A DNA stretch of 64,000 nt from Gemmatimonas phototrophica (GTDB lineage Bacteria > Gemmatimonadota > Gemmatimonadetes > Gemmatimonadales > Gemmatimonadaceae), in assembly GCF_000695095.2 (NCBI RefSeq), contig NZ_CP011454.1:620001-684000 (forward strand), given 5' to 3'. The notes beneath the pieces were generated by a model that was not told the DNA's origin, made no database searches, and worked only from the letters and a program-made list of their open reading frames with translations. Position numbers and translations under genes: made by a program. Below, in pieces: positions 1 through 64,000 of the stretch. Every line of letters starts with the position of its first letter. Positions within the stretch are counted from its first letter, which is position 1.

Positions 1-237
1 GCCACGGTCCGTCTGGCCGTGCGTGATACCGGTGTGGGGATTGCCGCCACCGACATGCAGCGGCTGTTTCGGCCGTTCTCGCAGCTGGAGGACTCCCAGA
101 CCCGCCGTGCCCGAGGCACCGGGTTGGGGCTCTACATTGCCCGCCGACTGGCCACCATGCTGGGGGGGCGTATTGAGCTGGTGTCGCGCCCGGGCGAAGG
201 ATCCACCTTTACTCTGGTCCTGCCGCAGAACCACTGA
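1..237 (+). CDS. Sensor histidine kinase, C-terminal fragment
   Basis: Partial gene whose 5' end lies outside the window; 78 codons and a stop are present in frame 1. The fragment is the end of a HATPase_c domain. It holds the G1 box (RDTGVGI), an F-box-like stretch (LFRPFSQLEDSQTR) and the G2 box (GTGLGLYIARRLA), and ends TFTLVLPQ. These bind ATP for autophosphorylation of a histidine lying upstream. The FSQ.E..QTR..GTGLGL wording is typical of hybrid and PAS-containing kinases, and no receiver domain follows before the stop. The gap to sucA is short (78 bp) and shows no clear promoter or terminator. Signal and partner are unknown. Confidence 0.9.
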   Translation, partial: ATVRLAVRDTGVGIAATDMQRLFRPFSQLEDSQTRRARGTGLGLYIARRLATMLGGRIELVSRPGEGSTFTLVLPQNH

Positions 238-315
238 CGCCGCATAACCGCCGTTGCCAATTTTGCCGAGTTTGCCGGCGCAGTTGTGTCGCGCAGCCCA
301 CTACATTTCGTGTTT

Positions 316-3081
316 ATGTCAGCTATTACGAGCGTATTCAACGACGGCATCTTTGCCGAGCAGTTCGAGAAGTACCGCCGGGACCCCGCGAGCGTCGATG
401 AGACGTGGCGCCAATACTTCCGGATTGCGGAGTCGCTGTTTGGTGGTGCCGCCGGCGCCGCTCCGGTGGCGTCGGCAACGGACACCGCGCTCCTGACCAA
501 GGTTGCCGCGGCCGCGTCGCTGCAGCAGGCCATCCGCATGTACGGACACTATGCCGTGCAGCTGGATCCCCTTGGATCCCCGCCGGCGGGCGCCGATGAA
601 CTGAGCCCGGAGTTTTACGGACTCACCGACGCCGATCTCGCCAGCATTCCCGGCGCGGCGCTGGGTGATGATCGGTACGCCACGGCGAAAGATGTGATTG
701 AGCGCAAGCGCAGCGTGTATTCGGGGCGCGTGGGCTACGAAGTGTGGCACCTCGAAGTGAACGAGGAGCGCAACTGGTTCCGTCGCGCCTTCCGCGACGG
801 AGTGCTGACGCGCCCGCTCACGGCTGACGAAAAGAAGCAGGTGCTGCAGCGCCTCAACGAAGTGGACGGACTGGAGCGTTTCCTCGGGCGCGCCTATCAG
901 GGCTACAAGCGCTTCTCCGTGGAAGGCACCGATACGCTCATCCCCATGCTCGATGCCATGATCGACGCGTTGGGACGTGAAGGGGCCAACGAGGTGGTGA
1001 TAGGCATGGCGCACCGCGGCCGTCTCAACGTGCTCACGAACGTGATGGGCAAGCCGTTCGAGGCGCTGTTCGCCGAATTTGAAGGGCACCACGAAGCGGC
1101 CGATGAGAACGCGACCGGCGACGTGAAGTACCACATGGGCTACAACGGCGCGCGCACGGTGGATGGCCGCGACGTGAAGCTGCGTCTCATGCCCAACCCG
1201 TCGCACCTCGAAGTCGTAAACCCGGTCATTGAAGGGGTAGTACGCGCGCTGCAGCGCGAGCCCGGCAAGCCGGGGGAGCGGAATGAGCATGTCGTGGTGC
1301 CGGTCGCCATTCATGGTGACGCCGCGTTTCCGGGCGAAGGCATCGTGGCGGAGACGCTGAACATCTCGCATCTCAATGCGTACCGCACCGGCGGTACGAT
1401 TCACATCATCGTGAACAATCAGGTCGGCTTCACCACCGACCCGTCCGATGCGCGCTCCACGTATTACTCGTCGGATCTCGCCAAGGGATTCGAAATCCCC
1501 ATCTTCCACGTCAACGCCGACGACGCCGAGGCGTGCATCATTGCCATGCGGCTGGCGTGCGCGTACCGCGCGACGTTCAAGAAGGATGTACTGATCGATC
1601 TGGTGGGCTACCGTCGTCATGGGCACAACGAAGGCGATGAGCCCATGTACACGCAGCCGACGCGCACGGCGGCCATTCGGAAGCATCCCACAGTGCCGCA
1701 GGTCTGGGCCAGCCGTCTGGTGCGCGAAGGGGTGATGGGCACCGATGATGCTGCCGCGGTCGAGCAGGCGGTGTCGCAGCGGTACGCCGAGATTCACAGC
1801 CGCTTCAAGCAATCGCTGCTGGGCAGTGAAAAGCATGCGCCGTGGCCGGCCGAAGCGGTGGTCGTCCCCAAGCCGGTGGTCACCGCGCTGCCCGCTGAAC
1901 GGCTGCACTTCGTCAACGAGTCGCTGCTGCAGTGGCCGGCCGACTTTGCGGCCAATCCCCGCCTGGCCAAGCAGCTGGAACGTCGTCGCGACACGATGGG
2001 CGAGCAGGGTGGCATTGAGTGGGGGCACGCGGAAGCGCTGGCCTTTGGCTCGTTGCTGCTCGATGGCATGTCGGTGCGCATTACCGGGCAGGACGCCGAG
2101 CGCGGGACCTTCTCGCACCGGCACTCGGTGCTGAATGATGTGAATACCGGCCGCAAGTACGCGCCGCTGGCCAACATTCCCGGCGCCAAGGGCGCGTTCG
2201 AGGTCTACAACTCGGCGCTCTCCGAAACCGCCGTCATGGCCTTCGAATACGGCTACAGTGTCATTGCGACCGATACGCTCACGCTGTGGGAAGCGCAGTT
2301 CGGCGATTTCGTGAACGTGGCGCAGCCGATCATCGATCAGTTCATTGTGGCCGACCGCGCGAAGTGGGGGCAGGACAGTGGATTGGTGATGCTGCTGCCG
2401 CACGGCTACGAAGGGCAGGGGCCGGAGCACTCCAGCGCCCGTCTGGAGCGCTTCCTGCAGCTGTGTGCCGAAGGGAACATGACGGTGGCTTACTGCAGCA
2501 CGCCGGCGCAGTACTTCCACTTGTTGCGTCGTCAGGCGTTGCGGAAGCACCGTCGTCCGCTGGTGTGCATGCAGCCCAAGTCGTTGCTGCGGTTGCCGCA
2601 GGCGGCGTCGCGGTTGGATGACCTGGTGCAGGGCGCGTTCCAGCCGGTCATTGATGATCCCATGACGGCGCAGCATCGCGACGAAGTGCGGCGCATCGTC
2701 TTCTGCACGGGCAAGCTGTACTACGATCTCGCGCTGTCGCCGTCGCGCAATCCGCAGGTGGCACTGGTGCGTGTGGAAGAGCTGTATCCGTGGCCGCACG
2801 AGGAGATCCAGCGCATCATGGATCTGTATCCGGCGGTGGAGCAGGTGGTGTGGGCGCAGGAAGAACCCAAGAATCAGGGCGCGTGGACGTACGTGCAGCC
2901 GCGGCTGCGCGCGTCGGCCGGTGCCGCCGTTGGGGTGCGCTACGTGGGCCGACCCGAGCGGGCCAGTCCGGCGGAAGGCTTTGCCGATGCGCACCAGGCC
3001 GAACAGGCACGCATTGTGGCGATGGTGATGGATACGGGTGAAGTGCTGGACGCACGCCCGGCCATGACCGCTACTCACTGA
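316..3081 (+). CDS. sucA: 2-oxoglutarate dehydrogenase E1 component
   Basis: Thiamine-diphosphate-dependent E1 subunit of the 2-oxoglutarate dehydrogenase complex (TCA cycle, cytoplasm). It decarboxylates 2-oxoglutarate and transfers succinyl to the lipoyl group of E2. The 921 aa match the family length. The N-terminal segment (NDGIFAEQFEKYRRDP) is the usual E1 N domain. MAHRGRLNVL at residues 231-240, then PSHLEVVNPVIEG, HGDAAFPGEG and NNQVGFTT form the TPP domain. GQDAERGTFSHRHSVL and LPHGYEGQGPEHSSAR form the transketolase-like domain. A GTG start at 286 would add ten residues, but the ATG at 316 begins the family-like N terminus and is preferred; no good Shine-Dalgarno is visible for either. 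E2 and E3 genes are not in the window. A PIG-L protein follows after 11 bp. Confidence 0.96.
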   Translation: MSAITSVFNDGIFAEQFEKYRRDPASVDETWRQYFRIAESLFGGAAGAAPVASATDTALLTKVAAAASLQQAIRMYGHYAVQLDPLGSPPAGADELSPEFYGLTDADLASIPGAALGDDRYATAKDVIERKRSVYSGRVGYEVWHLEVNEERNWFRRAFRDGVLTRPLTADEKKQVLQRLNEVDGLERFLGRAYQGYKRFSVEGTDTLIPMLDAMIDALGREGANEVVIGMAHRGRLNVLTNVMGKPFEALFAEFEGHHEAADENATGDVKYHMGYNGARTVDGRDVKLRLMPNPSHLEVVNPVIEGVVRALQREPGKPGERNEHVVVPVAIHGDAAFPGEGIVAETLNISHLNAYRTGGTIHIIVNNQVGFTTDPSDARSTYYSSDLAKGFEIPIFHVNADDAEACIIAMRLACAYRATFKKDVLIDLVGYRRHGHNEGDEPMYTQPTRTAAIRKHPTVPQVWASRLVREGVMGTDDAAAVEQAVSQRYAEIHSRFKQSLLGSEKHAPWPAEAVVVPKPVVTALPAERLHFVNESLLQWPADFAANPRLAKQLERRRDTMGEQGGIEWGHAEALAFGSLLLDGMSVRITGQDAERGTFSHRHSVLNDVNTGRKYAPLANIPGAKGAFEVYNSALSETAVMAFEYGYSVIATDTLTLWEAQFGDFVNVAQPIIDQFIVADRAKWGQDSGLVMLLPHGYEGQGPEHSSARLERFLQLCAEGNMTVAYCSTPAQYFHLLRRQALRKHRRPLVCMQPKSLLRLPQAASRLDDLVQGAFQPVIDDPMTAQHRDEVRRIVFCTGKLYYDLALSPSRNPQVALVRVEELYPWPHEEIQRIMDLYPAVEQVVWAQEEPKNQGAWTYVQPRLRASAGAAVGVRYVGRPERASPAEGFADAHQAEQARIVAMVMDTGEVLDARPAMTATH

Positions 3082-3092
3082 GAGCAAACACC

Positions 3093-5762
3093 ATGCAGAT
3101 GGCTTCGTTGAAGAAGCTGATGATGAGCGCCGCGGCCATAGCCGCGGCGTTCGTCGCTCAGCCCCTCGAGTTGACCGCACAGGTCGCTCCCGATCGCGGT
3201 GCGGCCGCACTGGGGTCCGTGTTGGCGGGTATTGGCACGACATCGCGCGTGCTCACGGTGGCGGCCCACCCTGACGACGAAGACACGCCCATGATTGCGT
3301 GGCTGGCCAAGGGACGCCACGTGGAGACGGCGTACCTCTCGCTCACGCGTGGCGACGGCGGGCAGAACCTCATTGGGAACGAGCTGGGCGAAGCGCTGGG
3401 GGCCATTCGCACGCAGGAGTTGCTGGCGGCGCGACGCATTGACGGCGCCACGCAGTACTTCACGCGCGCCTACGATTTCGGGTTCAGCAAGAACGCCGAA
3501 GAGACATATCAGCACTGGCCCAAAGACAGCATTCTGGGCGATGTGGTGCGCGTGGTGCGGGCGTATCGGCCGCACGTGATGATTGCGTTTTTCAGCGGGA
3601 CGCCGCGTGACGGACACGGGCATCACCAGGTGAGCGGGCTGCTGGCGCGCGAAGCGTATGACCTGGCCGGCGATACCGTGCGCTTTCCGGTAAAGGACTT
3701 CGGGGTGCCCTGGACGCCGCAGAAGTTTTATCGCAGTGCCCGCCAGACTCCCGACAGTGCCACGTTGCGGGTGAATACCGGTGAGTACGATGCCTTGCTG
3801 GGGCGGTCGTACTACGAGATTGCGGCGGAGAGCCGGTCGCAGCACAAGAGCCAGGGGTTTGGCGTCTTGCAGCGGAAGGGCGTCATCTGGGGCTATCTAT
3901 CGCGTGAGGCCTCGCGCGTGGGGCCAGCCGACGCGCGTTCGGAGCGCTCGCTGTTTGATGGCGTGGATACCACGTGGGCCCCGTTGCGGGCGCAGTTGCC
4001 GGCCTCGGCGCAGCCGGTGCTGGACTCTGCACTGAGTACGGTGCGAGACGCGCGCGCGGCCTACCGTGCCGATGCGCCAGCGCCGATGGTGCCGATATTG
4101 GCGCAGGCGTTGCGGCAGTTCCGCACGGTGCGCGGCAGCTGGCGCAGCGGCCCACCGCTGCTGATTGCCGGGCCTCCCGGGAGTCCGTCGAGCGTCGCGC
4201 GACGCCCGGCCGATGCTGCGCCGGCCGCGCTCTGGGATGCCCTGTCGACGACGGAAGAGCGCACCGAGCGGGCCCTCGTGCTGGCGGCGGGAGTGGTGGT
4301 GGAAGCCACGGCGCCACGAGCCACCTTTCCCGCGCGCGAACCGGTGAAGCAGGCGGTGAACGACTCACTGCCGGTCACGGTCACCGTGTTCAATCGCGGC
4401 ACCACGCCGGTGCTGTTGCGCAACGCGAGTGTGTTCGGGCTGGGGCTGCGCCCGGGGGAAACGGGGGATCTCACGGTGGCGCCGGACAGTGCGGCCACGC
4501 TCAATCGGTGGGCGGTGGCATTCGTCTCGAACAGTCCGTGGTGGCGCGTGTACGGCCGCAAGCAGCAGGACTGGTTTCAGGCGCCTATCGATGCACGCCA
4601 CGAAGAACAGCACCAGGAAGAGCGCGCGTCCATCGTGCAGGCGCGCCTCGAGATTGCGGGGCAATCGGTGGCGGTGAATACGCCGGTGGTGTATCGCTAC
4701 GCCGATCCCATCAAGGGCGATATGCAGGTGCCGGTGAGTGCGGTGCCGGGCATTACGATCAATCTCGCGAGCGTCATGGAATACATCCGCGCCGGCGTGC
4801 CGGTGGAGCGGTACATCCCGGTACGCATACAGTCCAGTTATCCGCACGAGACCACGGTGTCGGTGCAATTGGAGCTCCCCGCGGGACTCAAGGCTGACAG
4901 CACGGAGCGTGTGCGCACGCTGGCCGCCGACGGCAGTACCATCCTGCAGTTCCGTGTGCGGGGGATGGTGAAGGAAGGGCAGCAACAATTGGTGGCGCTG
5001 GCGTTGCACGACGGTGCCATGAGCACGAGCGGCGCATACCTCATCAACTACGATCACATCACGCCCATGCGCCTGTACGGAGCGTCGGGGATGTATCTGT
5101 CGGCGGTGAATGTGAAAATCCCACCGCGCGCCCGGGTGGGCTATATCGCCGGCGTAGGCGACAAGGGGATCGAAGCGTTGGAGCAGCTGGATATTGCCGT
5201 GGAGAAAATTGAGCCGTCCATGGTGTCGGCCACCAATCTCTCGCGCTTTACCAGCATTGTGGTGGGACCGCGCGCTTACGAAGCCAGTGAGGCACTGGTA
5301 CGCAATAATCCCCGGCTGCTGGAGTACGCCCGGCAGGGTGGTACGCTGGTGGTGCAGTATGGTGCGCAGAATATGAACGCGCTGCCGGGCATCACGCCGT
5401 ATCCGCTGCAGTGGGCACCACGCGCCGCGCGCGTGACCATGGAAACGGCACCGGTCACGGTGCTGCAACCCACGCATCCGCTGCTCACGTTCCCCAATCG
5501 TATTGGTGCGGTAGACTGGGAAGGATGGGCGCAGGAACGCGCGACCTACATGCCGAGCACCATCGACAAGCGGTATACGTCGCTGCTGCGGATGAACGAT
5601 CCGGACGAGCCCGCGAACGACGGCGCACTGCTGGTGGCACCGGTCGGCAAGGGGCGCTACGTGTACGTCACGCTGGCGCTGTTCCGCCAGCTACCGGCGG
5701 GGGTGCCCGGGGCGGCGCGGTTGTTGGCGAATTTGGTGGGGGGAGGGGTGGTCCTGCAGTAG
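3093..5762 (+). CDS. Exported PIG-L/LmbE family deacetylase, large form
   Basis: 889-aa protein with an N-terminal signal peptide (KK, then an Ala-rich core, cleavage near residue 30). Residues about 50-330 form a PIG-L domain. The metal-site motif AHPDDE lies at residues 59-63 and HGHHQVSG near residue 175; these coordinate the zinc that removes N-acetyl groups from amino sugars. The remaining 550 residues resemble beta-rich domains and then a GATase-like fold (IVVGPRAYEA, GGTLVVQYG), an architecture seen in large exported LmbE-like proteins of Bacteroidota and Gemmatimonadota. The substrate is not evident and could be an exopolysaccharide or peptidoglycan sugar. The start ATG lies 11 bp after sucA, with only a weak GAGAG upstream; ATG 3099 is an alternative. 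Confidence 0.85.
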   Translation: MQMASLKKLMMSAAAIAAAFVAQPLELTAQVAPDRGAAALGSVLAGIGTTSRVLTVAAHPDDEDTPMIAWLAKGRHVETAYLSLTRGDGGQNLIGNELGEALGAIRTQELLAARRIDGATQYFTRAYDFGFSKNAEETYQHWPKDSILGDVVRVVRAYRPHVMIAFFSGTPRDGHGHHQVSGLLAREAYDLAGDTVRFPVKDFGVPWTPQKFYRSARQTPDSATLRVNTGEYDALLGRSYYEIAAESRSQHKSQGFGVLQRKGVIWGYLSREASRVGPADARSERSLFDGVDTTWAPLRAQLPASAQPVLDSALSTVRDARAAYRADAPAPMVPILAQALRQFRTVRGSWRSGPPLLIAGPPGSPSSVARRPADAAPAALWDALSTTEERTERALVLAAGVVVEATAPRATFPAREPVKQAVNDSLPVTVTVFNRGTTPVLLRNASVFGLGLRPGETGDLTVAPDSAATLNRWAVAFVSNSPWWRVYGRKQQDWFQAPIDARHEEQHQEERASIVQARLEIAGQSVAVNTPVVYRYADPIKGDMQVPVSAVPGITINLASVMEYIRAGVPVERYIPVRIQSSYPHETTVSVQLELPAGLKADSTERVRTLAADGSTILQFRVRGMVKEGQQQLVALALHDGAMSTSGAYLINYDHITPMRLYGASGMYLSAVNVKIPPRARVGYIAGVGDKGIEALEQLDIAVEKIEPSMVSATNLSRFTSIVVGPRAYEASEALVRNNPRLLEYARQGGTLVVQYGAQNMNALPGITPYPLQWAPRAARVTMETAPVTVLQPTHPLLTFPNRIGAVDWEGWAQERATYMPSTIDKRYTSLLRMNDPDEPANDGALLVAPVGKGRYVYVTLALFRQLPAGVPGAARLLANLVGGGVVLQ

Positions 5763-5889
5763 ACAATGCGGTTTGGGTTGCCTGGAACCGCGGTTCGGGT
5801 TTGGAACGTCCACTGCAGTATTGGAAGACACCTGCGGTTCTGGACTGCCACTGCAGTTGAGGTGCCCCGCAGTTGAGGTCTGTATGGAA

Positions 5890-5917
5890 GCGCCCGCCGG
5901 CTTTGCCGGGCGGGCGC
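5890..5917. terminator. GC-rich hairpin downstream of the PIG-L gene
   Basis: The arms GCGCCCGC and GCGGGCGC pair fully, with a further CGG/CCG above and one bulged base. No U-run follows, so intrinsic termination is plausible but not certain. Confidence 0.6.
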
Positions 5918-5973
5918 ATTCCTTTGGTGGCTGTCTCACTTCAACTGCAGTGGCCGGTACATCAACCACCAAG

Positions 5974-6007
5974 AACGTGCCGCCCCGGCGAAGCCGGGCG
6001 GCACGTT
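5974..6007. terminator. Perfect 11-bp-stem hairpin, probable bidirectional terminator
   Basis: AACGTGCCGCC at 5974-5984 pairs exactly with GGCGGCACGTT ending at 6007, and the loop closes further with CCGG/CCGG. The outer AA/TT pairs give a short U-tract on either strand. It lies between convergent genes. Confidence 0.65.
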
Positions 6008-6090
6008 CCGCAGCGACCCGAACCGCTGTGCTCTTCAACTGCGGTGGCAGTCCAGAACTGCAGGAGTCTTCCAATACTGCAGTGGCAGGT

Positions 6091-7761
6091 CTATACCTGA
6101 ACCGCAGTGGCAGTTTCTGCTCGACCGAGGCTGAGTGCCCACCCCACTACCACCACCACCACGGCACCAATCACGTTGTGCCAGAGGAAGCTGACCTGGG
6201 GGGCCCCGAAACTGACGGCGGCTACAACGGCCATGCCGGCCAGCAGGCCAACGAACGCGCCGATGGCGCGGGTCCGCTTGATCATCGCCAGCAGGAAGAC
6301 ACCGAGGATGGAGCCGTAGAAGAAGGATCCGAACCGGTTGACCACCTCGATGAGTGACCCAAGCGTGGCGGCGTAGGTCGCCACTACCATGGCAAAGACG
6401 CCCCAGATGGCGGTGCTGATGCGCCCCACCTTGAGAAAGTGGGCGTCGCTCGCCTCCGGCTTGTACCACCGCTGATAAAAGTCCACCACACTGGCCGTGG
6501 CGAGGGAATTCAGCTCCGCGGCAATACTCGACATGGCGGCCGCCAGCACGGCGGCGAGAAAGACTCCGGCAAAGCCAAGCGGCAGATGATCGAGCACCAG
6601 CCGCGGAATGATGTAGTTCACGTCGCGTGAGCTCTCCCCGGTGGCCTCGGTGACCGCCGCCAGTGCCTCCTTCCGCACCACATCCACCTGATCGTTGTGC
6701 GCCTTGAACGTATTCAGGGGTGCCGAGCCGTGTACGGTGGCGGCCTCACGGGCCGCCTGATCGCGCGCCGACAACGCGGCGGTATACCGCGACGCCAGCG
6801 CGGCATACGCCGCCGGCCGCTGTTCCCGCAGCATGGCATCGTGGCGTGGATTGTACAGCATCGGGGCCGGTGAGAAGGTGTAGAACAGAAACACCAGCAC
6901 GCCGATGATCAGGATGAGCGCCTGCAGCGGAATCTTCCAATAGGCGCTCATCAGGAGCGAGCTGCGGGCTTCGTCCACCGAGCGGGCCGCGAGATAGCGC
7001 TGCACCTGACTCTGGTCGGTGCCGAAGTAGCTGAGCATGAGGAACGTGCCGCCCAGAATGCCTGACCAGAACGTGTAGGTCTCCGTAAGTGAGAATGAAA
7101 AATCGAAGACGCGCAGGCGGCCCGTGGCGCCAGCAATATGGAAGGCCTCATCGAGTGGTACGGGGAGCCGCCACACCAGGACCACGACAATGGCCAGCAA
7201 GGCGGCGACGATGATCACCATTTGCTTCACGTCGGCCCACGCAACGGCCTCGACGCCCCCAAGCACTGTGTACCCAATGGTGGGCACCCCGATGAGCAAC
7301 ACGCACCAGGTCAGGTCCCAGCCAAAGATGGCACTCAACACCACACTGGGGGCCGCGATGATGGTCCCGGCGGACATCCCCCGCGACAGCAGGAAGAGCA
7401 GAGACGTGAGCGAACGAGTCTTGGCGTCGAACCGACGCTCGAGATACTCGTATGCGGTATACACCTTTGCGCCGTGCAGAAAGGGGACCAGCGTCACCCC
7501 CAGCAGCACCATGGCAATGGGCAACCCAAAGTAGAATTGCACGAAGCGCAGGCCGTCCGTGGCGCCCTGCCCCGTCGTGCCAATGAGCGTCACCGCGGAC
7601 AGCTGCGTCGCCATCACGCTCAGGCCGACGGCCCACCAGGGGAGGCTCCGGCTGGCGAGAAAATACCCCTCGATGTTCTTGGTGCCGCGTGTCCGGCGGA
7701 GGCCGTCAAAGACCACCACGAACAGATACACCGCGACTATGACCCAGTTGATCCAGTGCAT
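6091..7761 (-). CDS. Sodium:solute symporter (SSS family)
   Basis: 556-aa integral membrane protein of the SSF/SLC5-like family, which imports a small solute with sodium. The N terminus (MHWINWVIVAVYLFVVV) enters the membrane directly. It is followed by the conserved YFLASRSLPWWAVGLSVMATQLSAVT stretch around residues 33-58, with the Gly/Ser/Thr-rich sodium-site region after it. About 13 hydrophobic segments are visible, with a long hydrophilic insert near residues 300-370. The substrate cannot be told from sequence. A 31-codon membrane microprotein ends 10 bp upstream on the same strand and is probably co-transcribed. Transcription runs toward the repeat block at 5763-6090. Confidence 0.92.
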   Translation of the reverse strand: MHWINWVIVAVYLFVVVFDGLRRTRGTKNIEGYFLASRSLPWWAVGLSVMATQLSAVTLIGTTGQGATDGLRFVQFYFGLPIAMVLLGVTLVPFLHGAKVYTAYEYLERRFDAKTRSLTSLLFLLSRGMSAGTIIAAPSVVLSAIFGWDLTWCVLLIGVPTIGYTVLGGVEAVAWADVKQMVIIVAALLAIVVVLVWRLPVPLDEAFHIAGATGRLRVFDFSFSLTETYTFWSGILGGTFLMLSYFGTDQSQVQRYLAARSVDEARSSLLMSAYWKIPLQALILIIGVLVFLFYTFSPAPMLYNPRHDAMLREQRPAAYAALASRYTAALSARDQAAREAATVHGSAPLNTFKAHNDQVDVVRKEALAAVTEATGESSRDVNYIIPRLVLDHLPLGFAGVFLAAVLAAAMSSIAAELNSLATASVVDFYQRWYKPEASDAHFLKVGRISTAIWGVFAMVVATYAATLGSLIEVVNRFGSFFYGSILGVFLLAMIKRTRAIGAFVGLLAGMAVVAAVSFGAPQVSFLWHNVIGAVVVVVVGWALSLGRAETATAVQV

Positions 7762-7771
7762 CGTGAGGCGG

Positions 7772-7867
7772 TCAGAGCGTATACCGTGACTGCATGAGCC
7801 ACAGGAGGGCGAGGGTAATGCCCTGAATGACCAGGACGCGGATGAGCGTACGCTTGAATTGCGACAT
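7772..7867 (-). CDS. 31-aa single-pass membrane microprotein
   Basis: Short frame of 31 codons and a TGA stop: MSQFKRTLIRVLVIQGITLA followed by LLWLMQSRYTL. It has a basic N terminus and one strongly hydrophobic segment (residues 9-25), as expected for a small inner-membrane protein. It sits immediately upstream of the symporter with a 10-bp gap, and its G-rich leader (TTTGGGGC) touches the ATG. Its position suggests a helper or regulatory subunit for the symporter, but this is inference. The alternative is a chance frame in the symporter leader. Confidence 0.55.
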   Translation of the reverse strand: MSQFKRTLIRVLVIQGITLALLWLMQSRYTL

Positions 7868-7996
7868 GCCCCAAAGGTACAGGGAAACCCGCATCGTCGT
7901 GATGACGACCGTTACACGGCGAGCATACGCTTTTGTCACCGGCCGATCCTCGGACGGGCGCGAGGGGCCAGAGGACTCAGGATTTGGTTCTGGCGT

Positions 7997-8026
7997 TTGA
8001 CCACCGGGACCAATACGCGCTACAAT
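7997..8026 (+). promoter_or_regulatory. Candidate sigma-70-type promoter for the hybrid kinase
   Basis: TTGACC at 7997-8002 and TACAAT at 8021-8026 are 18 bp apart, each one base or so from consensus. Transcription would start near 8033 and give a leader of about 90 nt before the ATG at 8123. It lies in the 255-bp region between divergent transcription units. Confidence 0.5.
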
Positions 8027-8122
8027 ACAGTGGTTTCTGCTTTGCGGAAACGATCGCGTCCTCCGGGCAGGCTCAGTCGCAACGGTGCCACTGACGTATC
8101 GGATGGCGCCCTCAGCTATGCG

Positions 8123-10144
8123 ATGACCCAACCTCTCAGCTCGGCAGACTTGATGCAGGACGGCTCCGAACGCGAGCGTGCGCGCCTTGGCGCACTGCTC
8201 GAATCGTTGCCATCAGCTGCCGCGCTCTTCCGACACGATGGATACGCCATCACGGTCAATACGCGCGGGCGAGCCATGTTTGTCGTGGATCCGCTGGCGC
8301 CCATTGTTGCGCAACACGCGAACGTGATGCTGCAGCCGTTTGGTCCCGCGGCGCAGGAAGCCATTCGCTTTGCTTCGAACGGTCGTCCCACGGAAACCAT
8401 GCTGGTGCCGTTCGGTCGCGATGGACGCATGGCCGATATGCGTGTCCTTGTGTTCGATCATGACTTGCTGCTGGTCTCGGCGGTGGACGTCACGGCGCGC
8501 GAACAGGAACGCGTGCACGCCACGCGCGCGGAGCGGGAGTTGCGGGCGTTGTTCGATCTCACGCCGTCATCGGTGCGTGTCGTGGATGTCACCGGTCGTC
8601 TGCAGCAGGTGAACGACAACGCCTCCCGCGAGCATGAGGACCGTCAGCCGGTCACCGTGCGCGAGCTGTGGGAAATGGACGCCCCGCATGATGTGGTCCA
8701 CCATCGCCCGCTGTCGTTTCTGGATACCCCGGCCATGCGGGCGCTGGCTGGGCAGACGGTTCGTCGACAGCTGTTGGAAGTGCGTCGTCAGGGGGGGCGC
8801 CGCGTGGTGGAGTCGTACGCGGCACCCATGCATGGTGAAGATGGACGCATTGTTGGCGTGCTGCTGCTCGATCGCGATGTCACCGACCGCGAACGGCTCG
8901 AAAAGATTCTGCACGATCAGGAAGGCGAACAGCGCGCCCTCAGAGCACAGGTGTCGCAGGATGAGCGGGAGTTGGAGCGCCTGGTGGAAGAGCGCTCACG
9001 GGCGTTGCTGGCCTCGCAGGAAGAGCAGGTGCGCGAGCGCCGTCTCTCCGCCGTGGGACAGCTGGCGGCCGGCGTTATGCACGATGTGAACAACGCGCTG
9101 AATCCCATCATGGCGGCCGCGTATCTGCTGCGACATCACGCCGAGTCGCCGGAAGCGGTACGCGACTACGCCGACCGTATTCGCAAGGCCGCCGAGATTG
9201 GCGCAGCCACGGCATCGCGAGTGGGACGGTTCATTCGTCAGGAGCCCGTGCACCCTGGCGGCGATGTCGAAGTCGATCTGTCGCTCCTCGCCGAGGAAGT
9301 CCTGGACCTTACCGAGCCCATGCGGCTGCAGCGGTCGAGTGAAAGCCGCGAGGTCCGCATCGTGCGTATGTTCACGGAGGGCGCCATTACCCGGGGGCTC
9401 CCCGGGGAAATTCGTGAAGCGCTGCTCAACCTCGTGCAAAACGCCATCGATGCCATGCCGGACGGCGGCACGCTGACGGTGCGCACGTCGGTGGAGGGGA
9501 GTGATGCCTGCATGGCTGTGCGCGACACTGGGGTAGGAATGACGGCGGACGTTCGTGAACGGGCCTTCGAGCCATTCTTTACGACGAAGGGGGCCAAGGG
9601 CTCCGGCCTTGGTCTGGCCGAAGTGTACGGCATTGCGCGTCGCCATCGCGGCACGGCGACCATTTCATCCGTGCCGGGCCGCGGCACTGAAGTCATGGTG
9701 CGCTTTCCGCTGCAGAAAGCGGCCGCGCCTGAGGTCGCCGCACCGGAAGAGATTCTCCCCACCCGCCCCAACCGCATTCTGGTGGTGGAAGATCACGACG
9801 ACGGTCGGGAGTTCCTGCGCCGCATCCTGCAGGGAGACGGGCACACCGTGGTGGCGGTCGCCAGCTGTGCCGACGCCCGGCAGGCCCTTGCGTCGTATTC
9901 GTCCCAGCCAATTGATCTCATGCTCACCGATGTCGGTCTCCCCGACGGCAACGGATGGGAGCTTGTGAAATTCGTCAAATCGCACTACCCCACCATTCGG
10001 GTGGGGGTCATAACCGGCTGGGAGCCAAGTGTTGGCCCCGAAGAGGCCGATGGTGCGGAATTCGTGCTGCGCAAACCGTTGCGGGCACCTGAACTGAAGG
10101 CCCACATTGCCGGGACGCATGCTCCCGCATCACCAACCGAGTAA
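8123..10144 (+). CDS. Hybrid sensor histidine kinase (PAS-HisKA-HATPase-receiver)
   Basis: 673-aa cytoplasmic signalling protein; no membrane segment is seen. Two PAS-like regions (residues about 20-130 and 145-260) are followed by a coiled coil rich in Glu and Arg. The dimerisation/phospho-acceptor box has His320 in GVMHDVNNALNPI. HATPase motifs follow: N box EALLNLVQNAIDAMPDGG, G1 RDTGVGM and G2 GSGLGLAEVYG. A C-terminal receiver carries VVEDHDD and Asp603 in LTDVGLPDGNG. Start: a longer frame runs upstream to 7859 but would overlap the divergent microprotein; ATG 8123 sits just before the first PAS-like region. The next gene, an ANTAR response regulator, starts 4 bp after the stop, so the two form an operon and probably a phosphorelay. 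Confidence 0.9.
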   Translation: MTQPLSSADLMQDGSERERARLGALLESLPSAAALFRHDGYAITVNTRGRAMFVVDPLAPIVAQHANVMLQPFGPAAQEAIRFASNGRPTETMLVPFGRDGRMADMRVLVFDHDLLLVSAVDVTAREQERVHATRAERELRALFDLTPSSVRVVDVTGRLQQVNDNASREHEDRQPVTVRELWEMDAPHDVVHHRPLSFLDTPAMRALAGQTVRRQLLEVRRQGGRRVVESYAAPMHGEDGRIVGVLLLDRDVTDRERLEKILHDQEGEQRALRAQVSQDERELERLVEERSRALLASQEEQVRERRLSAVGQLAAGVMHDVNNALNPIMAAAYLLRHHAESPEAVRDYADRIRKAAEIGAATASRVGRFIRQEPVHPGGDVEVDLSLLAEEVLDLTEPMRLQRSSESREVRIVRMFTEGAITRGLPGEIREALLNLVQNAIDAMPDGGTLTVRTSVEGSDACMAVRDTGVGMTADVRERAFEPFFTTKGAKGSGLGLAEVYGIARRHRGTATISSVPGRGTEVMVRFPLQKAAAPEVAAPEEILPTRPNRILVVEDHDDGREFLRRILQGDGHTVVAVASCADARQALASYSSQPIDLMLTDVGLPDGNGWELVKFVKSHYPTIRVGVITGWEPSVGPEEADGAEFVLRKPLRAPELKAHIAGTHAPASPTE

Positions 10145-10148
10145 AATC

Positions 10149-10751
10149 ATGTCGGAATTGCCCTCCACGATCCGCGTCCTGGTTGCCGAAGACAATGCGC
10201 TCGAGCGCTCCACCCTGGTGGACCTCCTGAGTGCGCTCGGGCACATGGTCGTTGCCGAAGTGGACAGCGGTACGGAAGCCATTGAAAAGGCGCAGCAATT
10301 CACCCCCGACGCCGTGCTGCTCGACATGCACATGCCCGGCGCCACGGGAGTGCAGGCGGCGGAAGGCATCGCCAGTGCGCTGCCAGGAACGGCGGTGGTG
10401 CTGATCACGGGCGACTTGTCGCTCACGCTGTCCACGGCGGATGTGCTGCGCTCGACCGCGGTCGCGCTGCTGCCCAAGCCAACCCCGCCCACCACGCTCG
10501 ACGCCACGCTGCGCATGGCCGTGACCCGGGCTCGCGAGCTCCTGGCCGCCCGCCGCGAAGCGGCTGAGGCCAAGGAGCAGCTGGAAAACCGCAAGCTCAT
10601 CGAGCGGGCCAAGGGCATCCTGATGCGCCGCACCGGCAGCAGCGAGCAGGAAGCTTATCGCATCATGCAGCGTTCCAGTCAGGATCGCAGCGTGCGCATG
10701 GTGGATATTGCCCGTGCGGTCATTGACAGCGAACCGGGCATGAAGAGCTGA
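10149..10751 (+). CDS. Response regulator with ANTAR RNA-binding domain
   Basis: 200 aa. The receiver domain (residues 1-125) has the acidic pair in VAEDN and phospho-acceptor Asp59 in LLDMHMPG, with Thr in VLITGD and Lys in LLPKP. A coiled coil (EAAEAKEQLENRK) leads into an ANTAR domain (residues about 145-200; KLIERAKGILMRR and EAYRIMQRSSQ). ANTAR proteins act on nascent RNA as anti-terminators by stabilising paired hexaloop hairpins, usually after phosphorylation. The start ATG lies 4 bp after the hybrid kinase stop, which makes that kinase the likely partner. The longer upstream frame from 10107 overlaps the kinase and is not preferred. Its RNA target was not found in this window. It converges on the M20 peptidase with a 3-bp gap. 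Confidence 0.92.
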   Translation: MSELPSTIRVLVAEDNALERSTLVDLLSALGHMVVAEVDSGTEAIEKAQQFTPDAVLLDMHMPGATGVQAAEGIASALPGTAVVLITGDLSLTLSTADVLRSTAVALLPKPTPPTTLDATLRMAVTRARELLAARREAAEAKEQLENRKLIERAKGILMRRTGSSEQEAYRIMQRSSQDRSVRMVDIARAVIDSEPGMKS

Positions 10752-10754
10752 CGG

Positions 10755-12209
10755 TTACGACATGGGCTTGAGCGGCCCCGCCACCTGCTTCACCAGCTGA
10801 TACAGAAAATCGAGCCCATCGTAGAACGCCTTGACGCGCAGCTTCTCATCGCGGCCATGCGCGTTGGTTTCGCCGGCGGCGGAGAAGATGCCGCTCACGC
10901 CGTAGGTGGGAATGCCAGCGGCCCGTAGACGGTAGCCGTCGGTGGCGCCGGTGCTCATGGTGGGAATGACCGGCACTCCGTTGAACATCTGCTTGGTGAG
11001 CGCTGTCGTTGCCTGCAGCAAGGTGGCGTTGATGGGCGCCGGTGCGCCATCCATGCGATCGGCACGATCACCGGCAATCTGCACTGTGCTGTCGCCAACG
11101 ACGCGTTGCAGGACGGCCTTGACCGCTGACGCCTTGCTGGTGGGCGCAATGCGGCAGTTCACGTTCGCCGAGACAAACTGCGGCAACGCGTTGGGAGCAT
11201 GCCCGCCATTCAGCATGGTGGCCACACAGGTTGTGCGCAGCATGCTGGCGTAGCGCGGATCGGTGCTGATAATCCGTGCCGCCGCCGTGTCGGCCGGGTT
11301 GGCCGACAGCGCCCGCATGGCCGCCGCCAACGACGGCATTTCCACCTTCGCCGTTTCCTCAAAAAACGGACGCGTCACCTCGTTGAGTTCGACAGGGAAC
11401 GTGTACTGCTGAATTTTGAGGAGCGCGGCGGCCAGCGAATAGATCGCGTTGTCCTTCCGCGGGACACTGGAGTGGCCGCCGGTGTTTCGCACCGTGAGTG
11501 TGAAGTCGGCGTAGACCTTTTCCGCCGCCTGAATGGAGTGAAACAGGGGCTTGTCGTCGGGGCCCAGTGACCCGCCGCCTCCTTCGTTGATGGCGTATTC
11601 GGCGTCAATGAGTTCCTTGCGGTTCTCAATCAGCCAGGTGACCCCATTGGCATCTCCCCCTTCCTCGTCGGCCGTGAGGGCGAGGATGAGATCGCGCTCC
11701 GGTACCCACCCCTCCTGCTTGTAGCGCAACAGGTTGGCGGTGAGAATCGCGGCCATGCTCTTGTCGTCGGCCACCCCGCGGCCCAGGAAGTAGCCGCTCT
11801 CCTCGCGCATCACGAAGGGGTCATTCGCCCAGTCGCTGCGCTTGGCCTGCACCACATCGAGGTGGGCGAGCAGCAGAATGGGTTTGCCCCGTCCGCGTCC
11901 GCGGTAGCGCACGACCAGGTTCTGTTTGGCTGGTTTGTCGGCCGGGCCCACCAGATGGATGTCAGCGGCCGGGAAGCCGGCGGCCTTGAAACGAGCCGCC
12001 ACGGCTTCCGCCGATTTGGTCACGCTGCCCACGGAGTCAGCGGTGTTGATCTCCACCATTTCGCGGTAGATGGCGCGGGCCGCCGCCTGCTGCGGAGTGA
12101 GTGTGGTGGGCGCACCCGGTGCCGGGCGCAGAATGGGCTGGGCGGCGGCCGCGCTGGACGTCGCGGCAAGCAGCAGAACGGTTATCACGGGGCGAGCGGC
12201 GGGACGCAT
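10755..12209 (-). CDS. Exported M20 family metallopeptidase
   Basis: 484 aa with a signal peptide (MRPAARPVITVLLLAATSSA, cleavage after AAA). Two-zinc peptidase or deacylase of the M20/ArgE/carboxypeptidase group. Visible metal and catalytic residues are the HLD of LLAHLDVV, the Asp of GRGVADDKSM, the EE of LTADEEGG, the Glu of YAINEGGG and the His of NAHGRDEK. A bulge between the halves (YADFTLTVRNTGGHSSVP) is the M20 dimerisation domain, and its GGHSS is the conserved signature. It probably cleaves peptides or N-acyl amino acids in the periplasm. The start was set at ATG 12209 because upstream residues are Arg-rich and precede the signal peptide. It runs divergently from tldD. Confidence 0.9.
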   Translation of the reverse strand: MRPAARPVITVLLLAATSSAAAAQPILRPAPGAPTTLTPQQAAARAIYREMVEINTADSVGSVTKSAEAVAARFKAAGFPAADIHLVGPADKPAKQNLVVRYRGRGRGKPILLLAHLDVVQAKRSDWANDPFVMREESGYFLGRGVADDKSMAAILTANLLRYKQEGWVPERDLILALTADEEGGDANGVTWLIENRKELIDAEYAINEGGGGSLGPDDKPLFHSIQAAEKVYADFTLTVRNTGGHSSVPRKDNAIYSLAAALLKIQQYTFPVELNEVTRPFFEETAKVEMPSLAAAMRALSANPADTAAARIISTDPRYASMLRTTCVATMLNGGHAPNALPQFVSANVNCRIAPTSKASAVKAVLQRVVGDSTVQIAGDRADRMDGAPAPINATLLQATTALTKQMFNGVPVIPTMSTGATDGYRLRAAGIPTYGVSGIFSAAGETNAHGRDEKLRVKAFYDGLDFLYQLVKQVAGPLKPMS

Positions 12210-12355
12210 ACGGGCGGGCTTGAAGGGTGAGGCGCGAAGCAGTCGGTCAGAAACATCGGGGCCGGGACGCCGCCGCGCCAATGGCCTGGGAGAAGGTCAA
12301 ACCCCAACACGACGACGCCCCGCGCCGTACATTGGGCAGTCCCCCAACCCCGCCT

Positions 12356-13987
12356 ATGTCCAGATCACGTCGCGACTTTCTGAAGACTGGCGCTACCGTG
12401 GCCGCCGGAACGCTGGTTGCCACCTCGCCGCTGATGGCCGAGTCGTCCCGACTCGTCATTCCCTCCGCCGACCTGCCCCACGCCGATGACCCGGTCATCA
12501 AGGCGCTCATGCAGGTGGCCCTCGATACTGCCAAGTCCGGCGGTGCCAGCTACGCCGATGTACGCGTGGCCGCGCGCCGACAGCAGAACGTCAACACCCG
12601 CGATCGTATCGTGCAGGGGGTGAGTGACACCGACACCTTCGGGCTTGGCGTACGCACGCTGGTCGATGGCGCGTGGGGCTTTGCCGCCACCAGCCGTCTG
12701 GATAAGGACAGCGTGGCCAACGCCGCCAAGGCGGCCGTAGGGCAGGCCCGTGCGAATCGTGCGTCGCAGCTGCGGCCGGTGCAATTGGCACCAACACCCG
12801 GCAACCAGGTGGGCGAGTGGAAGAGCCCCATCAAGACCGATCCGTTCACGGTGCCCATCACCGACAAGGTGGCCTACCTGCTCGCCGCCAACGAAGCGGC
12901 GCTCAAGGTAAAGGGCATCCGCAACGTGAATTCGAGCATGTTCTTCCTGCGCGAAGAGAAGACGCTCATGACGAGCGACGGATCGTACATCGTGCAGACC
13001 ATCTATCGCACGTCACCCAGCATGACGGTGACGGCGGTGAGCCCCGACTTCCGTGACTTCCAGTCGGTGCAGGGGAACGAGATTGCCCCCATGGGGCTGG
13101 GCTACGAACACGTGGTGGACAGCAAGCTGGCCGAACATGCGCCGCGCTGGGCCGAATTGGCCGTACAAAAGCTGAGTGCCAAGCCGGTGGAGCCCGGGCG
13201 CTATGACCTGCTGCTGCACCCGTCCAACTTGTGGCTCACGGTGCACGAAGTCATTGCGCACCCCACGGAGCTCGATCGTGCGTTGGGCTTTGAAGCCAAC
13301 TATGCGGGCACGAGCTTCATTGCCCCGCCCAAGGATGTGCTCGGCAAGCTGCGCATTGGTACTGACTTGCTCAACATCGTCGGTGATCGTGAGCAGCCCG
13401 GCTCGCTGGGCGCCATTGGCTGGGACGACGAAGCGGTGAAGCCGGTGAAGTTCGACATCATCAAGGACGGGGTGTTCGTGGATTATCAAACCACGCGCGA
13501 ACAGGCCACCATGATGAGCGACTATTACCAGAGCCAGGGCAAGCCGGTACGCAGCTACGGCTGTTCGTACGCACAAAGCTGGGCTGATGTGCAGTTCCAG
13601 CGTATGCCCAATGTGAGCATGGTGCCCGGCAAGAACGACGATACGTGGGAGAGCATGATTGCCAAGATGGACAAGGGCATTGCCATTGTCGGCGATGGCT
13701 CCTTCTCCATTGACCAGCAGCGCTACAACGGACAGTTCGCCGGCCAGGTGTTCTACGAAGTGAAGGGCGGCAAGATCGTCGGACAGCTCAAGGATGTGGC
13801 GTACCAGTTCCGCACGCCGGAGTTCTGGAAGTCGCTCAAGGCCATTGGTGGCCCGAAGAGCTATCACCTGGGTGGCGCGTTTGGCGATGCCAAGGGTCAG
13901 CCCGGTCAGTCCAACTCCGTGAGCCACGGCTGCGTGCCGTCGCTCTTTCAGCAGGTCAACATCATCAACACCGGGAGGACGGCATGA
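12356..13987 (+). CDS. tldD: TldD/PmbA family metalloprotease with Tat signal
   Basis: 543 aa, homologue of TldD, the zinc-bearing half of the TldD/TldE protease that cleaves unfolded peptides. The N terminus holds a twin-arginine signal (SRSRRDFLKTGATVAAG), so this copy is probably exported, unlike the cytoplasmic E. coli protein. The zinc site reads HEVIAH at residues 297-302, in place of the usual HExxGH. The region after it (GFEANYAGTSF) and the C-terminal GSFSIDQQRYNGQFAGQVFYEVKGGKI follow the family. The start was chosen at ATG 12356, where the Tat motif begins; the frame extends 43 codons further upstream into Arg/Pro-rich non-homologous sequence. Its stop overlaps the tldE start (ATGA at 13984-13987), so the two are translationally coupled. 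Confidence 0.9.
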   Translation: MSRSRRDFLKTGATVAAGTLVATSPLMAESSRLVIPSADLPHADDPVIKALMQVALDTAKSGGASYADVRVAARRQQNVNTRDRIVQGVSDTDTFGLGVRTLVDGAWGFAATSRLDKDSVANAAKAAVGQARANRASQLRPVQLAPTPGNQVGEWKSPIKTDPFTVPITDKVAYLLAANEAALKVKGIRNVNSSMFFLREEKTLMTSDGSYIVQTIYRTSPSMTVTAVSPDFRDFQSVQGNEIAPMGLGYEHVVDSKLAEHAPRWAELAVQKLSAKPVEPGRYDLLLHPSNLWLTVHEVIAHPTELDRALGFEANYAGTSFIAPPKDVLGKLRIGTDLLNIVGDREQPGSLGAIGWDDEAVKPVKFDIIKDGVFVDYQTTREQATMMSDYYQSQGKPVRSYGCSYAQSWADVQFQRMPNVSMVPGKNDDTWESMIAKMDKGIAIVGDGSFSIDQQRYNGQFAGQVFYEVKGGKIVGQLKDVAYQFRTPEFWKSLKAIGGPKSYHLGGAFGDAKGQPGQSNSVSHGCVPSLFQQVNIINTGRTA

Positions 13988-15381
13988 GCGACTTGGCTCC
14001 CCGGTCACTCTTTGCGCCGCCCAGCATCCTGTCCCGTCAGGAAGCGCAGGAAGTGGCGCAGCGTGTCCTGCGAAATTCCCCCGCGCCGGAAACGCGCGTG
14101 AGCATCAATAGCGCCGCGCGCGCCGATACGCGTTTCGCGCTCAATCAGGTGACCACGTCAGGCGAAAATCAGGATACGCAGGTCACCATCACTGCGTACG
14201 ATGGCAATCGTGCCGCGAGTGTGAACACCAACCGTCTTGACGAAGCCTCGTTGGCGGCGGCAGCCAAGCAGGCGTACGAGATTGCCAAGCTCGTGCCGCC
14301 CAACCCCGAGCGTATGCCGGAGTTGGGGGGGCAGGAGTATCCGCCCATGCGGGAGCGGCAGATGTCGTTGCCCACGCCGGAAGAGCGCGCGGCCGCCGCG
14401 AAGATCGTCACCGAGTTGGCGCGCAAGAACGAGCTGATTGCCACCGGCTTCATCGAGTGCCGTGCCGGCGCGAGTGCGCTGGCCAACTCCAAGGGGTTGT
14501 TCGCGTACGACGCCACGTCGTCGGTGACGATGACGAGCACGGTGCGCTCTCCCGATGGCACGGGCTCCGGCTGGGCCTGCACGGACGGCAATAGCTTCGC
14601 CGATCTTGATCCGCAGACGCTGGCTGTCACGGCGGTACAGAAGGCCAAGGATTCGCGCAGCCCGGTGGCCATTGAACCGGGACGGTATACCACCATTCTT
14701 GAGCCCACGGCGGTAGGCAACCTGGTGCAGCTCATTGCCGGTGCCATGCAGGCGCGCGCCGCCGACGAAGGGCGCTCGTTTTTCACCAAGCCTGGCGGCG
14801 GTAACAAGATCGGACTCAAGGTCGTGGACGATCGCGTTACGCTGCTCACCGATCCGGCCGATTCGCCCAGCCTCAACGGCGGCTACGACGAAGATGGTCT
14901 GGCGCTGGAAAAGGTTGTGTGGATTGAGAACGGCGTGGTGAAGAATCTCAATTACGATCGCTACTGGGCCCAGAAGCAGGGCAAGCAGCCCACGCGCGCC
15001 GGAGGCGGCGGGTTCCGCGGCGCCGGTCGTTCGCTGCGCATGATGGGCGGCACGTCGAGTGTGGCCGACATGGTGAAGAGCACTGAACGTGGCGTGCTGG
15101 TCACACGCTTCTGGTACATCCGTCCGGTGGATGCCCGCACGATTCTGTACACGGGGCTCACACGCGACGGCACGTTCCTCGTGGAGAACGGCAAAGTCAC
15201 GCGCCCCATCAAGAACTTCCGCTTCAACGAAAGTCCCATCTTTTTCCTGAATAATCTCGACGCCATGGGGCCCAGCATCCGCATCAACGCCAGCGAAAAC
15301 CTTGGCGCAGGCGGAGCGGTGTACATGCCCGCCATTAAGGTGCGGGACTTTACCTTCTCGTCGCTCTCAGACGCCGTATAA
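13984..15381 (+). CDS. tldE: TldE/PmbA family protease subunit
   Basis: 465 aa, the second subunit of the TldD/TldE pair, lacking the HExxxH zinc motif as expected of TldE. Family-like stretches include the N-terminal region to NTNRLDEASLAAAA, a middle part with GRYTTILEPTAVGNLVQLIAG, and the C-terminal GVLVTRFWYIRPVDARTIL, TRDGTFLVENGKV and NFRFNESP. It has no signal sequence of its own while its partner has a Tat signal, so if both are exported it would have to travel as a folded complex. A Gly/Arg-rich insert lies near residue 340 (RAGGGGFRGAGRS). It starts within the tldD stop (ATGA) and ends before a strong hairpin at 15402-15487. Confidence 0.9.
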   Translation: MSDLAPRSLFAPPSILSRQEAQEVAQRVLRNSPAPETRVSINSAARADTRFALNQVTTSGENQDTQVTITAYDGNRAASVNTNRLDEASLAAAAKQAYEIAKLVPPNPERMPELGGQEYPPMRERQMSLPTPEERAAAAKIVTELARKNELIATGFIECRAGASALANSKGLFAYDATSSVTMTSTVRSPDGTGSGWACTDGNSFADLDPQTLAVTAVQKAKDSRSPVAIEPGRYTTILEPTAVGNLVQLIAGAMQARAADEGRSFFTKPGGGNKIGLKVVDDRVTLLTDPADSPSLNGGYDEDGLALEKVVWIENGVVKNLNYDRYWAQKQGKQPTRAGGGGFRGAGRSLRMMGGTSSVADMVKSTERGVLVTRFWYIRPVDARTILYTGLTRDGTFLVENGKVTRPIKNFRFNESPIFFLNNLDAMGPSIRINASENLGAGGAVYMPAIKVRDFTFSSLSDAV

Positions 15382-15401
15382 AACTACGAAACAGCGTCAT
15401 G

Positions 15402-15487
15402 GTTATGGGTTATCGGGTCACCGGGTACCTGCGGATAACGGCAATTCCCGCAGGTACTCGATGACCCGATAACTCATGACCCATAAC
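15402..15487. terminator. Long imperfect hairpin, probable bidirectional terminator
   Basis: GTTATGGG at 15402 pairs with CCCATAAC ending at 15487. TTATCGGGTCA pairs with TGACCCGATAA, and GGTACCTGCGG pairs with CCGCAGGTAC nearer the loop, with a small internal loop. A T-run (GTTTTT) follows on the + strand, suiting termination of tldE. It lies between convergent genes and may serve both. Confidence 0.7.
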
Positions 15488-15499
15488 GTTTTTACGGAG

Positions 15500-16210
15500 T
15501 TAAACGGCCTGTACGAAGACGCACCCTGCCTGTTGTGCGAGTACGTTCGCAAAAATGCCGCTCGGTTGCATGATGACGCCCGGGACGAGCATGCTCATGG
15601 CCTTCTTGCGTGATTCTGCCGCATCCAGCTTGTCCTGCTTCTGGATCATGCTCACCACCGAGCGGAAGGCGAGACCACACCCCAGCGCAATGGCACCGGC
15701 TCCGATCTGCTGGTCGAGCATATAGGCACGCATCGTCGGCGGAACATCCTTCCCGGGAGCTGGGAGGACGGGGTTGTGCAGAAGCGTCTTCTCGTCGTCG
15801 TCCTTGAGCTTTTCGGCTTCACCCACTCCGTAAGTGGTCCAGAAGTCCTGACTCATGGCGAGAAAAATGGCGTTGTGCCGAATGACCATGACGCTCGATA
15901 AGCCGCCGGCCGGCACCTTGAGCACGTCGGTGAACTGGCGCTGCCAAATGCCCGAACGCAGTACGCCTACGCCACCTTCGACTTCCGGAATGTCGAACAT
16001 GGCCTTGTGGGTCCCCGTGATCTTCTTGACCCACGTGGTGTCCCACGGCTCAGCCTGCTGCTGTTCCCATTCGGCAGCGTGATCAAACGTGAAGGACGAG
16101 TGGCCGCGTGAGGCCACGCCGCTGCCACCCATGGCAACCGAAGGGAACACCGCCAGTCCGGAGGCAGTGAGACCCGCGTGCTTCAGGAAATCGCGACGGG
16201 CGGTGGACAT
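15500..16210 (-). CDS. Tat-exported protein with DsrE-like C-terminal region
   Basis: 236 aa. The N terminus carries a twin-arginine signal (STARRDFLKHAGLTASG), predicting export of a folded protein. The start at ATG 16210 has a GGAG Shine-Dalgarno (TTTTGGAGAACGACGT before ATG). The mature part has VPAGGLSSVMVIRHNAIFL, then an Ala/Gly-rich stretch with a Cys in the LGCGLAF position, then PGVIMQPSGIFANVLAQQ near the C terminus. The order hydrophobic strand, short Cys-containing loop, LPGV.V.PSGI...LQ..G resembles DsrE/DsrF-like proteins that handle sulfur, but similarity is weak by eye. No neighbour suggests a pathway. It could instead be a Tat protein of unknown fold. Confidence 0.6.
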   Translation of the reverse strand: MSTARRDFLKHAGLTASGLAVFPSVAMGGSGVASRGHSSFTFDHAAEWEQQQAEPWDTTWVKKITGTHKAMFDIPEVEGGVGVLRSGIWQRQFTDVLKVPAGGLSSVMVIRHNAIFLAMSQDFWTTYGVGEAEKLKDDDEKTLLHNPVLPAPGKDVPPTMRAYMLDQQIGAGAIALGCGLAFRSVVSMIQKQDKLDAAESRKKAMSMLVPGVIMQPSGIFANVLAQQAGCVFVQAV

Positions 16211-16383
16211 ACGTCGTTCTCCAAAAATGAAGGCAGCATGAAGGCCACATGGCGACACGATGTATTGCAGATGCTGTGTCGTTGAACCTATGGCCAGATT
16301 GATGTGTCAGTGCACATGATGGCGCCGTGCGGGACAAATGTCACGCCCATTGCCGTTCATTTCTCCCTTCCTCCCTCCCACCA

Positions 16384-16644
16384 ATGCGTCGCGGACCCGT
16401 TCCTCGCGGGAATGCCGGTGTCGCGTTCACCCTCCTGATTGGTGGTGTAGCCCCCATGGGAGTGCAGGCTCAGACGACGGTCCCGCCACCCCGGCCGCCA
16501 GCTGCCGCGGCGGCCGCCGACACCACGGTCGTGACTGCGGCCCCCAACGATGCGCAGGATCGTTCAGCGCAAGCTGGCACGAACGTTCGCGTTGCTGTTG
16601 CCGCGTGTGTGGCCAAAACACCGCTTGCCGTCGCATTGATCTGA
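16384..16644 (+). CDS. Small exported Pro/Ala-rich protein (hypothetical)
   Basis: 86-aa frame starting at ATG 16384. The N terminus looks like a signal peptide: two Args, a hydrophobic core (GVAFTLLIGGVAPMGVQA) and cleavage after AQA. The mature part is low-complexity (PPPRPPAAAAAADTT) and ends in RVAVAACVAKTPLAVALI. The leader before ATG is pure pyrimidine-rich DNA without a Shine-Dalgarno. No family is recognised; it may be a spurious frame or a decayed gene. It stands alone between the divergent DsrE-like gene and the convergent GNAT gene, and 16645-16761 holds nothing further. Confidence 0.35.
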   Translation: MRRGPVPRGNAGVAFTLLIGGVAPMGVQAQTTVPPPRPPAAAAAADTTVVTAAPNDAQDRSAQAGTNVRVAVAACVAKTPLAVALI

Positions 16645-16761
16645 CGTATCGCGCTCCAACCGTGGCGCCCGCCATTGAATGGAATCTGTTTCACTTTTGG
16701 CTCGCAGTATCTGCACAACACGCGCTTGAACAGTTACTACGGTTGTGAAAATCCACGGCGG

Positions 16762-17574
16762 TTATCCCCGCCCTTTCATCCACTTCACCCGCGAATAGGC
16801 CACTGCGAACCCGGCGCGTTGGGCATTCTTTTGTGACGAGCTGCCGGGCGCGGCTCCCATCATGGCGAGGTCGCATCCTGCGGCATGGGCGTAGGCGAGA
16901 CGCGCGTCGAGGAGGGCACGCTGGGCGCCGCGGTTCCGTGCGTGGGGGAGCGTACTGGCGCCGGCAAAGAGGGCAACGCCCTCGTAGATGTGCAGGCCCC
17001 CGGTCGCGATGGCGTTGCCGTCCTCTTCCGCCATAAAACATATGGTACCCTGTGCGCGTGCATTGACGCGCCCCAGCGCGCGGACGAACTCGGCGACCTC
17101 GGCATGTTCGCCCCAGCCACCGGCAGCGATACTCGCCCAGTGGTCGGCTTCATCGGCCGACGTCACGCGGACAGTGATGGCGGTGGTTGGCGTTTCCACG
17201 ACGGGCGCGCGCACGGCCTGCACCAACACGGTTGACCACTCCACCGCTTGGTAGCCGCGCGCCGCCAACAGCGACAGGATCACGGAGTCCGCCATCGGAC
17301 TCACTTCATGGAAGACATCCGCGCCGCGCGCGCCAAAGAAGGCCTGCAGCGCGTCCATCTGTGCATCGGTGGGCGTGCTGAAGAGCCCCAGCCCAAAGGT
17401 CTGTGTGAGAGGCGATCCCACGCCATCGAACATGGCCCACGTGCCATCCACATCAATCCATTCCGCGCCCAGATCGGGGCTCAGGGAGGCTCGAGCCTCG
17501 ACAAACGCCGCGTTGGCGTGAGCCTCCGTGCGTTCAAGGCGACGGGCGAGGGGCACATCTGCAAGGAGAAGCAT
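16762..17574 (-). CDS. GNAT family N-acetyltransferase
   Basis: 270 aa, cytoplasmic. The C-terminal half is a GNAT fold: VALFAGASTLPHARNRGAQRAL covers strand beta-4 and the acetyl-CoA pyrophosphate loop (R-x-x-G-A/G-Q form, here RNRGAQ). It is followed by AYAHAAGCDLAMMGAAPGSSSQKNAQRAGF, the usual ending in which N..A...GF marks the last helix and strand. The N-terminal half (residues 1-130) is less typical and may be a second, degenerate GNAT repeat. The substrate is unknown. It is divergent from the superinfection-immunity-like gene with 65 bp between starts. Confidence 0.85.
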   Translation of the reverse strand: MLLLADVPLARRLERTEAHANAAFVEARASLSPDLGAEWIDVDGTWAMFDGVGSPLTQTFGLGLFSTPTDAQMDALQAFFGARGADVFHEVSPMADSVILSLLAARGYQAVEWSTVLVQAVRAPVVETPTTAITVRVTSADEADHWASIAAGGWGEHAEVAEFVRALGRVNARAQGTICFMAEEDGNAIATGGLHIYEGVALFAGASTLPHARNRGAQRALLDARLAYAHAAGCDLAMMGAAPGSSSQKNAQRAGFAVAYSRVKWMKGRG

Positions 17575-17627
17575 GGGGGAAATATGCCTCTCGGGAGACG
17601 AACAGCGACCGCCTCAGATCATCTCCC

Positions 17628-17633
17628 TATATT
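17628..17633 (+). promoter_or_regulatory. Possible -10 box for a leaderless transcript
   Basis: TATATT ends 6 bp before the ATG at 17640. If used as a -10, transcription would begin at or next to the start codon, giving a leaderless mRNA. The -35 position shows only a weak match (GCGACC at 17605). Confidence 0.35.
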
Positions 17634-17639
17634 GCACCC

Positions 17640-17921
17640 ATGCTTCAGACCTTGCTTCTCCTTCGCGCGCTGCAGGAGATCGAACCGCCACGCGGGTATA
17701 CCGGCGGAGGCGTCCCCAAGGGCGGCGTGATGATCATCGCCCTCATTTTGCTGTATTTCCTGCCGACGATGCTGGCGCATGCCGGCGGCAAACGTCGGAA
17801 GTTGAAGATCACGGCCATCAATGTGCTGCTGGGCTGGACCGTGATCGGATGGATTGCGTCGATGCTGATGGTGTGGGCCTACGAAGCGCCGTTGGAAGAC
17901 GAGGAAACGTTGACCCCCTGA
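17640..17921 (+). CDS. Superinfection immunity family membrane protein
   Basis: 93 aa. It has two membrane segments (residues about 30-45, IALILLYFLPTMLAHA; and 60-82, INVLLGWTVIGWIASMLMVW) joined by a basic loop GGKRRKLKITA. The pattern LLYFLPT...K...I...NLLLGWT.IGWI.AL is that of the family named after the phage T4 Imm protein, widespread in bacteria. Phage exclusion by blocking DNA injection is known for T4 Imm; most chromosomal members have no shown role. There is no Shine-Dalgarno, and a -10-like TATATT lies 6 bp upstream. It converges on the GH13 gene with a 16-bp gap. Confidence 0.75.
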   Translation: MLQTLLLLRALQEIEPPRGYTGGGVPKGGVMIIALILLYFLPTMLAHAGGKRRKLKITAINVLLGWTVIGWIASMLMVWAYEAPLEDEETLTP

Positions 17922-17937
17922 ATCCGCTGGCCGCTGC

Positions 17938-19800
17938 TCACGGCACAAACAGACAGCTGGATTTCGCCGGTACCTGCACTGTGCTGCGGCCGCCGGCAAC
18001 GACCGGGGCCCCACACACGCCAAGCGCATCCCGCCCCGCCATGGCGGACGGCACCACGACGGACACCGCTACCGTGTCGTTGTTGAGGGCCACCGTGGCG
18101 CGACCTCGCCGGAAAACAAACTGCTGATCCGTGACCACCAGATGCTCGGTGCGCGCGCGGCGCAGATCCGGCATGGCGGCGCGGGTGCGCAGCAGCGTCT
18201 GGACATGCTGCCAGACCGCCTGCTGGTCAGGTGTACGCCCGCTGGCTTCAAAGGCGTTCAAGGCATCACTCGTCCACCCGCCCGGAAAGTCCTTGCGATT
18301 GTCGGGGTCGGGGCCGCCGGGAATCGCAATCTCATCGCCGTAATACACCAGCGGCGTGCCACGCGTCGTGAGCACCGTCGTGAAGGCCAGCTTCAGCCCT
18401 GCCACTGTGGCCCCCTTTTCGCCCATGAAGCGCGAGACGTCATGCAGCCCCAGGAAGGGCATGAGCGCATCGGGCCGGTCGTAGAGGCGGTCGCGCATCA
18501 GCATCTGGGCAATCCCCTTGATGGGCTTGCCGCCAATGAAGGCGTCACGAATCGGATAGTACAGCGGGAAATCGAAGAGGAAGTCCACACCGGTGCGGAT
18601 CCCGTCGTGCGTAGTGTTGGTCCCCTCGAAAAAACGGATCATGGCCGGATCCCCGTCAAACACTTCGCCGACCACACGCAGCGACGGATACTGCTTCTTG
18701 ATGGCCGCCATCCAGTCACGCCAGAAGGCGACCGGCACATACGGCCAGGTGTCCTGCCGTATGCCATCCATCCCGCTCATCCCCACCCACCACAGCGTGT
18801 TCTGGATGATGTAGCGCGCGACTTCAGGGTCATCCTGATTGAAGTCGGGGAGAATGTTGATGAACCAGCCATCCAGCGTCGCGCGACGGAGCGAATCGTT
18901 CGCGTAGCTATTGGCCAAGGTCCATGTCTGCCACGTGTTGTCGGGATGCTTCGCCTGCGTCCCGTGGAACCACGTTGGGGTGGGTGCGTTCTTCACCCAC
19001 GGGTGATACGGACCGGTATGATTGGCCACCATGTCCAGCACCACTTTGATGCCCTGCGCATGCGCAGCATCCACCAGCCCCTTGAAGTCGGCCATCGTGC
19101 CAAGGTGTTCATCCACCGCATACATGTCGGTGGCACCGTAGCCGTGATACCCAGTCGTGGGCTGCTTGTCGTACACCTCGAGCGTGTCCGTCCCATCGTT
19201 GTTGTCGTAGATGGGGTTCATCCAGATCGTGGTAATGCCAAGCTGCTTGAGATACGGCAGCTTCTGACGGACTCCGGCAAGGTCGCCGCCATGGTAGTAG
19301 CGTCCCTTGCTGCGATCCAGAATGGCCGGTGACTTGGCAGGCCGGTCGTTGGTGCTGTCACCGTTGGCAAACCGGTCGGGCATGAGGAGATACACCACAT
19401 CGTCTACGCCAAAGCCCTGAAAACGCCCCAGCGTCGGCAACTGCGCTGATACCGTGAACGGCGCTTGCACACTGCCCTGCGCGGTCCGCAACGTGAGCGG
19501 GTACGCGCCAGGCGCGGTAGTCGGTGCAATCCGGACATCCACGAACGCGTAAGTGCCCTGGGCATTCACGGTCACGCGTCCGCACGCCAGTTTCGGACAG
19601 GTGACCCGCGCTCCGGAGAGATGCTGGCCGCGAATGAGCACCCGCACCGGGTTGATGGTGTGATTGGCCCACCAGTTGGGGGGCTCCACCTTCTCCACCT
19701 GCGGAGCCTGTGCCCCCACACTCGCGCTGGCGAGCACGCCGGCGCTCAGAGCGCAGGCGGATTGCCACCACAACCGCGATACCACTGCATGCCACGTCAT
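17938..19800 (-). CDS. Exported alpha-amylase family (GH13) cyclomaltodextrinase/neopullulanase-like enzyme
   Basis: 620 aa with signal peptide (cleavage near residue 31, SVGAQA). An N-terminal immunoglobulin-like domain (residues about 33-118; VEPPNWWANHTINPVRVLIRG) is that of cyclomaltodextrinases and SusA-like neopullulanases. The catalytic barrel has all four GH13 regions: DMVANH (His261), GIRQDT (nucleophile Asp350), VVGEVF (acid/base Glu379) and LGLHD (His453, Asp454). It hydrolyses alpha-1,4 and possibly alpha-1,6 glucan linkages outside the cytoplasm. It is last of a four-gene operon with an SLC45-like transporter, malQ and a second exported enzyme; only 1 bp separates it from the transporter stop. 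Confidence 0.93.
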   Translation of the reverse strand: MTWHAVVSRLWWQSACALSAGVLASASVGAQAPQVEKVEPPNWWANHTINPVRVLIRGQHLSGARVTCPKLACGRVTVNAQGTYAFVDVRIAPTTAPGAYPLTLRTAQGSVQAPFTVSAQLPTLGRFQGFGVDDVVYLLMPDRFANGDSTNDRPAKSPAILDRSKGRYYHGGDLAGVRQKLPYLKQLGITTIWMNPIYDNNDGTDTLEVYDKQPTTGYHGYGATDMYAVDEHLGTMADFKGLVDAAHAQGIKVVLDMVANHTGPYHPWVKNAPTPTWFHGTQAKHPDNTWQTWTLANSYANDSLRRATLDGWFINILPDFNQDDPEVARYIIQNTLWWVGMSGMDGIRQDTWPYVPVAFWRDWMAAIKKQYPSLRVVGEVFDGDPAMIRFFEGTNTTHDGIRTGVDFLFDFPLYYPIRDAFIGGKPIKGIAQMLMRDRLYDRPDALMPFLGLHDVSRFMGEKGATVAGLKLAFTTVLTTRGTPLVYYGDEIAIPGGPDPDNRKDFPGGWTSDALNAFEASGRTPDQQAVWQHVQTLLRTRAAMPDLRRARTEHLVVTDQQFVFRRGRATVALNNDTVAVSVVVPSAMAGRDALGVCGAPVVAGGRSTVQVPAKSSCLFVP

Positions 19801-19801
19801 C

Positions 19802-21157
19802 TCAGGCGGTCTCCTGCGGAACCTGTACTCGCAGCACCAGTACCGCGGCCAGCGCCATGAACGCCCCGCCAGCCACGACAGCCGCCATGCGGTTGTTGTT
19901 CAGCATGCTGTTCATCACCCAGCCAAAGCCCAGAGAGGCCACGATCTCGGGAATGACGATGAAGAAATTGAAGAGCCCCATGTACACGCCGGTCTTTCCC
20001 TTGGGCAGCGACGTGGACAGCATCACATAGGGCATGGAGATGGTGCTCGCCCACGCGATGCCCACGCCCACCATCGACAGCAGCAGCAGGTTGGGCGAGG
20101 TAATGACCGACACACTGCCCAGCCCCGCGGCACCGGCCAGCAGGCAGAGTGCGTGCGTGGTGCGTGGGCCGAAGCGCTTCGAGAGCGACGGCAGGAAGAA
20201 CGAGAACAGGAAGGTGACGGCCGAGTAGGCGCCAAAGCACACCCCGCCCCACTCCACACCCTGCTGGTACCGCGGGTCACTGGTGTCGGTCGCGCCAAAC
20301 ACGTTGGTCGCCACCGCCGTGCCGAAGTACAACCACATGCAGAAGAGTCCCAGCCAGGTGCACACCTGCACCAGCGCCAGCTGCTTCATGGTGGTGGGCA
20401 TGGCCTTGGCGGCGGCGACAATGTCACGCACGCCGGCGGCAAAACCGGCACTCGCCGCCTTTTCCCGCTCGAACGCCGCCAGATCCTCCGGCGGCTTCTC
20501 CTTCGTGGTGAGCACCGTGTACATCACCGCGCCGAAGAAGGCGAAGGCACCGACATAAAACGAGAGGCGCACGGTGGTGGGAATCGTACCCGGTGTGCTG
20601 GCCGCGACGCCAAACCAGTTGGTGAGCATCCAGGGCATGGCCGACGCAATCACCGCACCCAGCCCAATGAACAGCGACTGCATGGCAAAGCCACGTGTCC
20701 GTTCGTTGGCGGGGAGCAGATCGGCCACAAAGGCGCGGAACGGCTCCATGGAAATGTTGATCGATGCGTCGAGAATCCAGAGCAATCCGGCCGCCATCCA
20801 CAGCGTACTGCTGTTGGGCATGGCAATGAGCGCCAGCGAACTGAGAATCGCCCCGATCATGAAGAACGGTCGGCGACGCCCCCACCGGGGCGACCACGTG
20901 CGATCGCTCAGGTGCCCAATGATGGGTTGTACGATGAGCCCCGTGAGCGGCGCGGCCAGCCAGAGCATGGGGATTTCATCGGGCTTGGCACCAAGGTATT
21001 CGTAGATGGCACTCATGTTCGCCATCTGCAGTCCCCAGCCGAACTGAATGCCGAGGAACCCGAAGCTCATGTTCCAGATGGCCCAGAAGTTCGTGGGCGC
21101 ACTGGTGGCGGGCGCAGCGGCGCCTGCAGCGGCAGTACCAGCGGCGGAAGCGCTCAT
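19802..21157 (-). CDS. MFS sugar transporter, SLC45/SUT-like
   Basis: 451-aa major facilitator with about 12 membrane segments. Characteristic stretches are [21 protein letters not shown] in TM1, the loop [26 protein letters not shown] after TM2 (D-R-T-W-S-P-R-G-R-R form), and [13 protein letters not shown]. These are typical of the glycoside-cation symporter branch (sucrose, maltose). It probably moves maltose or maltooligosaccharides, given its neighbours. The start was placed at ATG 21157 rather than 67 codons upstream, because the upstream part lies inside malQ; the ATG overlaps the malQ stop (ATGA at 21154-21157). A paralogue sits at 42217-43587. Confidence 0.92.
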
Positions 21158-22623
21158 CGTTCGTAGGTCGTCGTGAGCGTCCGCAGACGCTCGGTGAGAT
21201 CGGGCGTCAACTGCGCCCAGGTAAAGCGGAAACCCCAATTGCCGGCCTGACGCCCCGGCAGGTTCATGCGGGCATCGCTCCCAACGCCCAGCACATCCTG
21301 CAACGGAACGAGCACCGTGCTGGCTACCGATGCCAGCGCGGCGCGAATGAGCACCCAATGCATCTCGTGGCCATCGGTCCCGAGGTAGCGTTTGGCGAAG
21401 TCCTTCTCCCGGGCCACCGCGTCGGCGGCGCGCGTGGAGTCGCCCTCACCGGTGGACTGCCACCAGCCCATGGTGGTGTCGTTGTCGTGCGTGCCGGTGT
21501 AGACCACCAGGTCGCGCACGTACCGATGGGGGATGAAGTTGGAATCCTGTCCGTCGAACGCGAACTGCAGAATGGCCATGCCGGGGTAGTGGAACTGCTC
21601 GCGCAGCGTCTCCACCTCCGGGGTGATGAGCCCAAGATTCTCCGCCACGATGGGCATGGGGCCCAACGCCGCCGTGAGCGCGGCGAAGAGTGAGGCGCCG
21701 GGGCCCTTCACCCAACGGCCATGCACGGCCGTGGGCGCATCACCGGCGATCTCCCAATAGGCTTCGAAACCACGGAAGTGATCCAATCGCACGAGATCAA
21801 ACTGCTGCAGCCCGGCGCGCATGCGTGCGATCCACCACGAATAGCCGTCGGCCTGCATCCGCTCCCAGTCGTACAGCGGATTTCCCCACAGCTGCCCGGT
21901 TTCGCTGAAATAATCGGGCGGCACTCCCGCCTGCACCTTGAGTGTGCCGTTGGCATGGAGCTGGAACTGCGTGGGGTTGGCCCACACATCGGCAGAGTCG
22001 TGCGCTACATAAATGGGCACATCGCCCATGAGCTTGATGCCGCGGTCGCGACAGGCCTGCCGCAGCGCCTGATACTGGCCAAAGAACACGAACTGCTGCT
22101 TGTAGATCCGGTCAATTTCCGGTGCCAGCGTTGCCCGCCAGCTGCGCAACGCCTCCGGTTCGCGCTGCGCTGCGCCGGCATCCCACTGTGGCCACGCCAC
22201 GCCGCCATGCGCCTGCTTGAGCGCCATGAAGAGCGCGTAGTCGGGGAGCCAGTGCGCCTGCTCCTGGACAAATCGGCGCACCTCGTCGGTGAACGGCACG
22301 GTGTCCAGCCACGCGGCGAGCGCCGCCTGCTTGGCCGGAATGACCGCCCCGAAGTCCACGACGTGCGGATTGCCCGACGTCGGCTCGCCGGTAAATCCGG
22401 GCACGTGAATGAGCAGCGGATTGCCGGCAAACGCGGAAAAGCACTGGTACGGGGAATCGCCGTAGCCGGTGGGACCGAGGGGAAGCACCTGCCAGATCTT
22501 CATGCCGGCATCGGCCAGCCACTGTACAAAGCGATGCGCGTCCGGGCCAAAGTCGCCAATACCGCCGGCGCCTGGAAGTGAAGTAGGATGAAGCAGAACG
22601 CCAGCGGCGCGGGGGAACAACAT
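21154..22623 (-). CDS. malQ: 4-alpha-glucanotransferase (amylomaltase)
   Basis: 489-aa GH77 enzyme, the usual length. It transfers alpha-1,4-glucan segments between maltooligosaccharides in the cytoplasm. The N terminus RAAGVLLHPTSLPGAGGIGDFG and WQVLPLGPTGYGDSPYQCFSAFAGNP are diagnostic. Catalytic wording includes VRLDHFRGFEAYW (nucleophile Asp), IVAENLG (acid/base Glu) and THDNDT (stabilising Asp). It is preceded by the exported six-hairpin-like gene (24-bp gap) and overlaps the MFS start, so it belongs to the alpha-glucan operon and would process maltooligosaccharides brought in by the MFS protein. Confidence 0.96.
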   Translation of the reverse strand: MLFPRAAGVLLHPTSLPGAGGIGDFGPDAHRFVQWLADAGMKIWQVLPLGPTGYGDSPYQCFSAFAGNPLLIHVPGFTGEPTSGNPHVVDFGAVIPAKQAALAAWLDTVPFTDEVRRFVQEQAHWLPDYALFMALKQAHGGVAWPQWDAGAAQREPEALRSWRATLAPEIDRIYKQQFVFFGQYQALRQACRDRGIKLMGDVPIYVAHDSADVWANPTQFQLHANGTLKVQAGVPPDYFSETGQLWGNPLYDWERMQADGYSWWIARMRAGLQQFDLVRLDHFRGFEAYWEIAGDAPTAVHGRWVKGPGASLFAALTAALGPMPIVAENLGLITPEVETLREQFHYPGMAILQFAFDGQDSNFIPHRYVRDLVVYTGTHDNDTTMGWWQSTGEGDSTRAADAVAREKDFAKRYLGTDGHEMHWVLIRAALASVASTVLVPLQDVLGVGSDARMNLPGRQAGNWGFRFTWAQLTPDLTERLRTLTTTYER

Positions 22624-22647
22624 GCGGGTGGTGGTCAGAGGAAACGA

Positions 22648-25065
22648 TTACTGGGGAAGTCGGGCCCACACGTACTGCACGGCCAGATCGGTGGTGCTCC
22701 AGAGTTGCACGTCACCCCCGCTGCCATAGCGCACCGGCTGTGGCCGGCCATTGGGAAACGCGTAACTCCACAATTCACTGCGAAAGCCGGACGCGGCGAC
22801 GGCGTCACGTACTCGGGTAGCCGCCATGCGCAGCAGTTCGGCCGACGCCGCATCCTGGGTCAGTAACGGCAAATGGCTGGCCACGCCGAGCAGGAAGAGA
22901 TTGACCTCGCGCCCCCACACCACTTTGGGGCCGTGGTAGGCATCGTCTACGAAGGCCTGCCAGATGGCCGGAGTCGCGTACGCGTCACTGGCCACCACCG
23001 CCCCTACGGCCGGCACCAGCAACCCCTCCGGATAGTCGCGGGCAAAGAGCGAGACATCGCGCACGAGGGCGGCTCGGCCGGCCCCGGTCACGGACGCCGT
23101 GCCCATCAAGCCATCAAGAAAGAGGCGGGTGGCAGGATCGCTGTTCGCCACGCCAATAGGCGCACCACGCGAATCCAGAGCGACGGCCAGAAACTCAAGG
23201 CCGGCACCACTCGGTGGAAAGGCGCGCCAGTAGGTCTGCTCTTCGGCGGGCATCGCGCGAACACGCGCCGCCACCCGTTGTTGCACTTCGGCCGGCGTGA
23301 GTCGGACGACGAACGCTTGCATCGCTCCCTGCCAGGTGATCCGCGCCTGAGTGAGTGCACTGCTGTCTCGCAGGTAGCGGGCCAGCGTGGGGCTGCGTTG
23401 CAGCGCCGGCGTTGTGGTCAGGGTCCTTGGCGTCAGCACCCCGATCGACGACAGCGCTCGCAGAATGCGCTGCATCGCGTCCAACGCGTGCGGGATGTAG
23501 ATCGCGTTCACATCCATGGCGTACTTGCCATTGGCATAGCCGGCGCCGCTGTCGCGCCAGCTCTGCGCAAACCACCGCGGGGCACCGTCGTACGTATTCG
23601 CCGTGGCGTCGCGCGGCGCGAAGGCGACAAAGTTTTCCGTAACCGGGTTGGCCGCATACGGCGCGCTCCGGTCGGCGACCACCGCGAGTGCGGCCAGCAT
23701 ACGGGCCAGCCTTGTCTCGGTGCCTTCCCGGCCCAGCAGCCACGTGCGCTTGCGGGCCGGCGGAACGCGCGGATCCTCGAGATAGCGCGCCATCATGATG
23801 GGGAGCTGGTACTCGTCATCCACCATGTGATAGTTCTCGCGCGTCACCCGTCGGTCCCGCAGACGCTGCAGCGCCTGCGCACGCAGGGCATCGGCACGCG
23901 GCGCACGGGCGGTATCGGCCGCACGGAGCAGCGCCGTCGCTTCGGCGGCCGCTTCGCGGATCGCCTGGCCGCCCAGCGCCTCTTCGTGGCTTACTTCACC
24001 GCCTGCCGAGAGCTTGCGCAGCGCCGCGGCAATGACAAACTCGCTCATCTCGGGGCGCCAGATGGGTTGCATCATCAGCGCCGACACCAGCATGTCGCGT
24101 CCGAAGTACGTGGCGTAGGTGGGAAGCCCCGCCATCAGCTTTTCGCGGGACGCGAGCAACTCCACCCCGGTGATCTGACGCTCAATCCAGCGCGATCGCG
24201 TGGCATCACCGCGTCGCTGCATGTCGCCCGCCCACGCCAGGAAGTCATCGGTAAAGATCTCCTGACGGGTCAGTGGCGAGAGGGCTCGGCCGGTCGTGCT
24301 CACCGTTACGCGGAAGTGCAGTGGTGCACCCGAGGTGGTGCGCAGGACGACCTCCTCGCTCCGCGCCGATGCCAGAGCGGTCCCACGGAGCGGGGTAATG
24401 GTCACGCGCATCGTGTCGAGTGCGTCCAGCGAGAGCTGCTCGATGCTGGCGTCACCGGCGGCAGCGGCCGTGCCGGCGCGCGGCGCAACAAGTGAGGGCG
24501 TGACGCGCCGGCGCAGAGCGTCCACGGACGAGGCCCGTAACAGCACCAGGGCCTGGCGTTGCACCGCGGGCGATTGAGCGGCCACCTGCTGCAGCAGCTG
24601 CACAAACTCCGGCACGGCATAGGGCGCCTCGCTGAACGGCCTGGCGTGCTCCTTGAAATACTGCACATCCCGTTCGATCCGCATGGAGCCGAGGACGAAC
24701 CGCCCCAGGTGCAGGGCGGACGCGCTGCTGCGCACCTCGTAGCTCAGGGTCTTGCGCCGCCCCGTCTTGGCCACCTGGGCGCCGGCACTTTCCCACTGCA
24801 GGTCGGCCGCCGCGCCGCGGGGATCGCGGACGGAAAATCCGATGCTTTCGTTTTCCCCGTTGGCGAACAGGTGTACGACTCGCCCCTCGCGGCGATCGAG
24901 ATAGATCTGGAGGGTATTGCGTTCCGCGTCTCGGAAAAATCTGGTGGTGTATCCGGCGTACGCGGCACTGTCATCGAGTCCAGGCTCCGGAAAGGCGAGC
25001 ACGGACGACGAAGGCTGGAGGGCGGCGGCCAGTTGGGCGGCCACGGCAAACGCAAAAAGGCTCAC
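22648..25065 (-). CDS. Exported protein resembling six-hairpin glycosidases / debranching enzymes
   Basis: 805 aa, GTG start with a hydrophobic N terminus (FAFAVAAQLAAALQ) that may be a signal peptide without a basic n-region. An N-terminal beta-rich part (to about residue 290) is followed by a helical region. The latter has TYFGRDMLVSALMM near residue 315, a long helical stretch with VDDEYQLPIMMARYL, then YANGKYAMDVNAIYIPHALDAM and a C-terminal LWSTTDLAVQYVWARL. The GRD...(S/A)L wording and repeated helices resemble the (alpha/alpha)6 barrel of glycogen-debranching and GH15/GH63-type enzymes. No exact family is recognised and the catalytic acids are not assigned. First gene of the alpha-glucan operon. 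Confidence 0.6.
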   Translation of the reverse strand: MSLFAFAVAAQLAAALQPSSSVLAFPEPGLDDSAAYAGYTTRFFRDAERNTLQIYLDRREGRVVHLFANGENESIGFSVRDPRGAAADLQWESAGAQVAKTGRRKTLSYEVRSSASALHLGRFVLGSMRIERDVQYFKEHARPFSEAPYAVPEFVQLLQQVAAQSPAVQRQALVLLRASSVDALRRRVTPSLVAPRAGTAAAAGDASIEQLSLDALDTMRVTITPLRGTALASARSEEVVLRTTSGAPLHFRVTVSTTGRALSPLTRQEIFTDDFLAWAGDMQRRGDATRSRWIERQITGVELLASREKLMAGLPTYATYFGRDMLVSALMMQPIWRPEMSEFVIAAALRKLSAGGEVSHEEALGGQAIREAAAEATALLRAADTARAPRADALRAQALQRLRDRRVTRENYHMVDDEYQLPIMMARYLEDPRVPPARKRTWLLGREGTETRLARMLAALAVVADRSAPYAANPVTENFVAFAPRDATANTYDGAPRWFAQSWRDSGAGYANGKYAMDVNAIYIPHALDAMQRILRALSSIGVLTPRTLTTTPALQRSPTLARYLRDSSALTQARITWQGAMQAFVVRLTPAEVQQRVAARVRAMPAEEQTYWRAFPPSGAGLEFLAVALDSRGAPIGVANSDPATRLFLDGLMGTASVTGAGRAALVRDVSLFARDYPEGLLVPAVGAVVASDAYATPAIWQAFVDDAYHGPKVVWGREVNLFLLGVASHLPLLTQDAASAELLRMAATRVRDAVAASGFRSELWSYAFPNGRPQPVRYGSGGDVQLWSTTDLAVQYVWARLPQ

Positions 25066-25587
25066 GAACGACCGGTGCGAGGCGTGCGTTGGAAGTACTT
25101 GCTGCGGAACGACTTAGGGAGGAACCGCCAAGGGGGGCGGCCGTCGTTCCGGGGCGGGGAGGCAGGGAGGGAGTGACGCAATCGGCATGGGAAATGTTCT
25201 CCAGCCGACATGTAACGCATGAAACATAGATCAGCCGAGAAACTTGCGCGGGGACCGTGTCCGCGCCAGCGGCGAGGCCTAAAGTGGATTAAAAAGACGA
25301 ATCAATCCCACTTCAGCCTTGACAGGCTCTGTACAAACTTGTTTCATAGCGTTTCACATCCCTTCCGATACGCGACTCACCCCTTCCCTCCGAGTCGCGG
25401 GTCAGTTTGAGCCCCAGCCGCTGCCGGTCACTTCCCCGTGGTCGTCGGCGTTATGAACCTCCCCGGTTCACCCACCACTGGCGACCAATCCCTTCATATA
25501 GATGGAGTCCGGACCGTACGGTCCGAATTGTATCGAAAATGAATCCCACCCGGTCGCAGTTTCCCAGCCCCATGGAGGCATGAGTTT
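25066..25587. promoter_or_regulatory. 522-bp divergent control region between alpha-glucan operon and susC
   Basis: No gene is supported here. It holds TTGACA at 25319-25324 with TTTCAT 17 bp downstream (weak -10) on the + strand, and an exact inverted pair ATGAAACA (25219-25226) and TGTTTCAT (25340-25347). It also has a 16-bp perfect palindrome at 25510-25525. A GGAGG ribosome-binding site at 25574-25578 serves susC, 9 bp from its ATG. From the weak promoter a leader of about 230 nt would precede susC. Confidence 0.5.
25510..25525. promoter_or_regulatory. 16-bp perfect palindrome upstream of susC
   Basis: CGGACCGTACGGTCCG is its own reverse complement and lies 62 bp before the susC ATG. The symmetry fits an operator for a dimeric regulator; a hairpin role is less likely because there is no loop. 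Confidence 0.4.
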
Positions 25588-28500
25588 ATGGCGGTAGGCG
25601 TCCGTTGGTTGGCCGCGGCAGCAGCGGGTACGCTGCTCTCGGCGAGCCAGGTCAGTGCCCAGCAAACGGGCAGAGTCTCCGGCCGCGTGGTTGATTCCGC
25701 GTCGACTGGCGTTCTCGCAAATGCATCGGTCCAGGTTGTCGGGACGCAGGTTGGCACCTACACGCGTAACGACGGCGGCTTCCTGCTGCCCGCCGTGCCC
25801 GCTGGCCAGCAGCGCCTCCGCATCGCCCGCATCGGCTACACGGCCAAGGAAGTCACGGTCACCGTGACCGCCAATGGTCAGGCCGCTGTGGAAGTGGCGC
25901 TGTCCGCGATCGCCTCCCAACTCACCGCCGTGGTCACCACGGGCTATGGTCAGCAGCGGAAGGAAGCCATCACCGGCGCCGTTGCCACGGTCAAGGGCGA
26001 CGACGCGAACGTGGGCGTCCAGCCCAACGCGACGGGCCTGCTCACCGGCCGCGTGGCTGGTGTGAACGTCATCGCGAACAACGGTGAACCCGGCGGCGGC
26101 GCTCAGATCCGCATCCGTGGCGGCACCTCCATCTCGGCCTCCAACGATCCGCTGTACGTGATCGACGGCGTGCCCATTCAGAACGATCAGACGGAAGCGT
26201 CGGGTATCGGCATTGGCGGCGGCGCGGCACTCGCGCGTAACCCGCTCAACATGCTGAACCCGAACGACATCGCCAACATCACGGTCCTCAAGGACGCCTC
26301 GGCGACGGCCATCTACGGCTCGCGTGGCGCCAACGGCGTGGTGCTTATCGAGACCAAGCGTGGCTCGGCGGGCGTGTCGTCCATGGAATACGAGACGTTC
26401 GTCGCGGCCTCTTCCCCGTCGAACACGCTCGACGTGCTCTCCGGCAGCGAGTATCGCACGTTCGTCCAGCAGCAGGTCACCGCGGGCAAGCTCGCGGCGA
26501 GCGCGCTGACGAATCTCGGGACGTCCAACACGGACTGGGAAAAGGAGCTGATGCGGTCGAGCTCCACGGTCAACCACAATCTCTCGTTCTCGGGTGGGAC
26601 GTCGACGACGCAGTATCGTGCGTCGCTCAACTATCTCGACCAGAACGGCGTCGTGGTCTCCAACGGCTTCCGCCGCTTCCAGGGACGCCTCAACGCGACG
26701 CATGCGGCGCTCGACGGCAAGCTGCGCGTCAACTTCAACATGACGTCGTCCAAGGTGGACAACGACTACCTCCCGTTCGAAAACACGGGTGGCTTTGAAG
26801 GCGGCGTGTTCACCAACATGGTGATCTTCAACCCGACCCGCCCCATCACGACGACCACGGACGGCGTCACGTCGTTCTACGAAATCGGCCCGGGCCGTCA
26901 GTCGGTGCGTAACCCTGTCGCCATTGCCGAACAGGTGGCCGACGTGGCCACCACCAACCGGACGCTCGGCAACATTCAGGCGACGTACAGCCTGACGGAC
27001 TACCTCACGGCTTCCGTGAACGTGGGCTCCGACCGCACGAGCGGCGTGCGCAAGACGTATTTCCCGCGTGCCAGCGCCGTCGGCGCCGAGTGGAATGGAC
27101 GTGCCCGTCAGGTGAACCGTGGCCTCAGCAACAACACGCTGCAGTCGCTGCTCACCTTCGCGCCGCGCCTGTCGGACACGCAGGAACTCGAAGTGGTCGG
27201 TGGCTACGAATACAGCGACTTCGACAACGGCGAATTCGGTGCGGAAGGCCGTAACTACCTGACCGACGCGTTCAGCTTCAACAACCTCGGTGGTGGCGGC
27301 ACGCTCATTGCGCCGTTCTCCTTCCGTGAGCAGAGCCGCCTGGTGTCCTTCTTCGGCAAGGCCAACTACAGCTTCAAGGATCGGTACTTCCTCACCGGCG
27401 TGATCCGCCGTGACGGTTCGTCGCGCTTCGGTGAAGGCAACAAGTGGGCCGTCTTCCCCGCCGTCTCCGTGGGCTGGAAGATCAGCGACGAAGGCTTCAT
27501 GCAGGGCAAGGGCTTCTCCAACCTGCGTCTGCGCGCCGGCTACGGCTTGCAGGGTAACCAGGCCGTGTCGCCGTACGCGTCGCTCATCCTGCTGGAGCCG
27601 AATAACGGTGCTCGCTATCCGTTCGGTGATGTCGTCACCACGGGTGTCGTGCCCACGCGGAACGAAAACCCGAATCTCAAGTGGGAGCAGACGGCGCAGT
27701 ACAACGTCGCCGCCGAGTTCGGTTTCAAGGACAACAAGTACACGGGTACCCTCGAGTACTATCGCAAGAACACCGAAGACCTCCTCCTCACGGTCGCGGT
27801 GCCGCAGCCGGCCCTCGTGCCGACGCGCCTTGAGAACGTGGGCAGCCTGCACAACACCGGTATCGAATTCAGCTTCGACGCCAACCTGATCGAAAAGAAG
27901 AACCTGACGTACACCACCGGCATCGTGGCCTCGATCGAGCGCAACGAAGTGGATGATCTTGGCGGCCAGACGTTCATCCGGACGTCGGGTATCTCCGGTC
28001 AGGGTCAGTCCGGCAACACGGCCCAGCGTCTGATTCCGGGCCAGCCCCTTGGCACTTTCTGGGGTCCGGAGTTCGTGAACGTGAACGCCGAAGGCAAGCA
28101 GGTGTTCAACAACTACAAGGTCACCCGCACCAACGGCGCGGTCACGAGCCGCACGCTCGATGGCACCACCACGGCGCCGGATGCCGATGACTTCGGCATC
28201 ATCGGCAACGCCAACCCGGCCTTCAGCCTCGGCTGGCGCGGCAACCTGCGTTGGAACAAGTGGGATATGAGCTACCTGTGGCGCGGTGAGTTCGGCCGTG
28301 ACGTGTTCAACAACACGGCGCTGGTCTACTCCACGCAGTCCGCCGTCCTGCAGGGGCGCAACTTCCTCAAGAGCGCGCTGGATCAGAAGGACGGCATCAC
28401 TGAGCCGGCCATCTACTCGTCGCGTTGGATCGAAGACGGTTCGTTCTTCCGTCTCCAGAACGTCACGGTGGGCTACACGTTCAAGATTCCGGGAACGCGT

Positions 28501-28671
28501 TCGAATACGGCGCGCTTCTACGTCTCGGGCGACAACCTCCTGCTGTTTACGCCGTACAGCGGCTACGATCCTGAAGTGTTCGTTGATGCCGGCCTCGCGT
28601 CGCGTGGCGTTGACTATCTCGTTTACCCGCGTGCCCGGACGTTCACGTCGGGACTCCGCGTCCAGTTCTGA
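25588..28671 (+). CDS. SusC/RagA family TonB-linked outer membrane receptor
   Basis: 1027 aa. Signal peptide (VRWLAAAAAGTLLSASQVSAQ), then a carboxypeptidase-D-like regulatory domain (residues about 30-105; GRVVDSASTGVLANASVQV...GYTAKEVTV). A TonB-box-like region (VVTTGYGQQRKEAITGAV) and a plug with PNDIANITVLKDASATAIYG and GANGVVLIETKRG follow. The rest is a 22-strand beta barrel ending in aromatic-terminated strands (SGLRVQF). SusC proteins import oligomeric nutrients across the outer membrane with TonB energy, working with the SusD lipoprotein encoded next (26-bp gap). A good Shine-Dalgarno (GGAGG) precedes the ATG. The cargo is not shown by the sequence; it diverges from the alpha-glucan operon but is followed by oxidative/CRTAC1 genes. 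Confidence 0.96.
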   Translation: MAVGVRWLAAAAAGTLLSASQVSAQQTGRVSGRVVDSASTGVLANASVQVVGTQVGTYTRNDGGFLLPAVPAGQQRLRIARIGYTAKEVTVTVTANGQAAVEVALSAIASQLTAVVTTGYGQQRKEAITGAVATVKGDDANVGVQPNATGLLTGRVAGVNVIANNGEPGGGAQIRIRGGTSISASNDPLYVIDGVPIQNDQTEASGIGIGGGAALARNPLNMLNPNDIANITVLKDASATAIYGSRGANGVVLIETKRGSAGVSSMEYETFVAASSPSNTLDVLSGSEYRTFVQQQVTAGKLAASALTNLGTSNTDWEKELMRSSSTVNHNLSFSGGTSTTQYRASLNYLDQNGVVVSNGFRRFQGRLNATHAALDGKLRVNFNMTSSKVDNDYLPFENTGGFEGGVFTNMVIFNPTRPITTTTDGVTSFYEIGPGRQSVRNPVAIAEQVADVATTNRTLGNIQATYSLTDYLTASVNVGSDRTSGVRKTYFPRASAVGAEWNGRARQVNRGLSNNTLQSLLTFAPRLSDTQELEVVGGYEYSDFDNGEFGAEGRNYLTDAFSFNNLGGGGTLIAPFSFREQSRLVSFFGKANYSFKDRYFLTGVIRRDGSSRFGEGNKWAVFPAVSVGWKISDEGFMQGKGFSNLRLRAGYGLQGNQAVSPYASLILLEPNNGARYPFGDVVTTGVVPTRNENPNLKWEQTAQYNVAAEFGFKDNKYTGTLEYYRKNTEDLLLTVAVPQPALVPTRLENVGSLHNTGIEFSFDANLIEKKNLTYTTGIVASIERNEVDDLGGQTFIRTSGISGQGQSGNTAQRLIPGQPLGTFWGPEFVNVNAEGKQVFNNYKVTRTNGAVTSRTLDGTTTAPDADDFGIIGNANPAFSLGWRGNLRWNKWDMSYLWRGEFGRDVFNNTALVYSTQSAVLQGRNFLKSALDQKDGITEPAIYSSRWIEDGSFFRLQNVTVGYTFKIPGTRSNTARFYVSGDNLLLFTPYSGYDPEVFVDAGLASRGVDYLVYPRARTFTSGLRVQF

Positions 28672-28697
28672 TCACTCCGGACGACACTGAACCGATC

Positions 28698-30272
28698 ATG
28701 AAAAACTCCCGTACTCTCCGAACCGCGTCGTTGTGGCGCGCCGGTCGCATCAGCGCCGCGTTGTTGGCGGCGCCGGTGACGGTGTTCTCCCTGCAGGGGT
28801 GCACCGATCTTGAAGAAACGCCCACCAGCGCCATCACCCCCAACAACTTCTACAAGAACAACGTGGAAGTGCTTGGAGGGTTGGCCTCGGTGTATGCCTC
28901 GCTGCGCAGCACCATGTGGGGCTACTACAATCTCAGCCAGGTCTCGTCCGACGAAACGGTCGTGCCCACACGTGGCAGCGACTGGTTTGACAACGGCCGC
29001 TGGTTGGACCTGTACCGCCACACCTGGACGCCGACCTCGGGCTCTGGCCTCGAAGACATCTCGGGTGTCTGGAACGACCTGTTCAGCGGCGTTGCCCGTT
29101 CCAACGTGGTGCTCGGCGCGCTCGAGACCACTGAGGTCCCGAACAAGGCCGCGGTCGTCGCCGAACTGCGCACGCTGCGCGCGTTCTACTACTACCTGCT
29201 CATGGACTTCTTTGGCGGCGTGCCCATTGTCACGACCACCGAAGTCAAGCCTCGCGAACAGGCGTCGCGTGCCGAGGTGTTTGCCTTCATCGAGAAGGAA
29301 CTCACTGAATCGCGTGCCTCGTTGCCGGCCACCTGGCCTGCCGAGAGCTATGGGCGCATGACGCAGGGCGTGGTGGATGCCATGCTCGCGAACATGTACC
29401 TGAACGCGCAGGTGTTCACCGGCACGGTGACGCCCACGGGTCTCACCCGTGGCGCCGCCAAGTGGAACGAAGCGGTCACGGCGGCGGATCGGGTGCTCAA
29501 CTCGGGTCGCTACAGCCTTGCCGGCAACTGGCGCGCCAATTTCTCGCCGACGAACGAAAGTTCGCCCGAGAACATCATGGTGGTGCGCATGACGAGCTCG
29601 ATTCCGGGTATCGGCATGTCGCTCCAGATGCGTGGCTTGCACTACAACTCGTTCAGCCTGTCGCCGTGGAACGGGTTTGCCACCATCGCCACCACGTACA
29701 ACTCGTTCGATGCGGCTGACGATCGCCGTGGCGTGTTCCTCGTGGGTCCGCAGGTCAACCTGGAAACGGGTGCGCCCATCAACGACCGCGCTGGTAACCC
29801 GCTTATCTTCACGCCGGAAATTGTCGACGTGACGCAGGCGAAGGAGAACGAAGGGGCGCGTATCTACAAGTACCCCATCGATCCCACGGCCAAGGACGGC
29901 GACAGCCATGGCAACGACTTCGTCTACTTCCGCCTCGCGGAAATGATCATGGTCAAGGCTGAAGCGCTCAACGAACTGGGGCAGACGGGTACCGCCGTGA
30001 GTCTCGTGAACCAGGTGCGTGCCCGCGCTTTCTCGCCCGCCAAGCCGCTCCCGACCAGCATCTCGCAGGCAGCCCTGCGCGAAGCCATCTTCAACGAGCG
30101 TCTGTACGAGTTCATTGGTGAAGCCAAGCGCCGTCAGGACATGATCCGCGCCGGGACGTACACCAACGCCCGCCTCTTCAAGCAGGCGTCGTCGCCCTAT
30201 CGCATCCTGATGCCGATTCCGCAGAACCAGATCGAAACCAACCCCCTGCTCAAGCAGAACCCCGGCTACTAA
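28698..30272 (+). CDS. SusD/RagB family nutrient-binding outer membrane lipoprotein
   Basis: 524 aa, lipoprotein (lipobox FSLQGC, Cys near residue 34). SusD-type TPR-like folds cap the SusC pore and bind the ligand. Visible family segments: the N-terminal DLEETPTSAITPNNFYKNNVEVLGGLASVYASLRS, the middle RTLRAFYYYLLMDFFGGVPIVT, VVDAMLANMYLNAQVF, and the C-terminal RLAEMIMVKAEALNELGQ...VNQVRARAF and AIFNERLYEFIGEAKRRQDMIR. Length is normal. It follows susC by 26 bp and ends before a perfect hairpin at 30300-30335 that may limit read-through to the CRTAC1-haloperoxidase genes. Confidence 0.95.
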   Translation: MKNSRTLRTASLWRAGRISAALLAAPVTVFSLQGCTDLEETPTSAITPNNFYKNNVEVLGGLASVYASLRSTMWGYYNLSQVSSDETVVPTRGSDWFDNGRWLDLYRHTWTPTSGSGLEDISGVWNDLFSGVARSNVVLGALETTEVPNKAAVVAELRTLRAFYYYLLMDFFGGVPIVTTTEVKPREQASRAEVFAFIEKELTESRASLPATWPAESYGRMTQGVVDAMLANMYLNAQVFTGTVTPTGLTRGAAKWNEAVTAADRVLNSGRYSLAGNWRANFSPTNESSPENIMVVRMTSSIPGIGMSLQMRGLHYNSFSLSPWNGFATIATTYNSFDAADDRRGVFLVGPQVNLETGAPINDRAGNPLIFTPEIVDVTQAKENEGARIYKYPIDPTAKDGDSHGNDFVYFRLAEMIMVKAEALNELGQTGTAVSLVNQVRARAFSPAKPLPTSISQAALREAIFNERLYEFIGEAKRRQDMIRAGTYTNARLFKQASSPYRILMPIPQNQIETNPLLKQNPGY

Positions 30273-30299
30273 GCTGGTGGGGTAGGTTCACGGTAGTGA

Positions 30300-30335
30300 C
30301 CACGGCCTGCGTTCGCCTTCGAACGCAGGCCGTGG
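30300..30335 (+). terminator. Perfect 16-bp hairpin after susD
   Basis: CCACGGCCTGCGTTCG and CGAACGCAGGCCGTGG pair over all 16 bases around a CCTT loop. There is no immediate U-run (CATTCGTGGCAGTTTCC follows). It may partly terminate or stabilise the susCD message, giving lower expression of downstream genes. Confidence 0.65.
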
Positions 30336-30374
30336 CATTCGTGGCAGTTTCCCCCTCGAGATGTGAATTCGCTC

Positions 30375-33300
30375 ATGCTGCGCCTGTTGTTGGCGCTATC
30401 GGTCCTGGCGGTTGTTGGTTGCGGTGAGTCCACCGCGCGCCGCGCCGAGGCGCCCCCGGTTGACTCCACGTTGTTCACGCAGATGCCCTCCGCGTACACG
30501 GGGGTCCGATTTACCAATCGCGTGGTGGACTCGCAGGAACGCAATGTCTTCACCTACCGCAATTTCTATAACGGCGGTGGAGTCGCCATTGGCGACCTGA
30601 CGGGTGATGGTCTTCCGGAAGTCATCCTGACGTCCAATCAGGAAGGGCCCTCGCTGTATCTCAACGAAGGCCAGTTCCGCTTTCGTGACATCACCGACGC
30701 ATCGGATTTTGACGATGCGCAACCCTGGACCACTGGGGTTACCCTCGCCGACGTGAACGGCGACGGCAAGCTGGACATTTATGTGAGTCATGCCGGTGAC
30801 GGTGAACCGGCGACCCGCGCCAATACCCTCTGGATCAACCAGGGGCTGAACGCCGATTCGGTGCCAACCTTCAAGGAAATGGCCCGCCAGTTCGGCATCG
30901 CCGACGAGGGCTGGTCTACCCACTCGGCGTTCTTTGACTACGACCGGGACGGCGATCTCGATCTGTTGGTCATCAATAATTCGCCCCGTCCGGTGAACAG
31001 CTTCGGCCTGCGCAACACGCGCGACGAACGGCATCCGTATGGCGGCCACCACTTCTATCGCAACGATGGGGAGCGCTTCACGGAGGTCAGTGAGGCAGCT
31101 GGACTCTTCAGTGCCGAGATCGCCTTCGGACTCGGTGTCGGTGTTGGCGATGTCAATCGCGACGGCTGGCCCGACGTCTACGTGTCGAATGACTTCTTCG
31201 AGCGCGATTATCTGTACCTCAATCAGCAGAATGGCACGTTCAAAGAAGTGCTTGACCAGGTCATGCCGGTCTCGAGCTACTTCTCCATGGGTATGGATAT
31301 CGGCGATGTGGACAACGACGGGTGGCCCGACCTGTACACCACCGATATGATGCCGGAGGATGAATTCCGCATCAAGACCACCGCGATGTACGAAGGGTGG
31401 GATGTGTACATGGCCAAGGTCCGTGACGGGTACCATCACCAGCTCATGCGCAACATGCTGCAGCGCAACAATGGCGATGGCACCTTCAGCGATGTGGGGT
31501 ATCTCACCCGGACGGCCGAGACCGACTGGAGCTGGAGCGCCCTCATTGCCGATCTCGATCTTGATGGGCGCAAGGACGTCTACGTCACGAATGGGCTCGC
31601 GCGCGATGTCACGTCGCAGGATTATGTGGCGTTCCTGGCTGATCGCACCACGATGGAGCGCGAGGCCAGCGGTCCGCGGGTGGACTTCATGCGCCTCATC
31701 AATGCCATGAGTTCCACCCCGATTGCCGATTACGCGTTCCGCAATGACGGCAACTGGACCTTCAGCAATCAGGCTGCCACGTGGGGGCTGGCCGCGCCCA
31801 ATATCTCCAGCGGAGCCGCGTACGGCGATCTCGATGGCGATGGCGCCCTCGACCTGATCGTGAACAACGTGAACGCCGAGAGCTTTGTCTATCGCAACAA
31901 TGCGCGCACGTTGCTCAAGGACCGGCATTGGTTGCAGGTGCGTCTTGCGGGCGAGGGCAAGAATCCCTATGCAGTGGGCGCGCGCGTCACGGTGCACGCC
32001 GGACCGGATCTCTACATGCAGGAGCTCTATCCGGCCCGTGGGTTCCAGTCGAGTGTCGATTACGCCCTGACCTTCGGACTCGGAAACCATACCACGGCAG
32101 ACTCGGTGGTCATTCTCTGGCCGAACGGTACGCGGAGTGCTGCCACCGTGACCGCCATCGATACGGCCATCACCATTGCGCAGCGCGGTGCGGCCGATCG
32201 CAGCCCGCCGTACGTGGCGCCCGCGGTCAGTCCACTGCTCGTGAACGTCACGGCGACCTCCGGTCTGGCGTTCACGCACGCCGAGAACGACTACGTGGAT
32301 TTCGACCGGGAGCGCCTGATCCCGCGCATGCTATCCACCGAAGGGCCGGCACTGGCAGTGGGTGACGTGAATGGCGACGGCCTCGACGATGTGTACGTGG
32401 GGGGGGCCAAAGAACAGCCGGGTGCGCTGTTTGTGCAGTCGGGCAACGGGACGTTTACTGCGGTTTCCAACGCTGCCTTCGTGAGCGATGCCGCCTCGGA
32501 AGATGTACATGCGCTCTTCTTTGATGCCGACCGCGACGGCGATCGGGATCTCTATGTGGTAAGCGGCGGGAACGAGTTCAGCGAGGACAGCCCGGCTTTG
32601 CAGGATCGTCTGTATCTGAACGATGGTCGTGGACGCTTCACACGCGCGGAGGCGGCCTTGCCGGCTGCGCTCATCAGTGGCAGCGTCGTGGCTGCCGCTG
32701 ACGTGGACGCCGATGGTGATCAGGATCTGTTCGTGGGCGGCCGCAGTGTGCCGTGGCGCTATGGCGCCGACCCCAGAAGCCAACTGCTGCTCAACGATGG
32801 GCGTGGCCGCTTCACTGACGTAACGGCCAACGCGCCCGGGCTTCAGAACATTGGCATGGTGACCGATGCGCTGTGGCACGATGTGGATGGCGACCGGAAG
32901 CTCGACCTCGTGGTCGTCGGCGAGTGGATGCCTGTGGTGGTGTATCGCAGCACCGGCAGCGCCCGATTTGAGCGACTCCTGGCGCCCGGGCTCGAAAACA
33001 GTGAAGGCTGGTGGAATCGAATCATTGCCGCCGATCTCAACGGTGACGGGCGCAGTGAGTTTGTGCTTGGGAATCTGGGGCGAAACTCGCGCCTGCACGC
33101 GAGTGCCACCGAACCGCTCACCATGGTCGTGAAGGACTTCGACAACAACGGCTTCGTGGAACAGATCATCGGCATGTACAACGGCGACAAGCAGTATCCG
33201 CTGGTCCTGCGCGATGATCTCATCAAGGCGGTGCCCCCCTGGAAAGCGCGCTTCCTGAATTTCAAGGATTATGCGCTGCAAACGCTCGATGACGTGATCC

Positions 33301-33716
33301 CCGCCGCGGAACGGAAGGAGGCGGTGGTCAAACAGGCCTATCGTTTCGAGAGCGTGGTCCTGCATCGTGATGCCAACGGCGCCTTCCGGTTCGAGGCGTT
33401 GCCATTGGATGCGCAGATGGCTCCGGTGTACGGGATCGTGGCACAAGATCTCAACGGTGATGGCCGCACCGATCTCATGCTTGGTGGCAACTTTGATGGG
33501 GTCAAGCCGGAAATCGGTCGTATGGCGGCGAGTGAGGGGCTCGTCCTCCTCGGTGCTGACGGTGGCGGATTCACGGCCCTCCCTCCGTCCCGTAGCGGCT
33601 TCCGCGTGGCGGGACAAACCCGTGGGATGGCGCGCGTCACCACGCGTGGTCGCTCCCGCATCCTCGTGGCGCGGAACAACACGACGCCCCTCGTTTTCTC
33701 GGTAGAACGCCCATGA
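30375..33716 (+). CDS. CRTAC1-family lipoprotein with FG-GAP/VCBS and ASPIC/UnbV domains
   Basis: About 1113 aa, exported lipoprotein (signal core LLLALSVLAVVGC). Many FG-GAP/VCBS blades carry calcium-loop motifs such as DVNGDGKLDIY, DYDRDGDLDLL, DVDNDGWPDLY and DLDGDGALDLI, forming beta-propellers in residues about 60-480. An ASPIC/UnbV domain (about 516-597; HWLQVRLAG, GARVTVHAG, PARGFQSSVDY, LGNHTTADSVVILWPNG) follows, and a second FG-GAP propeller region takes up the C-terminal part (DVNGDGLDDVYVGGA onward). Such proteins are secreted and bind calcium and probably carbohydrate or protein; the biochemical role is unproven. GTG 30363 is an alternative start. The stop overlaps the next ATG (ATGA 33713-33716). 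Confidence 0.9.
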   Translation: MLRLLLALSVLAVVGCGESTARRAEAPPVDSTLFTQMPSAYTGVRFTNRVVDSQERNVFTYRNFYNGGGVAIGDLTGDGLPEVILTSNQEGPSLYLNEGQFRFRDITDASDFDDAQPWTTGVTLADVNGDGKLDIYVSHAGDGEPATRANTLWINQGLNADSVPTFKEMARQFGIADEGWSTHSAFFDYDRDGDLDLLVINNSPRPVNSFGLRNTRDERHPYGGHHFYRNDGERFTEVSEAAGLFSAEIAFGLGVGVGDVNRDGWPDVYVSNDFFERDYLYLNQQNGTFKEVLDQVMPVSSYFSMGMDIGDVDNDGWPDLYTTDMMPEDEFRIKTTAMYEGWDVYMAKVRDGYHHQLMRNMLQRNNGDGTFSDVGYLTRTAETDWSWSALIADLDLDGRKDVYVTNGLARDVTSQDYVAFLADRTTMEREASGPRVDFMRLINAMSSTPIADYAFRNDGNWTFSNQAATWGLAAPNISSGAAYGDLDGDGALDLIVNNVNAESFVYRNNARTLLKDRHWLQVRLAGEGKNPYAVGARVTVHAGPDLYMQELYPARGFQSSVDYALTFGLGNHTTADSVVILWPNGTRSAATVTAIDTAITIAQRGAADRSPPYVAPAVSPLLVNVTATSGLAFTHAENDYVDFDRERLIPRMLSTEGPALAVGDVNGDGLDDVYVGGAKEQPGALFVQSGNGTFTAVSNAAFVSDAASEDVHALFFDADRDGDRDLYVVSGGNEFSEDSPALQDRLYLNDGRGRFTRAEAALPAALISGSVVAAADVDADGDQDLFVGGRSVPWRYGADPRSQLLLNDGRGRFTDVTANAPGLQNIGMVTDALWHDVDGDRKLDLVVVGEWMPVVVYRSTGSARFERLLAPGLENSEGWWNRIIAADLNGDGRSEFVLGNLGRNSRLHASATEPLTMVVKDFDNNGFVEQIIGMYNGDKQYPLVLRDDLIKAVPPWKARFLNFKDYALQTLDDVIPAAERKEAVVKQAYRFESVVLHRDANGAFRFEALPLDAQMAPVYGIVAQDLNGDGRTDLMLGGNFDGVKPEIGRMAASEGLVLLGADGGGFTALPPSRSGFRVAGQTRGMARVTTRGRSRILVARNNTTPLVFSVERP

Positions 33717-35080
33717 ACGTTTCGCCTTTGCGATCGCTGCGGTACCGGTCCCTCTGCGGCGCCGCGGTCGTGTGGTTGGTAAGTGGCTGTCAATCCACTC
33801 CTGCGGTCTCCATGGAGACGCTCAATTCGGCGGCGCTGCTGCACGAGTCCATGGGTGAACTGACCAGCACCATGGTCTACGACATCTTCAGCCCGCCTCA
33901 GGCCAGCCGGGTATACAGCTACGCCAGCATCGCCAGCTACGAAGCCCTGCGGCAAGGAGACACGACGTGGGTCTCTTTGGCAGGGCAGACGCGCAACATG
34001 CCCCCGGTGCCGGCGCCGGATCGCACCAAGGAATACTCATGGGCCTTGGCCGGCGTCCGTGCGTTCCTCACGGTCAGTCATCAGCTCACGTTCTCTCGTG
34101 AACGCATGGATTCCGTGCGTATGGTGATCTCGCGCCGCTACGAGCAGGCGCTCCCGGCCGATGTGTACGCCCGCAGCATTGCCTATGGTGATACCATCGC
34201 GACGCACGTGCTGGCCTGGGCGGGCTCCGATGGCTTCAAGCAATCGCGCGGCATGCCCAAGTTCAGCATTACCAAACAAGCCGGTCGCTGGATTCCGACG
34301 CCGCCGGCCTACATGGACGCCGTCGAGCCGAACTGGGGAACCATTGCCCCCTTTGCCATGGATTCCGGCAGTCAGTTCCGTCCGTCGACCGCCATTCCCT
34401 TTGACTCTGCCAAGGGCACGGCGTTTTACACGCAGGCGCTGGAAGTGTACGACACCGGAAAGACGCTGACCGACGAACAGCGCGCCATCGCCTCCTTCTG
34501 GGATTGCAACCCCTACGTGATGAACGTGCAGGGGCACACCATGTTCGCCACCAAGAAGATTACCCCGGGTGGCCATTGGATGGGCATTGCCGGCATCGCG
34601 TCGCGAAAGGCCAACGCCTCCCTGCTGCAATCAGCCGACGCCTATGCCCGCACGGCCATGGCACTGGCCGACGGCTTCATTGCCGCGTGGGACGAGAAGT
34701 ATCACTCCGGAGTCATCCGTCCGGAGTCGGTCATCAACGCCTATATCGACGAGAAGTGGATGCCCTTGCTGCAGACGCCGCCGTTCCCCGAGTATCCCAG
34801 CGGGCACAGCGTCATCTCCACATCGGCGGCGCAGGTGCTCACCGCGATCTATGGTGAAGGATTCGCCTTCGCGGATTCCACCGAAACCCCGTACGGACTT
34901 CCCGTGCGCTCATTTCCGAGCTTCGAAGCGGCGGCCAATGAGGCGGCCATCAGCCGACTCTACGGCGGCATTCACTACCGGCAGGCGATCGAAGAAGGAC
35001 AGCGACAGGGAAAGCTGGTTGGGCAGCATCTGCTGGCGCGGATTGCCACGAAGCCAGGAACCACCATCGCCACCAAGTGA
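33713..35080 (+). CDS. Vanadium-dependent haloperoxidase-like / PAP2 superfamily lipoprotein
   Basis: 455 aa, lipoprotein (lipobox VSGC, Cys26). The C-terminal half has the PAP2/vanadate pocket: Lys329 and Arg336-Pro337 (KYHSGVIRP), Ser363-Gly-His365 (YPSGHS) and Arg415/His421 (SRLYGGIHYR). These residues bind vanadate or phosphate. In haloperoxidases His421's equivalent ligates vanadium and the enzyme oxidises halide with peroxide; related acid phosphatases use the same pocket. Sequence alone cannot decide between them, but length and helical N-terminal half fit the bacterial haloperoxidase-like group. It sits between two CRTAC1-like genes with ATGA and GTGA overlaps on both sides, so all three are made together, probably at the outer membrane. 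Confidence 0.85.
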   Translation: MNVSPLRSLRYRSLCGAAVVWLVSGCQSTPAVSMETLNSAALLHESMGELTSTMVYDIFSPPQASRVYSYASIASYEALRQGDTTWVSLAGQTRNMPPVPAPDRTKEYSWALAGVRAFLTVSHQLTFSRERMDSVRMVISRRYEQALPADVYARSIAYGDTIATHVLAWAGSDGFKQSRGMPKFSITKQAGRWIPTPPAYMDAVEPNWGTIAPFAMDSGSQFRPSTAIPFDSAKGTAFYTQALEVYDTGKTLTDEQRAIASFWDCNPYVMNVQGHTMFATKKITPGGHWMGIAGIASRKANASLLQSADAYARTAMALADGFIAAWDEKYHSGVIRPESVINAYIDEKWMPLLQTPPFPEYPSGHSVISTSAAQVLTAIYGEGFAFADSTETPYGLPVRSFPSFEAAANEAAISRLYGGIHYRQAIEEGQRQGKLVGQHLLARIATKPGTTIATK

Positions 35081-38000
35081 ACGCGGTGCGCGCGAAACAT
35101 CGGAGCCGCCTGTCGCGGTGCGGGATAGCCGCGCTCACGGTGCTCCTCGCGTGCGGCGATCAGAATGCCGCGGGCACGGACAAGCCGTCCAGTCAGCGTC
35201 CGGCCTCGCCGCGCCTTTTTGAACTGCTCCCGGCTTCGCGCACCGGTGTGACCTTTGTCAACACGCTACCGGAGTCGCCCGAGTTCAACATCTTGAACTA
35301 TCTCTACTACTACAACGGCGGTGGCGTTGCGGTGGGGGATGTGGATGGCGACGGCAAGCAGGATCTGTATCTGTCGTCCAATCTCGAACCGAATCGACTG
35401 TACCGAAATCTCGGCAATTTTCGCTTCGAAGAGATCACGGACAAAGCCGGTGTTGCAGGCCCACCCGGTTGGAAGACCGGTGTCTCAATGGCCGACGTCA
35501 ACGGCGATGGTGCGCTCGATATCTATGCGTCCGCCGTGAACTACCTCTCGATGAAAGGGCACAATGTGCTCTACATCAATGACGGCACCGGCACCTTCAC
35601 CGACCAGACTGCGGCGTATGGTCTCGAGTTCTCCGGATTCTCCACACAGTCGCTGTTTTTCGACTACGATCGGGACGGCGATCTCGATCTCTACCTGCTG
35701 AATCATTCCGTACATACTGAACGGCAGATTGGCGTCGCCGCGCGGCGTGATGTCCGGCATCCGGCGGCCGGTGACCGACTCTACCGCAACGACGGAGGGC
35801 ACTTTACCGATGTCAGCACCGCGGCGGGAATTTACGGAGGCGTGGAAGGATTCGGCCTGGGTGTGGTGGCCAGTGATGTGAACAGCGACGGCTGCATGGA
35901 CCTGTACGTCGCCAATGACTTTCAGGAGAACGACTTTCTCTACCTGAACGATTGCCGGGGACATTTCACCGAAGTAGGGACCTCGGCGTTCAGTCACACG
36001 AGTCGCTTCTCCATGGGGGCGGATGCCGCCGATATGAACGACGACGGCCGCCCTGATCTCATGACCGTCGATATGCTGCCGGAGCAGGAGGCCATCTTCA
36101 AGACCTCCGCCAGCTACGAAGGGTGGAATCTTTTCGAGATGCGGCTGCGGGCCGGCTACGGCGTCCAGTATCCGCGCAATGCCCTGCAGATCAATCGGGG
36201 CGATGGTTCCTTTGCGGAATCGGCCCTCCTGGCGGGCGTGGCGGCCAGTGATTGGAGTTGGGGGCCGTTGTTTGCCGATCTCGATAACGATGGGCGGAAG
36301 GATCTGTTCATTACCAACGGCATCTACCGGCGCCCCAATGATCTCGACTACATCAACTATGTCGGAAACGAGGCGGCGCAGTCGGCGTTGACCCGCGGCG
36401 TCACACGCGAGGAGAATCAGGATCTCCTCAAGCGCATGCCCCAGATTCCGCTGGCCAATCACGCCTATCGCAACGAGGGCGGTTTACGCTTTACGGATAT
36501 GGCGACGGCCTGGGGGCTGGATGACCTGGGCTTCTCCAACGGGTCGGCCTATGCGGATCTCGATGATGACGGTGCGCTCGACCTCGTGATCAATCGCATC
36601 AATGCGCCGGTCGCCATTTACCGAAGCCGCATGCGCGAACAGTCGGACCCGGGGCACTACCTGCAGGTGAAGCTGGTGGGCCGCCGTGGCAACACCGATG
36701 GCATTGGCGCCAAAGTCATTGCGGTGACCGGTGCGCACCGGCAGTTGGTGGAGCAGCAGCCAGTGCGTGGCTTTCAGTCCAGTGTGGACAGACGGCTGCA
36801 TCTGGGCTTCGGTGCGGACTCGGTTGCCGATTCGGTCACCGTCATCTGGCCTGACGCGAGCTATCAGCACTTCACCAACGTGGTGCTCAACCGCACGCTC
36901 ATCGTGGTACAGGACAGTGCGGCCGGACAATGGCGCTACGAGCGACCGGCGGTTGTACCGCCACGCGACAACGCGCCGGCCCTTGGGGCCGCGGTGCTGC
37001 ACGTGGAGAATGACTTCCTTGATTACAATCGCGAGCCGCTCATGCCGCACGTGGTGTCGGCGGAAGGGCCCGCGCTGGCCGTGGCCGATGTCAACGGTGA
37101 CGGTCTCGACGACATGTATGTGGGGGGCGCCAAGTGGCAGCGCGGAACCCTGCTGTTGCAGCGCCCCGACGGCCAGTTCCGTTCCTCCAGTATCCCCACG
37201 TTTGCGGCCGACAGCACGGCCGAGGACGTTGATGCCACGTTCTTTGATGCCGATGGAGATGGCGACCTCGACCTGTACGTCGTCAGCGCCGGCAACGAAT
37301 TCTGGAACGAGTTTGACGCACTCGACGACCGACTCTATCTCAACGATGGGCGCGGCAATTTCACCAGGTCGCTGAACGCTCTGCCTCGCGATGTTCGCGA
37401 GAATGGCAGTACCGTGACCGCCGCCGACTTTGATGGCGACGGAGATCAGGATCTCTTCGTCGGCTCCCGCGTGGTGGCCCGCGAGTATGGCCGCATTCCG
37501 CGCAGTCATCTGCTGCGCAACGACGGCACGGGGCGATTCAGCGAGGTCACCGACGCGGTGGCACCTGGTCTCGGGAACGCCGGTCTCGTCACGGACGCTC
37601 GCTGGGCTGATGTGAACGGCGACACGTTCCCTGACCTGATCGTGGTGGGCGAGTGGATGCCGGTGCGGATCTGGTACAACACCAGAGGACGTCTCGCAGA
37701 GCGTTCGGGTACCACCGGGCTTTCCGGGTCGGACGGATGGTGGAACAGCGTGACCGTAGCCGATCTCAACGGAGACGGCGCGCCGGATCTTGTCCTGGGC
37801 AATGCCGGCCGCAACGGCTTCCTCAAGGCGTCGGCCCGCGAACCGGTGCGCATGTACGTGCACGACTTCACCGGCACGGGGGCCACCAAACAGATCATCA
37901 CCCGCGCTGTGAATGGCGTAGCCTACCCGCTTCCCGGCCGCGATGATCTGGTGAAACTCATGCCGGCGCTTCGTCCCAAATACCCGTCGTTCACGGCCTT

Positions 38001-38466
38001 TGGTGCCAGTCGCCTTGAAGAGATTTTCGAGGCCGCCGACCTCGCGAAAGCCGAGGTACGGGAAGCGCGCACGTTTGAGAGCGCCGTGGCGCTCAATGAT
38101 GGGCGTGGGGGGTTCACGCTGACCCCGCTTCCTGTTGAGGCCCAGCTGTCGGTGATGTTTGCCTCGCTCGTGCTGGACGCCAACGGCGATGGCTACATGG
38201 ACATTCTGCTGGCGGGCAACCAGTATGGGGTGCCGCCAGTCCTCGGGCGCTATGATGCCAGCCGAGGAGCGCTGCTGCTTGGTGATGGGCGAGGTGGCTT
38301 CCGAGCGGCGGGTTCATCAGTCACCGTTCCGCTTGATGGACAGGTCCGCGGCCTGGCCTTGGTGCATCGTTCGAACAAGCCGCCGCTGTTGGCCGTCGCA
38401 CGAAACGGTGCGTCGCTGCAACTTCTGTCGTTCCCCGGTTCTTCTCCCCTGACGCCCTCCCGATGA
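35077..38466 (+). CDS. Second CRTAC1-family lipoprotein (FG-GAP/VCBS, ASPIC/UnbV)
   Basis: 1129 aa, same architecture as the gene at 30375 and clearly its paralogue. Signal peptide with lipobox LLAC (Cys near residue 25), N-terminal FG-GAP propeller (DVDGDGKQDLYLSSN, DVNGDGALDIYAS, DYDRDGDLDLYL), ASPIC/UnbV domain near residues 526-605 (HYLQVKLVGRRGN, PVRGFQSSVDRR), and a C-terminal FG-GAP region from DVNGDGLDDMYVGGA. GTG start overlaps the haloperoxidase stop (GTGA at 35077-35080), and the stop overlaps the symporter ATG (ATGA at 38463-38466). Calcium binding and surface location are expected; ligand unknown. The pair may form a heteromer. Confidence 0.9.
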   Translation: MNAVRAKHRSRLSRCGIAALTVLLACGDQNAAGTDKPSSQRPASPRLFELLPASRTGVTFVNTLPESPEFNILNYLYYYNGGGVAVGDVDGDGKQDLYLSSNLEPNRLYRNLGNFRFEEITDKAGVAGPPGWKTGVSMADVNGDGALDIYASAVNYLSMKGHNVLYINDGTGTFTDQTAAYGLEFSGFSTQSLFFDYDRDGDLDLYLLNHSVHTERQIGVAARRDVRHPAAGDRLYRNDGGHFTDVSTAAGIYGGVEGFGLGVVASDVNSDGCMDLYVANDFQENDFLYLNDCRGHFTEVGTSAFSHTSRFSMGADAADMNDDGRPDLMTVDMLPEQEAIFKTSASYEGWNLFEMRLRAGYGVQYPRNALQINRGDGSFAESALLAGVAASDWSWGPLFADLDNDGRKDLFITNGIYRRPNDLDYINYVGNEAAQSALTRGVTREENQDLLKRMPQIPLANHAYRNEGGLRFTDMATAWGLDDLGFSNGSAYADLDDDGALDLVINRINAPVAIYRSRMREQSDPGHYLQVKLVGRRGNTDGIGAKVIAVTGAHRQLVEQQPVRGFQSSVDRRLHLGFGADSVADSVTVIWPDASYQHFTNVVLNRTLIVVQDSAAGQWRYERPAVVPPRDNAPALGAAVLHVENDFLDYNREPLMPHVVSAEGPALAVADVNGDGLDDMYVGGAKWQRGTLLLQRPDGQFRSSSIPTFAADSTAEDVDATFFDADGDGDLDLYVVSAGNEFWNEFDALDDRLYLNDGRGNFTRSLNALPRDVRENGSTVTAADFDGDGDQDLFVGSRVVAREYGRIPRSHLLRNDGTGRFSEVTDAVAPGLGNAGLVTDARWADVNGDTFPDLIVVGEWMPVRIWYNTRGRLAERSGTTGLSGSDGWWNSVTVADLNGDGAPDLVLGNAGRNGFLKASAREPVRMYVHDFTGTGATKQIITRAVNGVAYPLPGRDDLVKLMPALRPKYPSFTAFGASRLEEIFEAADLAKAEVREARTFESAVALNDGRGGFTLTPLPVEAQLSVMFASLVLDANGDGYMDILLAGNQYGVPPVLGRYDASRGALLLGDGRGGFRAAGSSVTVPLDGQVRGLALVHRSNKPPLLAVARNGASLQLLSFPGSSPLTPSR

Positions 38467-40187
38467 CACAGCTGACCACGCTCGACTATGTCGTGATGGG
38501 CATCTACTTCGTCGTGGTCCTCGGTATTGGCTGGGCACTGCGGCGCATGATGCGCACCTCGACGGACTTCTTCCTGTCGGGTCGGTCGCTCCCGCCGTGG
38601 GTTACGGGCCTGGCGTTCCTCTCGGCCAATCTCGGGGCCCAGGAAGTCATTGGCATGGGCGCGTCGGGGGCGAAGTACGGTATCGCGACCAGTCACTTCT
38701 ACTGGATTGGCGCCATCCCCGCCATGGTATTCGTGGGCATCTTCATGATGCCGTTCTACTATGGCTCGAAAGCCCGCTCCGTGCCGGAGTATCTCAAGCT
38801 GCGCTTCGATGAGAAGACGCGCACGTTCAACGCGCTTGGCTTTGCGGCAATGACGGTGTTTTCGAGCGGTGTCTCCATGTACGCCATGGGGAAGCTGCTC
38901 AACCTGCTGCTCGGGTGGGACTTCGATACCAGTATCATTGTGTCGGCGGTCATCGTGCTGGCGTATGTCATGCTCGGCGGTCTCACGAGCGCGATCTACA
39001 ACGAAGTGCTGCAGTTCTTCATGATCGTGTTCGGCTTTGCGCCGCTTGTGTGGGTGGGGCTCAAGCAGGTAGGCGGATGGGATGGCCTTACGGGCAAGCT
39101 GGCAGCTGCCGCGACGCAGCGCGGACTTCCGGAATACGCTTACACCAACGTCTGGCAGGGGATGGGGTCCGCGAGCACCAACTCCATTGGTATTGAGTGG
39201 TTCGGCATGGTGATGGGATTGGGCTTCGTGCTCTCCTTTGGCTACTGGTGCACGGACTTTCTGGTGGTGCAGCGCGCCATGGCGGCCGACAGCATGACGG
39301 CCGCGCGTCGCACGCCGCTCATTGCCGCCGTGCCCAAGATGTTCTTCCCGTTCCTCGTCATCCTTCCCGGCATGATTGCGCTGGCCATGGGTGACAACAT
39401 CATTCCGGCCAAGCTTACGGCCGCCGGGGTGCCGTTGCTCGATACCAACGGGAATGTGGTGCTCGACTATGATCTCGCCACACCCATGATGCTGGTGAAG
39501 CTGTTCCCCACCGGCATGCTGGGTCTTGGCCTCACCGCCCTCATTGCCTCGTTCATGTCCGGCATGGCCGGAAACGTGACGGCGTTCAATACGGTGTGGA
39601 CCTACGACATCTATCAGGCGCACATCAGGAAGCACGCGAGCGACGAGCACTACCTGTGGATGGGACGCGTGGCGACAGTGGGCGGCATCGCGCTGTCGGT
39701 CGCGGCCGCGTACGTGGCCGGTGCGTTCAACAACATCATGGAGTTCCTGCAGCTCGTCTTTGCGTTCGTGAACGCGCCGCTGTTCGCGACATTCGCGCTG
39801 GGCATGTTCTGGAAGCGCAGCACCGGGCACGGCGCCTTCTGGGGGCTCTTTGCCGGCACGGTGGCTCCGGCCATCCATCACGGCATTTCGCTGGCCAACG
39901 GCGCTGAGGTTGGCGTGAAGGGTGGGTTCTTTGGCGTCGTGCTCAACTATCCCAGTGAAATGGCGCAGACCTTCTGGACGGCGATTGCCGCCTTCACCAC
40001 CTGTTTCGTGGTGACCATCGTCGTGAGCCTGGCCACGCCGGCCCGAAAGGAATCGGAGCTTGAAGGCTTGGTGTACTCACTCACGCCCAAGCCCACGGAC
40101 GATGCGCGGGTGTGGTATGAGAAGCCCAGCGTCTTTGCCGTGGCGGTGCTGGTGGTGATGGTTGGCTTGAACGTGGCCTTCTTCTAA
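38463..40187 (+). CDS. Sodium:solute symporter (SSS family, SGLT-like)
   Basis: 574 aa with about 14 membrane segments. Family stretches: YFVVVLGIGWALRRMMRTSTDFFLSGRSLPPWVTGLAFLSANLGAQEVIGMGASGAKYG near the N terminus, the KARSVPEYLKLRFDEKTR loop, and GLTALIASFMSGMAGNVTAFNTVWTYDIY. This wording resembles the sugar branch (vSGLT-like) more than the symporter at 6091. It is translationally coupled to the second CRTAC1 gene (ATGA), so it probably imports the product released or captured by the SusCD/CRTAC1/haloperoxidase set across the inner membrane. A small membrane protein follows after 14 bp. Confidence 0.93.
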   Translation: MTQLTTLDYVVMGIYFVVVLGIGWALRRMMRTSTDFFLSGRSLPPWVTGLAFLSANLGAQEVIGMGASGAKYGIATSHFYWIGAIPAMVFVGIFMMPFYYGSKARSVPEYLKLRFDEKTRTFNALGFAAMTVFSSGVSMYAMGKLLNLLLGWDFDTSIIVSAVIVLAYVMLGGLTSAIYNEVLQFFMIVFGFAPLVWVGLKQVGGWDGLTGKLAAAATQRGLPEYAYTNVWQGMGSASTNSIGIEWFGMVMGLGFVLSFGYWCTDFLVVQRAMAADSMTAARRTPLIAAVPKMFFPFLVILPGMIALAMGDNIIPAKLTAAGVPLLDTNGNVVLDYDLATPMMLVKLFPTGMLGLGLTALIASFMSGMAGNVTAFNTVWTYDIYQAHIRKHASDEHYLWMGRVATVGGIALSVAAAYVAGAFNNIMEFLQLVFAFVNAPLFATFALGMFWKRSTGHGAFWGLFAGTVAPAIHHGISLANGAEVGVKGGFFGVVLNYPSEMAQTFWTAIAAFTTCFVVTIVVSLATPARKESELEGLVYSLTPKPTDDARVWYEKPSVFAVAVLVVMVGLNVAFF

Positions 40188-40201
40188 CCGGAGCAACGAC
40201 G

Positions 40202-40420
40202 ATGAGTGGTGGAGCTGGTGGGATGGATCTCCGCCTGCCGATCGGCGGGCTCTTCGTGGTGCTGGGCGTCATTCTTGGCGTCTTCGGCATCATGACCAAT
40301 GGAGACGTGGCCATGTACGAGCGCAGCGCCGGGCTGAACATCAATTTGGTATGGGGCGTCGTGATGCTTGGCGTTGGCCTCATCTTTCTCGGGCTGGCGC
40401 AACGCGCCGCCCGTCGCTGA
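40202..40420 (+). CDS. Small two-pass membrane protein
   Basis: 72 aa. Two hydrophobic segments (residues about 13-31 LPIGGLFVVLGVILGVFGIM; and 47-66 LNINLVWGVVMLGVGLIFLGLA) flank a short polar loop, and a basic tail (QRAARR) ends it. A good GGAG Shine-Dalgarno lies 8 bp before the ATG. It follows the symporter by 14 bp and is the last gene of the unit, which suggests an accessory subunit, but no function is recognised. A 7-bp-stem hairpin overlaps the convergent stop sites just after it. Confidence 0.7.
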   Translation: MSGGAGGMDLRLPIGGLFVVLGVILGVFGIMTNGDVAMYERSAGLNINLVWGVVMLGVGLIFLGLAQRAARR

Positions 40421-40423
40421 CCC

Positions 40424-40447
40424 GCACACCGGTTATCCCAGGTGTGC
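40424..40447. terminator. Hairpin between convergent genes
   Basis: GCACACC and GGTGTGC pair over 7 bp around a 10-base loop. It lies across the end of the small membrane protein and the kinase stop, and so may act in both directions. Weak on its own. Confidence 0.4.
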
Positions 40448-41065
40448 CGGCCCGCGTCGCAGGTGGAAAGCGCGATCAATCAGCCAATGGGCCCGATTGC
40501 GCTGCGGCGCAATGAGCCGGTGTTCGATATCCAGAATGGTGTCGATGATCGGCTCCCAGATGTCACGGTTACGCGCCATGCGCCGCTCGTGCGTATCGGC
40601 ATGGGTGGCTTCGAGGAACACGGCCACGTCGAGTCCGTTCAGCATCAGCACGTAGGTGCCTTCGACAATCAGCACCTGCACGCCGTTGAACGCGCGGGTC
40701 TCCTGGTCGAAGCGGTTCTCCGGATAGTTCACTACCGGCGCCGTGACCGTGGCCCCGCGGCGAAACGCGGCCATGTGGTCGGTGATCAGGTTCAACTGCA
40801 CCTCCTGCGGTCCCACATTGCCAAGATCCTGCAGGCGGAACGCGTGGTTGGTGCGGGGCGGCCGGATGAAGTAGTTGTCCTGATGAATGAGGGCAGTGGC
40901 GATACCCCGGGCGGTAAGTGCGTCGGCCAATTGCGTGGCCGCCGTACTCTTGCCGCTCCCCGATTCACCCGCCACGCCAATCACCAGCGGCGTGCTTCCA
41001 AGCCGATGTTCGGTGACCAGCTGCGCGACGAGTTCAGAGACGGCGGCGCTGTTCAACGGGTCCAT
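40433..41065 (-). CDS. Uridine-kinase-like P-loop kinase
   Basis: 210 aa, cytoplasmic. Walker A GESGSGKST at residues about 33-41, a DNYF motif (HQDNYFIRPP) and the NYPENRFD region are those of the uridine kinase/phosphoribulokinase family; LIVEGTYVLML matches the catalytic E-G-x-x segment. Uridine kinases phosphorylate nucleosides, and relatives phosphorylate other small hydroxyl compounds. Context is sugar metabolism: it overlaps by 13 bp the upstream gene for a cytosolic six-hairpin glycosidase, and a sugar transporter and trehalase are divergent. The substrate could therefore be a sugar rather than uridine. The start at ATG 41065 opens the recognised domain; a longer frame upstream lies in the neighbour. 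Confidence 0.8.
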   Translation of the reverse strand: MDPLNSAAVSELVAQLVTEHRLGSTPLVIGVAGESGSGKSTAATQLADALTARGIATALIHQDNYFIRPPRTNHAFRLQDLGNVGPQEVQLNLITDHMAAFRRGATVTAPVVNYPENRFDQETRAFNGVQVLIVEGTYVLMLNGLDVAVFLEATHADTHERRMARNRDIWEPIIDTILDIEHRLIAPQRNRAHWLIDRAFHLRRGPAHLG

Positions 41066-42207
41066 GGGAGATCCACCTGGTTGAAGCGTGCCGTTTCCAG
41101 GAAGACAAACCCGGTGGCCGTATATGCCATGCCTTGGGTGCCAAGGGCTTCGCCCGTTACGCCGTGGAAGTACTCTTCGAAGTCGAAGTGTGACAGGCGG
41201 GCCAGATGCGCTGCCGTGAGCGCGTGCAGTGTCGCCACATCGGCGGGGCGACCATGACGCGCGAAGGCCAGTGCCAGCCACCCCAGCCACACGGGCCAGA
41301 TGCCGCCGTTGTGGTACTCATGCGGGCGATTCCGAAAGCCGTGCAGGTGGTAACGGGCGAGCGGCTCCCAGTCCGGGTCTCCTTCGGCAATGACCGGCGA
41401 GAAGGCCGGGGGAAGCGCGTTGGCGTTCAGGAACGTGTCGCGCATGGCGTCCAGAATGCCCGTCGTCCGGTCAGGCACGAGATCGCTCAGCGCGAGCAGG
41501 GCGCAGGCGGCAAGATCCACGTGCTCGTCGGTCCGCACGGGCGAGATGGCCGCCACCGGGAAACGTCGAGCGCCACCGTACTGCCAGTCACCAGCGGGCC
41601 AGAAACGTTCGGCAATCGTGTGGCCAATCGCCTCGGCCTTGGCGACCCACGCTGGCTCGTTGGCGACCGTCCCCAGCAGACGAAGTCCCCACGCCCGCAG
41701 CACCTGATCGTACAGGATGTAGCCATCGAAGGGGTATTCGTCGGCCCAATTACCACCGGCCGGGACATACAGCAGGTGGCGGCCGTTGTATTCAATGCCG
41801 TCGAGCAGGGCGATCACGCGCGTGACGGCCGCACGATAGTCTTCGAAGTTCGCCTGGCCATGCTGACACGCGGCGCCCACACCCACCAGAAACCAGGTGG
41901 CCGAATCGAAGCGCGGGGCGAGCGTCCCGAAGCTCACGTGACGTGTGTCGTCGGCCTCCACCCGGAAGTTCGAGGCAATCTGCCCCTGCGGTCCTTGCAG
42001 GTCGCGCAGATGCTCGAGCGTTCGCACCAAACCGGCCGTGATCGGCGCATCGCCAATCGTGAGCCCGGCCAGTCCCGCCATAATCGCGTCGCGCGCGAAA
42101 ATGGCGGCGTAGTTCGCCACACTGCTGCGTGAAGCGCGAATGCCCAGAGGCGTCGCGAGCTCACGGAGCAGCGTGATGGAATCGTTGAGAGGAAGATCGT
42201 CCTTCAT
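41053..42207 (-). CDS. Cytosolic six-hairpin glycosidase (GH100/debranching-like)
   Basis: 384 aa, no signal peptide. Helical repeats hold FARDAIMAGLAGL near residue 37, RDLQGPQGQIASNFRV, GGNWADEYPFDGYILYDQVLRAWG near 160 and EYHNGGIWPVWLGWLALA near 310. The YHNGG.WPV stretch and the FARD motif are those of (alpha/alpha)6-barrel enzymes such as GH100 invertases and GH63/debranching proteins; the exact family is uncertain. The Asp and Glu of WADEYPFD may be catalytic. It starts at ATG 42207, only 9 bp from the divergent MFS gene, and ends inside the kinase gene. It probably cleaves a sugar brought in by that transporter. Confidence 0.75.
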   Translation of the reverse strand: MKDDLPLNDSITLLRELATPLGIRASRSSVANYAAIFARDAIMAGLAGLTIGDAPITAGLVRTLEHLRDLQGPQGQIASNFRVEADDTRHVSFGTLAPRFDSATWFLVGVGAACQHGQANFEDYRAAVTRVIALLDGIEYNGRHLLYVPAGGNWADEYPFDGYILYDQVLRAWGLRLLGTVANEPAWVAKAEAIGHTIAERFWPAGDWQYGGARRFPVAAISPVRTDEHVDLAACALLALSDLVPDRTTGILDAMRDTFLNANALPPAFSPVIAEGDPDWEPLARYHLHGFRNRPHEYHNGGIWPVWLGWLALAFARHGRPADVATLHALTAAHLARLSHFDFEEYFHGVTGEALGTQGMAYTATGFVFLETARFNQVDLPWTR

Positions 42208-42216
42208 GGAGAACCG

Positions 42217-43587
42217 ATGGCCAGTACAATGACTGCGGGGTCGACGTCGGCGTCCGCGGGGAGTGCCCCCCAGCGTCCGCATTTGTCGTTCATGTCCATC
42301 GTGAACATGAACGTTGGATTCTTCGGAATCCAGTACAGCTTTGGGCTCCAGCAGAGCAACATGAGCCCCATTTACCGGTATCTGGGGGCCGACGAGGCCA
42401 GTTTGCCGCTGTTGTATCTGGCGGGGCCGGTCACGGGGCTCATTGTGCAGCCCATCATCGGGGCAATGAGCGACCGGACCCTGAGCCCACGCGGCCGGCG
42501 AACGCCGTTCTTTCTGGTCGGGGCGCTGCTCTGTTCTCTGTCGCTGCTGGCCATGCCCTTCAGTCGTACGCTCTGGATGGCGGCCGGCATTCTGTGGATT
42601 CTGGATGCGGCGAACAACATCACCATGGAGCCGTACCGTGCGTATGTCTCCGACCGGCTGAATGACGGTCAGACCTCGTTGGGCTTCCTGACGCAAAGTG
42701 CCTTCACGGGACTCGGGCAGACGCTGTCGTACATCACACCGTCCCTGTTGGTCTTTCTGGGCATGAATCGGGATGCGGTGAACGATCGGGGAATTCCGAA
42801 CATCACCATGCTCGCGTTCCTCATGGGCGCCGTCTTTTCGACGGCGTCCATTCTGTGGTCGCTCAAGCAGGTCCCCGAGTTGCCGCTCACGCCCGACGAG
42901 CGCCGTCACATCGAACAGATGCCGCGGGGCTTCGGCAACACCCTGCGGGAAATCGTGGACGCCTTGCGCGACATGCCCACGACCATGCGACAGATGGCGG
43001 TCATGAAGTTCTTCCAGTGGTACGCCATGTTCTGCTACTGGATCTACATTGCACCGGCGCTCGCCCTCACGCTGTTCGACACCAAGGATGCCACTTCCGC
43101 CGGCTTCCGTGAGGCCGGGTTGGTAACGGGGCAGGTGGGCGCCTTCTACAACTTCATCGCCTTCGTAGCAGCGTTTGCCATGGTGCCCATCACGCGCCGC
43201 ATCGGTGCGAAATGGATGCACACGATTGCCCTGGTTGCCGCATCCGTGTCCATGATGGCCATTCCCGCCATCGACAACCGCGCTCTGCTTTTTGTCCCCA
43301 TGCTGGGGATCGGCCTGGGCTGGGGGAGCATGATGGGCAATCCGTACGTGATGCTCTCCGACTCCATTCCGCGCAATCGCGTGGGCGTGTACATGGGCGT
43401 GTTCAACATGTTCATCGTCATCCCCATGCTGATTCAGAATCTCACCCTGCCGCTGTACTACGAGTCACTGCTCGGGGGCAATCCGGCCAGTGTCATTCGT
43501 CTCGCGGGCGTGTTGCTGGGGTGCGCAGCGGTCGCCTGCGCCTTCGTCACGGTGAAGAAGGCGTCCACCGCCGTCGAGGCGTCGTGA
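42217..43587 (+). CDS. MFS sugar transporter, SLC45/SUT-like (second copy)
   Basis: 456 aa, 12 membrane segments, paralogue of 19802-21157. Shared stretches: NMNVGFFGIQYSFGLQQSNMSPIYRYLGA in TM1, [31 protein letters not shown], and MEPYRAYVSDRL. The glycoside-cation symporter group moves sucrose, maltose or similar disaccharides. It is followed by an exported trehalase with a 1-bp stop/start overlap, and it diverges from the glycosidase-kinase pair. The start could be ATG 42217 or the fifth codon (42229). The divergent start codons are only 9 bp apart, so the promoters must lie in coding sequence. Confidence 0.92.
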   Translation: MASTMTAGSTSASAGSAPQRPHLSFMSIVNMNVGFFGIQYSFGLQQSNMSPIYRYLGADEASLPLLYLAGPVTGLIVQPIIGAMSDRTLSPRGRRTPFFLVGALLCSLSLLAMPFSRTLWMAAGILWILDAANNITMEPYRAYVSDRLNDGQTSLGFLTQSAFTGLGQTLSYITPSLLVFLGMNRDAVNDRGIPNITMLAFLMGAVFSTASILWSLKQVPELPLTPDERRHIEQMPRGFGNTLREIVDALRDMPTTMRQMAVMKFFQWYAMFCYWIYIAPALALTLFDTKDATSAGFREAGLVTGQVGAFYNFIAFVAAFAMVPITRRIGAKWMHTIALVAASVSMMAIPAIDNRALLFVPMLGIGLGWGSMMGNPYVMLSDSIPRNRVGVYMGVFNMFIVIPMLIQNLTLPLYYESLLGGNPASVIRLAGVLLGCAAVACAFVTVKKASTAVEAS

Positions 43588-45215
43588 TGAAGCCGCGGCA
43601 TGTGCTGAGCGCGATGCTCCTGGCCAGTTGTTCGACGGCCGAGCAACCGAGGGGCGCCGCGCGCATTCCTGCCGATAGCACCGGCACAGCGCTCGCCGTG
43701 ACGCCGTACGATCCCTCGCGCGATCTCGGTGGGTTGTTCGTGGACGCGCAGATGATGAGCATCTACCCTGATTCAAAGACGCTGGTAGACGCGACCCCCA
43801 AGCGCGATCCGCAGCAGATTGCCGATGCGTATCTGGCAGAGAAGACCAAGGCCAACTTCTCGCTCAAGAACTTCATGAAGCGGGAGTTCGCGGCGCCGAC
43901 CTCTCCCAACGTGGCTGCCTCCGACGCGGTCCAGCGAACCATGGAGGAGCATATTGCCGATCTGTGGCCGGTGCTCACCCGTCAGGCTGATGTGAACGAT
44001 CCCCGGTCGTCGCTCCTCCCGCTGCCCAAGGCGTACATCGTGCCGGGTGGACGATTCCGCGAGGTGTACTACTGGGACTCGTACTTTACGATGCTTGGAT
44101 TGATCGAAAGTGGCCGCACGGAGCAGATGGGGCAGATGCTGGATAATTTTGCGCATCTGGTGCGCACCGTAGGTCACATTCCGAACGGCAATCGCACCTA
44201 TTATCTGAGTCGCAGTCAGCCGCCCTACTTTGCGGCCATGGTGGGCCGGTACGCACAGGCGACCGATAGCCTGAAAGGCGCGGCGTATCTCGAGGCCATG
44301 GAAGCAGAACATCGCTTCTGGATGGATGGGGCAGATACGCTCCGCCCCGGGTCCGCCTACCGACGGGTCGTTCGCCTCGCCGACGGCAGTGTGCTGAACC
44401 GCTATTGGGATGACCGTCCCGAACCACGACCGGAGTCGTTCAAGGAAGACTTCACGACGGCGCAGACGCTTCCCGAAGCCCAACGTGAACTGTTCTACCG
44501 CAACGTGCGCGCCGCCGCCGAAAGTGGCTGGGACTTCTCCAGCCGGTGGATGCGGAATCCGCAGTCCCTGGTTTCGTTGGAGACCACGGCGCTGGTTCCG
44601 GTAGATCTCAACAGTTTGCTGTACCATACCGAGCGCACCATTGCGGCGCTCCGGCGTGTCCGCAACGCCAAGGGTGACGATGACGTGGCCGAACGATTCG
44701 AAGAATTGGCTGAAGCACGCAAGGCGGCCATTCTTCGCAACATGTGGGATGCCGGCAGCGGCTTCTTTTACGATGTGCGCTGGAGTCGTGGGGAACGGGT
44801 GACCGATCGCCCCACGATGGCCGCCGCCGCGCCGCTGTATTTCGGCATCGCGACCGCGGAACAGGCCGCCCAGGTCGTGGCGCGGTTGCGGACCGATTTC
44901 CTCAAGCCCGGCGGCTTCACCACCACGCTGATTGCCTCTGGCCAACAGTGGGACGCACCCAATGGCTGGCCGCCGCTGCAGTGGGTGGCCATGGAAGGCG
45001 CGCGTCGCTACGGCCATGCGGAGTTGGCCAATACTGCGCGCGCACGGTGGCTGGCGCTCAACCGCAAAGTGTACAAGGCCACCGGCAAGCTCACGGAGAA
45101 ATACGACGTCTGGGATCTCTCCAAGCGCGCCGGCGGCGGTGAATACCCAACGCAAGATGGCTTCGGATGGACCAACGGCGTGGCACTGACCCTCTCCCGG
45201 CAGCAGCAGAAGTGA
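43587..45215 (+). CDS. treA: Trehalase (GH37), lipoprotein
   Basis: 542 aa, hydrolyses trehalose to two glucose outside the cytoplasm. Both trehalase signatures are present: PGGRFREVYYWDSYF near residue 155 and QWDAPNGWPPLQ near 455. The catalytic Asp region follows the first signature, and EKYDVWDLSKRAGGGEYPTQDGFGW closes the barrel. The N terminus is a short lipoprotein signal (MLLASC, Cys15). The start was set at ATG 43587, overlapping the MFS stop by one base (TGATG); a longer frame upstream runs within the MFS gene. The glucose, or trehalose itself, would be taken up by the MFS partner. A gene-free block with a long inverted repeat follows. Confidence 0.95.
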   Translation: MKPRHVLSAMLLASCSTAEQPRGAARIPADSTGTALAVTPYDPSRDLGGLFVDAQMMSIYPDSKTLVDATPKRDPQQIADAYLAEKTKANFSLKNFMKREFAAPTSPNVAASDAVQRTMEEHIADLWPVLTRQADVNDPRSSLLPLPKAYIVPGGRFREVYYWDSYFTMLGLIESGRTEQMGQMLDNFAHLVRTVGHIPNGNRTYYLSRSQPPYFAAMVGRYAQATDSLKGAAYLEAMEAEHRFWMDGADTLRPGSAYRRVVRLADGSVLNRYWDDRPEPRPESFKEDFTTAQTLPEAQRELFYRNVRAAAESGWDFSSRWMRNPQSLVSLETTALVPVDLNSLLYHTERTIAALRRVRNAKGDDDVAERFEELAEARKAAILRNMWDAGSGFFYDVRWSRGERVTDRPTMAAAAPLYFGIATAEQAAQVVARLRTDFLKPGGFTTTLIASGQQWDAPNGWPPLQWVAMEGARRYGHAELANTARARWLALNRKVYKATGKLTEKYDVWDLSKRAGGGEYPTQDGFGWTNGVALTLSRQQQK

Positions 45216-45220
45216 GAGGG

Positions 45221-45538
45221 GAGATCGCCGAATCGGGAGTCCGAGGTCAGCAGTCGGACGTCAGAGCGTGCGATGGATATCGAGTGTGAGAGTGTCGAGA
45301 TGACCACGACGATGAGAGGTGCGAGCACTTCGTCCGCGCGGGGAGTGCCCCTCACGGGCTTACGGTAACAGCGGGGACGACCGCTGTTCCAGCGGCGTCC
45401 GTGGGAGGCACGGCAGTACGGACGCCAGCACTCGCACCTCTCATCGTCGTGGTCATCTCGACCCTCTCACCGTCGATATCCATTGCACTTCGCGACTCGC
45501 AACGATCTGACCTCTGACTCCAGCCTCGGCGGTCTCGC
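45221..45538. repeat. Roughly 320-bp inverted-repeat element (MITE-like)
   Basis: Arms of about 105 bp face each other. The core 45294-45325 is an exact inverted copy of 45431-45462 (32 of 32 bases). Homology extends outward with scattered mismatches to about 45221 and 45538. The spacer 45326-45430 holds a small hairpin (AACAGCGG 45367-45374 with CCGCTGTT 45381-45388). No transposase is present. The whole stretch 45216-45665 has no supported gene. Confidence 0.75.
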
Positions 45539-45665
45539 CTCCGACCCACCCCGAACCCCGAAGAAAAGCCGCAGCTAAGTCGTTGTCTCACCGACGTTTC
45601 CGCGTCTCGGCTTTTGTCAGAGGGTCAGGCGATACTGCGTGCACACCTCCACATGGAGCTCGTGC

Positions 45666-47000
45666 ATGAACGCAGCACTACAAGTCGATCACCACGCCGT
45701 CGACGCTGGCCAATCGCCCAATGCCCAGTCCGGAACCATTGTCCGGGCCCTCGTAACCATCAGTGGCACCGCTCTCTCCTCCGAGGCCCGCGCGCCGCTC
45801 AGTCTTTCCTTTGTCATCGATCGCAGCGGCTCCATGAGCGGCCCGCGTCTTGACGCCGCGCGGGTCGCCGTGGCGCATGCCCTCGAACGCTTGCATCCCG
45901 ACGATGTCGTCTCGGTGGTGGCCTTTGATGACGTGGTGGAAACCGTGGCCGCGCCCGATCGGCGCGCTCGCCAGCCACTTCTTGTAACGCAGGTACAGAA
46001 CATCGACGCACGCGGATGCACCAATCTCAGCGGTGGATGGCTGCGGGGGCGCGAGCATATGCAATACGCGCAGGGCGTCTCTGGCGCGGCCGATAGGGCG
46101 TCGCGGCGCATCCTGTTGGTCACCGACGGGCACGCCAATCAGGGGATCACCGATCCCGCCACACTCATCGAGCTGGCGCGCACCGCGCGCAACATGGGCA
46201 TCACCACCTCCACCATCGGTATTGGGGAGGGATACGACGATGCACTGTTGCGTTCCATGGCCGACGCCGGCGGCGGCAACGCGTGGTACATCGAGCGCCC
46301 CGATCAGTCCAAGGATGTCCTTGGCGAGGAGCTCGGCAACTTGCTGTCCGTAGCGGCGCAGGGGCTTACCGTCACGCTCACGCTGCACGAAGCGGTCTCG
46401 GTGTTCATGACCCACTCCGACTGGCCAGTGGCCACCCCGTCCGCTCACACCTACTGCTTTGACCTCGGCGACCTGTACGCCGCCGAACCAAAGCCGTTGC
46501 TGGTGGAACTCTTTGTCCCCGCGCATCGGCTGGAGGAACTGGCGGCTGCCGCGCACCCGCTGGCCACGATGACCATCAGCGCGGATGTCGTGACGGCTGC
46601 CGGAAGTGTGGAGCACCGCGTCATGCACCTTCCCATGGCATCCACCATGGAAGGGCAGCAGAGCCTGGTCCCGGACATCGAACACGCGGTGCTGCTGGCC
46701 AACACCGCCAAGGCGCGTGAACACGCCGCACGTTTGCAGCGCGAAGGCAATGCCGCCGCCGCCGAAATGGTGATGCGCGAGGCACGCAACAGCGTGCTCG
46801 AAAGCGCCGTGGCATCGGACATCAAGTACAGTCACCGGATCAACTACGAAGCTGACGATCTGGCACAGCTGGCCGATCAGTATCAGCAAGGCACCTACAC
46901 GGAACTGGATGCGAAGTACCAGATGCAACGCAGCTACAACGCTCGCCGCGGCAAGGCGCAGTACAACGAGAGTCTGCGTCGCAAGCGTCCCGACGCCTAA
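45666..47000 (+). CDS. VWA domain protein
   Basis: 444 aa, no clear signal peptide or membrane segment. A von Willebrand type A domain (residues about 35-215) has the MIDAS motif DRSGSMSG, followed by the RLDAARVAVAHALERL helix, a Thr in ARGCTNLSGG and LLVTDGHAN. It is followed by a beta-rich domain (TVTLTLHEAVSVF, ADVVTAAGSVEHRV) and a C-terminal helical, charged part ending KAQYNESLRRKRPDA. Metal-dependent protein binding is likely; the partner is unknown. Start at ATG 45666 with GGAG 7 bp upstream is preferred over GTG 45639. A small beta-barrel gene follows after 248 bp in which nothing else was seen. Confidence 0.85.
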   Translation: MNAALQVDHHAVDAGQSPNAQSGTIVRALVTISGTALSSEARAPLSLSFVIDRSGSMSGPRLDAARVAVAHALERLHPDDVVSVVAFDDVVETVAAPDRRARQPLLVTQVQNIDARGCTNLSGGWLRGREHMQYAQGVSGAADRASRRILLVTDGHANQGITDPATLIELARTARNMGITTSTIGIGEGYDDALLRSMADAGGGNAWYIERPDQSKDVLGEELGNLLSVAAQGLTVTLTLHEAVSVFMTHSDWPVATPSAHTYCFDLGDLYAAEPKPLLVELFVPAHRLEELAAAAHPLATMTISADVVTAAGSVEHRVMHLPMASTMEGQQSLVPDIEHAVLLANTAKAREHAARLQREGNAAAAEMVMREARNSVLESAVASDIKYSHRINYEADDLAQLADQYQQGTYTELDAKYQMQRSYNARRGKAQYNESLRRKRPDA

Positions 47001-47248
47001 CACGTCGGGCTGCCCATTGGTCGCAGGGCATTGGCCCTTGGCATAGCGTTGTCGATCTGGCTACGTCACGACTGCCGTCGTCTCGTGCCTGGCATCGTGA
47101 GTTCGTGCAGCGCTATGCTGCGGGTACCCTGGGCGAGGGAGAAGAATCCAAGGGCGCCCATGCAACCGCCCCGCTGGATGCCGCCGCCCATCCGGGCTAA
47201 GTTGGCCGGAGCGCGGTTCACCCGTCACGTCTCTCCCGCTCACTCCCC

Positions 47249-47848
47249 ATGCGTTTCTCTGTCGGCTCGTCGCTGCTTGCCGCCTCTTTTGCGATCGGCG
47301 TCTCCTCGGTCGCCCAGGCACAAACGCTGCGCCCATCTACGACGGGGCTCAGTGTGGCCGTGACGGCGACGTCGGCGCGCGCCACCAGCGAAACAGATGG
47401 CGATGAAAGCTCCAGCAACGGATTCATTCCGCGCCTCGACATCAGCTATGGTGCCACGCCGCGCTTCAGTCTGGTGGCGGCCATTGGCCGCAGTGCACCG
47501 GTACTGGATGGGGCGGACTATTCCGTGCGCAATGTCGATATGGGGATGCGCTACCTTGGGTACGCCGGGCGCGTTGTGCGTCCCTTTGTCGAAGGCGGGC
47601 TTTCCGTGCGGAAGTTCTCCCTCGACAACACCTTCGGCGATATCACGTCGCAGGATGTCGGACCGTGGTTCGCCGCTGGCGGCATGTGGTTTCCCGGGTC
47701 TCGCGTCGCGCTCGAAGGCGCGCTTACCTACAGCTCGGTGCAATTCGAGAGCTGGCGTGTACCGGCGGGATCGCCCAATCTCCTGCCCGTTACGCTGCGT
47801 GAGCTTGGCGTGCGCGCCGGGTTGCGGTTGTTTCAGCGGGCACGGTAA
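47249..47848 (+). CDS. Small outer membrane beta-barrel protein
   Basis: 199 aa with signal peptide (MRFSVGSSLLAASFAIGVSS, cleavage near AQA) and alternating hydrophobic strands: FIPRLDISYGATPRFSLVAAIG, VDMGMRYLGYAG, RPFVEGGLSVRKFS, VALEGALTYSSVQF, ending LRELGVRAGLRLFQ. The pattern fits an 8-strand OmpA/OmpX-like barrel (PF13505-type). The role could be adhesion or envelope stability; nothing in context decides. The ATG is preceded by CACTCCCC with no Shine-Dalgarno. It converges on the NUDIX gene with a 16-bp gap. Confidence 0.75.
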   Translation: MRFSVGSSLLAASFAIGVSSVAQAQTLRPSTTGLSVAVTATSARATSETDGDESSSNGFIPRLDISYGATPRFSLVAAIGRSAPVLDGADYSVRNVDMGMRYLGYAGRVVRPFVEGGLSVRKFSLDNTFGDITSQDVGPWFAAGGMWFPGSRVALEGALTYSSVQFESWRVPAGSPNLLPVTLRELGVRAGLRLFQRAR

Positions 47849-47864
47849 CCGGTACCTCGCGTCC

Positions 47865-48269
47865 TCAGGAAGCCGTCAGCTGCGCTTGCACAAACCGCAG
47901 GTCACTCGGCGCCAACGACAACTGCTGCAGGTCGGCCCAGTTGCCCCATTGCATGGCCACATGCTCCAGGCATTGCGGCTCCCCCAAAATGTCTGTGGGA
48001 AGAAACACGATGTCGTAGCGGGACTGTGCATCGGCAATGACCAGCAGCGGTGCCCCGACGGCGCCAACATCCACACCGAGTTCCTCGCGTAACTCCCGGT
48101 GGATGGCCTCGAGGTCGCTCTCTCCCGGCTCGCATTTCCCGCCGGGGAATTCCCAGAGGCCCCCGTGCTGCTTGTGGAGCGGGCGCTGGCAGACCAGAAA
48201 TTCCGTGGTGGCATCGTGGCCGCGGCGAATCACCGCGGCCACCACGCGAAGGCGCGCCACCTCGCTCAT
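47865..48269 (-). CDS. NUDIX hydrolase, MutT-like
   Basis: 134 aa, the usual MutT length. The Nudix box G-x5-E-x7-REUxEExGU is complete: GGKCEPGESDLEAIHRELREELGV near residues 43-66. The N-terminal VVAAVIRRG...FLVCQRP and GGLWEFPGGK match MutT/8-oxo-dGTP diphosphatases, which clean the nucleotide pool. The ATG overlaps the S9 peptidase stop (TGATG at 48267-48271), so it is last of the nucleoside-transport operon. Other NUDIX substrates are possible. Confidence 0.9.
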   Translation of the reverse strand: MSEVARLRVVAAVIRRGHDATTEFLVCQRPLHKQHGGLWEFPGGKCEPGESDLEAIHRELREELGVDVGAVGAPLLVIADAQSRYDIVFLPTDILGEPQCLEHVAMQWGNWADLQQLSLAPSDLRFVQAQLTAS

Positions 48270-50278
48270 CAGGGCGTGATGCCCATGAGGTACTGTCCGT
48301 ACCAGCCAAGGTAGCGGTCGTAGCGATCCTTCACGAAGCTGGGGCGGCTGATGCCGTGGAACTGCCCCGGATACACCACCAGCTGAGTTGGGACTCCCAC
48401 TGATTTCAGCGCCTGGTACATCTGTTCACTGCCACTGATCGGGACGTTGAAGTCCTTCTCGCCACCCATGTACAACGTGGGCGTGGTAATCCGGTCGGCC
48501 TTGTAGAACGGATAGCTGAGCTTCTCCCAGAGCTTCGGGTTCTTCCACGGTGCGCCGAGCTCGTTTTCGTACTGGTAGATGTACTGGTCGGTGCCATACA
48601 TCGACGTTTGCAGCGCGCTGCCCGCGCCACTGGTGGCGGCCTTGAAGCGGGTGGTGGTGGCAATGGTGTAGTCGGTGAGAATGCCACCGTAGCTCCAGCC
48701 GCCAATGCCCAGGCGAGTGGGATCCACGAAGCCCAGAGAAATTACGTGATCCACACCGGCCAGCAGATCCTGGACTTCCTTGTTGCCCCAGTCGGCAAAA
48801 ATGGCCTTCTTCCACCCCTGCCCACGGCCGCTGCTGCCGCGGTAGTTCACGGCCAACACCACGTATCCGTTGGCGGCAAAGAGCTCGCGCTCAAAGTTGA
48901 ACAGATGCTGATCCTGTCCGTTCGGTCCACCATGAATGCGCAGCAGCATCGGGTACTTCTTGCTGGGATCAAACCCGGCGGGTTTCACCAGCAGGGCTCC
49001 CACGGTCAGCCCGTCCTTGTTCTTGAACTGCACGTCTTCCGTGGTCGCGACCTGCAACTGTGCAAACACGCTGTCGTTCACATGCGTGAGTGTGCGCAAC
49101 GCGGCATTGTCCCAGGCATGCACTTCGGCCGACCGTCTGGCGGTACCGGTATTCAGTACCACGCGTCCGCTTGAAGCCACGTCGTATGCGGTGACCACGC
49201 GTCGCCCGTCAACCAGGCGCGTCACGGCACCACCGTTCACCTCCACCTGCGCCAGATGCTGGGCACGATCATCGCCCAGCAGGAATCGCAACCCGGTGCC
49301 ATCGGCCGTCCAGGTCAATGCCGAAACATCCCTGTCCAACGTGGTAGCGAGCAGGCGGGCGGCTCCGCCGGCGCTGGGAACTATGGCAATGGTATTCTGG
49401 GCATACGCTGAGAGCTGTGGTTCACTGGCCTGCAGATACGCAATGGACGCGCCATCCGGGCTCCATGCCGGACTCGCATCCGGTCCGTTCCACGTGGTGA
49501 GCCGTACGGGCGTGGCACCGGGCGTCGCATCCACCACGTAGATGTCACTGTTGTTGGCACGATCAGCATCGGCAGCGGCGCGCTCACTAACAAACGCGAG
49601 CCGCTTGCCATCGGGCGACCAGCGCGCCTGACGATCATCGTAATCGCCGGTCGTGATCTGCACCGCTTTCTTCGTGCTGACATCCACCACCCACACATGA
49701 TCGCGGCGGCGGTCCAGATAGCCGTCGCCGTCGCGCTTGAACGCAAAGCGATCAACGACGATGGGCTTCGGGTTCTTGTTCTTGAGCGAGTCGGGTTTGC
49801 TCTCTTCCGGGTCGGGATCATGCGACACCACTACAATACGCGACCCATCCGGTGACCATTCGTATTCGGCAACGCCGCCTTTGAGATCCGTCAGTCGAAC
49901 TGCCTCGCCTCCCGCACGATCGAGCAACCAGATCTGTCCCCCCTTCGATTCAAAGCGGCCCGAAACGAACGAGAGATAGCGATTGTCCGGGCTCCAGCGC
50001 GGATTGCTTTCGCCTTCCGGGGAGCCGGCCATCTTGAGGGTGCGTGTGCCGTCCCAGCTCACCATCCAGACGTCGCTGTCGCTGCGGTCCTTGGCCGAAT
50101 CCACCGTGGTGATGGTGTACGCCACCCACTGTCCGTCGGGGGAGATGCGACCGGCGCCCACGTCGCGGAATTTGTAGATGTCGGCCGAACGGAGTGGGCG
50201 CGGGGAGGCTGGCTGTGCCGCAACAATCAAGGGGGCCAGCACAGTCAGCAGCTGAAGCGGGAGCAAGCGCATACGCAT
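48269..50278 (-). CDS. Exported S9 prolyl-oligopeptidase family serine peptidase
   Basis: 669 aa with signal peptide (MRMRLLPLQLLTVLAPLIVA). An N-terminal beta-propeller with PD40/WD40-like repeats (RISPDGQWVAYT, WSPDNRYLSFVS, WSPDGKRLAFVSE, WSPDGASIAYL) precedes an alpha/beta hydrolase domain from about residue 420. The catalytic triad is visible: Ser in GGWSYGGI, Asp in GGEKDFNVP and His in QFHGISRP. It resembles the S9C acylaminoacyl/dipeptidyl peptidase group and removes short peptides in the periplasm. The start at ATG 50278 opens the signal peptide. It follows the MFS gene by 53 bp and overlaps the NUDIX start. Confidence 0.92.
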   Translation of the reverse strand: MRMRLLPLQLLTVLAPLIVAAQPASPRPLRSADIYKFRDVGAGRISPDGQWVAYTITTVDSAKDRSDSDVWMVSWDGTRTLKMAGSPEGESNPRWSPDNRYLSFVSGRFESKGGQIWLLDRAGGEAVRLTDLKGGVAEYEWSPDGSRIVVVSHDPDPEESKPDSLKNKNPKPIVVDRFAFKRDGDGYLDRRRDHVWVVDVSTKKAVQITTGDYDDRQARWSPDGKRLAFVSERAAADADRANNSDIYVVDATPGATPVRLTTWNGPDASPAWSPDGASIAYLQASEPQLSAYAQNTIAIVPSAGGAARLLATTLDRDVSALTWTADGTGLRFLLGDDRAQHLAQVEVNGGAVTRLVDGRRVVTAYDVASSGRVVLNTGTARRSAEVHAWDNAALRTLTHVNDSVFAQLQVATTEDVQFKNKDGLTVGALLVKPAGFDPSKKYPMLLRIHGGPNGQDQHLFNFERELFAANGYVVLAVNYRGSSGRGQGWKKAIFADWGNKEVQDLLAGVDHVISLGFVDPTRLGIGGWSYGGILTDYTIATTTRFKAATSGAGSALQTSMYGTDQYIYQYENELGAPWKNPKLWEKLSYPFYKADRITTPTLYMGGEKDFNVPISGSEQMYQALKSVGVPTQLVVYPGQFHGISRPSFVKDRYDRYLGWYGQYLMGITP

Positions 50279-50331
50279 GTTCTCGAGGAGGAAAGTCGGT
50301 GAACCCACGCCGGCGGACTTCGGGGCCAAAC

Positions 50332-51582
50332 TCAACCCGTCGGCATTACCCGCTTCGGGGCGTACAATTCCAGATCGCGCCCCATCAGCAATGTGGCCAG
50401 CACCACCGCTGCACTGATCCAGAACGGGCTCTGCTTGCCGAACGCATCAAACGCGACGCCCAGAATGATCGGGAAGACCACGCGCGTGACGCCGCCAAAG
50501 GTCTGCTGCACGCCCATGTACAAGCCGCGCTCTGCGCTGCTTACCACGCGCGACAGCATGGCCGTGACACACGGAAATGTGAAAGCGGTGCCCAGTGGCA
50601 ATAGCCCCACCGACAACGCCAGCACCGGCAGATTGGGGGAAATGGACAGCCCCACCAGCCCGGCCGCCAGAAACAGCAAGCCGGCGCGGCTCAGTCGCGG
50701 CTCCCCAATGCGGTCTACCAGCTTGCCAAGCATAAGTGCGCGCACCACCACGCTCAGCACGCCGATGTACATGAAGAAATAGCCAATGGTCGCTTCGGTG
50801 ACTCCAAAGCGATCGGCCAGGAACAACGCGAGAATTGCGGTCGTACCCTGGAAGGCCCCAATGGCCAACGCATAAATCAGAATCAGTCGCGACGCCGGTT
50901 CGGAGGGGTGACTGACCACCCGGAACACCGCCTCGCGCGAACCTTTGGGTTTGCTCGTGCCGGGGGCCGCGCCGGGTTTGCGGATCTCAGTGAGATACTT
51001 CCAGGCGAACCCCATATTCACCACGCACAGGCCAGCTGCCACCAGCCCCGGTGTGTGCTTGCTGAACAATTGCATCCAACTGCCAATCACCGGGCCCAGT
51101 GCCACCCCGGCGTTCGTGGCCGCAGACAGCCAGCCCAGACTCTTGGCCCGATCTTCCGGACGCGTGGCGTCGGCCACGTACGCCTGAATCACACTCACGG
51201 TGCCGCCGCCCGCCCCTTGCACAATGCGCGACAGAAACAGCAGCCACAAACTGTCGGCGTAGGCAAACACAACATAGGCGATGGCACTGGCACCCAATCC
51301 CACCATCAACGCCGGACGGCGTCCGTACTTGTCGCTGAACCGCCCCCACACCGGAGCGCTCAAGAGCTGTGCAATGCTGAACGAACTCACCAGCAAGCCC
51401 ACGACCGCACCACCCGCCCCCAACGACTTGGCATAGAAGGGCAGGAGCGGCAGAATCATCAACAAACCCAACATGTCGATGAATGCCGTGACCATCAGGA
51501 CGGCGAGTTTCCCAAACGCAGACTTGCCGTCGTCTACCGGATGCTCGTCGGTGTGGTGTGATGGTGCGTTGCTATTGCTCAC
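50332..51582 (-). CDS. MFS transporter, DHA1/TetA-like
   Basis: 416 aa, 12 membrane segments. TM1 to TM2 reads VLMVTAFIDMLGLLMILPLLPFYAKSLGAGG, with the drug-exporter loop GRFSDKYGRRPALMVGLG, and motif C-like GPVIGSWM in TM5. These mark the drug:H+ antiporter group that includes TetA, but members also export sugars and metabolites. GTG start with 9 bp after the permease stop; no ATG alternative gives a full TM1. It lies in the middle of the nucleoside-transport operon, so export of a nucleoside or analogue is a possible role (inference). Confidence 0.88.
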   Translation of the reverse strand: MSNSNAPSHHTDEHPVDDGKSAFGKLAVLMVTAFIDMLGLLMILPLLPFYAKSLGAGGAVVGLLVSSFSIAQLLSAPVWGRFSDKYGRRPALMVGLGASAIAYVVFAYADSLWLLFLSRIVQGAGGGTVSVIQAYVADATRPEDRAKSLGWLSAATNAGVALGPVIGSWMQLFSKHTPGLVAAGLCVVNMGFAWKYLTEIRKPGAAPGTSKPKGSREAVFRVVSHPSEPASRLILIYALAIGAFQGTTAILALFLADRFGVTEATIGYFFMYIGVLSVVVRALMLGKLVDRIGEPRLSRAGLLFLAAGLVGLSISPNLPVLALSVGLLPLGTAFTFPCVTAMLSRVVSSAERGLYMGVQQTFGGVTRVVFPIILGVAFDAFGKQSPFWISAAVVLATLLMGRDLELYAPKRVMPTG

Positions 51583-51591
51583 AAGGTGGGG

Positions 51592-52470
51592 TTATTCGGA
51601 CTTGCCAAGGGCGGCCGGCGCCACGCTGCGCCCAACAACACCCGCGAGCGCAATGATGGTCAGCACGTAGGGAATCATCTCCACAAACTGACTTGGTACG
51701 AGCTGCGCGCCCTGCAGTTGAATCTGCAACGTCTCGGCCCCGGCGAACAGCAGGCAAGCCACCGCCACGCGCACAGGCTCCCAGCGCCCAAAGATCACCG
51801 CCGCCAGCGCAATGAAACCTCGACCGGCCGTCATGCCATCGGTGAACTGGTGCTGGTCGAGCGCCAGATAGGCACCGCCCAGACTGGCCAACGCACCGGC
51901 AAGATAGAGCCCCTTGAGGCGCATGGGATTCACGGCCACCCCCAACGTGGCCGCCGCTTCCGGCTTCTCACCCACGGCCCGTGCCCGCAACCCAAAGGGC
52001 GTACGGTACAGCAGCCAGCCAAGCGCCGGCAGCGCGGCGAGCCCAATCCACACCACCGGATTCATGAAACTCGACAACATGACGTTGCTCACACCTTCGC
52101 CACCAAAGCCTGGCACCCGCGGAGAGTTGCTGGAGCTGTCAAACACCAGACGCAGGAAGTACCGTGTGCTTGCCGCGACGAGGAGATTGATGGCCACGCC
52201 CACCACCACCTGATTGGCCCGGAAGCGAATCGTGGCGATCGCCAACAGGCTCGTGATCAACGTGCCCGCCACCAGCGCCCCCAGCAGGCCAGCCCACGGA
52301 CTATTGCCGTAATAGCTGCCGAGGGCCGCACCAAAGGCCCCCGAGAGCATCAGCCCTTCCAGTCCCAGAGCAATCACCCCCACCCGTTCGGACATGACAC
52401 CGCCCGCCGCCGCCAGCAAATACGGGACGGCAATGCGAATGGCCTGCAGAATGAACGCCAGAAGCATCAT
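51592..52470 (-). CDS. ABC transporter permease, BMP/nucleoside family (NupQ-like)
   Basis: 292 aa, about 8-9 membrane segments. Start ILQAIRIAVPYLLAAAGGVMSERVGVIALGLEGLML is the family N terminus, and LVVAASTRYFLRLVF and GVAVNPMRLKGLYLAGALASLGGAYLAL are typical of the branched-chain-like permeases paired with BMP binding proteins. It forms the inner-membrane pore with the permease encoded just upstream. Its ATG overlaps that gene's stop (ATGA at 52467-52470). Confidence 0.92.
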   Translation of the reverse strand: MMLLAFILQAIRIAVPYLLAAAGGVMSERVGVIALGLEGLMLSGAFGAALGSYYGNSPWAGLLGALVAGTLITSLLAIATIRFRANQVVVGVAINLLVAASTRYFLRLVFDSSSNSPRVPGFGGEGVSNVMLSSFMNPVVWIGLAALPALGWLLYRTPFGLRARAVGEKPEAAATLGVAVNPMRLKGLYLAGALASLGGAYLALDQHQFTDGMTAGRGFIALAAVIFGRWEPVRVAVACLLFAGAETLQIQLQGAQLVPSQFVEMIPYVLTIIALAGVVGRSVAPAALGKSE

Positions 52471-53588
52471 GTGGAGGCTCCCTGGGCGTTGCGCTGGCGC
52501 GTGAGCGACGCCGTGACACTTGCTGCGGCTGCACGGAGCTGCTTCTGCACTTCAGGCACCGCCGTGGCCACTGAGAGGATGACCGCCGCCGTGAGAATAT
52601 CGGTCAGCTGCTTGGGCACCACCGCATTCACGGCCAGTCCGCCCTGCGACAGCGTGGCAAACAGCAGCGCCGCGGCGAGAATGCCGAACGGATGGTTGCG
52701 TCCCACCAACGCCACGGCAATGCCGAGGAAGCCGGCACCACCGGCGAAGCCTTCTTCGTAGTAGCCCTTATAGCCCAACACGAAGTTCACGCCGCCCAAT
52801 CCCGCCAGCGCGCCCGAGAGCGCCATGGAGAGCAGCAGCACCCGCGGGACCTTCACCCCACCATACTCGGCGGCCTCGGGCTGCAGCCCCACCGCGCGCA
52901 ATTCGTAGCCGCTGCGCGTGCGGAACAGATACCACCACGCCACCAGCGCTGCGGCCACCGCAAACACGATGGTGAAGTTCACTGCACTGCCCCGGAACAT
53001 GGCAAAGGCATCGGCCAGTCGCGGCACATTGCCCGCGGCAATGTCGGGCGTGCGCAAAGTCTCCGGCAGGTGGAGCTTGGCCGACACAATCCAGTTCAGC
53101 AGCGCGAGCACAATGAAGTTCAGCATGATGGTCACGATCACTTCACTCGCGCCGAAGCGGGCGCGCAGCGCACCAGGCACCGCCCCGACCGCGCCCCCCA
53201 CGAACATGGCGCTCAGCAGGCACAGCGGCACCGCAATCACCGCGGGTAGCGACGCCGGGAGCAGCAGCCCGGTGACCGCCGCACCGAAACCACCTGCGGC
53301 CAGTTGCCCTTCCGCGCCTACGTTGAACAAGCCGGCGCGCCCCGCCAACGCAAAGGCCAGACCGGTGCAGGTGAGCGTGGTGGCTTTGTACAACACCTGT
53401 CCAATACCGTACGCGTTCCCCCACGTGCCTTTCACCAGCAGTGCCCACACCGCGCCCGGGGATTCGCCGAACGACAGGATGAGCAGATCGCCCAGCACCG
53501 CGGCCAACCCCATCGCCACGACCGGCGGCAATACGGCTTCCAGCAGGCGTGTCCGGGTCATCGACACCGTTGTGGCGGTCGCACTCAT
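52467..53588 (-). CDS. ABC transporter permease, BMP/nucleoside family (NupP-like)
   Basis: 373 aa, larger of the two permeases, about 9-10 membrane segments. Diagnostic stretches: YKATTLTCTGLAFALAGRAGLFNVGAEGQL near residue 70, GAVPGALRARFGASEVIVTIMLNFI near 140, and GFGGGAGFLGIAVALVGRNHPFG-type sequence in the C-terminal part (GYYEEGFAGGAGFLGIAVALVGRNHPF). It overlaps both neighbours by 4 bp (ATGA junctions at 53585-53588 and 52467-52470), so stoichiometry is set by translational coupling. Confidence 0.93.
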   Translation of the reverse strand: MSATATTVSMTRTRLLEAVLPPVVAMGLAAVLGDLLILSFGESPGAVWALLVKGTWGNAYGIGQVLYKATTLTCTGLAFALAGRAGLFNVGAEGQLAAGGFGAAVTGLLLPASLPAVIAVPLCLLSAMFVGGAVGAVPGALRARFGASEVIVTIMLNFIVLALLNWIVSAKLHLPETLRTPDIAAGNVPRLADAFAMFRGSAVNFTIVFAVAAALVAWWYLFRTRSGYELRAVGLQPEAAEYGGVKVPRVLLLSMALSGALAGLGGVNFVLGYKGYYEEGFAGGAGFLGIAVALVGRNHPFGILAAALLFATLSQGGLAVNAVVPKQLTDILTAAVILSVATAVPEVQKQLRAAAASVTASLTRQRNAQGAST

Positions 53589-55144
53589 GCGGCCGCTCCG
53601 GTCATGTAGGGCCCGAGCAGTTCGGCCGAACAGTCGGCGGCTGGCAGGATCGTGACGAATCGGCCACCGTACATCACGGCAATCCGATCGGACAGCGCAA
53701 GCACCTCCGGCAAGTCAGCACTCACCAGCAGAATGCCTTTGCCCGCATTGCGTGCCGCCCGCAGCTGCTCGTGAATGAACTCGATGGCACCCACATCCAC
53801 GCCACGTGTCGGTTGCGCGGCCAGCAACACGGTGAACTCGCGTCCCATCTCCCGGGCAATCACGATCTTCTGTTGATTGCCCCCGGACAGCGCCCGTGCC
53901 GGCACGTGGGCTATGGGAGGGCGGATGTCAAAACGCTGAATCTGTTCGGCGGCATTGGCCGCTATCCGCGACCGATCGAGGCCCGTGCGTGTGGCGAAGT
54001 GGTGCTGCCGGCCGAGGATGAGGTTGTCGGCAATGGAGTAGTCCAGCACCAGCCCGCGACGATGGCGGTCTTCAGGAATGTGCGATAGCCCGTAATCGGC
54101 CCGGTCGCGCACCGACAGCCCGTGGCAATCGTGCGTGCCGAGCTGAATGCGGCCACTCTGCCATGTTCGCAAGCCGGCAATCGCCTCCAGCAATTCGGTC
54201 TGACCGTTCCCTTCCACGCCGGCAATCCCCACGATCTCCCCGGGGTGGATCTCCAGGGAGAGATCATTCACCGCGACGGTCCCGCGATCAGACATTACGC
54301 GCAGACCGTGTACTCGCAGCGCCGGCGCAGCGCCCGCCGTGGTGGCGGCTGCCCCGTGCGCCGTGCCGTGTCGCACCGCCCCCATGGCATCGAGATGCAG
54401 ATTGACATCGCGACCCACCATGGCGCGGGCAATATCGCGTGGCGTAGTGCCCTGCGTGGCAAGCTGCGAGACCGTCGCGCCGGCTCGCATGACGGTGATG
54501 TTGTCCGACACCGCAATGACTTCGTCGAGCTTGTGCGTGATCAGCACGACCGTACCGCCATCCGCGCGCAAGGCGCGCAGCACCGTCCACAACTCCTGCA
54601 CTTCCGGCGGTGACAGCACGGCCGTGGGCTCGTCGAGAATGAGCACCTTGGCCCCGCGATACAGCGCTTTGAGAATCTCCACCCGCTGCGCTTCGCCAAC
54701 GGTGAGATCGGCAATGCGGGCCCGCGGATCCACATGCAGTCCGCAACGCTTGCACAACGATTCCACTTCCAGCACGGCGCGGTGCAGATCAATCGTCATG
54801 CCCTTGGTAGGCTCCGACCCCAGCACCACATTCTCTGCCACCGTCAGGGTGGGCACGAGCATGAAGTGCTGGTGCACCATGCCGACTCCGGCCGCAATTG
54901 CCTCGGTGGTCTTCCAGCCGGTCACTTCACGGCCATGTACTTCCACCGTCCCGCCATCAGGGGCGTAGAGGCCGGCCAGCACGCGCATCAGAGTACTCTT
55001 GCCGGCGCCATTCTCGCCAACGAGCGCATGGATCTCGCCCTGGTGTACTTCCAGCGAGGCGTCCCGATTGGCCACCACGCCGCCAAAGGTCTTCACCACG
55101 CCCCGCATGCGAATGGCCGGCGCCCGTGATGCCTCAGCGCTCAT
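53585..55144 (-). CDS. ABC transporter ATP-binding protein, double domain (NupO-like)
   Basis: 519 aa with two ATPase domains in tandem. Domain 1 has a normal Walker A (GENGAGKSTL), Walker B LILDEPTAVL and H-loop ITHK. Domain 2 has a degenerate Walker A (GVEGNGQTELLEAI) and signature ALSGGNQQKIVIAREM, with RGVDVGAIEFIHEQL after it. This pattern matches the RbsA/XylG-like and nucleoside (NupO) proteins that power BMP-dependent uptake. The start is ATG 55144, overlapping the BMP stop by one base (TGATG); GTG one codon earlier is possible. Confidence 0.94.
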   Translation of the reverse strand: MSAEASRAPAIRMRGVVKTFGGVVANRDASLEVHQGEIHALVGENGAGKSTLMRVLAGLYAPDGGTVEVHGREVTGWKTTEAIAAGVGMVHQHFMLVPTLTVAENVVLGSEPTKGMTIDLHRAVLEVESLCKRCGLHVDPRARIADLTVGEAQRVEILKALYRGAKVLILDEPTAVLSPPEVQELWTVLRALRADGGTVVLITHKLDEVIAVSDNITVMRAGATVSQLATQGTTPRDIARAMVGRDVNLHLDAMGAVRHGTAHGAAATTAGAAPALRVHGLRVMSDRGTVAVNDLSLEIHPGEIVGIAGVEGNGQTELLEAIAGLRTWQSGRIQLGTHDCHGLSVRDRADYGLSHIPEDRHRRGLVLDYSIADNLILGRQHHFATRTGLDRSRIAANAAEQIQRFDIRPPIAHVPARALSGGNQQKIVIAREMGREFTVLLAAQPTRGVDVGAIEFIHEQLRAARNAGKGILLVSADLPEVLALSDRIAVMYGGRFVTILPAADCSAELLGPYMTGAAA

Positions 55145-56190
55145 CACTTCTGCTCCCGCGTGGACGGCACGGCAATGCGTCCTGCCACGATATCGGCCGT
55201 CAAGGCATCCAGTCGTGCCCGTACCGCGACGGGAATGAGCGCCTTGTTGTTGTCGTCGTAGATATACCCCACGCCGTTCTCCGCCAGACCGAACTGCTGG
55301 ACTCCGCCGGTGAACTGCTGGTCCTTCACGGCCCGCACGGCGGCCAGCACCGACGCATCGATGCCTTTCACCATGCTCGTGAGCACGTAGCCGGGGGCTT
55401 CGTTGAACTGATCCGCGTCTACGCCAATCGCCAGCTTGCCGGTGGTGCGGGCGGCTTCAAACACGCCAAGGCCGGTTGAACCGGACGCGTGAAAAATCAC
55501 GTTGACACCCTGATTGTACATCGCCAGCGCCATCTCCTTGCCGCGCCCGGGATTCCGAAACGCTTCGGGGGTGACCCCGGCGTAGTTCGCAATGACGTCG
55601 CACTCCGGGCACACATGTTTGACGCCCGCCCGGTACCCCGCCTCAAACTTGTGAATGAGGGCGATGTCCATGCCGCCCACAAATCCCACCTTTTTGCTCT
55701 TGCCGACCAGCGCGGCCAGGGCGCCCACCAGAAACGACCCTTCTTCCTCGCGGAACTTGAGCGCCCGGAGGTTGGACGGGAGCGGCAGCGGATTGCCCAC
55801 GCTGTCCGATGGCACGGACATATCCACGTTGGCGAAGCGCACATTCGGATATTCCTTGGCCAACGCCAGCACATCATCGGTAAAGATGAAGCCCACGCCG
55901 ATGACCAGGTCCATCCCTTCGGCGGCCAGCAAGCGCAGGCCGGCTTCCCGGTCGGAGCCTTCGCCCGGTTCGATGTACGTAACGCGCGCGCCAAGCTCAC
56001 GCTGTGCGCGCTCGCCCCCGAGATAAGCGCCGTCGTTGAATGACTTGTCCCCACGACCGCCGACATCGAAGACGATGCCGACATCGAGGCCGTCGGTGGT
56101 GTCCGCAACGGTGGCACCAGACGGGCGGACCGTGAGGAGGGCGAAATGGGCGAGGAAGAGCGCCCCGATCAGATAGAGGGTGCGGCGCAT
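55144..56190 (-). CDS. BMP family ABC transporter substrate-binding protein
   Basis: 348 aa. Family wording: LDVGIVFDVGGRGDKSFNDGAYLG near residue 33, LVIGVGFIFTDDVLALAKEYPNVRFANVDM, EEEGSFLVGALAALVGKSKKVGFVGGMDIALIHKFEAGYRAGVK. Members bind purine nucleosides for uptake. Signal: MRRTLYLIGALFLAHFALLTVRPSGA; no Cys lipobox, so it is either periplasmic and soluble or held by an uncleaved N-terminal helix, unusual for this family. The start was set at ATG 56190, where the signal begins. First gene of the nupOPQ-like unit with MFS, S9 and NUDIX genes behind. Confidence 0.92.
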   Translation of the reverse strand: MRRTLYLIGALFLAHFALLTVRPSGATVADTTDGLDVGIVFDVGGRGDKSFNDGAYLGGERAQRELGARVTYIEPGEGSDREAGLRLLAAEGMDLVIGVGFIFTDDVLALAKEYPNVRFANVDMSVPSDSVGNPLPLPSNLRALKFREEEGSFLVGALAALVGKSKKVGFVGGMDIALIHKFEAGYRAGVKHVCPECDVIANYAGVTPEAFRNPGRGKEMALAMYNQGVNVIFHASGSTGLGVFEAARTTGKLAIGVDADQFNEAPGYVLTSMVKGIDASVLAAVRAVKDQQFTGGVQQFGLAENGVGYIYDDNNKALIPVAVRARLDALTADIVAGRIAVPSTREQK

Positions 56191-56240
56191 GGCCACGAAG
56201 GTTCGCCGTCTGGGCCCCGGACGGGAAGGGCCCAAAACGA

Positions 56241-56277
56241 AACGGCGGCCCCAGGAGTTTCTCCCGGGGCCGCCGTT
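56241..56277 (-). terminator. Strong hairpin, terminator of the TPR gene
   Basis: AACGGCGGCCCC (56241-56252) pairs with GGGGCCGCCGTT (56266-56277), and GGAG/CTCC extend the stem around a TTT loop, with one A/C mismatch. On the minus strand a CGTTTTGG tract follows. It lies between the TPR gene and the BMP gene. Confidence 0.75.
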
Positions 56278-56324
56278 GTCCGTTCCCTGCTTCCAACGCC
56301 CTGCCTGCTGCTCCCTCTTGGTAG

Positions 56325-57833
56325 CTACTTGATCGCCTTATACCGGTACGCGTAGATCTTCGCGCCCGTCGCCTTGATCTCCACGTTCTTGCGATCGCCC
56401 TTTTTGAGCGCGCCTGACTCCGCCGTGCCCGTGGCCACGACCGCTCCCGCTTCATCGAGAAATTCAGCGGTCACGTTGTACGACCCCGTGGCTGCAACCT
56501 GCTCCAGCGCCAGCGTCAGCGTGGCTTCGTTGGCGCCCCGGGAGAAACCGGCGACTTCCACCTTGACCGGCAGATTCTCGGCGAGCGTCTGGTACTTCAC
56601 CAGCGAGTCCGTCCACGCCTTCTTCTCCGCCGGCAGCTTGGCCGCCTTGGCGAGCCCCTGCGACGCGTAGGCGAACATCATCCACCCATCGTAGTTGTTC
56701 GGGTCAAGCGCCACCAGCTTCGCGCTGGGAGCCCACATCTCCTTGAAGCGATCCTTGCCATAGTACGACGCGGCCACGTTACGCAGGCCGTCGCGGCTGT
56801 TCGGATTCTTCTGCACCGACAGCTCAAACAGCTTGAGCGCATCGTCGGCCTTGTTCGCGCGCGTGGCCACCACACCACCAACGGCCAGCACGATGTCGCT
56901 CTGCTTGTCCGGGTTGGCCAGCATGTCCGCATACACCTGCGACATGTTGGCCGTATCCTTGGCCAGCGTCAGGGCTTCGGCCCAGTTGTTGTAGTGGTTC
57001 GCCACATCCGGGCTGTCCGGCGCCGCGGCAATGAGCGTCTTGAACGTCTCGGCCGCCTCCTTGGCCTGCGCCTGCTGGTCGGCCCCCTGTGCTGTCGCCG
57101 CCTGCTCCAGCTGCGTCATGGCCAGATAGTACATGGAGCCGTTCTTGAGATCGCGGTACACCGTATCGGCGCCCGAGCGATCAATGACGTGCTTCCAGTG
57201 CATCATGGCCGCCTTCTTCTCGCCTTTCTGATTGGCCACATTGGCCAGCACATAGTGGGCGTACGGTCCATCACTCATCAGCATGGAACGCTTGGCGTAG
57301 TACTCCGCCGAGTCGAGGCTGCCGGCGCTGGACGCCGAAAGCGCGGCCTGCGTCTGCGCCAGCCACAGTTCGTTCTGGCGCTGGGCCTTGATGTCGGCTT
57401 CACAGGCTGGCGCCGCCGCCACGATCGCCTTGTATGCAGCATCAACGGCCACCACAAGATCGATCGTCTCGGTGGGGTTGGTCACGAAGCCCAGCGAGCT
57501 GCGCACCGGCGTGGCCGTGATCCCAGGCTCCAGCGCCCACAGCTTGAGCACTTCGCTAAGCATGAACTGGTAGCCAATCACGTTCTTCGCGAAACGCTCC
57601 GGCTTGGTATCCAGCTCCTTCATCATCTGCCCCAGCAGCTTCTTGCGCTGCTCAGGCGTCTGCGCGGCCTTGGCCTGCTGGTACGACAGCGACTGGATCG
57701 CCAGCTCCTTGGGCTGGTTTACGTCGATGGTGCAGGTGGCGGATACACCGCCTGGCTGCGCGGCTGCGGTCGCTGAAACGATTCCGGTGAGCGACACAGC
57801 GGCCACGGCACCAGCCATGAACGTCAAACGCAT
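56325..57833 (-). CDS. Exported tetratricopeptide-repeat protein
   Basis: 502 aa with signal peptide (MRLTFMAGAVAAVSLTGIVS, cleavage near AAAQ). Helical repeats with TPR spacing fill residues about 40-430 (e.g. YAHYVLANVANQKGEKKAAMMHWKHVI, DDALKLFELSVQKNPNSRDGLRNVAASYY). A C-terminal beta-rich segment (VKVEVAGFSRGANEATLTLALEQV...VEIKATGAKIYAYRYKAIK) resembles a small Ig-like fold. TPR proteins act as protein scaffolds; the partner is unknown. A good Shine-Dalgarno (AGGAGA, 7 bp) precedes the ATG. It is divergent from nadB and ends at the hairpin 56241-56277. Confidence 0.85.
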   Translation of the reverse strand: MRLTFMAGAVAAVSLTGIVSATAAAQPGGVSATCTIDVNQPKELAIQSLSYQQAKAAQTPEQRKKLLGQMMKELDTKPERFAKNVIGYQFMLSEVLKLWALEPGITATPVRSSLGFVTNPTETIDLVVAVDAAYKAIVAAAPACEADIKAQRQNELWLAQTQAALSASSAGSLDSAEYYAKRSMLMSDGPYAHYVLANVANQKGEKKAAMMHWKHVIDRSGADTVYRDLKNGSMYYLAMTQLEQAATAQGADQQAQAKEAAETFKTLIAAAPDSPDVANHYNNWAEALTLAKDTANMSQVYADMLANPDKQSDIVLAVGGVVATRANKADDALKLFELSVQKNPNSRDGLRNVAASYYGKDRFKEMWAPSAKLVALDPNNYDGWMMFAYASQGLAKAAKLPAEKKAWTDSLVKYQTLAENLPVKVEVAGFSRGANEATLTLALEQVAATGSYNVTAEFLDEAGAVVATGTAESGALKKGDRKNVEIKATGAKIYAYRYKAIK

Positions 57834-57866
57834 GACGTCTCCTAAAAGCGAAAAGAGGCAGGGAAT

Positions 57867-57886
57867 CTGGCCGGTAACCCGGCCAG
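57867..57886. promoter_or_regulatory. Perfect 8-bp-stem hairpin between TPR gene and nadB
   Basis: CTGGCCGG-TAAC-CCGGCCAG lies 41 bp before the nadB ATG, in the 94-bp divergent spacer. The symmetry suits an operator for a dimeric regulator or an RNA hairpin in the TPR leader. No known NAD regulator site is recognised. Confidence 0.4.
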
Positions 57887-57927
57887 GGGTTCAGTTGGGG
57901 ACCCGATGTCCTTTACTTGAAACTACT

Positions 57928-59451
57928 ATGACCGAACGGATCCGCACCCGGTTCCTTGTGATTGGCAGCGGAGTGGCTGGTTTGCACACGGCGTGGCGGG
58001 CTTCGGCCCACGGGTCGGTGACGGTGCTCACCAAGCGCACCCTCTTCGACTCTGCCACCGCGTACGCACAAGGGGGCATCGCCGCTGCACTTGGGGCCGG
58101 CGACAGCCCGGAGCTGCACCGGGAAGACACCCTCGCAGCCGGCGCCGCCCTCTGTGACCGCGAGGCGGTGCAGGTGCTGGTAGATGAAGGCCCGACCCGA
58201 GTTCGTGAGCTCCAGGCCGCCGGCGCCCGCTTTGATCTCGACCCCGACGGCGATTTCAAGCTGGGCAAGGAGGCCGCCCACTCACGCCATCGCATTGTGC
58301 ACGCCCACGGTGACCAGACTGGGGCCGAAGTGGCCCGCACGCTGGTGGCCAAGGTGCGGGAGGCCCAGTCTATCCAGGTTCAGGAAATGGCGCGGGTCCT
58401 CGACTTGCTCCTGGTGGAAGACGAGTTCGGGGTCCAGTGCGCCGGGGTTCGGGCCTCCATTTCGGGCCGACCGGTCGAAATCGTGGCCGACGCCACGGTC
58501 CTCGCCACGGGCGGGTGCGGACAGATTTTCCGCTACACCACCAACCCCCAGGTGGCCACCGGCGACGGCTTTGCCATGGCCCACCGGGCCGGGGCCCGAC
58601 TGGCCGACATGGAATTTGTCCAGTTCCACCCCACGGCGCTGGACACCCCGGAAAATCCGCTGGCGCTCATTTCGGAGGCGGTGCGCGGGGAAGGGGCCAT
58701 TCTGCTCAACGGACGGGGGCAGCGTTTCATGCCCAGCCGCCACAAGCTCGCCGAACTGGCCCCCCGCGACGTGGTGGCCCGCGAAATTTTCCGCGAGCAG
58801 CAGGCCCATGGCCGCGTCTTTCTCGACGCCACCAAGCTGGGGGAGGGGTTCCTCACTCGGTTCCCGGGCATTTCGGCGCTCTGTCGGGCCCGTGGTATCG
58901 ACCCCCGCTTCGAACCCATTCCGGTAACCCCCGCCGCCCACTACATGATGGGCGGTGTGGTGACCGATCTGGCGGGCCGCTCCAGCATCTCGCGGCTGTA
59001 CGCGGTGGGGGAAGTGGCCCGTACCGGTGTCCATGGTGCCAACCGGCTGGCGTCCAACTCATTGCTCGAAGGGTTGGTGTTTGCCGAGCGCGTTGCGCGC
59101 GACATGGTGCAGACACCGGAAGAGCTCGCTATCCCCGAACTCACCTCGTGGGATGTCCCGCCGCTGGATGATCGCGGCGCCGCCCAGGTCGCCGCTGACG
59201 AAATCCGCCAGATCATGTGGGATCACGCCAGCATTGCCCGCACAGCGGCCGGCCTCCGCCGCTGCCTGAGCGCGCTCCAGCGCGTGGGGGAACGGCTGAC
59301 CCCCGGGGCGACCGAAGAGCGTAACCTGCTTACCACCGCCACCCTCGTGGCCGAAGCCTCGCTGCTGCGCAAGGAGTCGCGGGGAGGCCACTTCCGGAGC
59401 GATTTTCCCAAGACACGTCGGAAGTGGCAAGGCCGACACATTACGTGGTAA
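57928..59451 (+). CDS. nadB: L-aspartate oxidase
   Basis: 507 aa, FAD flavoprotein that oxidises L-aspartate to iminoaspartate, the first step of de novo NAD synthesis. N-terminal Rossmann motif VIGSGVAGLHTAW, then AYAQGGIAAALGAGDSPELH, AAHSRHRIVHAHGDQTGAEVARTL, LATGGCGQIFRYTTNP, EFVQFHPTAL, HYMMGGVVTD and EVARTGVHGANRLASNSLLEGLVF. The catalytic Arg and His regions are intact. The start at ATG 57928 was chosen because upstream frame sequence runs into the TPR gene. It forms a unit with nadA (115-bp gap with repeats) and nadC. Confidence 0.95.
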   Translation: MTERIRTRFLVIGSGVAGLHTAWRASAHGSVTVLTKRTLFDSATAYAQGGIAAALGAGDSPELHREDTLAAGAALCDREAVQVLVDEGPTRVRELQAAGARFDLDPDGDFKLGKEAAHSRHRIVHAHGDQTGAEVARTLVAKVREAQSIQVQEMARVLDLLLVEDEFGVQCAGVRASISGRPVEIVADATVLATGGCGQIFRYTTNPQVATGDGFAMAHRAGARLADMEFVQFHPTALDTPENPLALISEAVRGEGAILLNGRGQRFMPSRHKLAELAPRDVVAREIFREQQAHGRVFLDATKLGEGFLTRFPGISALCRARGIDPRFEPIPVTPAAHYMMGGVVTDLAGRSSISRLYAVGEVARTGVHGANRLASNSLLEGLVFAERVARDMVQTPEELAIPELTSWDVPPLDDRGAAQVAADEIRQIMWDHASIARTAAGLRRCLSALQRVGERLTPGATEERNLLTTATLVAEASLLRKESRGGHFRSDFPKTRRKWQGRHITW

Positions 59452-59482
59452 GAAAGGAAGCAGGTGGCAGGATGCACCCTCT

Positions 59483-59559
59483 ACTCCCCGCTCCCTGCTC
59501 CCTGCTCCCTGCTCCCTGCTCCCCGCTCCCTGCTTCCTGCTCCCTGCTCCCTGCTCCCT
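59483..59559 (+). repeat. Heptamer tandem repeat (GCTCCCT) upstream of nadA
   Basis: Ten 7-bp units run from 59490 to 59559, eight exactly GCTCCCT and two with one change (GCTCCCC at 59518, GCTTCCT at 59532); a degenerate unit precedes at 59483. It ends 7 bp before the nadA ATG, where a ribosome-binding site is expected. A similar unit occurs at 56310-56316. Confidence 0.9.
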
Positions 59560-59566
59560 CGTCTTC

Positions 59567-60577
59567 ATGACCGTCCTCGAAGCGCACTACGATCCCGCCT
59601 TGGCCGCACAAATCCGCGACCTCGCAAAAGCGAAGAACGCGGTCATTCTCGCGCACAACTACGAACGTCCCGAAATCCAGGACGTGGCCGACTACGTCGG
59701 CGACTCACTTGGGCTTTCGCGCGAGGCGGCCAAAACCGAAGCCGATGTCATCGTCTTCTGCGGCGTGCACTTCATGGCCGAAACGGCGGCCATTCTGTCG
59801 CCGCAAAAAACCGTATTGCTCCCGGATCTCGCTGCCGGCTGCTCGCTCGCCAGCACCATTGACGCCGAGCAGCTTCGCGCCTGGAAGGCCGAACATCCCG
59901 GCGCTGTGGTGGTGGCCTACGTGAACACCACCGCCGAAGTGAAAGCCGAGAGCGATTACTGTTGCACCTCCGGCAACGCCGTGGAAGTGATCAACGCCAT
60001 TCCGGCAGACAAGGAGATCCTCTTCCTGCCGGACATGTTCCTCGGTGCGCATGTCCGCCGAGAAACCGGCCGCGACAACATTCACGTGTGGATGGGCGAG
60101 TGTCACGTGCATGCCGGTATCGACCCCGAGCACATCACCCGCACGCGCGCGCAACATCCCGGCGCCGAATTCCTCATTCATCCCGAATGCGGCTGTGCCA
60201 CCTCGGTGGTGGAGGCCATGAGTGCCGGCGCCGTCTCCAAAGACAACGCCCACATTCTTTCCACCGAAGGAATGATCAAGCGCCCATCGCAAACCCATCA
60301 CGATACGTTCATCGTGGCCACGGAAATCGGGATCCTGCACCGGCTGCGTCGGGAGAATCCCACCAAGCACTTCATTGCCGCCAACGATCGGGCTCAATGC
60401 TCGTATATGAAGGTCACCACGCTGGCCAAGGTGCGCGATGCGCTGCTGTACATGCAGCATCGCATCACCGTGCCCGATGACATGGCGGCCCGCGCGCGCA
60501 CGGCTATTGAACGGATGGTCAGCATTGGAGGCAATACCGGCGTCAGTCCCTTTGGTCCAGAGGATCCAGGCGAATGA
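59567..60577 (+). CDS. nadA: Quinolinate synthase
   Basis: 336 aa. Condenses iminoaspartate with dihydroxyacetone phosphate to quinolinate using a 4Fe-4S cluster. The three cluster cysteines are expected at LAAGCSLA, HPECGCATSVVEAM and DRAQCSYM, all present. Other family text: ILAHNYERPEIQDVADYVGDSLGLS, VNTTAEVKAESDYCCTSGNA, FLPDMFLGAHV and WMGECHVHAG. The start ATG at 59567 directly follows a heptamer tract and lacks a Shine-Dalgarno. The stop overlaps the nadC ATG (ATGA at 60574-60577). Confidence 0.96.
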   Translation: MTVLEAHYDPALAAQIRDLAKAKNAVILAHNYERPEIQDVADYVGDSLGLSREAAKTEADVIVFCGVHFMAETAAILSPQKTVLLPDLAAGCSLASTIDAEQLRAWKAEHPGAVVVAYVNTTAEVKAESDYCCTSGNAVEVINAIPADKEILFLPDMFLGAHVRRETGRDNIHVWMGECHVHAGIDPEHITRTRAQHPGAEFLIHPECGCATSVVEAMSAGAVSKDNAHILSTEGMIKRPSQTHHDTFIVATEIGILHRLRRENPTKHFIAANDRAQCSYMKVTTLAKVRDALLYMQHRITVPDDMAARARTAIERMVSIGGNTGVSPFGPEDPGE

Positions 60578-61533
60578 ACTCCTTCCACCCGCCCCTGCGT
60601 CCCACGCCGCCCACTTCCCAGGCGGCCATCGTTCCTCGCACCATCACGCCGCTCGACACGCGCGCCGTGACCAGGTCGTCGCTGGCGTTTCCGCTCAGCG
60701 CCGAGGACACCAGTGAACGCGTGCGGGTGGCCCTGCAGGAAGACGAAGCCTTCAACGACGTGTCCACGATCGCTACGGTGGTCAGCACCCGGCACGTACG
60801 CAGCGCCATTGTGGCCCGTCACGACGGCGTGATTGCCGGCATTCCGCTCGCCATCGAAGCGTTTCGTCAGCTCGATCCGTCCGTCACCATTCGCGTGGAA
60901 GCCGAAGATGGCACGCGCGTGGCGGCGGGGGCCACCGTGCTGGCTCTCACGGGACATGCGCGAGGCATGCTCTCGGCCGAGCGGACGGCCCTGAACTATC
61001 TGCAGCACCTCTCGGGCATCGCCACACTCACGGCCCGGTTCGTGGACGCCATCGCTGGCACCCGGGCGCGCATTCTCGATACCCGCAAAACCACTCCCGG
61101 GTGGCGTACCCTTGAGAAGTATGCGGTCCGTGCCGGTGGTGGCACCAACCATCGCCTTGACCTGCGCAGCGGTGTCCTCATCAAGGACAACCATTTGGCC
61201 GCCATTGGTGGTGATGTCGCCATGGCCGTGGCGCGCGCGCGGGCGTTGGCCATTCCCGGCACACCGGTGCAGGTGGAGTGTGATACGCTCGATCAGGTTG
61301 AGGCCGCCCTGGCCGCCGGGGCCGACTGGGTGCTGCTCGACAACATGGCCCCTGATGTCCTGCGCGACGCCGTGGCGCGCTGTCAGGGCCGCGTGACCAC
61401 CGAAGCGTCCGGTGGAGTCAGCCTGGATACCGTTCGTTTAATTGCCGAATCCGGTGTGGATCGTATCTCGATTGGTGCGATCACCCATTCGGCTCCCGCT
61501 CTCGACCTCGGCCTCGATTTCGATGGTCTCTGA
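60574..61533 (+). CDS. nadC: Nicotinate-nucleotide pyrophosphorylase (carboxylating)
   Basis: 319 aa. Converts quinolinate and PRPP to nicotinate mononucleotide with loss of CO2, closing de novo NAD synthesis. Family segments: RVALQEDEAFNDVSTIATV, SAERTALNYLQHLSGIATLT, ILDTRKTTPGWRTLEKYAV and GGGTNHRLDL with IKDNHL, AGADWVLLDNM, and EASGGVSLDTVRLIAESGVDRISIGA. About 35 extra N-terminal Pro/Thr-rich residues precede the normal beginning, so a start further in is possible. Coupled to nadA by a 4-bp overlap. A 313-aa unknown gene follows after 20 bp. Confidence 0.95.
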   Translation: MNSFHPPLRPTPPTSQAAIVPRTITPLDTRAVTRSSLAFPLSAEDTSERVRVALQEDEAFNDVSTIATVVSTRHVRSAIVARHDGVIAGIPLAIEAFRQLDPSVTIRVEAEDGTRVAAGATVLALTGHARGMLSAERTALNYLQHLSGIATLTARFVDAIAGTRARILDTRKTTPGWRTLEKYAVRAGGGTNHRLDLRSGVLIKDNHLAAIGGDVAMAVARARALAIPGTPVQVECDTLDQVEAALAAGADWVLLDNMAPDVLRDAVARCQGRVTTEASGGVSLDTVRLIAESGVDRISIGAITHSAPALDLGLDFDGL

Positions 61534-61553
61534 ACCACGCTGAGGCTTCTGCC

Positions 61554-62495
61554 ATGCCTGTACGACTCCCACCGCTCACGGAACACGCGTCCCGTATTCT
61601 GCTCGAAGGGATCGTGGACTACGCCGGACTCTTTCCACCGGCAGCACTCGGTATTCCGGCCGCTGTGCGCAACTTTGCGCACTACCGCGCCGGCAGCGCC
61701 GGGTGGATGCTGGGACGGTTCATTTGCCCGGCCAATCAGCTGGATGTGTTCTCGGACAAGGCCGACCCGCTCCTTCCGCGTGACGCCGGCGCCATTCCCT
61801 GGCGCCTGTCCGTCACCGCCAGTGGCAACGTCGTTGCCGACCTGCACGCCATTGCCGCCTTCAACGAACGGCATCGGGTCTGCTTCGACGAGTGCGGAGC
61901 CAAGGTGGACGCCTACGAGGTGAAAGTGACCTCCGTGCAGGAGATCATGACCCTGCATGCGCAGTTGCCCGCGGCGCTCGAGGTGTACATGGAGCTGCCG
62001 CTTGACGGCGACCTTGACGCGCTGATGGAGGCCCTTGCCCGCACCGGCCGTCGGGCCAAGATCCGCACCGGAGGCATCGTGCCGGACGCCTTCCCCGCGC
62101 CTGCGCAGATTGTGCGCTTTCTCCGAGCGCTGGTGACACACGATGTCCCGGCCAAGGCGACGGCCGGGTTGCACCATCCGCTCCGCGGCACCTATCGCCT
62201 GACTTACGATACCGATGCGCCCAGCTGCCGCATGTTCGGGTTTCTCAATGTCCTGCTCGCGGCGGCCGTGATCGCCAACAGCGGCACCGATCATGACGCC
62301 ATGCTCATGCTCGACGAGGCTGATGCCTCGACCATCATGTTCAGTGAAACACACCTCGCTTGGCAAAGGCCCGGAGGGGTGATCATGCTCAACCGGCCGC
62401 TGTTGCAGCAGGTGCGGGAGCGTATACTGCTGAGTGTTGGCTCCTGCTCGTTTACCGAACCGGTTGACGAGAGTCGTGCCCTTGGCTGGATCTAG
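61554..62495 (+). CDS. Conserved unknown protein, 313 aa
   Basis: No named family recognised. Visible features: an N-terminal LLEGIVDYAGLFPPAALGIPAAV, then WMLGRFICPANQL, a middle with KIRTGGIVPDAFPAPAQIVRFLRAL, and KATAGLHHPL near residue 205. The Lys-x-Arg-Thr-Gly and Lys-Ala-Thr-Ala-Gly-Leu-His-His stretches look like active-site loops of a TIM-barrel-like enzyme, but this is inference. No signal peptide or membrane segment. It lies 20 bp after nadC and 1 bp before a small membrane protein and then fumarylacetoacetase, so it may serve aromatic amino acid catabolism rather than NAD synthesis. Confidence 0.7.
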   Translation: MPVRLPPLTEHASRILLEGIVDYAGLFPPAALGIPAAVRNFAHYRAGSAGWMLGRFICPANQLDVFSDKADPLLPRDAGAIPWRLSVTASGNVVADLHAIAAFNERHRVCFDECGAKVDAYEVKVTSVQEIMTLHAQLPAALEVYMELPLDGDLDALMEALARTGRRAKIRTGGIVPDAFPAPAQIVRFLRALVTHDVPAKATAGLHHPLRGTYRLTYDTDAPSCRMFGFLNVLLAAAVIANSGTDHDAMLMLDEADASTIMFSETHLAWQRPGGVIMLNRPLLQQVRERILLSVGSCSFTEPVDESRALGWI

Positions 62496-62496
62496 T

Positions 62497-62772
62497 ATGC
62501 CCTCATCTTCCACCCGTGTGCTTACCACCTCCGGCGTCTTGCTCGGCGCCCTCGCGGGTGCGGCGGCGGCGTCGGTGCTGTACGGTGTGCTCGATGCCAA
62601 TGGTTTCGGACAGACCATCTTTCGGACGCGCCTGTCCATGCTGCTGGTGGGCATTGGTACGCTGCCGTTCTTCACACTCGCCGGCGCCATTCTCGGCGGC
62701 GTCACCATGCGGCGGCTCGCGCCCAGCCTCTCGGCGCGTACCTCGTCTTCGTCTTCGTCTTCGTCGGCATGA
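62497..62772 (+). CDS. Small membrane protein with Ser-rich tail
   Basis: 91 aa with two hydrophobic segments (residues about 11-28 SGVLLGALAGAAAASVLYGV; and 46-68 LLVGIGTLPFFTLAGAILGGV). The C-terminus is eight serines and an alanine, coded by four TCGTCT/TCGTCG hexamers at 62743-62766. The function is unknown. It starts 1 bp after the previous stop and its TGA overlaps the fahA ATG (ATGA at 62769-62772), so it is translationally coupled to that gene. Confidence 0.6.
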   Translation: MPSSSTRVLTTSGVLLGALAGAAAASVLYGVLDANGFGQTIFRTRLSMLLVGIGTLPFFTLAGAILGGVTMRRLAPSLSARTSSSSSSSSA

Positions 62773-64000
62773 GCGCTCTCGTCCCACCGCGCAGCTGGGT
62801 AACCAGCGCCAACGGCCACCTGGATTTTGCGTTGCAGAATCTTCCGTTTGGCATCTTTCGTCGCGCGGCCAGCAACGAAGCGCCGCGAGTTGGTGTGGCC
62901 ATCGGCGACGCCATTCTCGATGTCGCAGCGTGTCTGGCGGCCGGGTTGTTTGATGAGCAGTCAGAACTTACGAGGCAGGCGGCTCGTACCTGTGCGTCAC
63001 CGGCACTGAATGCGCTCATGGCGCTGGGGGCAGACGCCCGGCGCGCCCTGCGCGACGCGGTCATGGCGCTGTTGCATGAGGACTGTGCGGTGCACCGGCA
63101 ACAGATTGCCCAGCACGCTCTGGTGCCACAGCAGGACGCCGAGCTGTTCCTGCCGGCGCAGGTGGGGGATTACACCGACTTTTATGCCTCGGTGCATCAC
63201 GCCACGAATGTCGGCGCCATGTTCCGCCCCGACAATCCATTGCTCCCCAATTACAAGTGGGTGCCCATTGGCTACCATGGGCGCGCCTCCAGTCTGGTCG
63301 TCTCGGGAACACCCGTGCGCCGTCCCAACGGCCAGCGCAAAGGGCCCACCGACGATGTCCCGACCGTTGGCCCCTCCCGTTCACTCGACTACGAACTGGA
63401 ATTGGGCGCGTTTGTCGGAACCGGTAATGCGCTGGGGGAGCCCATCCCGATGGCCAGCGCCGAGTCGCATCTCTGGGGGCTGTGCCTGCTCAACGACTGG
63501 TCCGCGCGTGATCTGCAGGCGTGGGAGTATCAGCCACTTGGCCCCTTCCTGGCCAAGAATTTCGCCAGCACGATCAGTCCGTGGGTGGTGACGCTCGAAG
63601 CGCTTGCACCCTTCCGTGCGCCGCTTGCGCCTCGCGCGTCGGGCGACCCGGAGCCGTTGCCGTATCTCACCGATGCGCGTGATGCCACACAGGGGGGCTT
63701 TGCCCTCACGGTGGAAGTGTGGTTACGCACCCCGCGCATGCGCGACGAGCAGGCGCCACCGGTGCGCATCTCACAGGGCAGTGCCCTCGATCTGTATTGG
63801 AGCTTCGCGCAAATGCTAGCGCACCATGCAAGCAGTGGCTGCAACCTCCGCCCGGGCGACCTGTTGGGCAGTGGTACCATCTCCGGCGCGACCCCTGACA
63901 GTCGCGGATGTCTGCTGGAGTTGACACGGCGTGGGGCAGAGCCGCTGTCGCTCCCTAACGGGGAAACACGCGGCTTTCTCCTCGATGGCGACGAAATCAC
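62769..64000 (+). CDS. fahA: Fumarylacetoacetase (3' end beyond window)
   Basis: Translated directly from 62769; 410 codons are present without a stop, the 3' end lies outside. Splits fumarylacetoacetate into fumarate and acetoacetate, the last step of tyrosine degradation. Family motifs: FGIFRR near the N terminus, DYTDFYASVHHATNVG (metal Asp and catalytic His), YHGRASSLVVSG, DYELELGAF (two metal Glu), LNDWSARDLQAWEYQPLGPFLAKNFASTISPW (metal Asp and active-site Lys) and CNLRPGDLLGSGTISG. All catalytic positions are intact. Homogentisate dioxygenase is not in the window. It is coupled to the small membrane protein gene by a 4-bp overlap. Confidence 0.95.
   Translation, partial: MSALVPPRSWVTSANGHLDFALQNLPFGIFRRAASNEAPRVGVAIGDAILDVAACLAAGLFDEQSELTRQAARTCASPALNALMALGADARRALRDAVMALLHEDCAVHRQQIAQHALVPQQDAELFLPAQVGDYTDFYASVHHATNVGAMFRPDNPLLPNYKWVPIGYHGRASSLVVSGTPVRRPNGQRKGPTDDVPTVGPSRSLDYELELGAFVGTGNALGEPIPMASAESHLWGLCLLNDWSARDLQAWEYQPLGPFLAKNFASTISPWVVTLEALAPFRAPLAPRASGDPEPLPYLTDARDATQGGFALTVEVWLRTPRMRDEQAPPVRISQGSALDLYWSFAQMLAHHASSGCNLRPGDLLGSGTISGATPDSRGCLLELTRRGAEPLSLPNGETRGFLLDGDEI

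Follow-up and report, generated by a model that had tools for sequence, protein, structure and literature searches.

A conserved transporter, GH100-like hydrolase and kinase unit in Gemmatimonadota as a candidate module for sucrose catabolism

The locus and its conserved three-gene unit

The analyzed stretch of 64,000 nucleotides from Gemmatimonas phototrophica (hereafter, the window) contains two overlapping genes on the minus strand. One codes for a kinase of 210 aa (KIN, 40433..41065), placed by its reading frame, Pfam and curated families and alignments in the PRK/uridine kinase (PRK/UK) superfamily, with a sequence resembling the sucrose kinase of AgaSK. The other codes for a glycosidase of 384 aa (GH, 41053..42207), which by reading frame, Pfam, alignments and predicted fold is nearest to GH100 invertases. 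The kinase frame (41065..40433) and the glycosidase frame (42207..41053) share 13 bp where GH ends and KIN begins (41053..41065), exactly at the positions given in the initial annotation, and the start of KIN inside GH probably reflects translational coupling. That annotation also described the pair as facing a disaccharide transporter and a trehalase; this orientation was incorrect. GH and KIN are divergent (back-to-back) from the plus-strand gene of an MFS transporter (MFS, 456 aa, 42217..43587), which is nearest to sucrose transporters in curated families and structures, and the start codons of GH and MFS are separated by a spacer of 9 bp (42208..42216). Downstream of MFS on the plus strand lies a trehalase gene (GH37 by Pfam and curated families, 43587..45215), a frequent but non-required neighbor whose product has, as judged by eye, a lipoprotein-like N-terminus. 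A search of positions 40150-43650 for sigma-70-type promoters found none (shuffled sequence averages 0.7), and no Rfam family matched at its gathering score across the window.

Occurrence of both genes was assessed in 395 Gemmatimonadota genomes. Query alignments were built from 8 GH and 9 KIN of the counted sequences, and 12 GH and 13 KIN were new finds. GH was present in 20 of the 395 genomes, each time with KIN directly downstream (20/20), and KIN was present in 22, the two genomes with KIN and without GH being G032 and G151. With start codons of KIN taken as candidates, the KIN start overlapped the GH stop in all 20 GH-KIN loci, the window included (13 bp in six loci, 4 bp in 13 and 8 bp in one). 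Because the frames overlap in 20/20 loci, this arrangement goes beyond chance. Evolutionary distances of GH and KIN were also correlated across the 20 loci (r 0.84, reached by 0/2000 permutations); however, the correlation was not counted in favor of a GH-KIN interaction, since shared descent would produce it too.

A smaller set of 61 genomes, composed of the window's own genome and 60 relatives, was used for comparison of neighbors. At E 1e-5, KIN matches were found in 35 of these genomes, and orthologues (58-100% identity) in 9; the remaining matches were Udk-like paralogues of 24-35% identity, which also occurred in 8 of the 9 orthologue-bearing genomes. MFS orthologues (72-100% identity) were detected in exactly the 9 genomes with a KIN orthologue, 8 of which also had GH, and three genomes (G007, G022 and G031) contained only an MFS paralogue of 41-43% identity. 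MFS divergently adjoined GH in 18 of the 19 assessable GH-KIN loci. In L100, MFS was replaced by a sodium:solute symporter, and genes for a TonB receptor and a LacI regulator were close by. Distribution of trehalase was different: it was detected in 17 of the 61 genomes, just 6 of which had KIN, and it was seen in 12 of the 20 GH-KIN stretches. Trehalase was missing or reduced to a 33-aa remnant in L044, L045, L047, L089, L093, L097 and L100, where some contigs end soon, and the stretch of L092 was too short for a call. Given the 18/19 adjacency of MFS and the patchy occurrence of trehalase, the conserved unit therefore consists of transporter, GH and KIN, with trehalase optional. All absences reported here are approximate, since the genome sets contain incomplete assemblies.

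The initial annotation favored phosphorylation of a sugar or sugar-nucleoside after hydrolysis, next to a disaccharide transporter and a trehalase. The sugar-kinase role is supported by the gene linkage and by the sucrose-kinase-domain match described below, but a trehalose theme was not supported, as the distributions of trehalase and KIN do not coincide. Trehalose as the main substrate of the module was rejected on the ground that the two genes are independently distributed.

One genome (G032) retained KIN and MFS in the absence of GH, and a search for a GH remnant between these two genes revealed nothing above chance. GH32 genes were found in 5 of 37 genomes checked; the window's genome (G000) was not among the five. 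In G032, the GH32 gene is located elsewhere in the genome and its product has an N-terminus resembling that of an exported lipoprotein, and because of this export-type start it would be no cytosolic substitute for GH. In addition, six loci (L048, L090, L091, L092, L095 and L097) had alpha-amylase-family genes close to KIN among the part of the neighbors that was scanned.

KIN among uridine kinases and sucrose-kinase domains

KIN belongs to the PRK/uridine kinase family PF00485 (44.1 bits; gathering score 22), and its motifs include a Walker A sequence, GESGSGKS (residues 33-40), QDNYFIRPPRTNH (62-74), VGPQEV (84-89) and a short lid, RRMARNRD (161-168). Udk was still the closest curated family for both KIN and the sucrose-kinase (SK) domain, and the solved structures closest to KIN were Thermus uridine kinases (E 9.3e-8). 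Nevertheless, KIN is not a Udk: its score against the Udk model TIGR00235 was 65.0 bits, far below the cut-off of 220.3. When the 21-member KIN family was compared with 22 Gemmatimonadota Udks, the Walker A motif and DxY were retained, whereas the HPDAFD and YxFxxH columns of Udk were replaced in the consensus of the 21 sequences, in which RPPRTNH and VGPxEV occupy that region. The KIN lid was eight residues shorter than that of Udk and had no RGR segment. A separate udk gene, for which the initial annotation had suggested a search, is indeed present elsewhere in the genome (G000:C1:2822527-2823084), with a score of 151.7 bits versus 43.3 for KIN. Thus, nucleoside salvage, already considered hard to fit in that annotation, is an unlikely role for KIN, and uridine salvage was rejected on the combined grounds of the separate udk, the missed Udk cut-off, the lost Udk columns and the 20/20 linkage with GH. 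The predicted structure of KIN was of low confidence (pLDDT 48, pTM 0.47), and a scan of viral contigs with the KIN alignment yielded no relatives.

A tblastn search of KIN against 72,556 plasmids matched 6 records which were, in order, Gemmatirosa (57%), an Agathobacter rectalis alpha-galactosidase and four proteins annotated as udk. The C-terminus of the A. rectalis protein was the best plasmid match outside Gemmatimonadota (27% identity, KIN residues 27-198, E 9e-10). The gene of this protein (947 aa, L103) is flanked by ABC sugar-transport genes and, downstream, by a sucrose phosphorylase gene, which is the layout of an AgaSK locus. According to the available excerpt of PMC7688924, AgaSK consists of an alpha-galactosidase and a kinase domain, with a sucrose phosphorylase gene next to it; the kinase domain of the R. 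gnavus enzyme phosphorylates sucrose on its own (Km 1.0 mM, kcat 2.4 per second). The same source puts the E. rectale enzyme at >90% identity with the full R. gnavus AgaSK. Our SK reference was the kinase domain of the A. rectalis alpha-galactosidase, a putative SK used in place of the RgAgaSK sequence.

With this reference, searches in both directions indicate a specific relationship between KIN and the SK domain. All 21 KIN proteins scored 62-94 bits with the SK domain over about 190-220 residues, compared with 37-60 bits for the Udk of the window's genome, with a KIN-SK identity of just 24-31%. In the opposite direction, a profile of the 21 Gemmatimonadota kinases gave the SK domain 102.3 bits, the 22 Udks 48-64 bits (maximum 64.1) and E. 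coli Udk 45.5 bits; the divergent G151 copy scored 147, CoaA 26 and PrkB 17 bits. A Udk profile gave the SK domain 18.0 bits. Among 61 columns conserved in KIN, 34 were common to the SK domain and 22 to Udk, with 19 found in the SK domain only and 7 in Udk only. The SK domain has W at the position of G136, where both KIN and Udk have G. When 37 genomes were searched with the SK domain, the KIN locus was the only match in each of the 22 genomes with KIN (E 5.8e-17 to 1e-5), and the best match in the 15 KIN-negative genomes was no better than E 0.0035. The same query against plasmids at E 0.01 matched its own record alone; the KIN-SK relationship is therefore a distant one.

KIN is a single-domain protein and has no fused GH36 alpha-galactosidase. 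Such a fusion does not define a sucrose kinase, because Clostridium sp. L2-50 has separate genes instead of the AgaSK fusion (excerpt of PMC7688924).

The hydrolase and the transporter

By sequence, GH was nearest to GH100 neutral invertases. It matched Glyco_hydro_100 (PF12899) with 43.6 bits (gathering score 23.6), the match being confined to residues 292-364. Matches to other models were weak: that to glucosylglycerate hydrolase (NF047898) reached 32.8 bits against a cut-off of 550 and covered residues 294-365 only, and an MGH1-like Pfam model was also weakly matched. Four plasmid records matched GH, including two Deinococcus proteins annotated as GH100, with 33% identity across one third of the protein. 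No signal peptide was visible by eye on GH.

A structure predicted from five sequences had an (alpha/alpha)6-type fold (pLDDT 72, pTM 0.81). In a Foldseek search with this model, ranks 1-9 were all GH100 invertases (best E 4.3e-7), and the next family followed at 7.4e-4. With VIA-align, GH100 structures gave Z 25.0-26.6 (rmsd 3.5-3.6 over 321-325 aligned residues), with a neutral invertase at the top (Z 26.6); amylo-1,6-glucosidase 7vma (Z 24.9) was level with the lowest-scoring GH100 structures, and trehalase (about 20) and GH63 mannosylglycerate hydrolase (20.1) were lower, a ranking that covers the fold families listed by VIA-align. D156 and E345 of GH aligned with Asp188 and Glu414 of InvA and were invariant in 20/20 sequences, the alignment around D156 being weak. 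Catalytic roles of Asp188, Glu414 and Arg430 (the last in InvB numbering) in GH100 are described in the available part of PMC6995568. The position of Arg430 was occupied by Met360 in all 20 GH sequences, and GH is for this reason called GH100-like rather than GH100. On the basis of sequence and the predicted model, we consider GH a candidate GH100-like (phospho)sucrose hydrolase with D156/E345 as its putative catalytic pair. We infer that the change to Met360 could accompany an altered substrate, such as phosphorylated sucrose.

The nearest solved structures to MFS were SUC1, a plant sucrose transporter (E 3.3e-17), and SLC45A4. Its best curated family was TIGR01301 (GPH_sucrose), with a score of 87.1 bits that falls below the cut-off of 511. 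KIN, GH and MFS thus each independently indicate sucrose, weakly to moderately. Sucrose, toward which all three proteins point, was absent from the list of substrates in the initial annotation.

A candidate sucrose module and its relation to known systems

The reading that we prefer, with a probability of about one half, is that an ATP-dependent kinase of sucrose or a close disaccharide (KIN), a GH100-like hydrolase and a sucrose-type importer form one catabolic module. Sucrose or a closely related disaccharide would enter the cell through MFS, and KIN would use ATP to phosphorylate the intact disaccharide, as the SK domain of AgaSK does. The co-translated GH would then split the (phospho)disaccharide into a hexose phosphate and an unphosphorylated hexose, and the latter may be passed to ROK kinases. 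The conserved unit, the non-Udk character of KIN, its specific relationship to an SK domain, and the GH100-like fold and catalytic pair of GH are computational results; that sucrose is the substrate, and that phosphorylation precedes hydrolysis, we infer. KIN may act before hydrolysis because the related sucrose kinase phosphorylates an intact disaccharide. Genes for ROK kinases occurred in all 37 genomes checked, and a hexose kinase is therefore not obviously missing. More tentatively, and short of an even chance, Gemmatimonadota may possess a PTS-independent route for sucrose, composed of MFS import, a stand-alone, ATP-dependent kinase resembling Udk that acts on intact sucrose, and a co-translated, phosphosucrose-cleaving GH that would found a GH100-related family.

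The order of the two reactions could also be reversed. GH would in that case split sucrose or another disaccharide and KIN would phosphorylate one of the two hexoses released, as a PRK/UK-fold fructokinase or glucokinase, a reading that we find doubtful. The same linkage (GH with KIN in 20/20 loci, MFS in the same 9 genomes) fits it, as does the position of GH upstream of KIN in the operon, and G032, with KIN and MFS but no GH, implies that KIN can do without the hydrolase. However, the ROK kinases present in 37/37 genomes argue against it, and so does the fact that a disaccharide is the substrate of the nearest characterized kinase type. A PRK-like structure deposited as a fructokinase, 3c8u, is a weak PDB match to KIN (E 3.9e-4, residues 23-65 only), but in S. 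meliloti the fructokinase is Frk and not the PRK-like FrcK, according to the available part of PMC10433430; a FrcK-like fructokinase was rejected as an identity for KIN because FrcK was shown in the same source not to be the fructokinase. That source also reports that frcK overlaps frcA by 3 bp and that the mutant has about half of the fructose uptake, which would suit a KIN that modulates the transporter or reports on the sugar-phosphate pool, as suggested for FrcK, and carries no catabolic flux. The distribution of KIN across genomes does track MFS more exactly than GH, but KIN is far from PRK09270-type models (37.9 bits with NF006746, cut-off 250), and such a regulatory role appears very unlikely. 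FrcK is presumably of the PRK09270 type and apparently belongs to a PRK subfamily other than that of KIN.

Other readings change the substrate. It is unlikely in our estimate that the three proteins serve a different alpha-glucoside (for instance maltose, trehalose or isomaltose) in the context of alpha-glucans, since GH100 came first by both sequence and fold, 11 of the 17 trehalase genomes had no KIN, and several KIN loci had either no trehalase or a remnant of it. G029, presumed to be G. groenlandica, also had neither KIN nor GH, and G. groenlandica uses trehalose and glucose (available part of PMC7844134). The amylase-family genes near KIN in six loci, which would suit maltose, the trehalase in 12 of 20 GH-KIN stretches and the close fold match of 7vma are nevertheless in line with an alpha-glucoside, and the sucrose-negative phenotype of strain AP64 also favors it. 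In the available excerpt of PMC7844134, G. phototrophica AP64, the presumed strain of this genome, is listed as not utilizing sucrose, and yeast extract is the sole carbon source used in that table; because yeast extract alone was used, this result is weak counter-evidence to a sucrose module. A pairing of a glycerate kinase (KIN) with a hydrolase of glucosylglycerate or mannosylglycerate (GH) is highly improbable: the weak matches of GH to the glucosylglycerate hydrolase and MGH1-like models suggest it, but the former is far under its cut-off and confined to a short segment, the GH63 mannosylglycerate hydrolase is lower in fold (Z 20.1 vs 26.6), and KIN resembles sucrose kinase. As an identification resting on a weak NCBIfam match, it was rejected as unsupported. 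Finally, a uridine/cytidine kinase located here by chance is scarcely credible. Udk is the best curated match of KIN and uridine kinases are its nearest solved structures, but this reading is opposed by the true udk elsewhere, the missed cut-off, the loss of Udk columns and the constant linkage with GH.

Several observations run against a sucrose module, including the sucrose-negative AP64, G032 with no GH, the low KIN-SK identity and W of the SK domain at G136. Further points of this kind are udk as the best curated family, Thermus uridine kinases as the nearest structures, Met360 in GH, the amylase-family neighbors and the score of MFS below its cut-off.

If the proposed sucrose module is correct, a second, distant lineage with a different hydrolase would make sucrose kinases a family hidden among uridine-kinase look-alikes, and a rare trait of gut microbes would also occur in soil and lake bacteria. 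Spread of sucrose kinase is described as limited to a few Firmicutes (excerpt of PMC7688924), and in the literature searched, which included the available parts of PMC7688924 and PMC6521584, the sucrose kinases seen all belonged to AgaSK loci from a small number of gut Firmicutes. No report of the MFS-GH-KIN module was found in the literature searched on sucrose kinase and on Gemmatimonas. A second lineage of this kind would also supply clean two-enzyme pairs with which to establish the phosphorylated carbon and the subsequent cleavage of sucrose phosphate; the R. gnavus literature is inconsistent in this respect, with the 6-glucose position given for the kinase and 6-fructose for the phosphorylase (excerpt of PMC7688924).

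KIN shares its superfamily, Walker A motif and DxY with Udk and differs from it in the absence of HPDAFD, YxFxxH and RGR-lid columns and in a score below the family cut-off. Like FrcK of S. meliloti, a PRK-like protein whose gene overlaps a sugar-transport gene, KIN overlaps another gene (GH) in a sugar module; however, FrcK belongs to an ABC transporter operon with no glycosidase partner reported in the available part of PMC10433430. SUC1/SLC45-type transporters are the nearest structures to MFS, the match being weak and below the curated sucrose-symporter cut-off. GH100 invertases (Anabaena InvA/InvB and Arabidopsis NINV2) are the best fold and sequence matches of GH, with an aligned and invariant Asp/Glu pair, whereas GH is shorter, has 17-20% identity in structural alignment, carries Met in place of Arg430 in 20/20 sequences and is encoded by a kinase-linked gene. 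The closest parallel to KIN is AgaSK of Firmicutes (Ruminococcus gnavus, Agathobacter/Eubacterium rectale and Blautia), with which it shares the PRK/UK fold family, a length of about 210 aa, a full-length match, a context of glycoside hydrolase and sugar transporter, and conserved columns R68, P70, N73, R77, G85, E88, E135, T137, R167, D168, P172 and E181 (KIN numbering), of which R68, N73, E88 and D168 are absent from Udk. In AgaSK, the kinase is fused to GH36 and followed by a GH13_18 phosphorylase, whereas KIN, at 24-31% identity, is free-standing, with a GH100-like enzyme as its partner and an importer of the MFS type.

Symporter beside the module and the divergent start codons

Next to KIN, the uridine kinase-family kinase gene, a sodium:solute symporter is followed by a 72-aa membrane-like ORF (window 38463-40420), a pairing preserved in 10 fetched loci. 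Sequence identity of the symporter is 92-95% in L041-L046, the loci of the six closest congeners, compared with 71-77% for KIN and the GH100-like glycosidase gene, GH, a difference suggesting that the transporter is under unusual constraint.

The divergent start codons of GH and the module transporter gene, MFS, are separated by 9 bp (window 42208-42216), as they are in L041-L046. Given so short a gap, either the promoters must lie within coding sequence or the assigned start codons are too early.

Other genes in the window

A second MFS gene (window 19817-21148, G000:C1:639817-641148, minus strand) shares 41% identity with the module MFS at a distance of about 20 kb. A block (window 28698-38466) comprises a SusD-like gene and a PAP2-like gene flanked by two large VCBS-repeat-type paralogues (30363-33716 and 35077-38466); the labels PAP2 and VCBS were assigned by the look of the sequence. 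The paralogues are about 47% alike, as estimated from cross-hits in relatives. Parts of this block were again observed beside the module in many fetched loci.

KIN loci of G032 and G151

The G032 locus (L048) contains KIN, MFS and trehalase and lacks GH, in whose place a 286-bp stretch (L048:8849-9134) carries no detectable GH remnant. In G151 (contig G151:C13, L101:8199-12972), a divergent KIN relative (41% identity) is adjoined by a cyclic-nucleotide-binding/PRK-like fusion protein and has a GT4-type glycosyltransferase directly upstream. This glycosyltransferase partly resembles sucrose-phosphate synthase (2r60, E 1.8e-11) and scores better with MshA-type 3c48 (9.8e-17).
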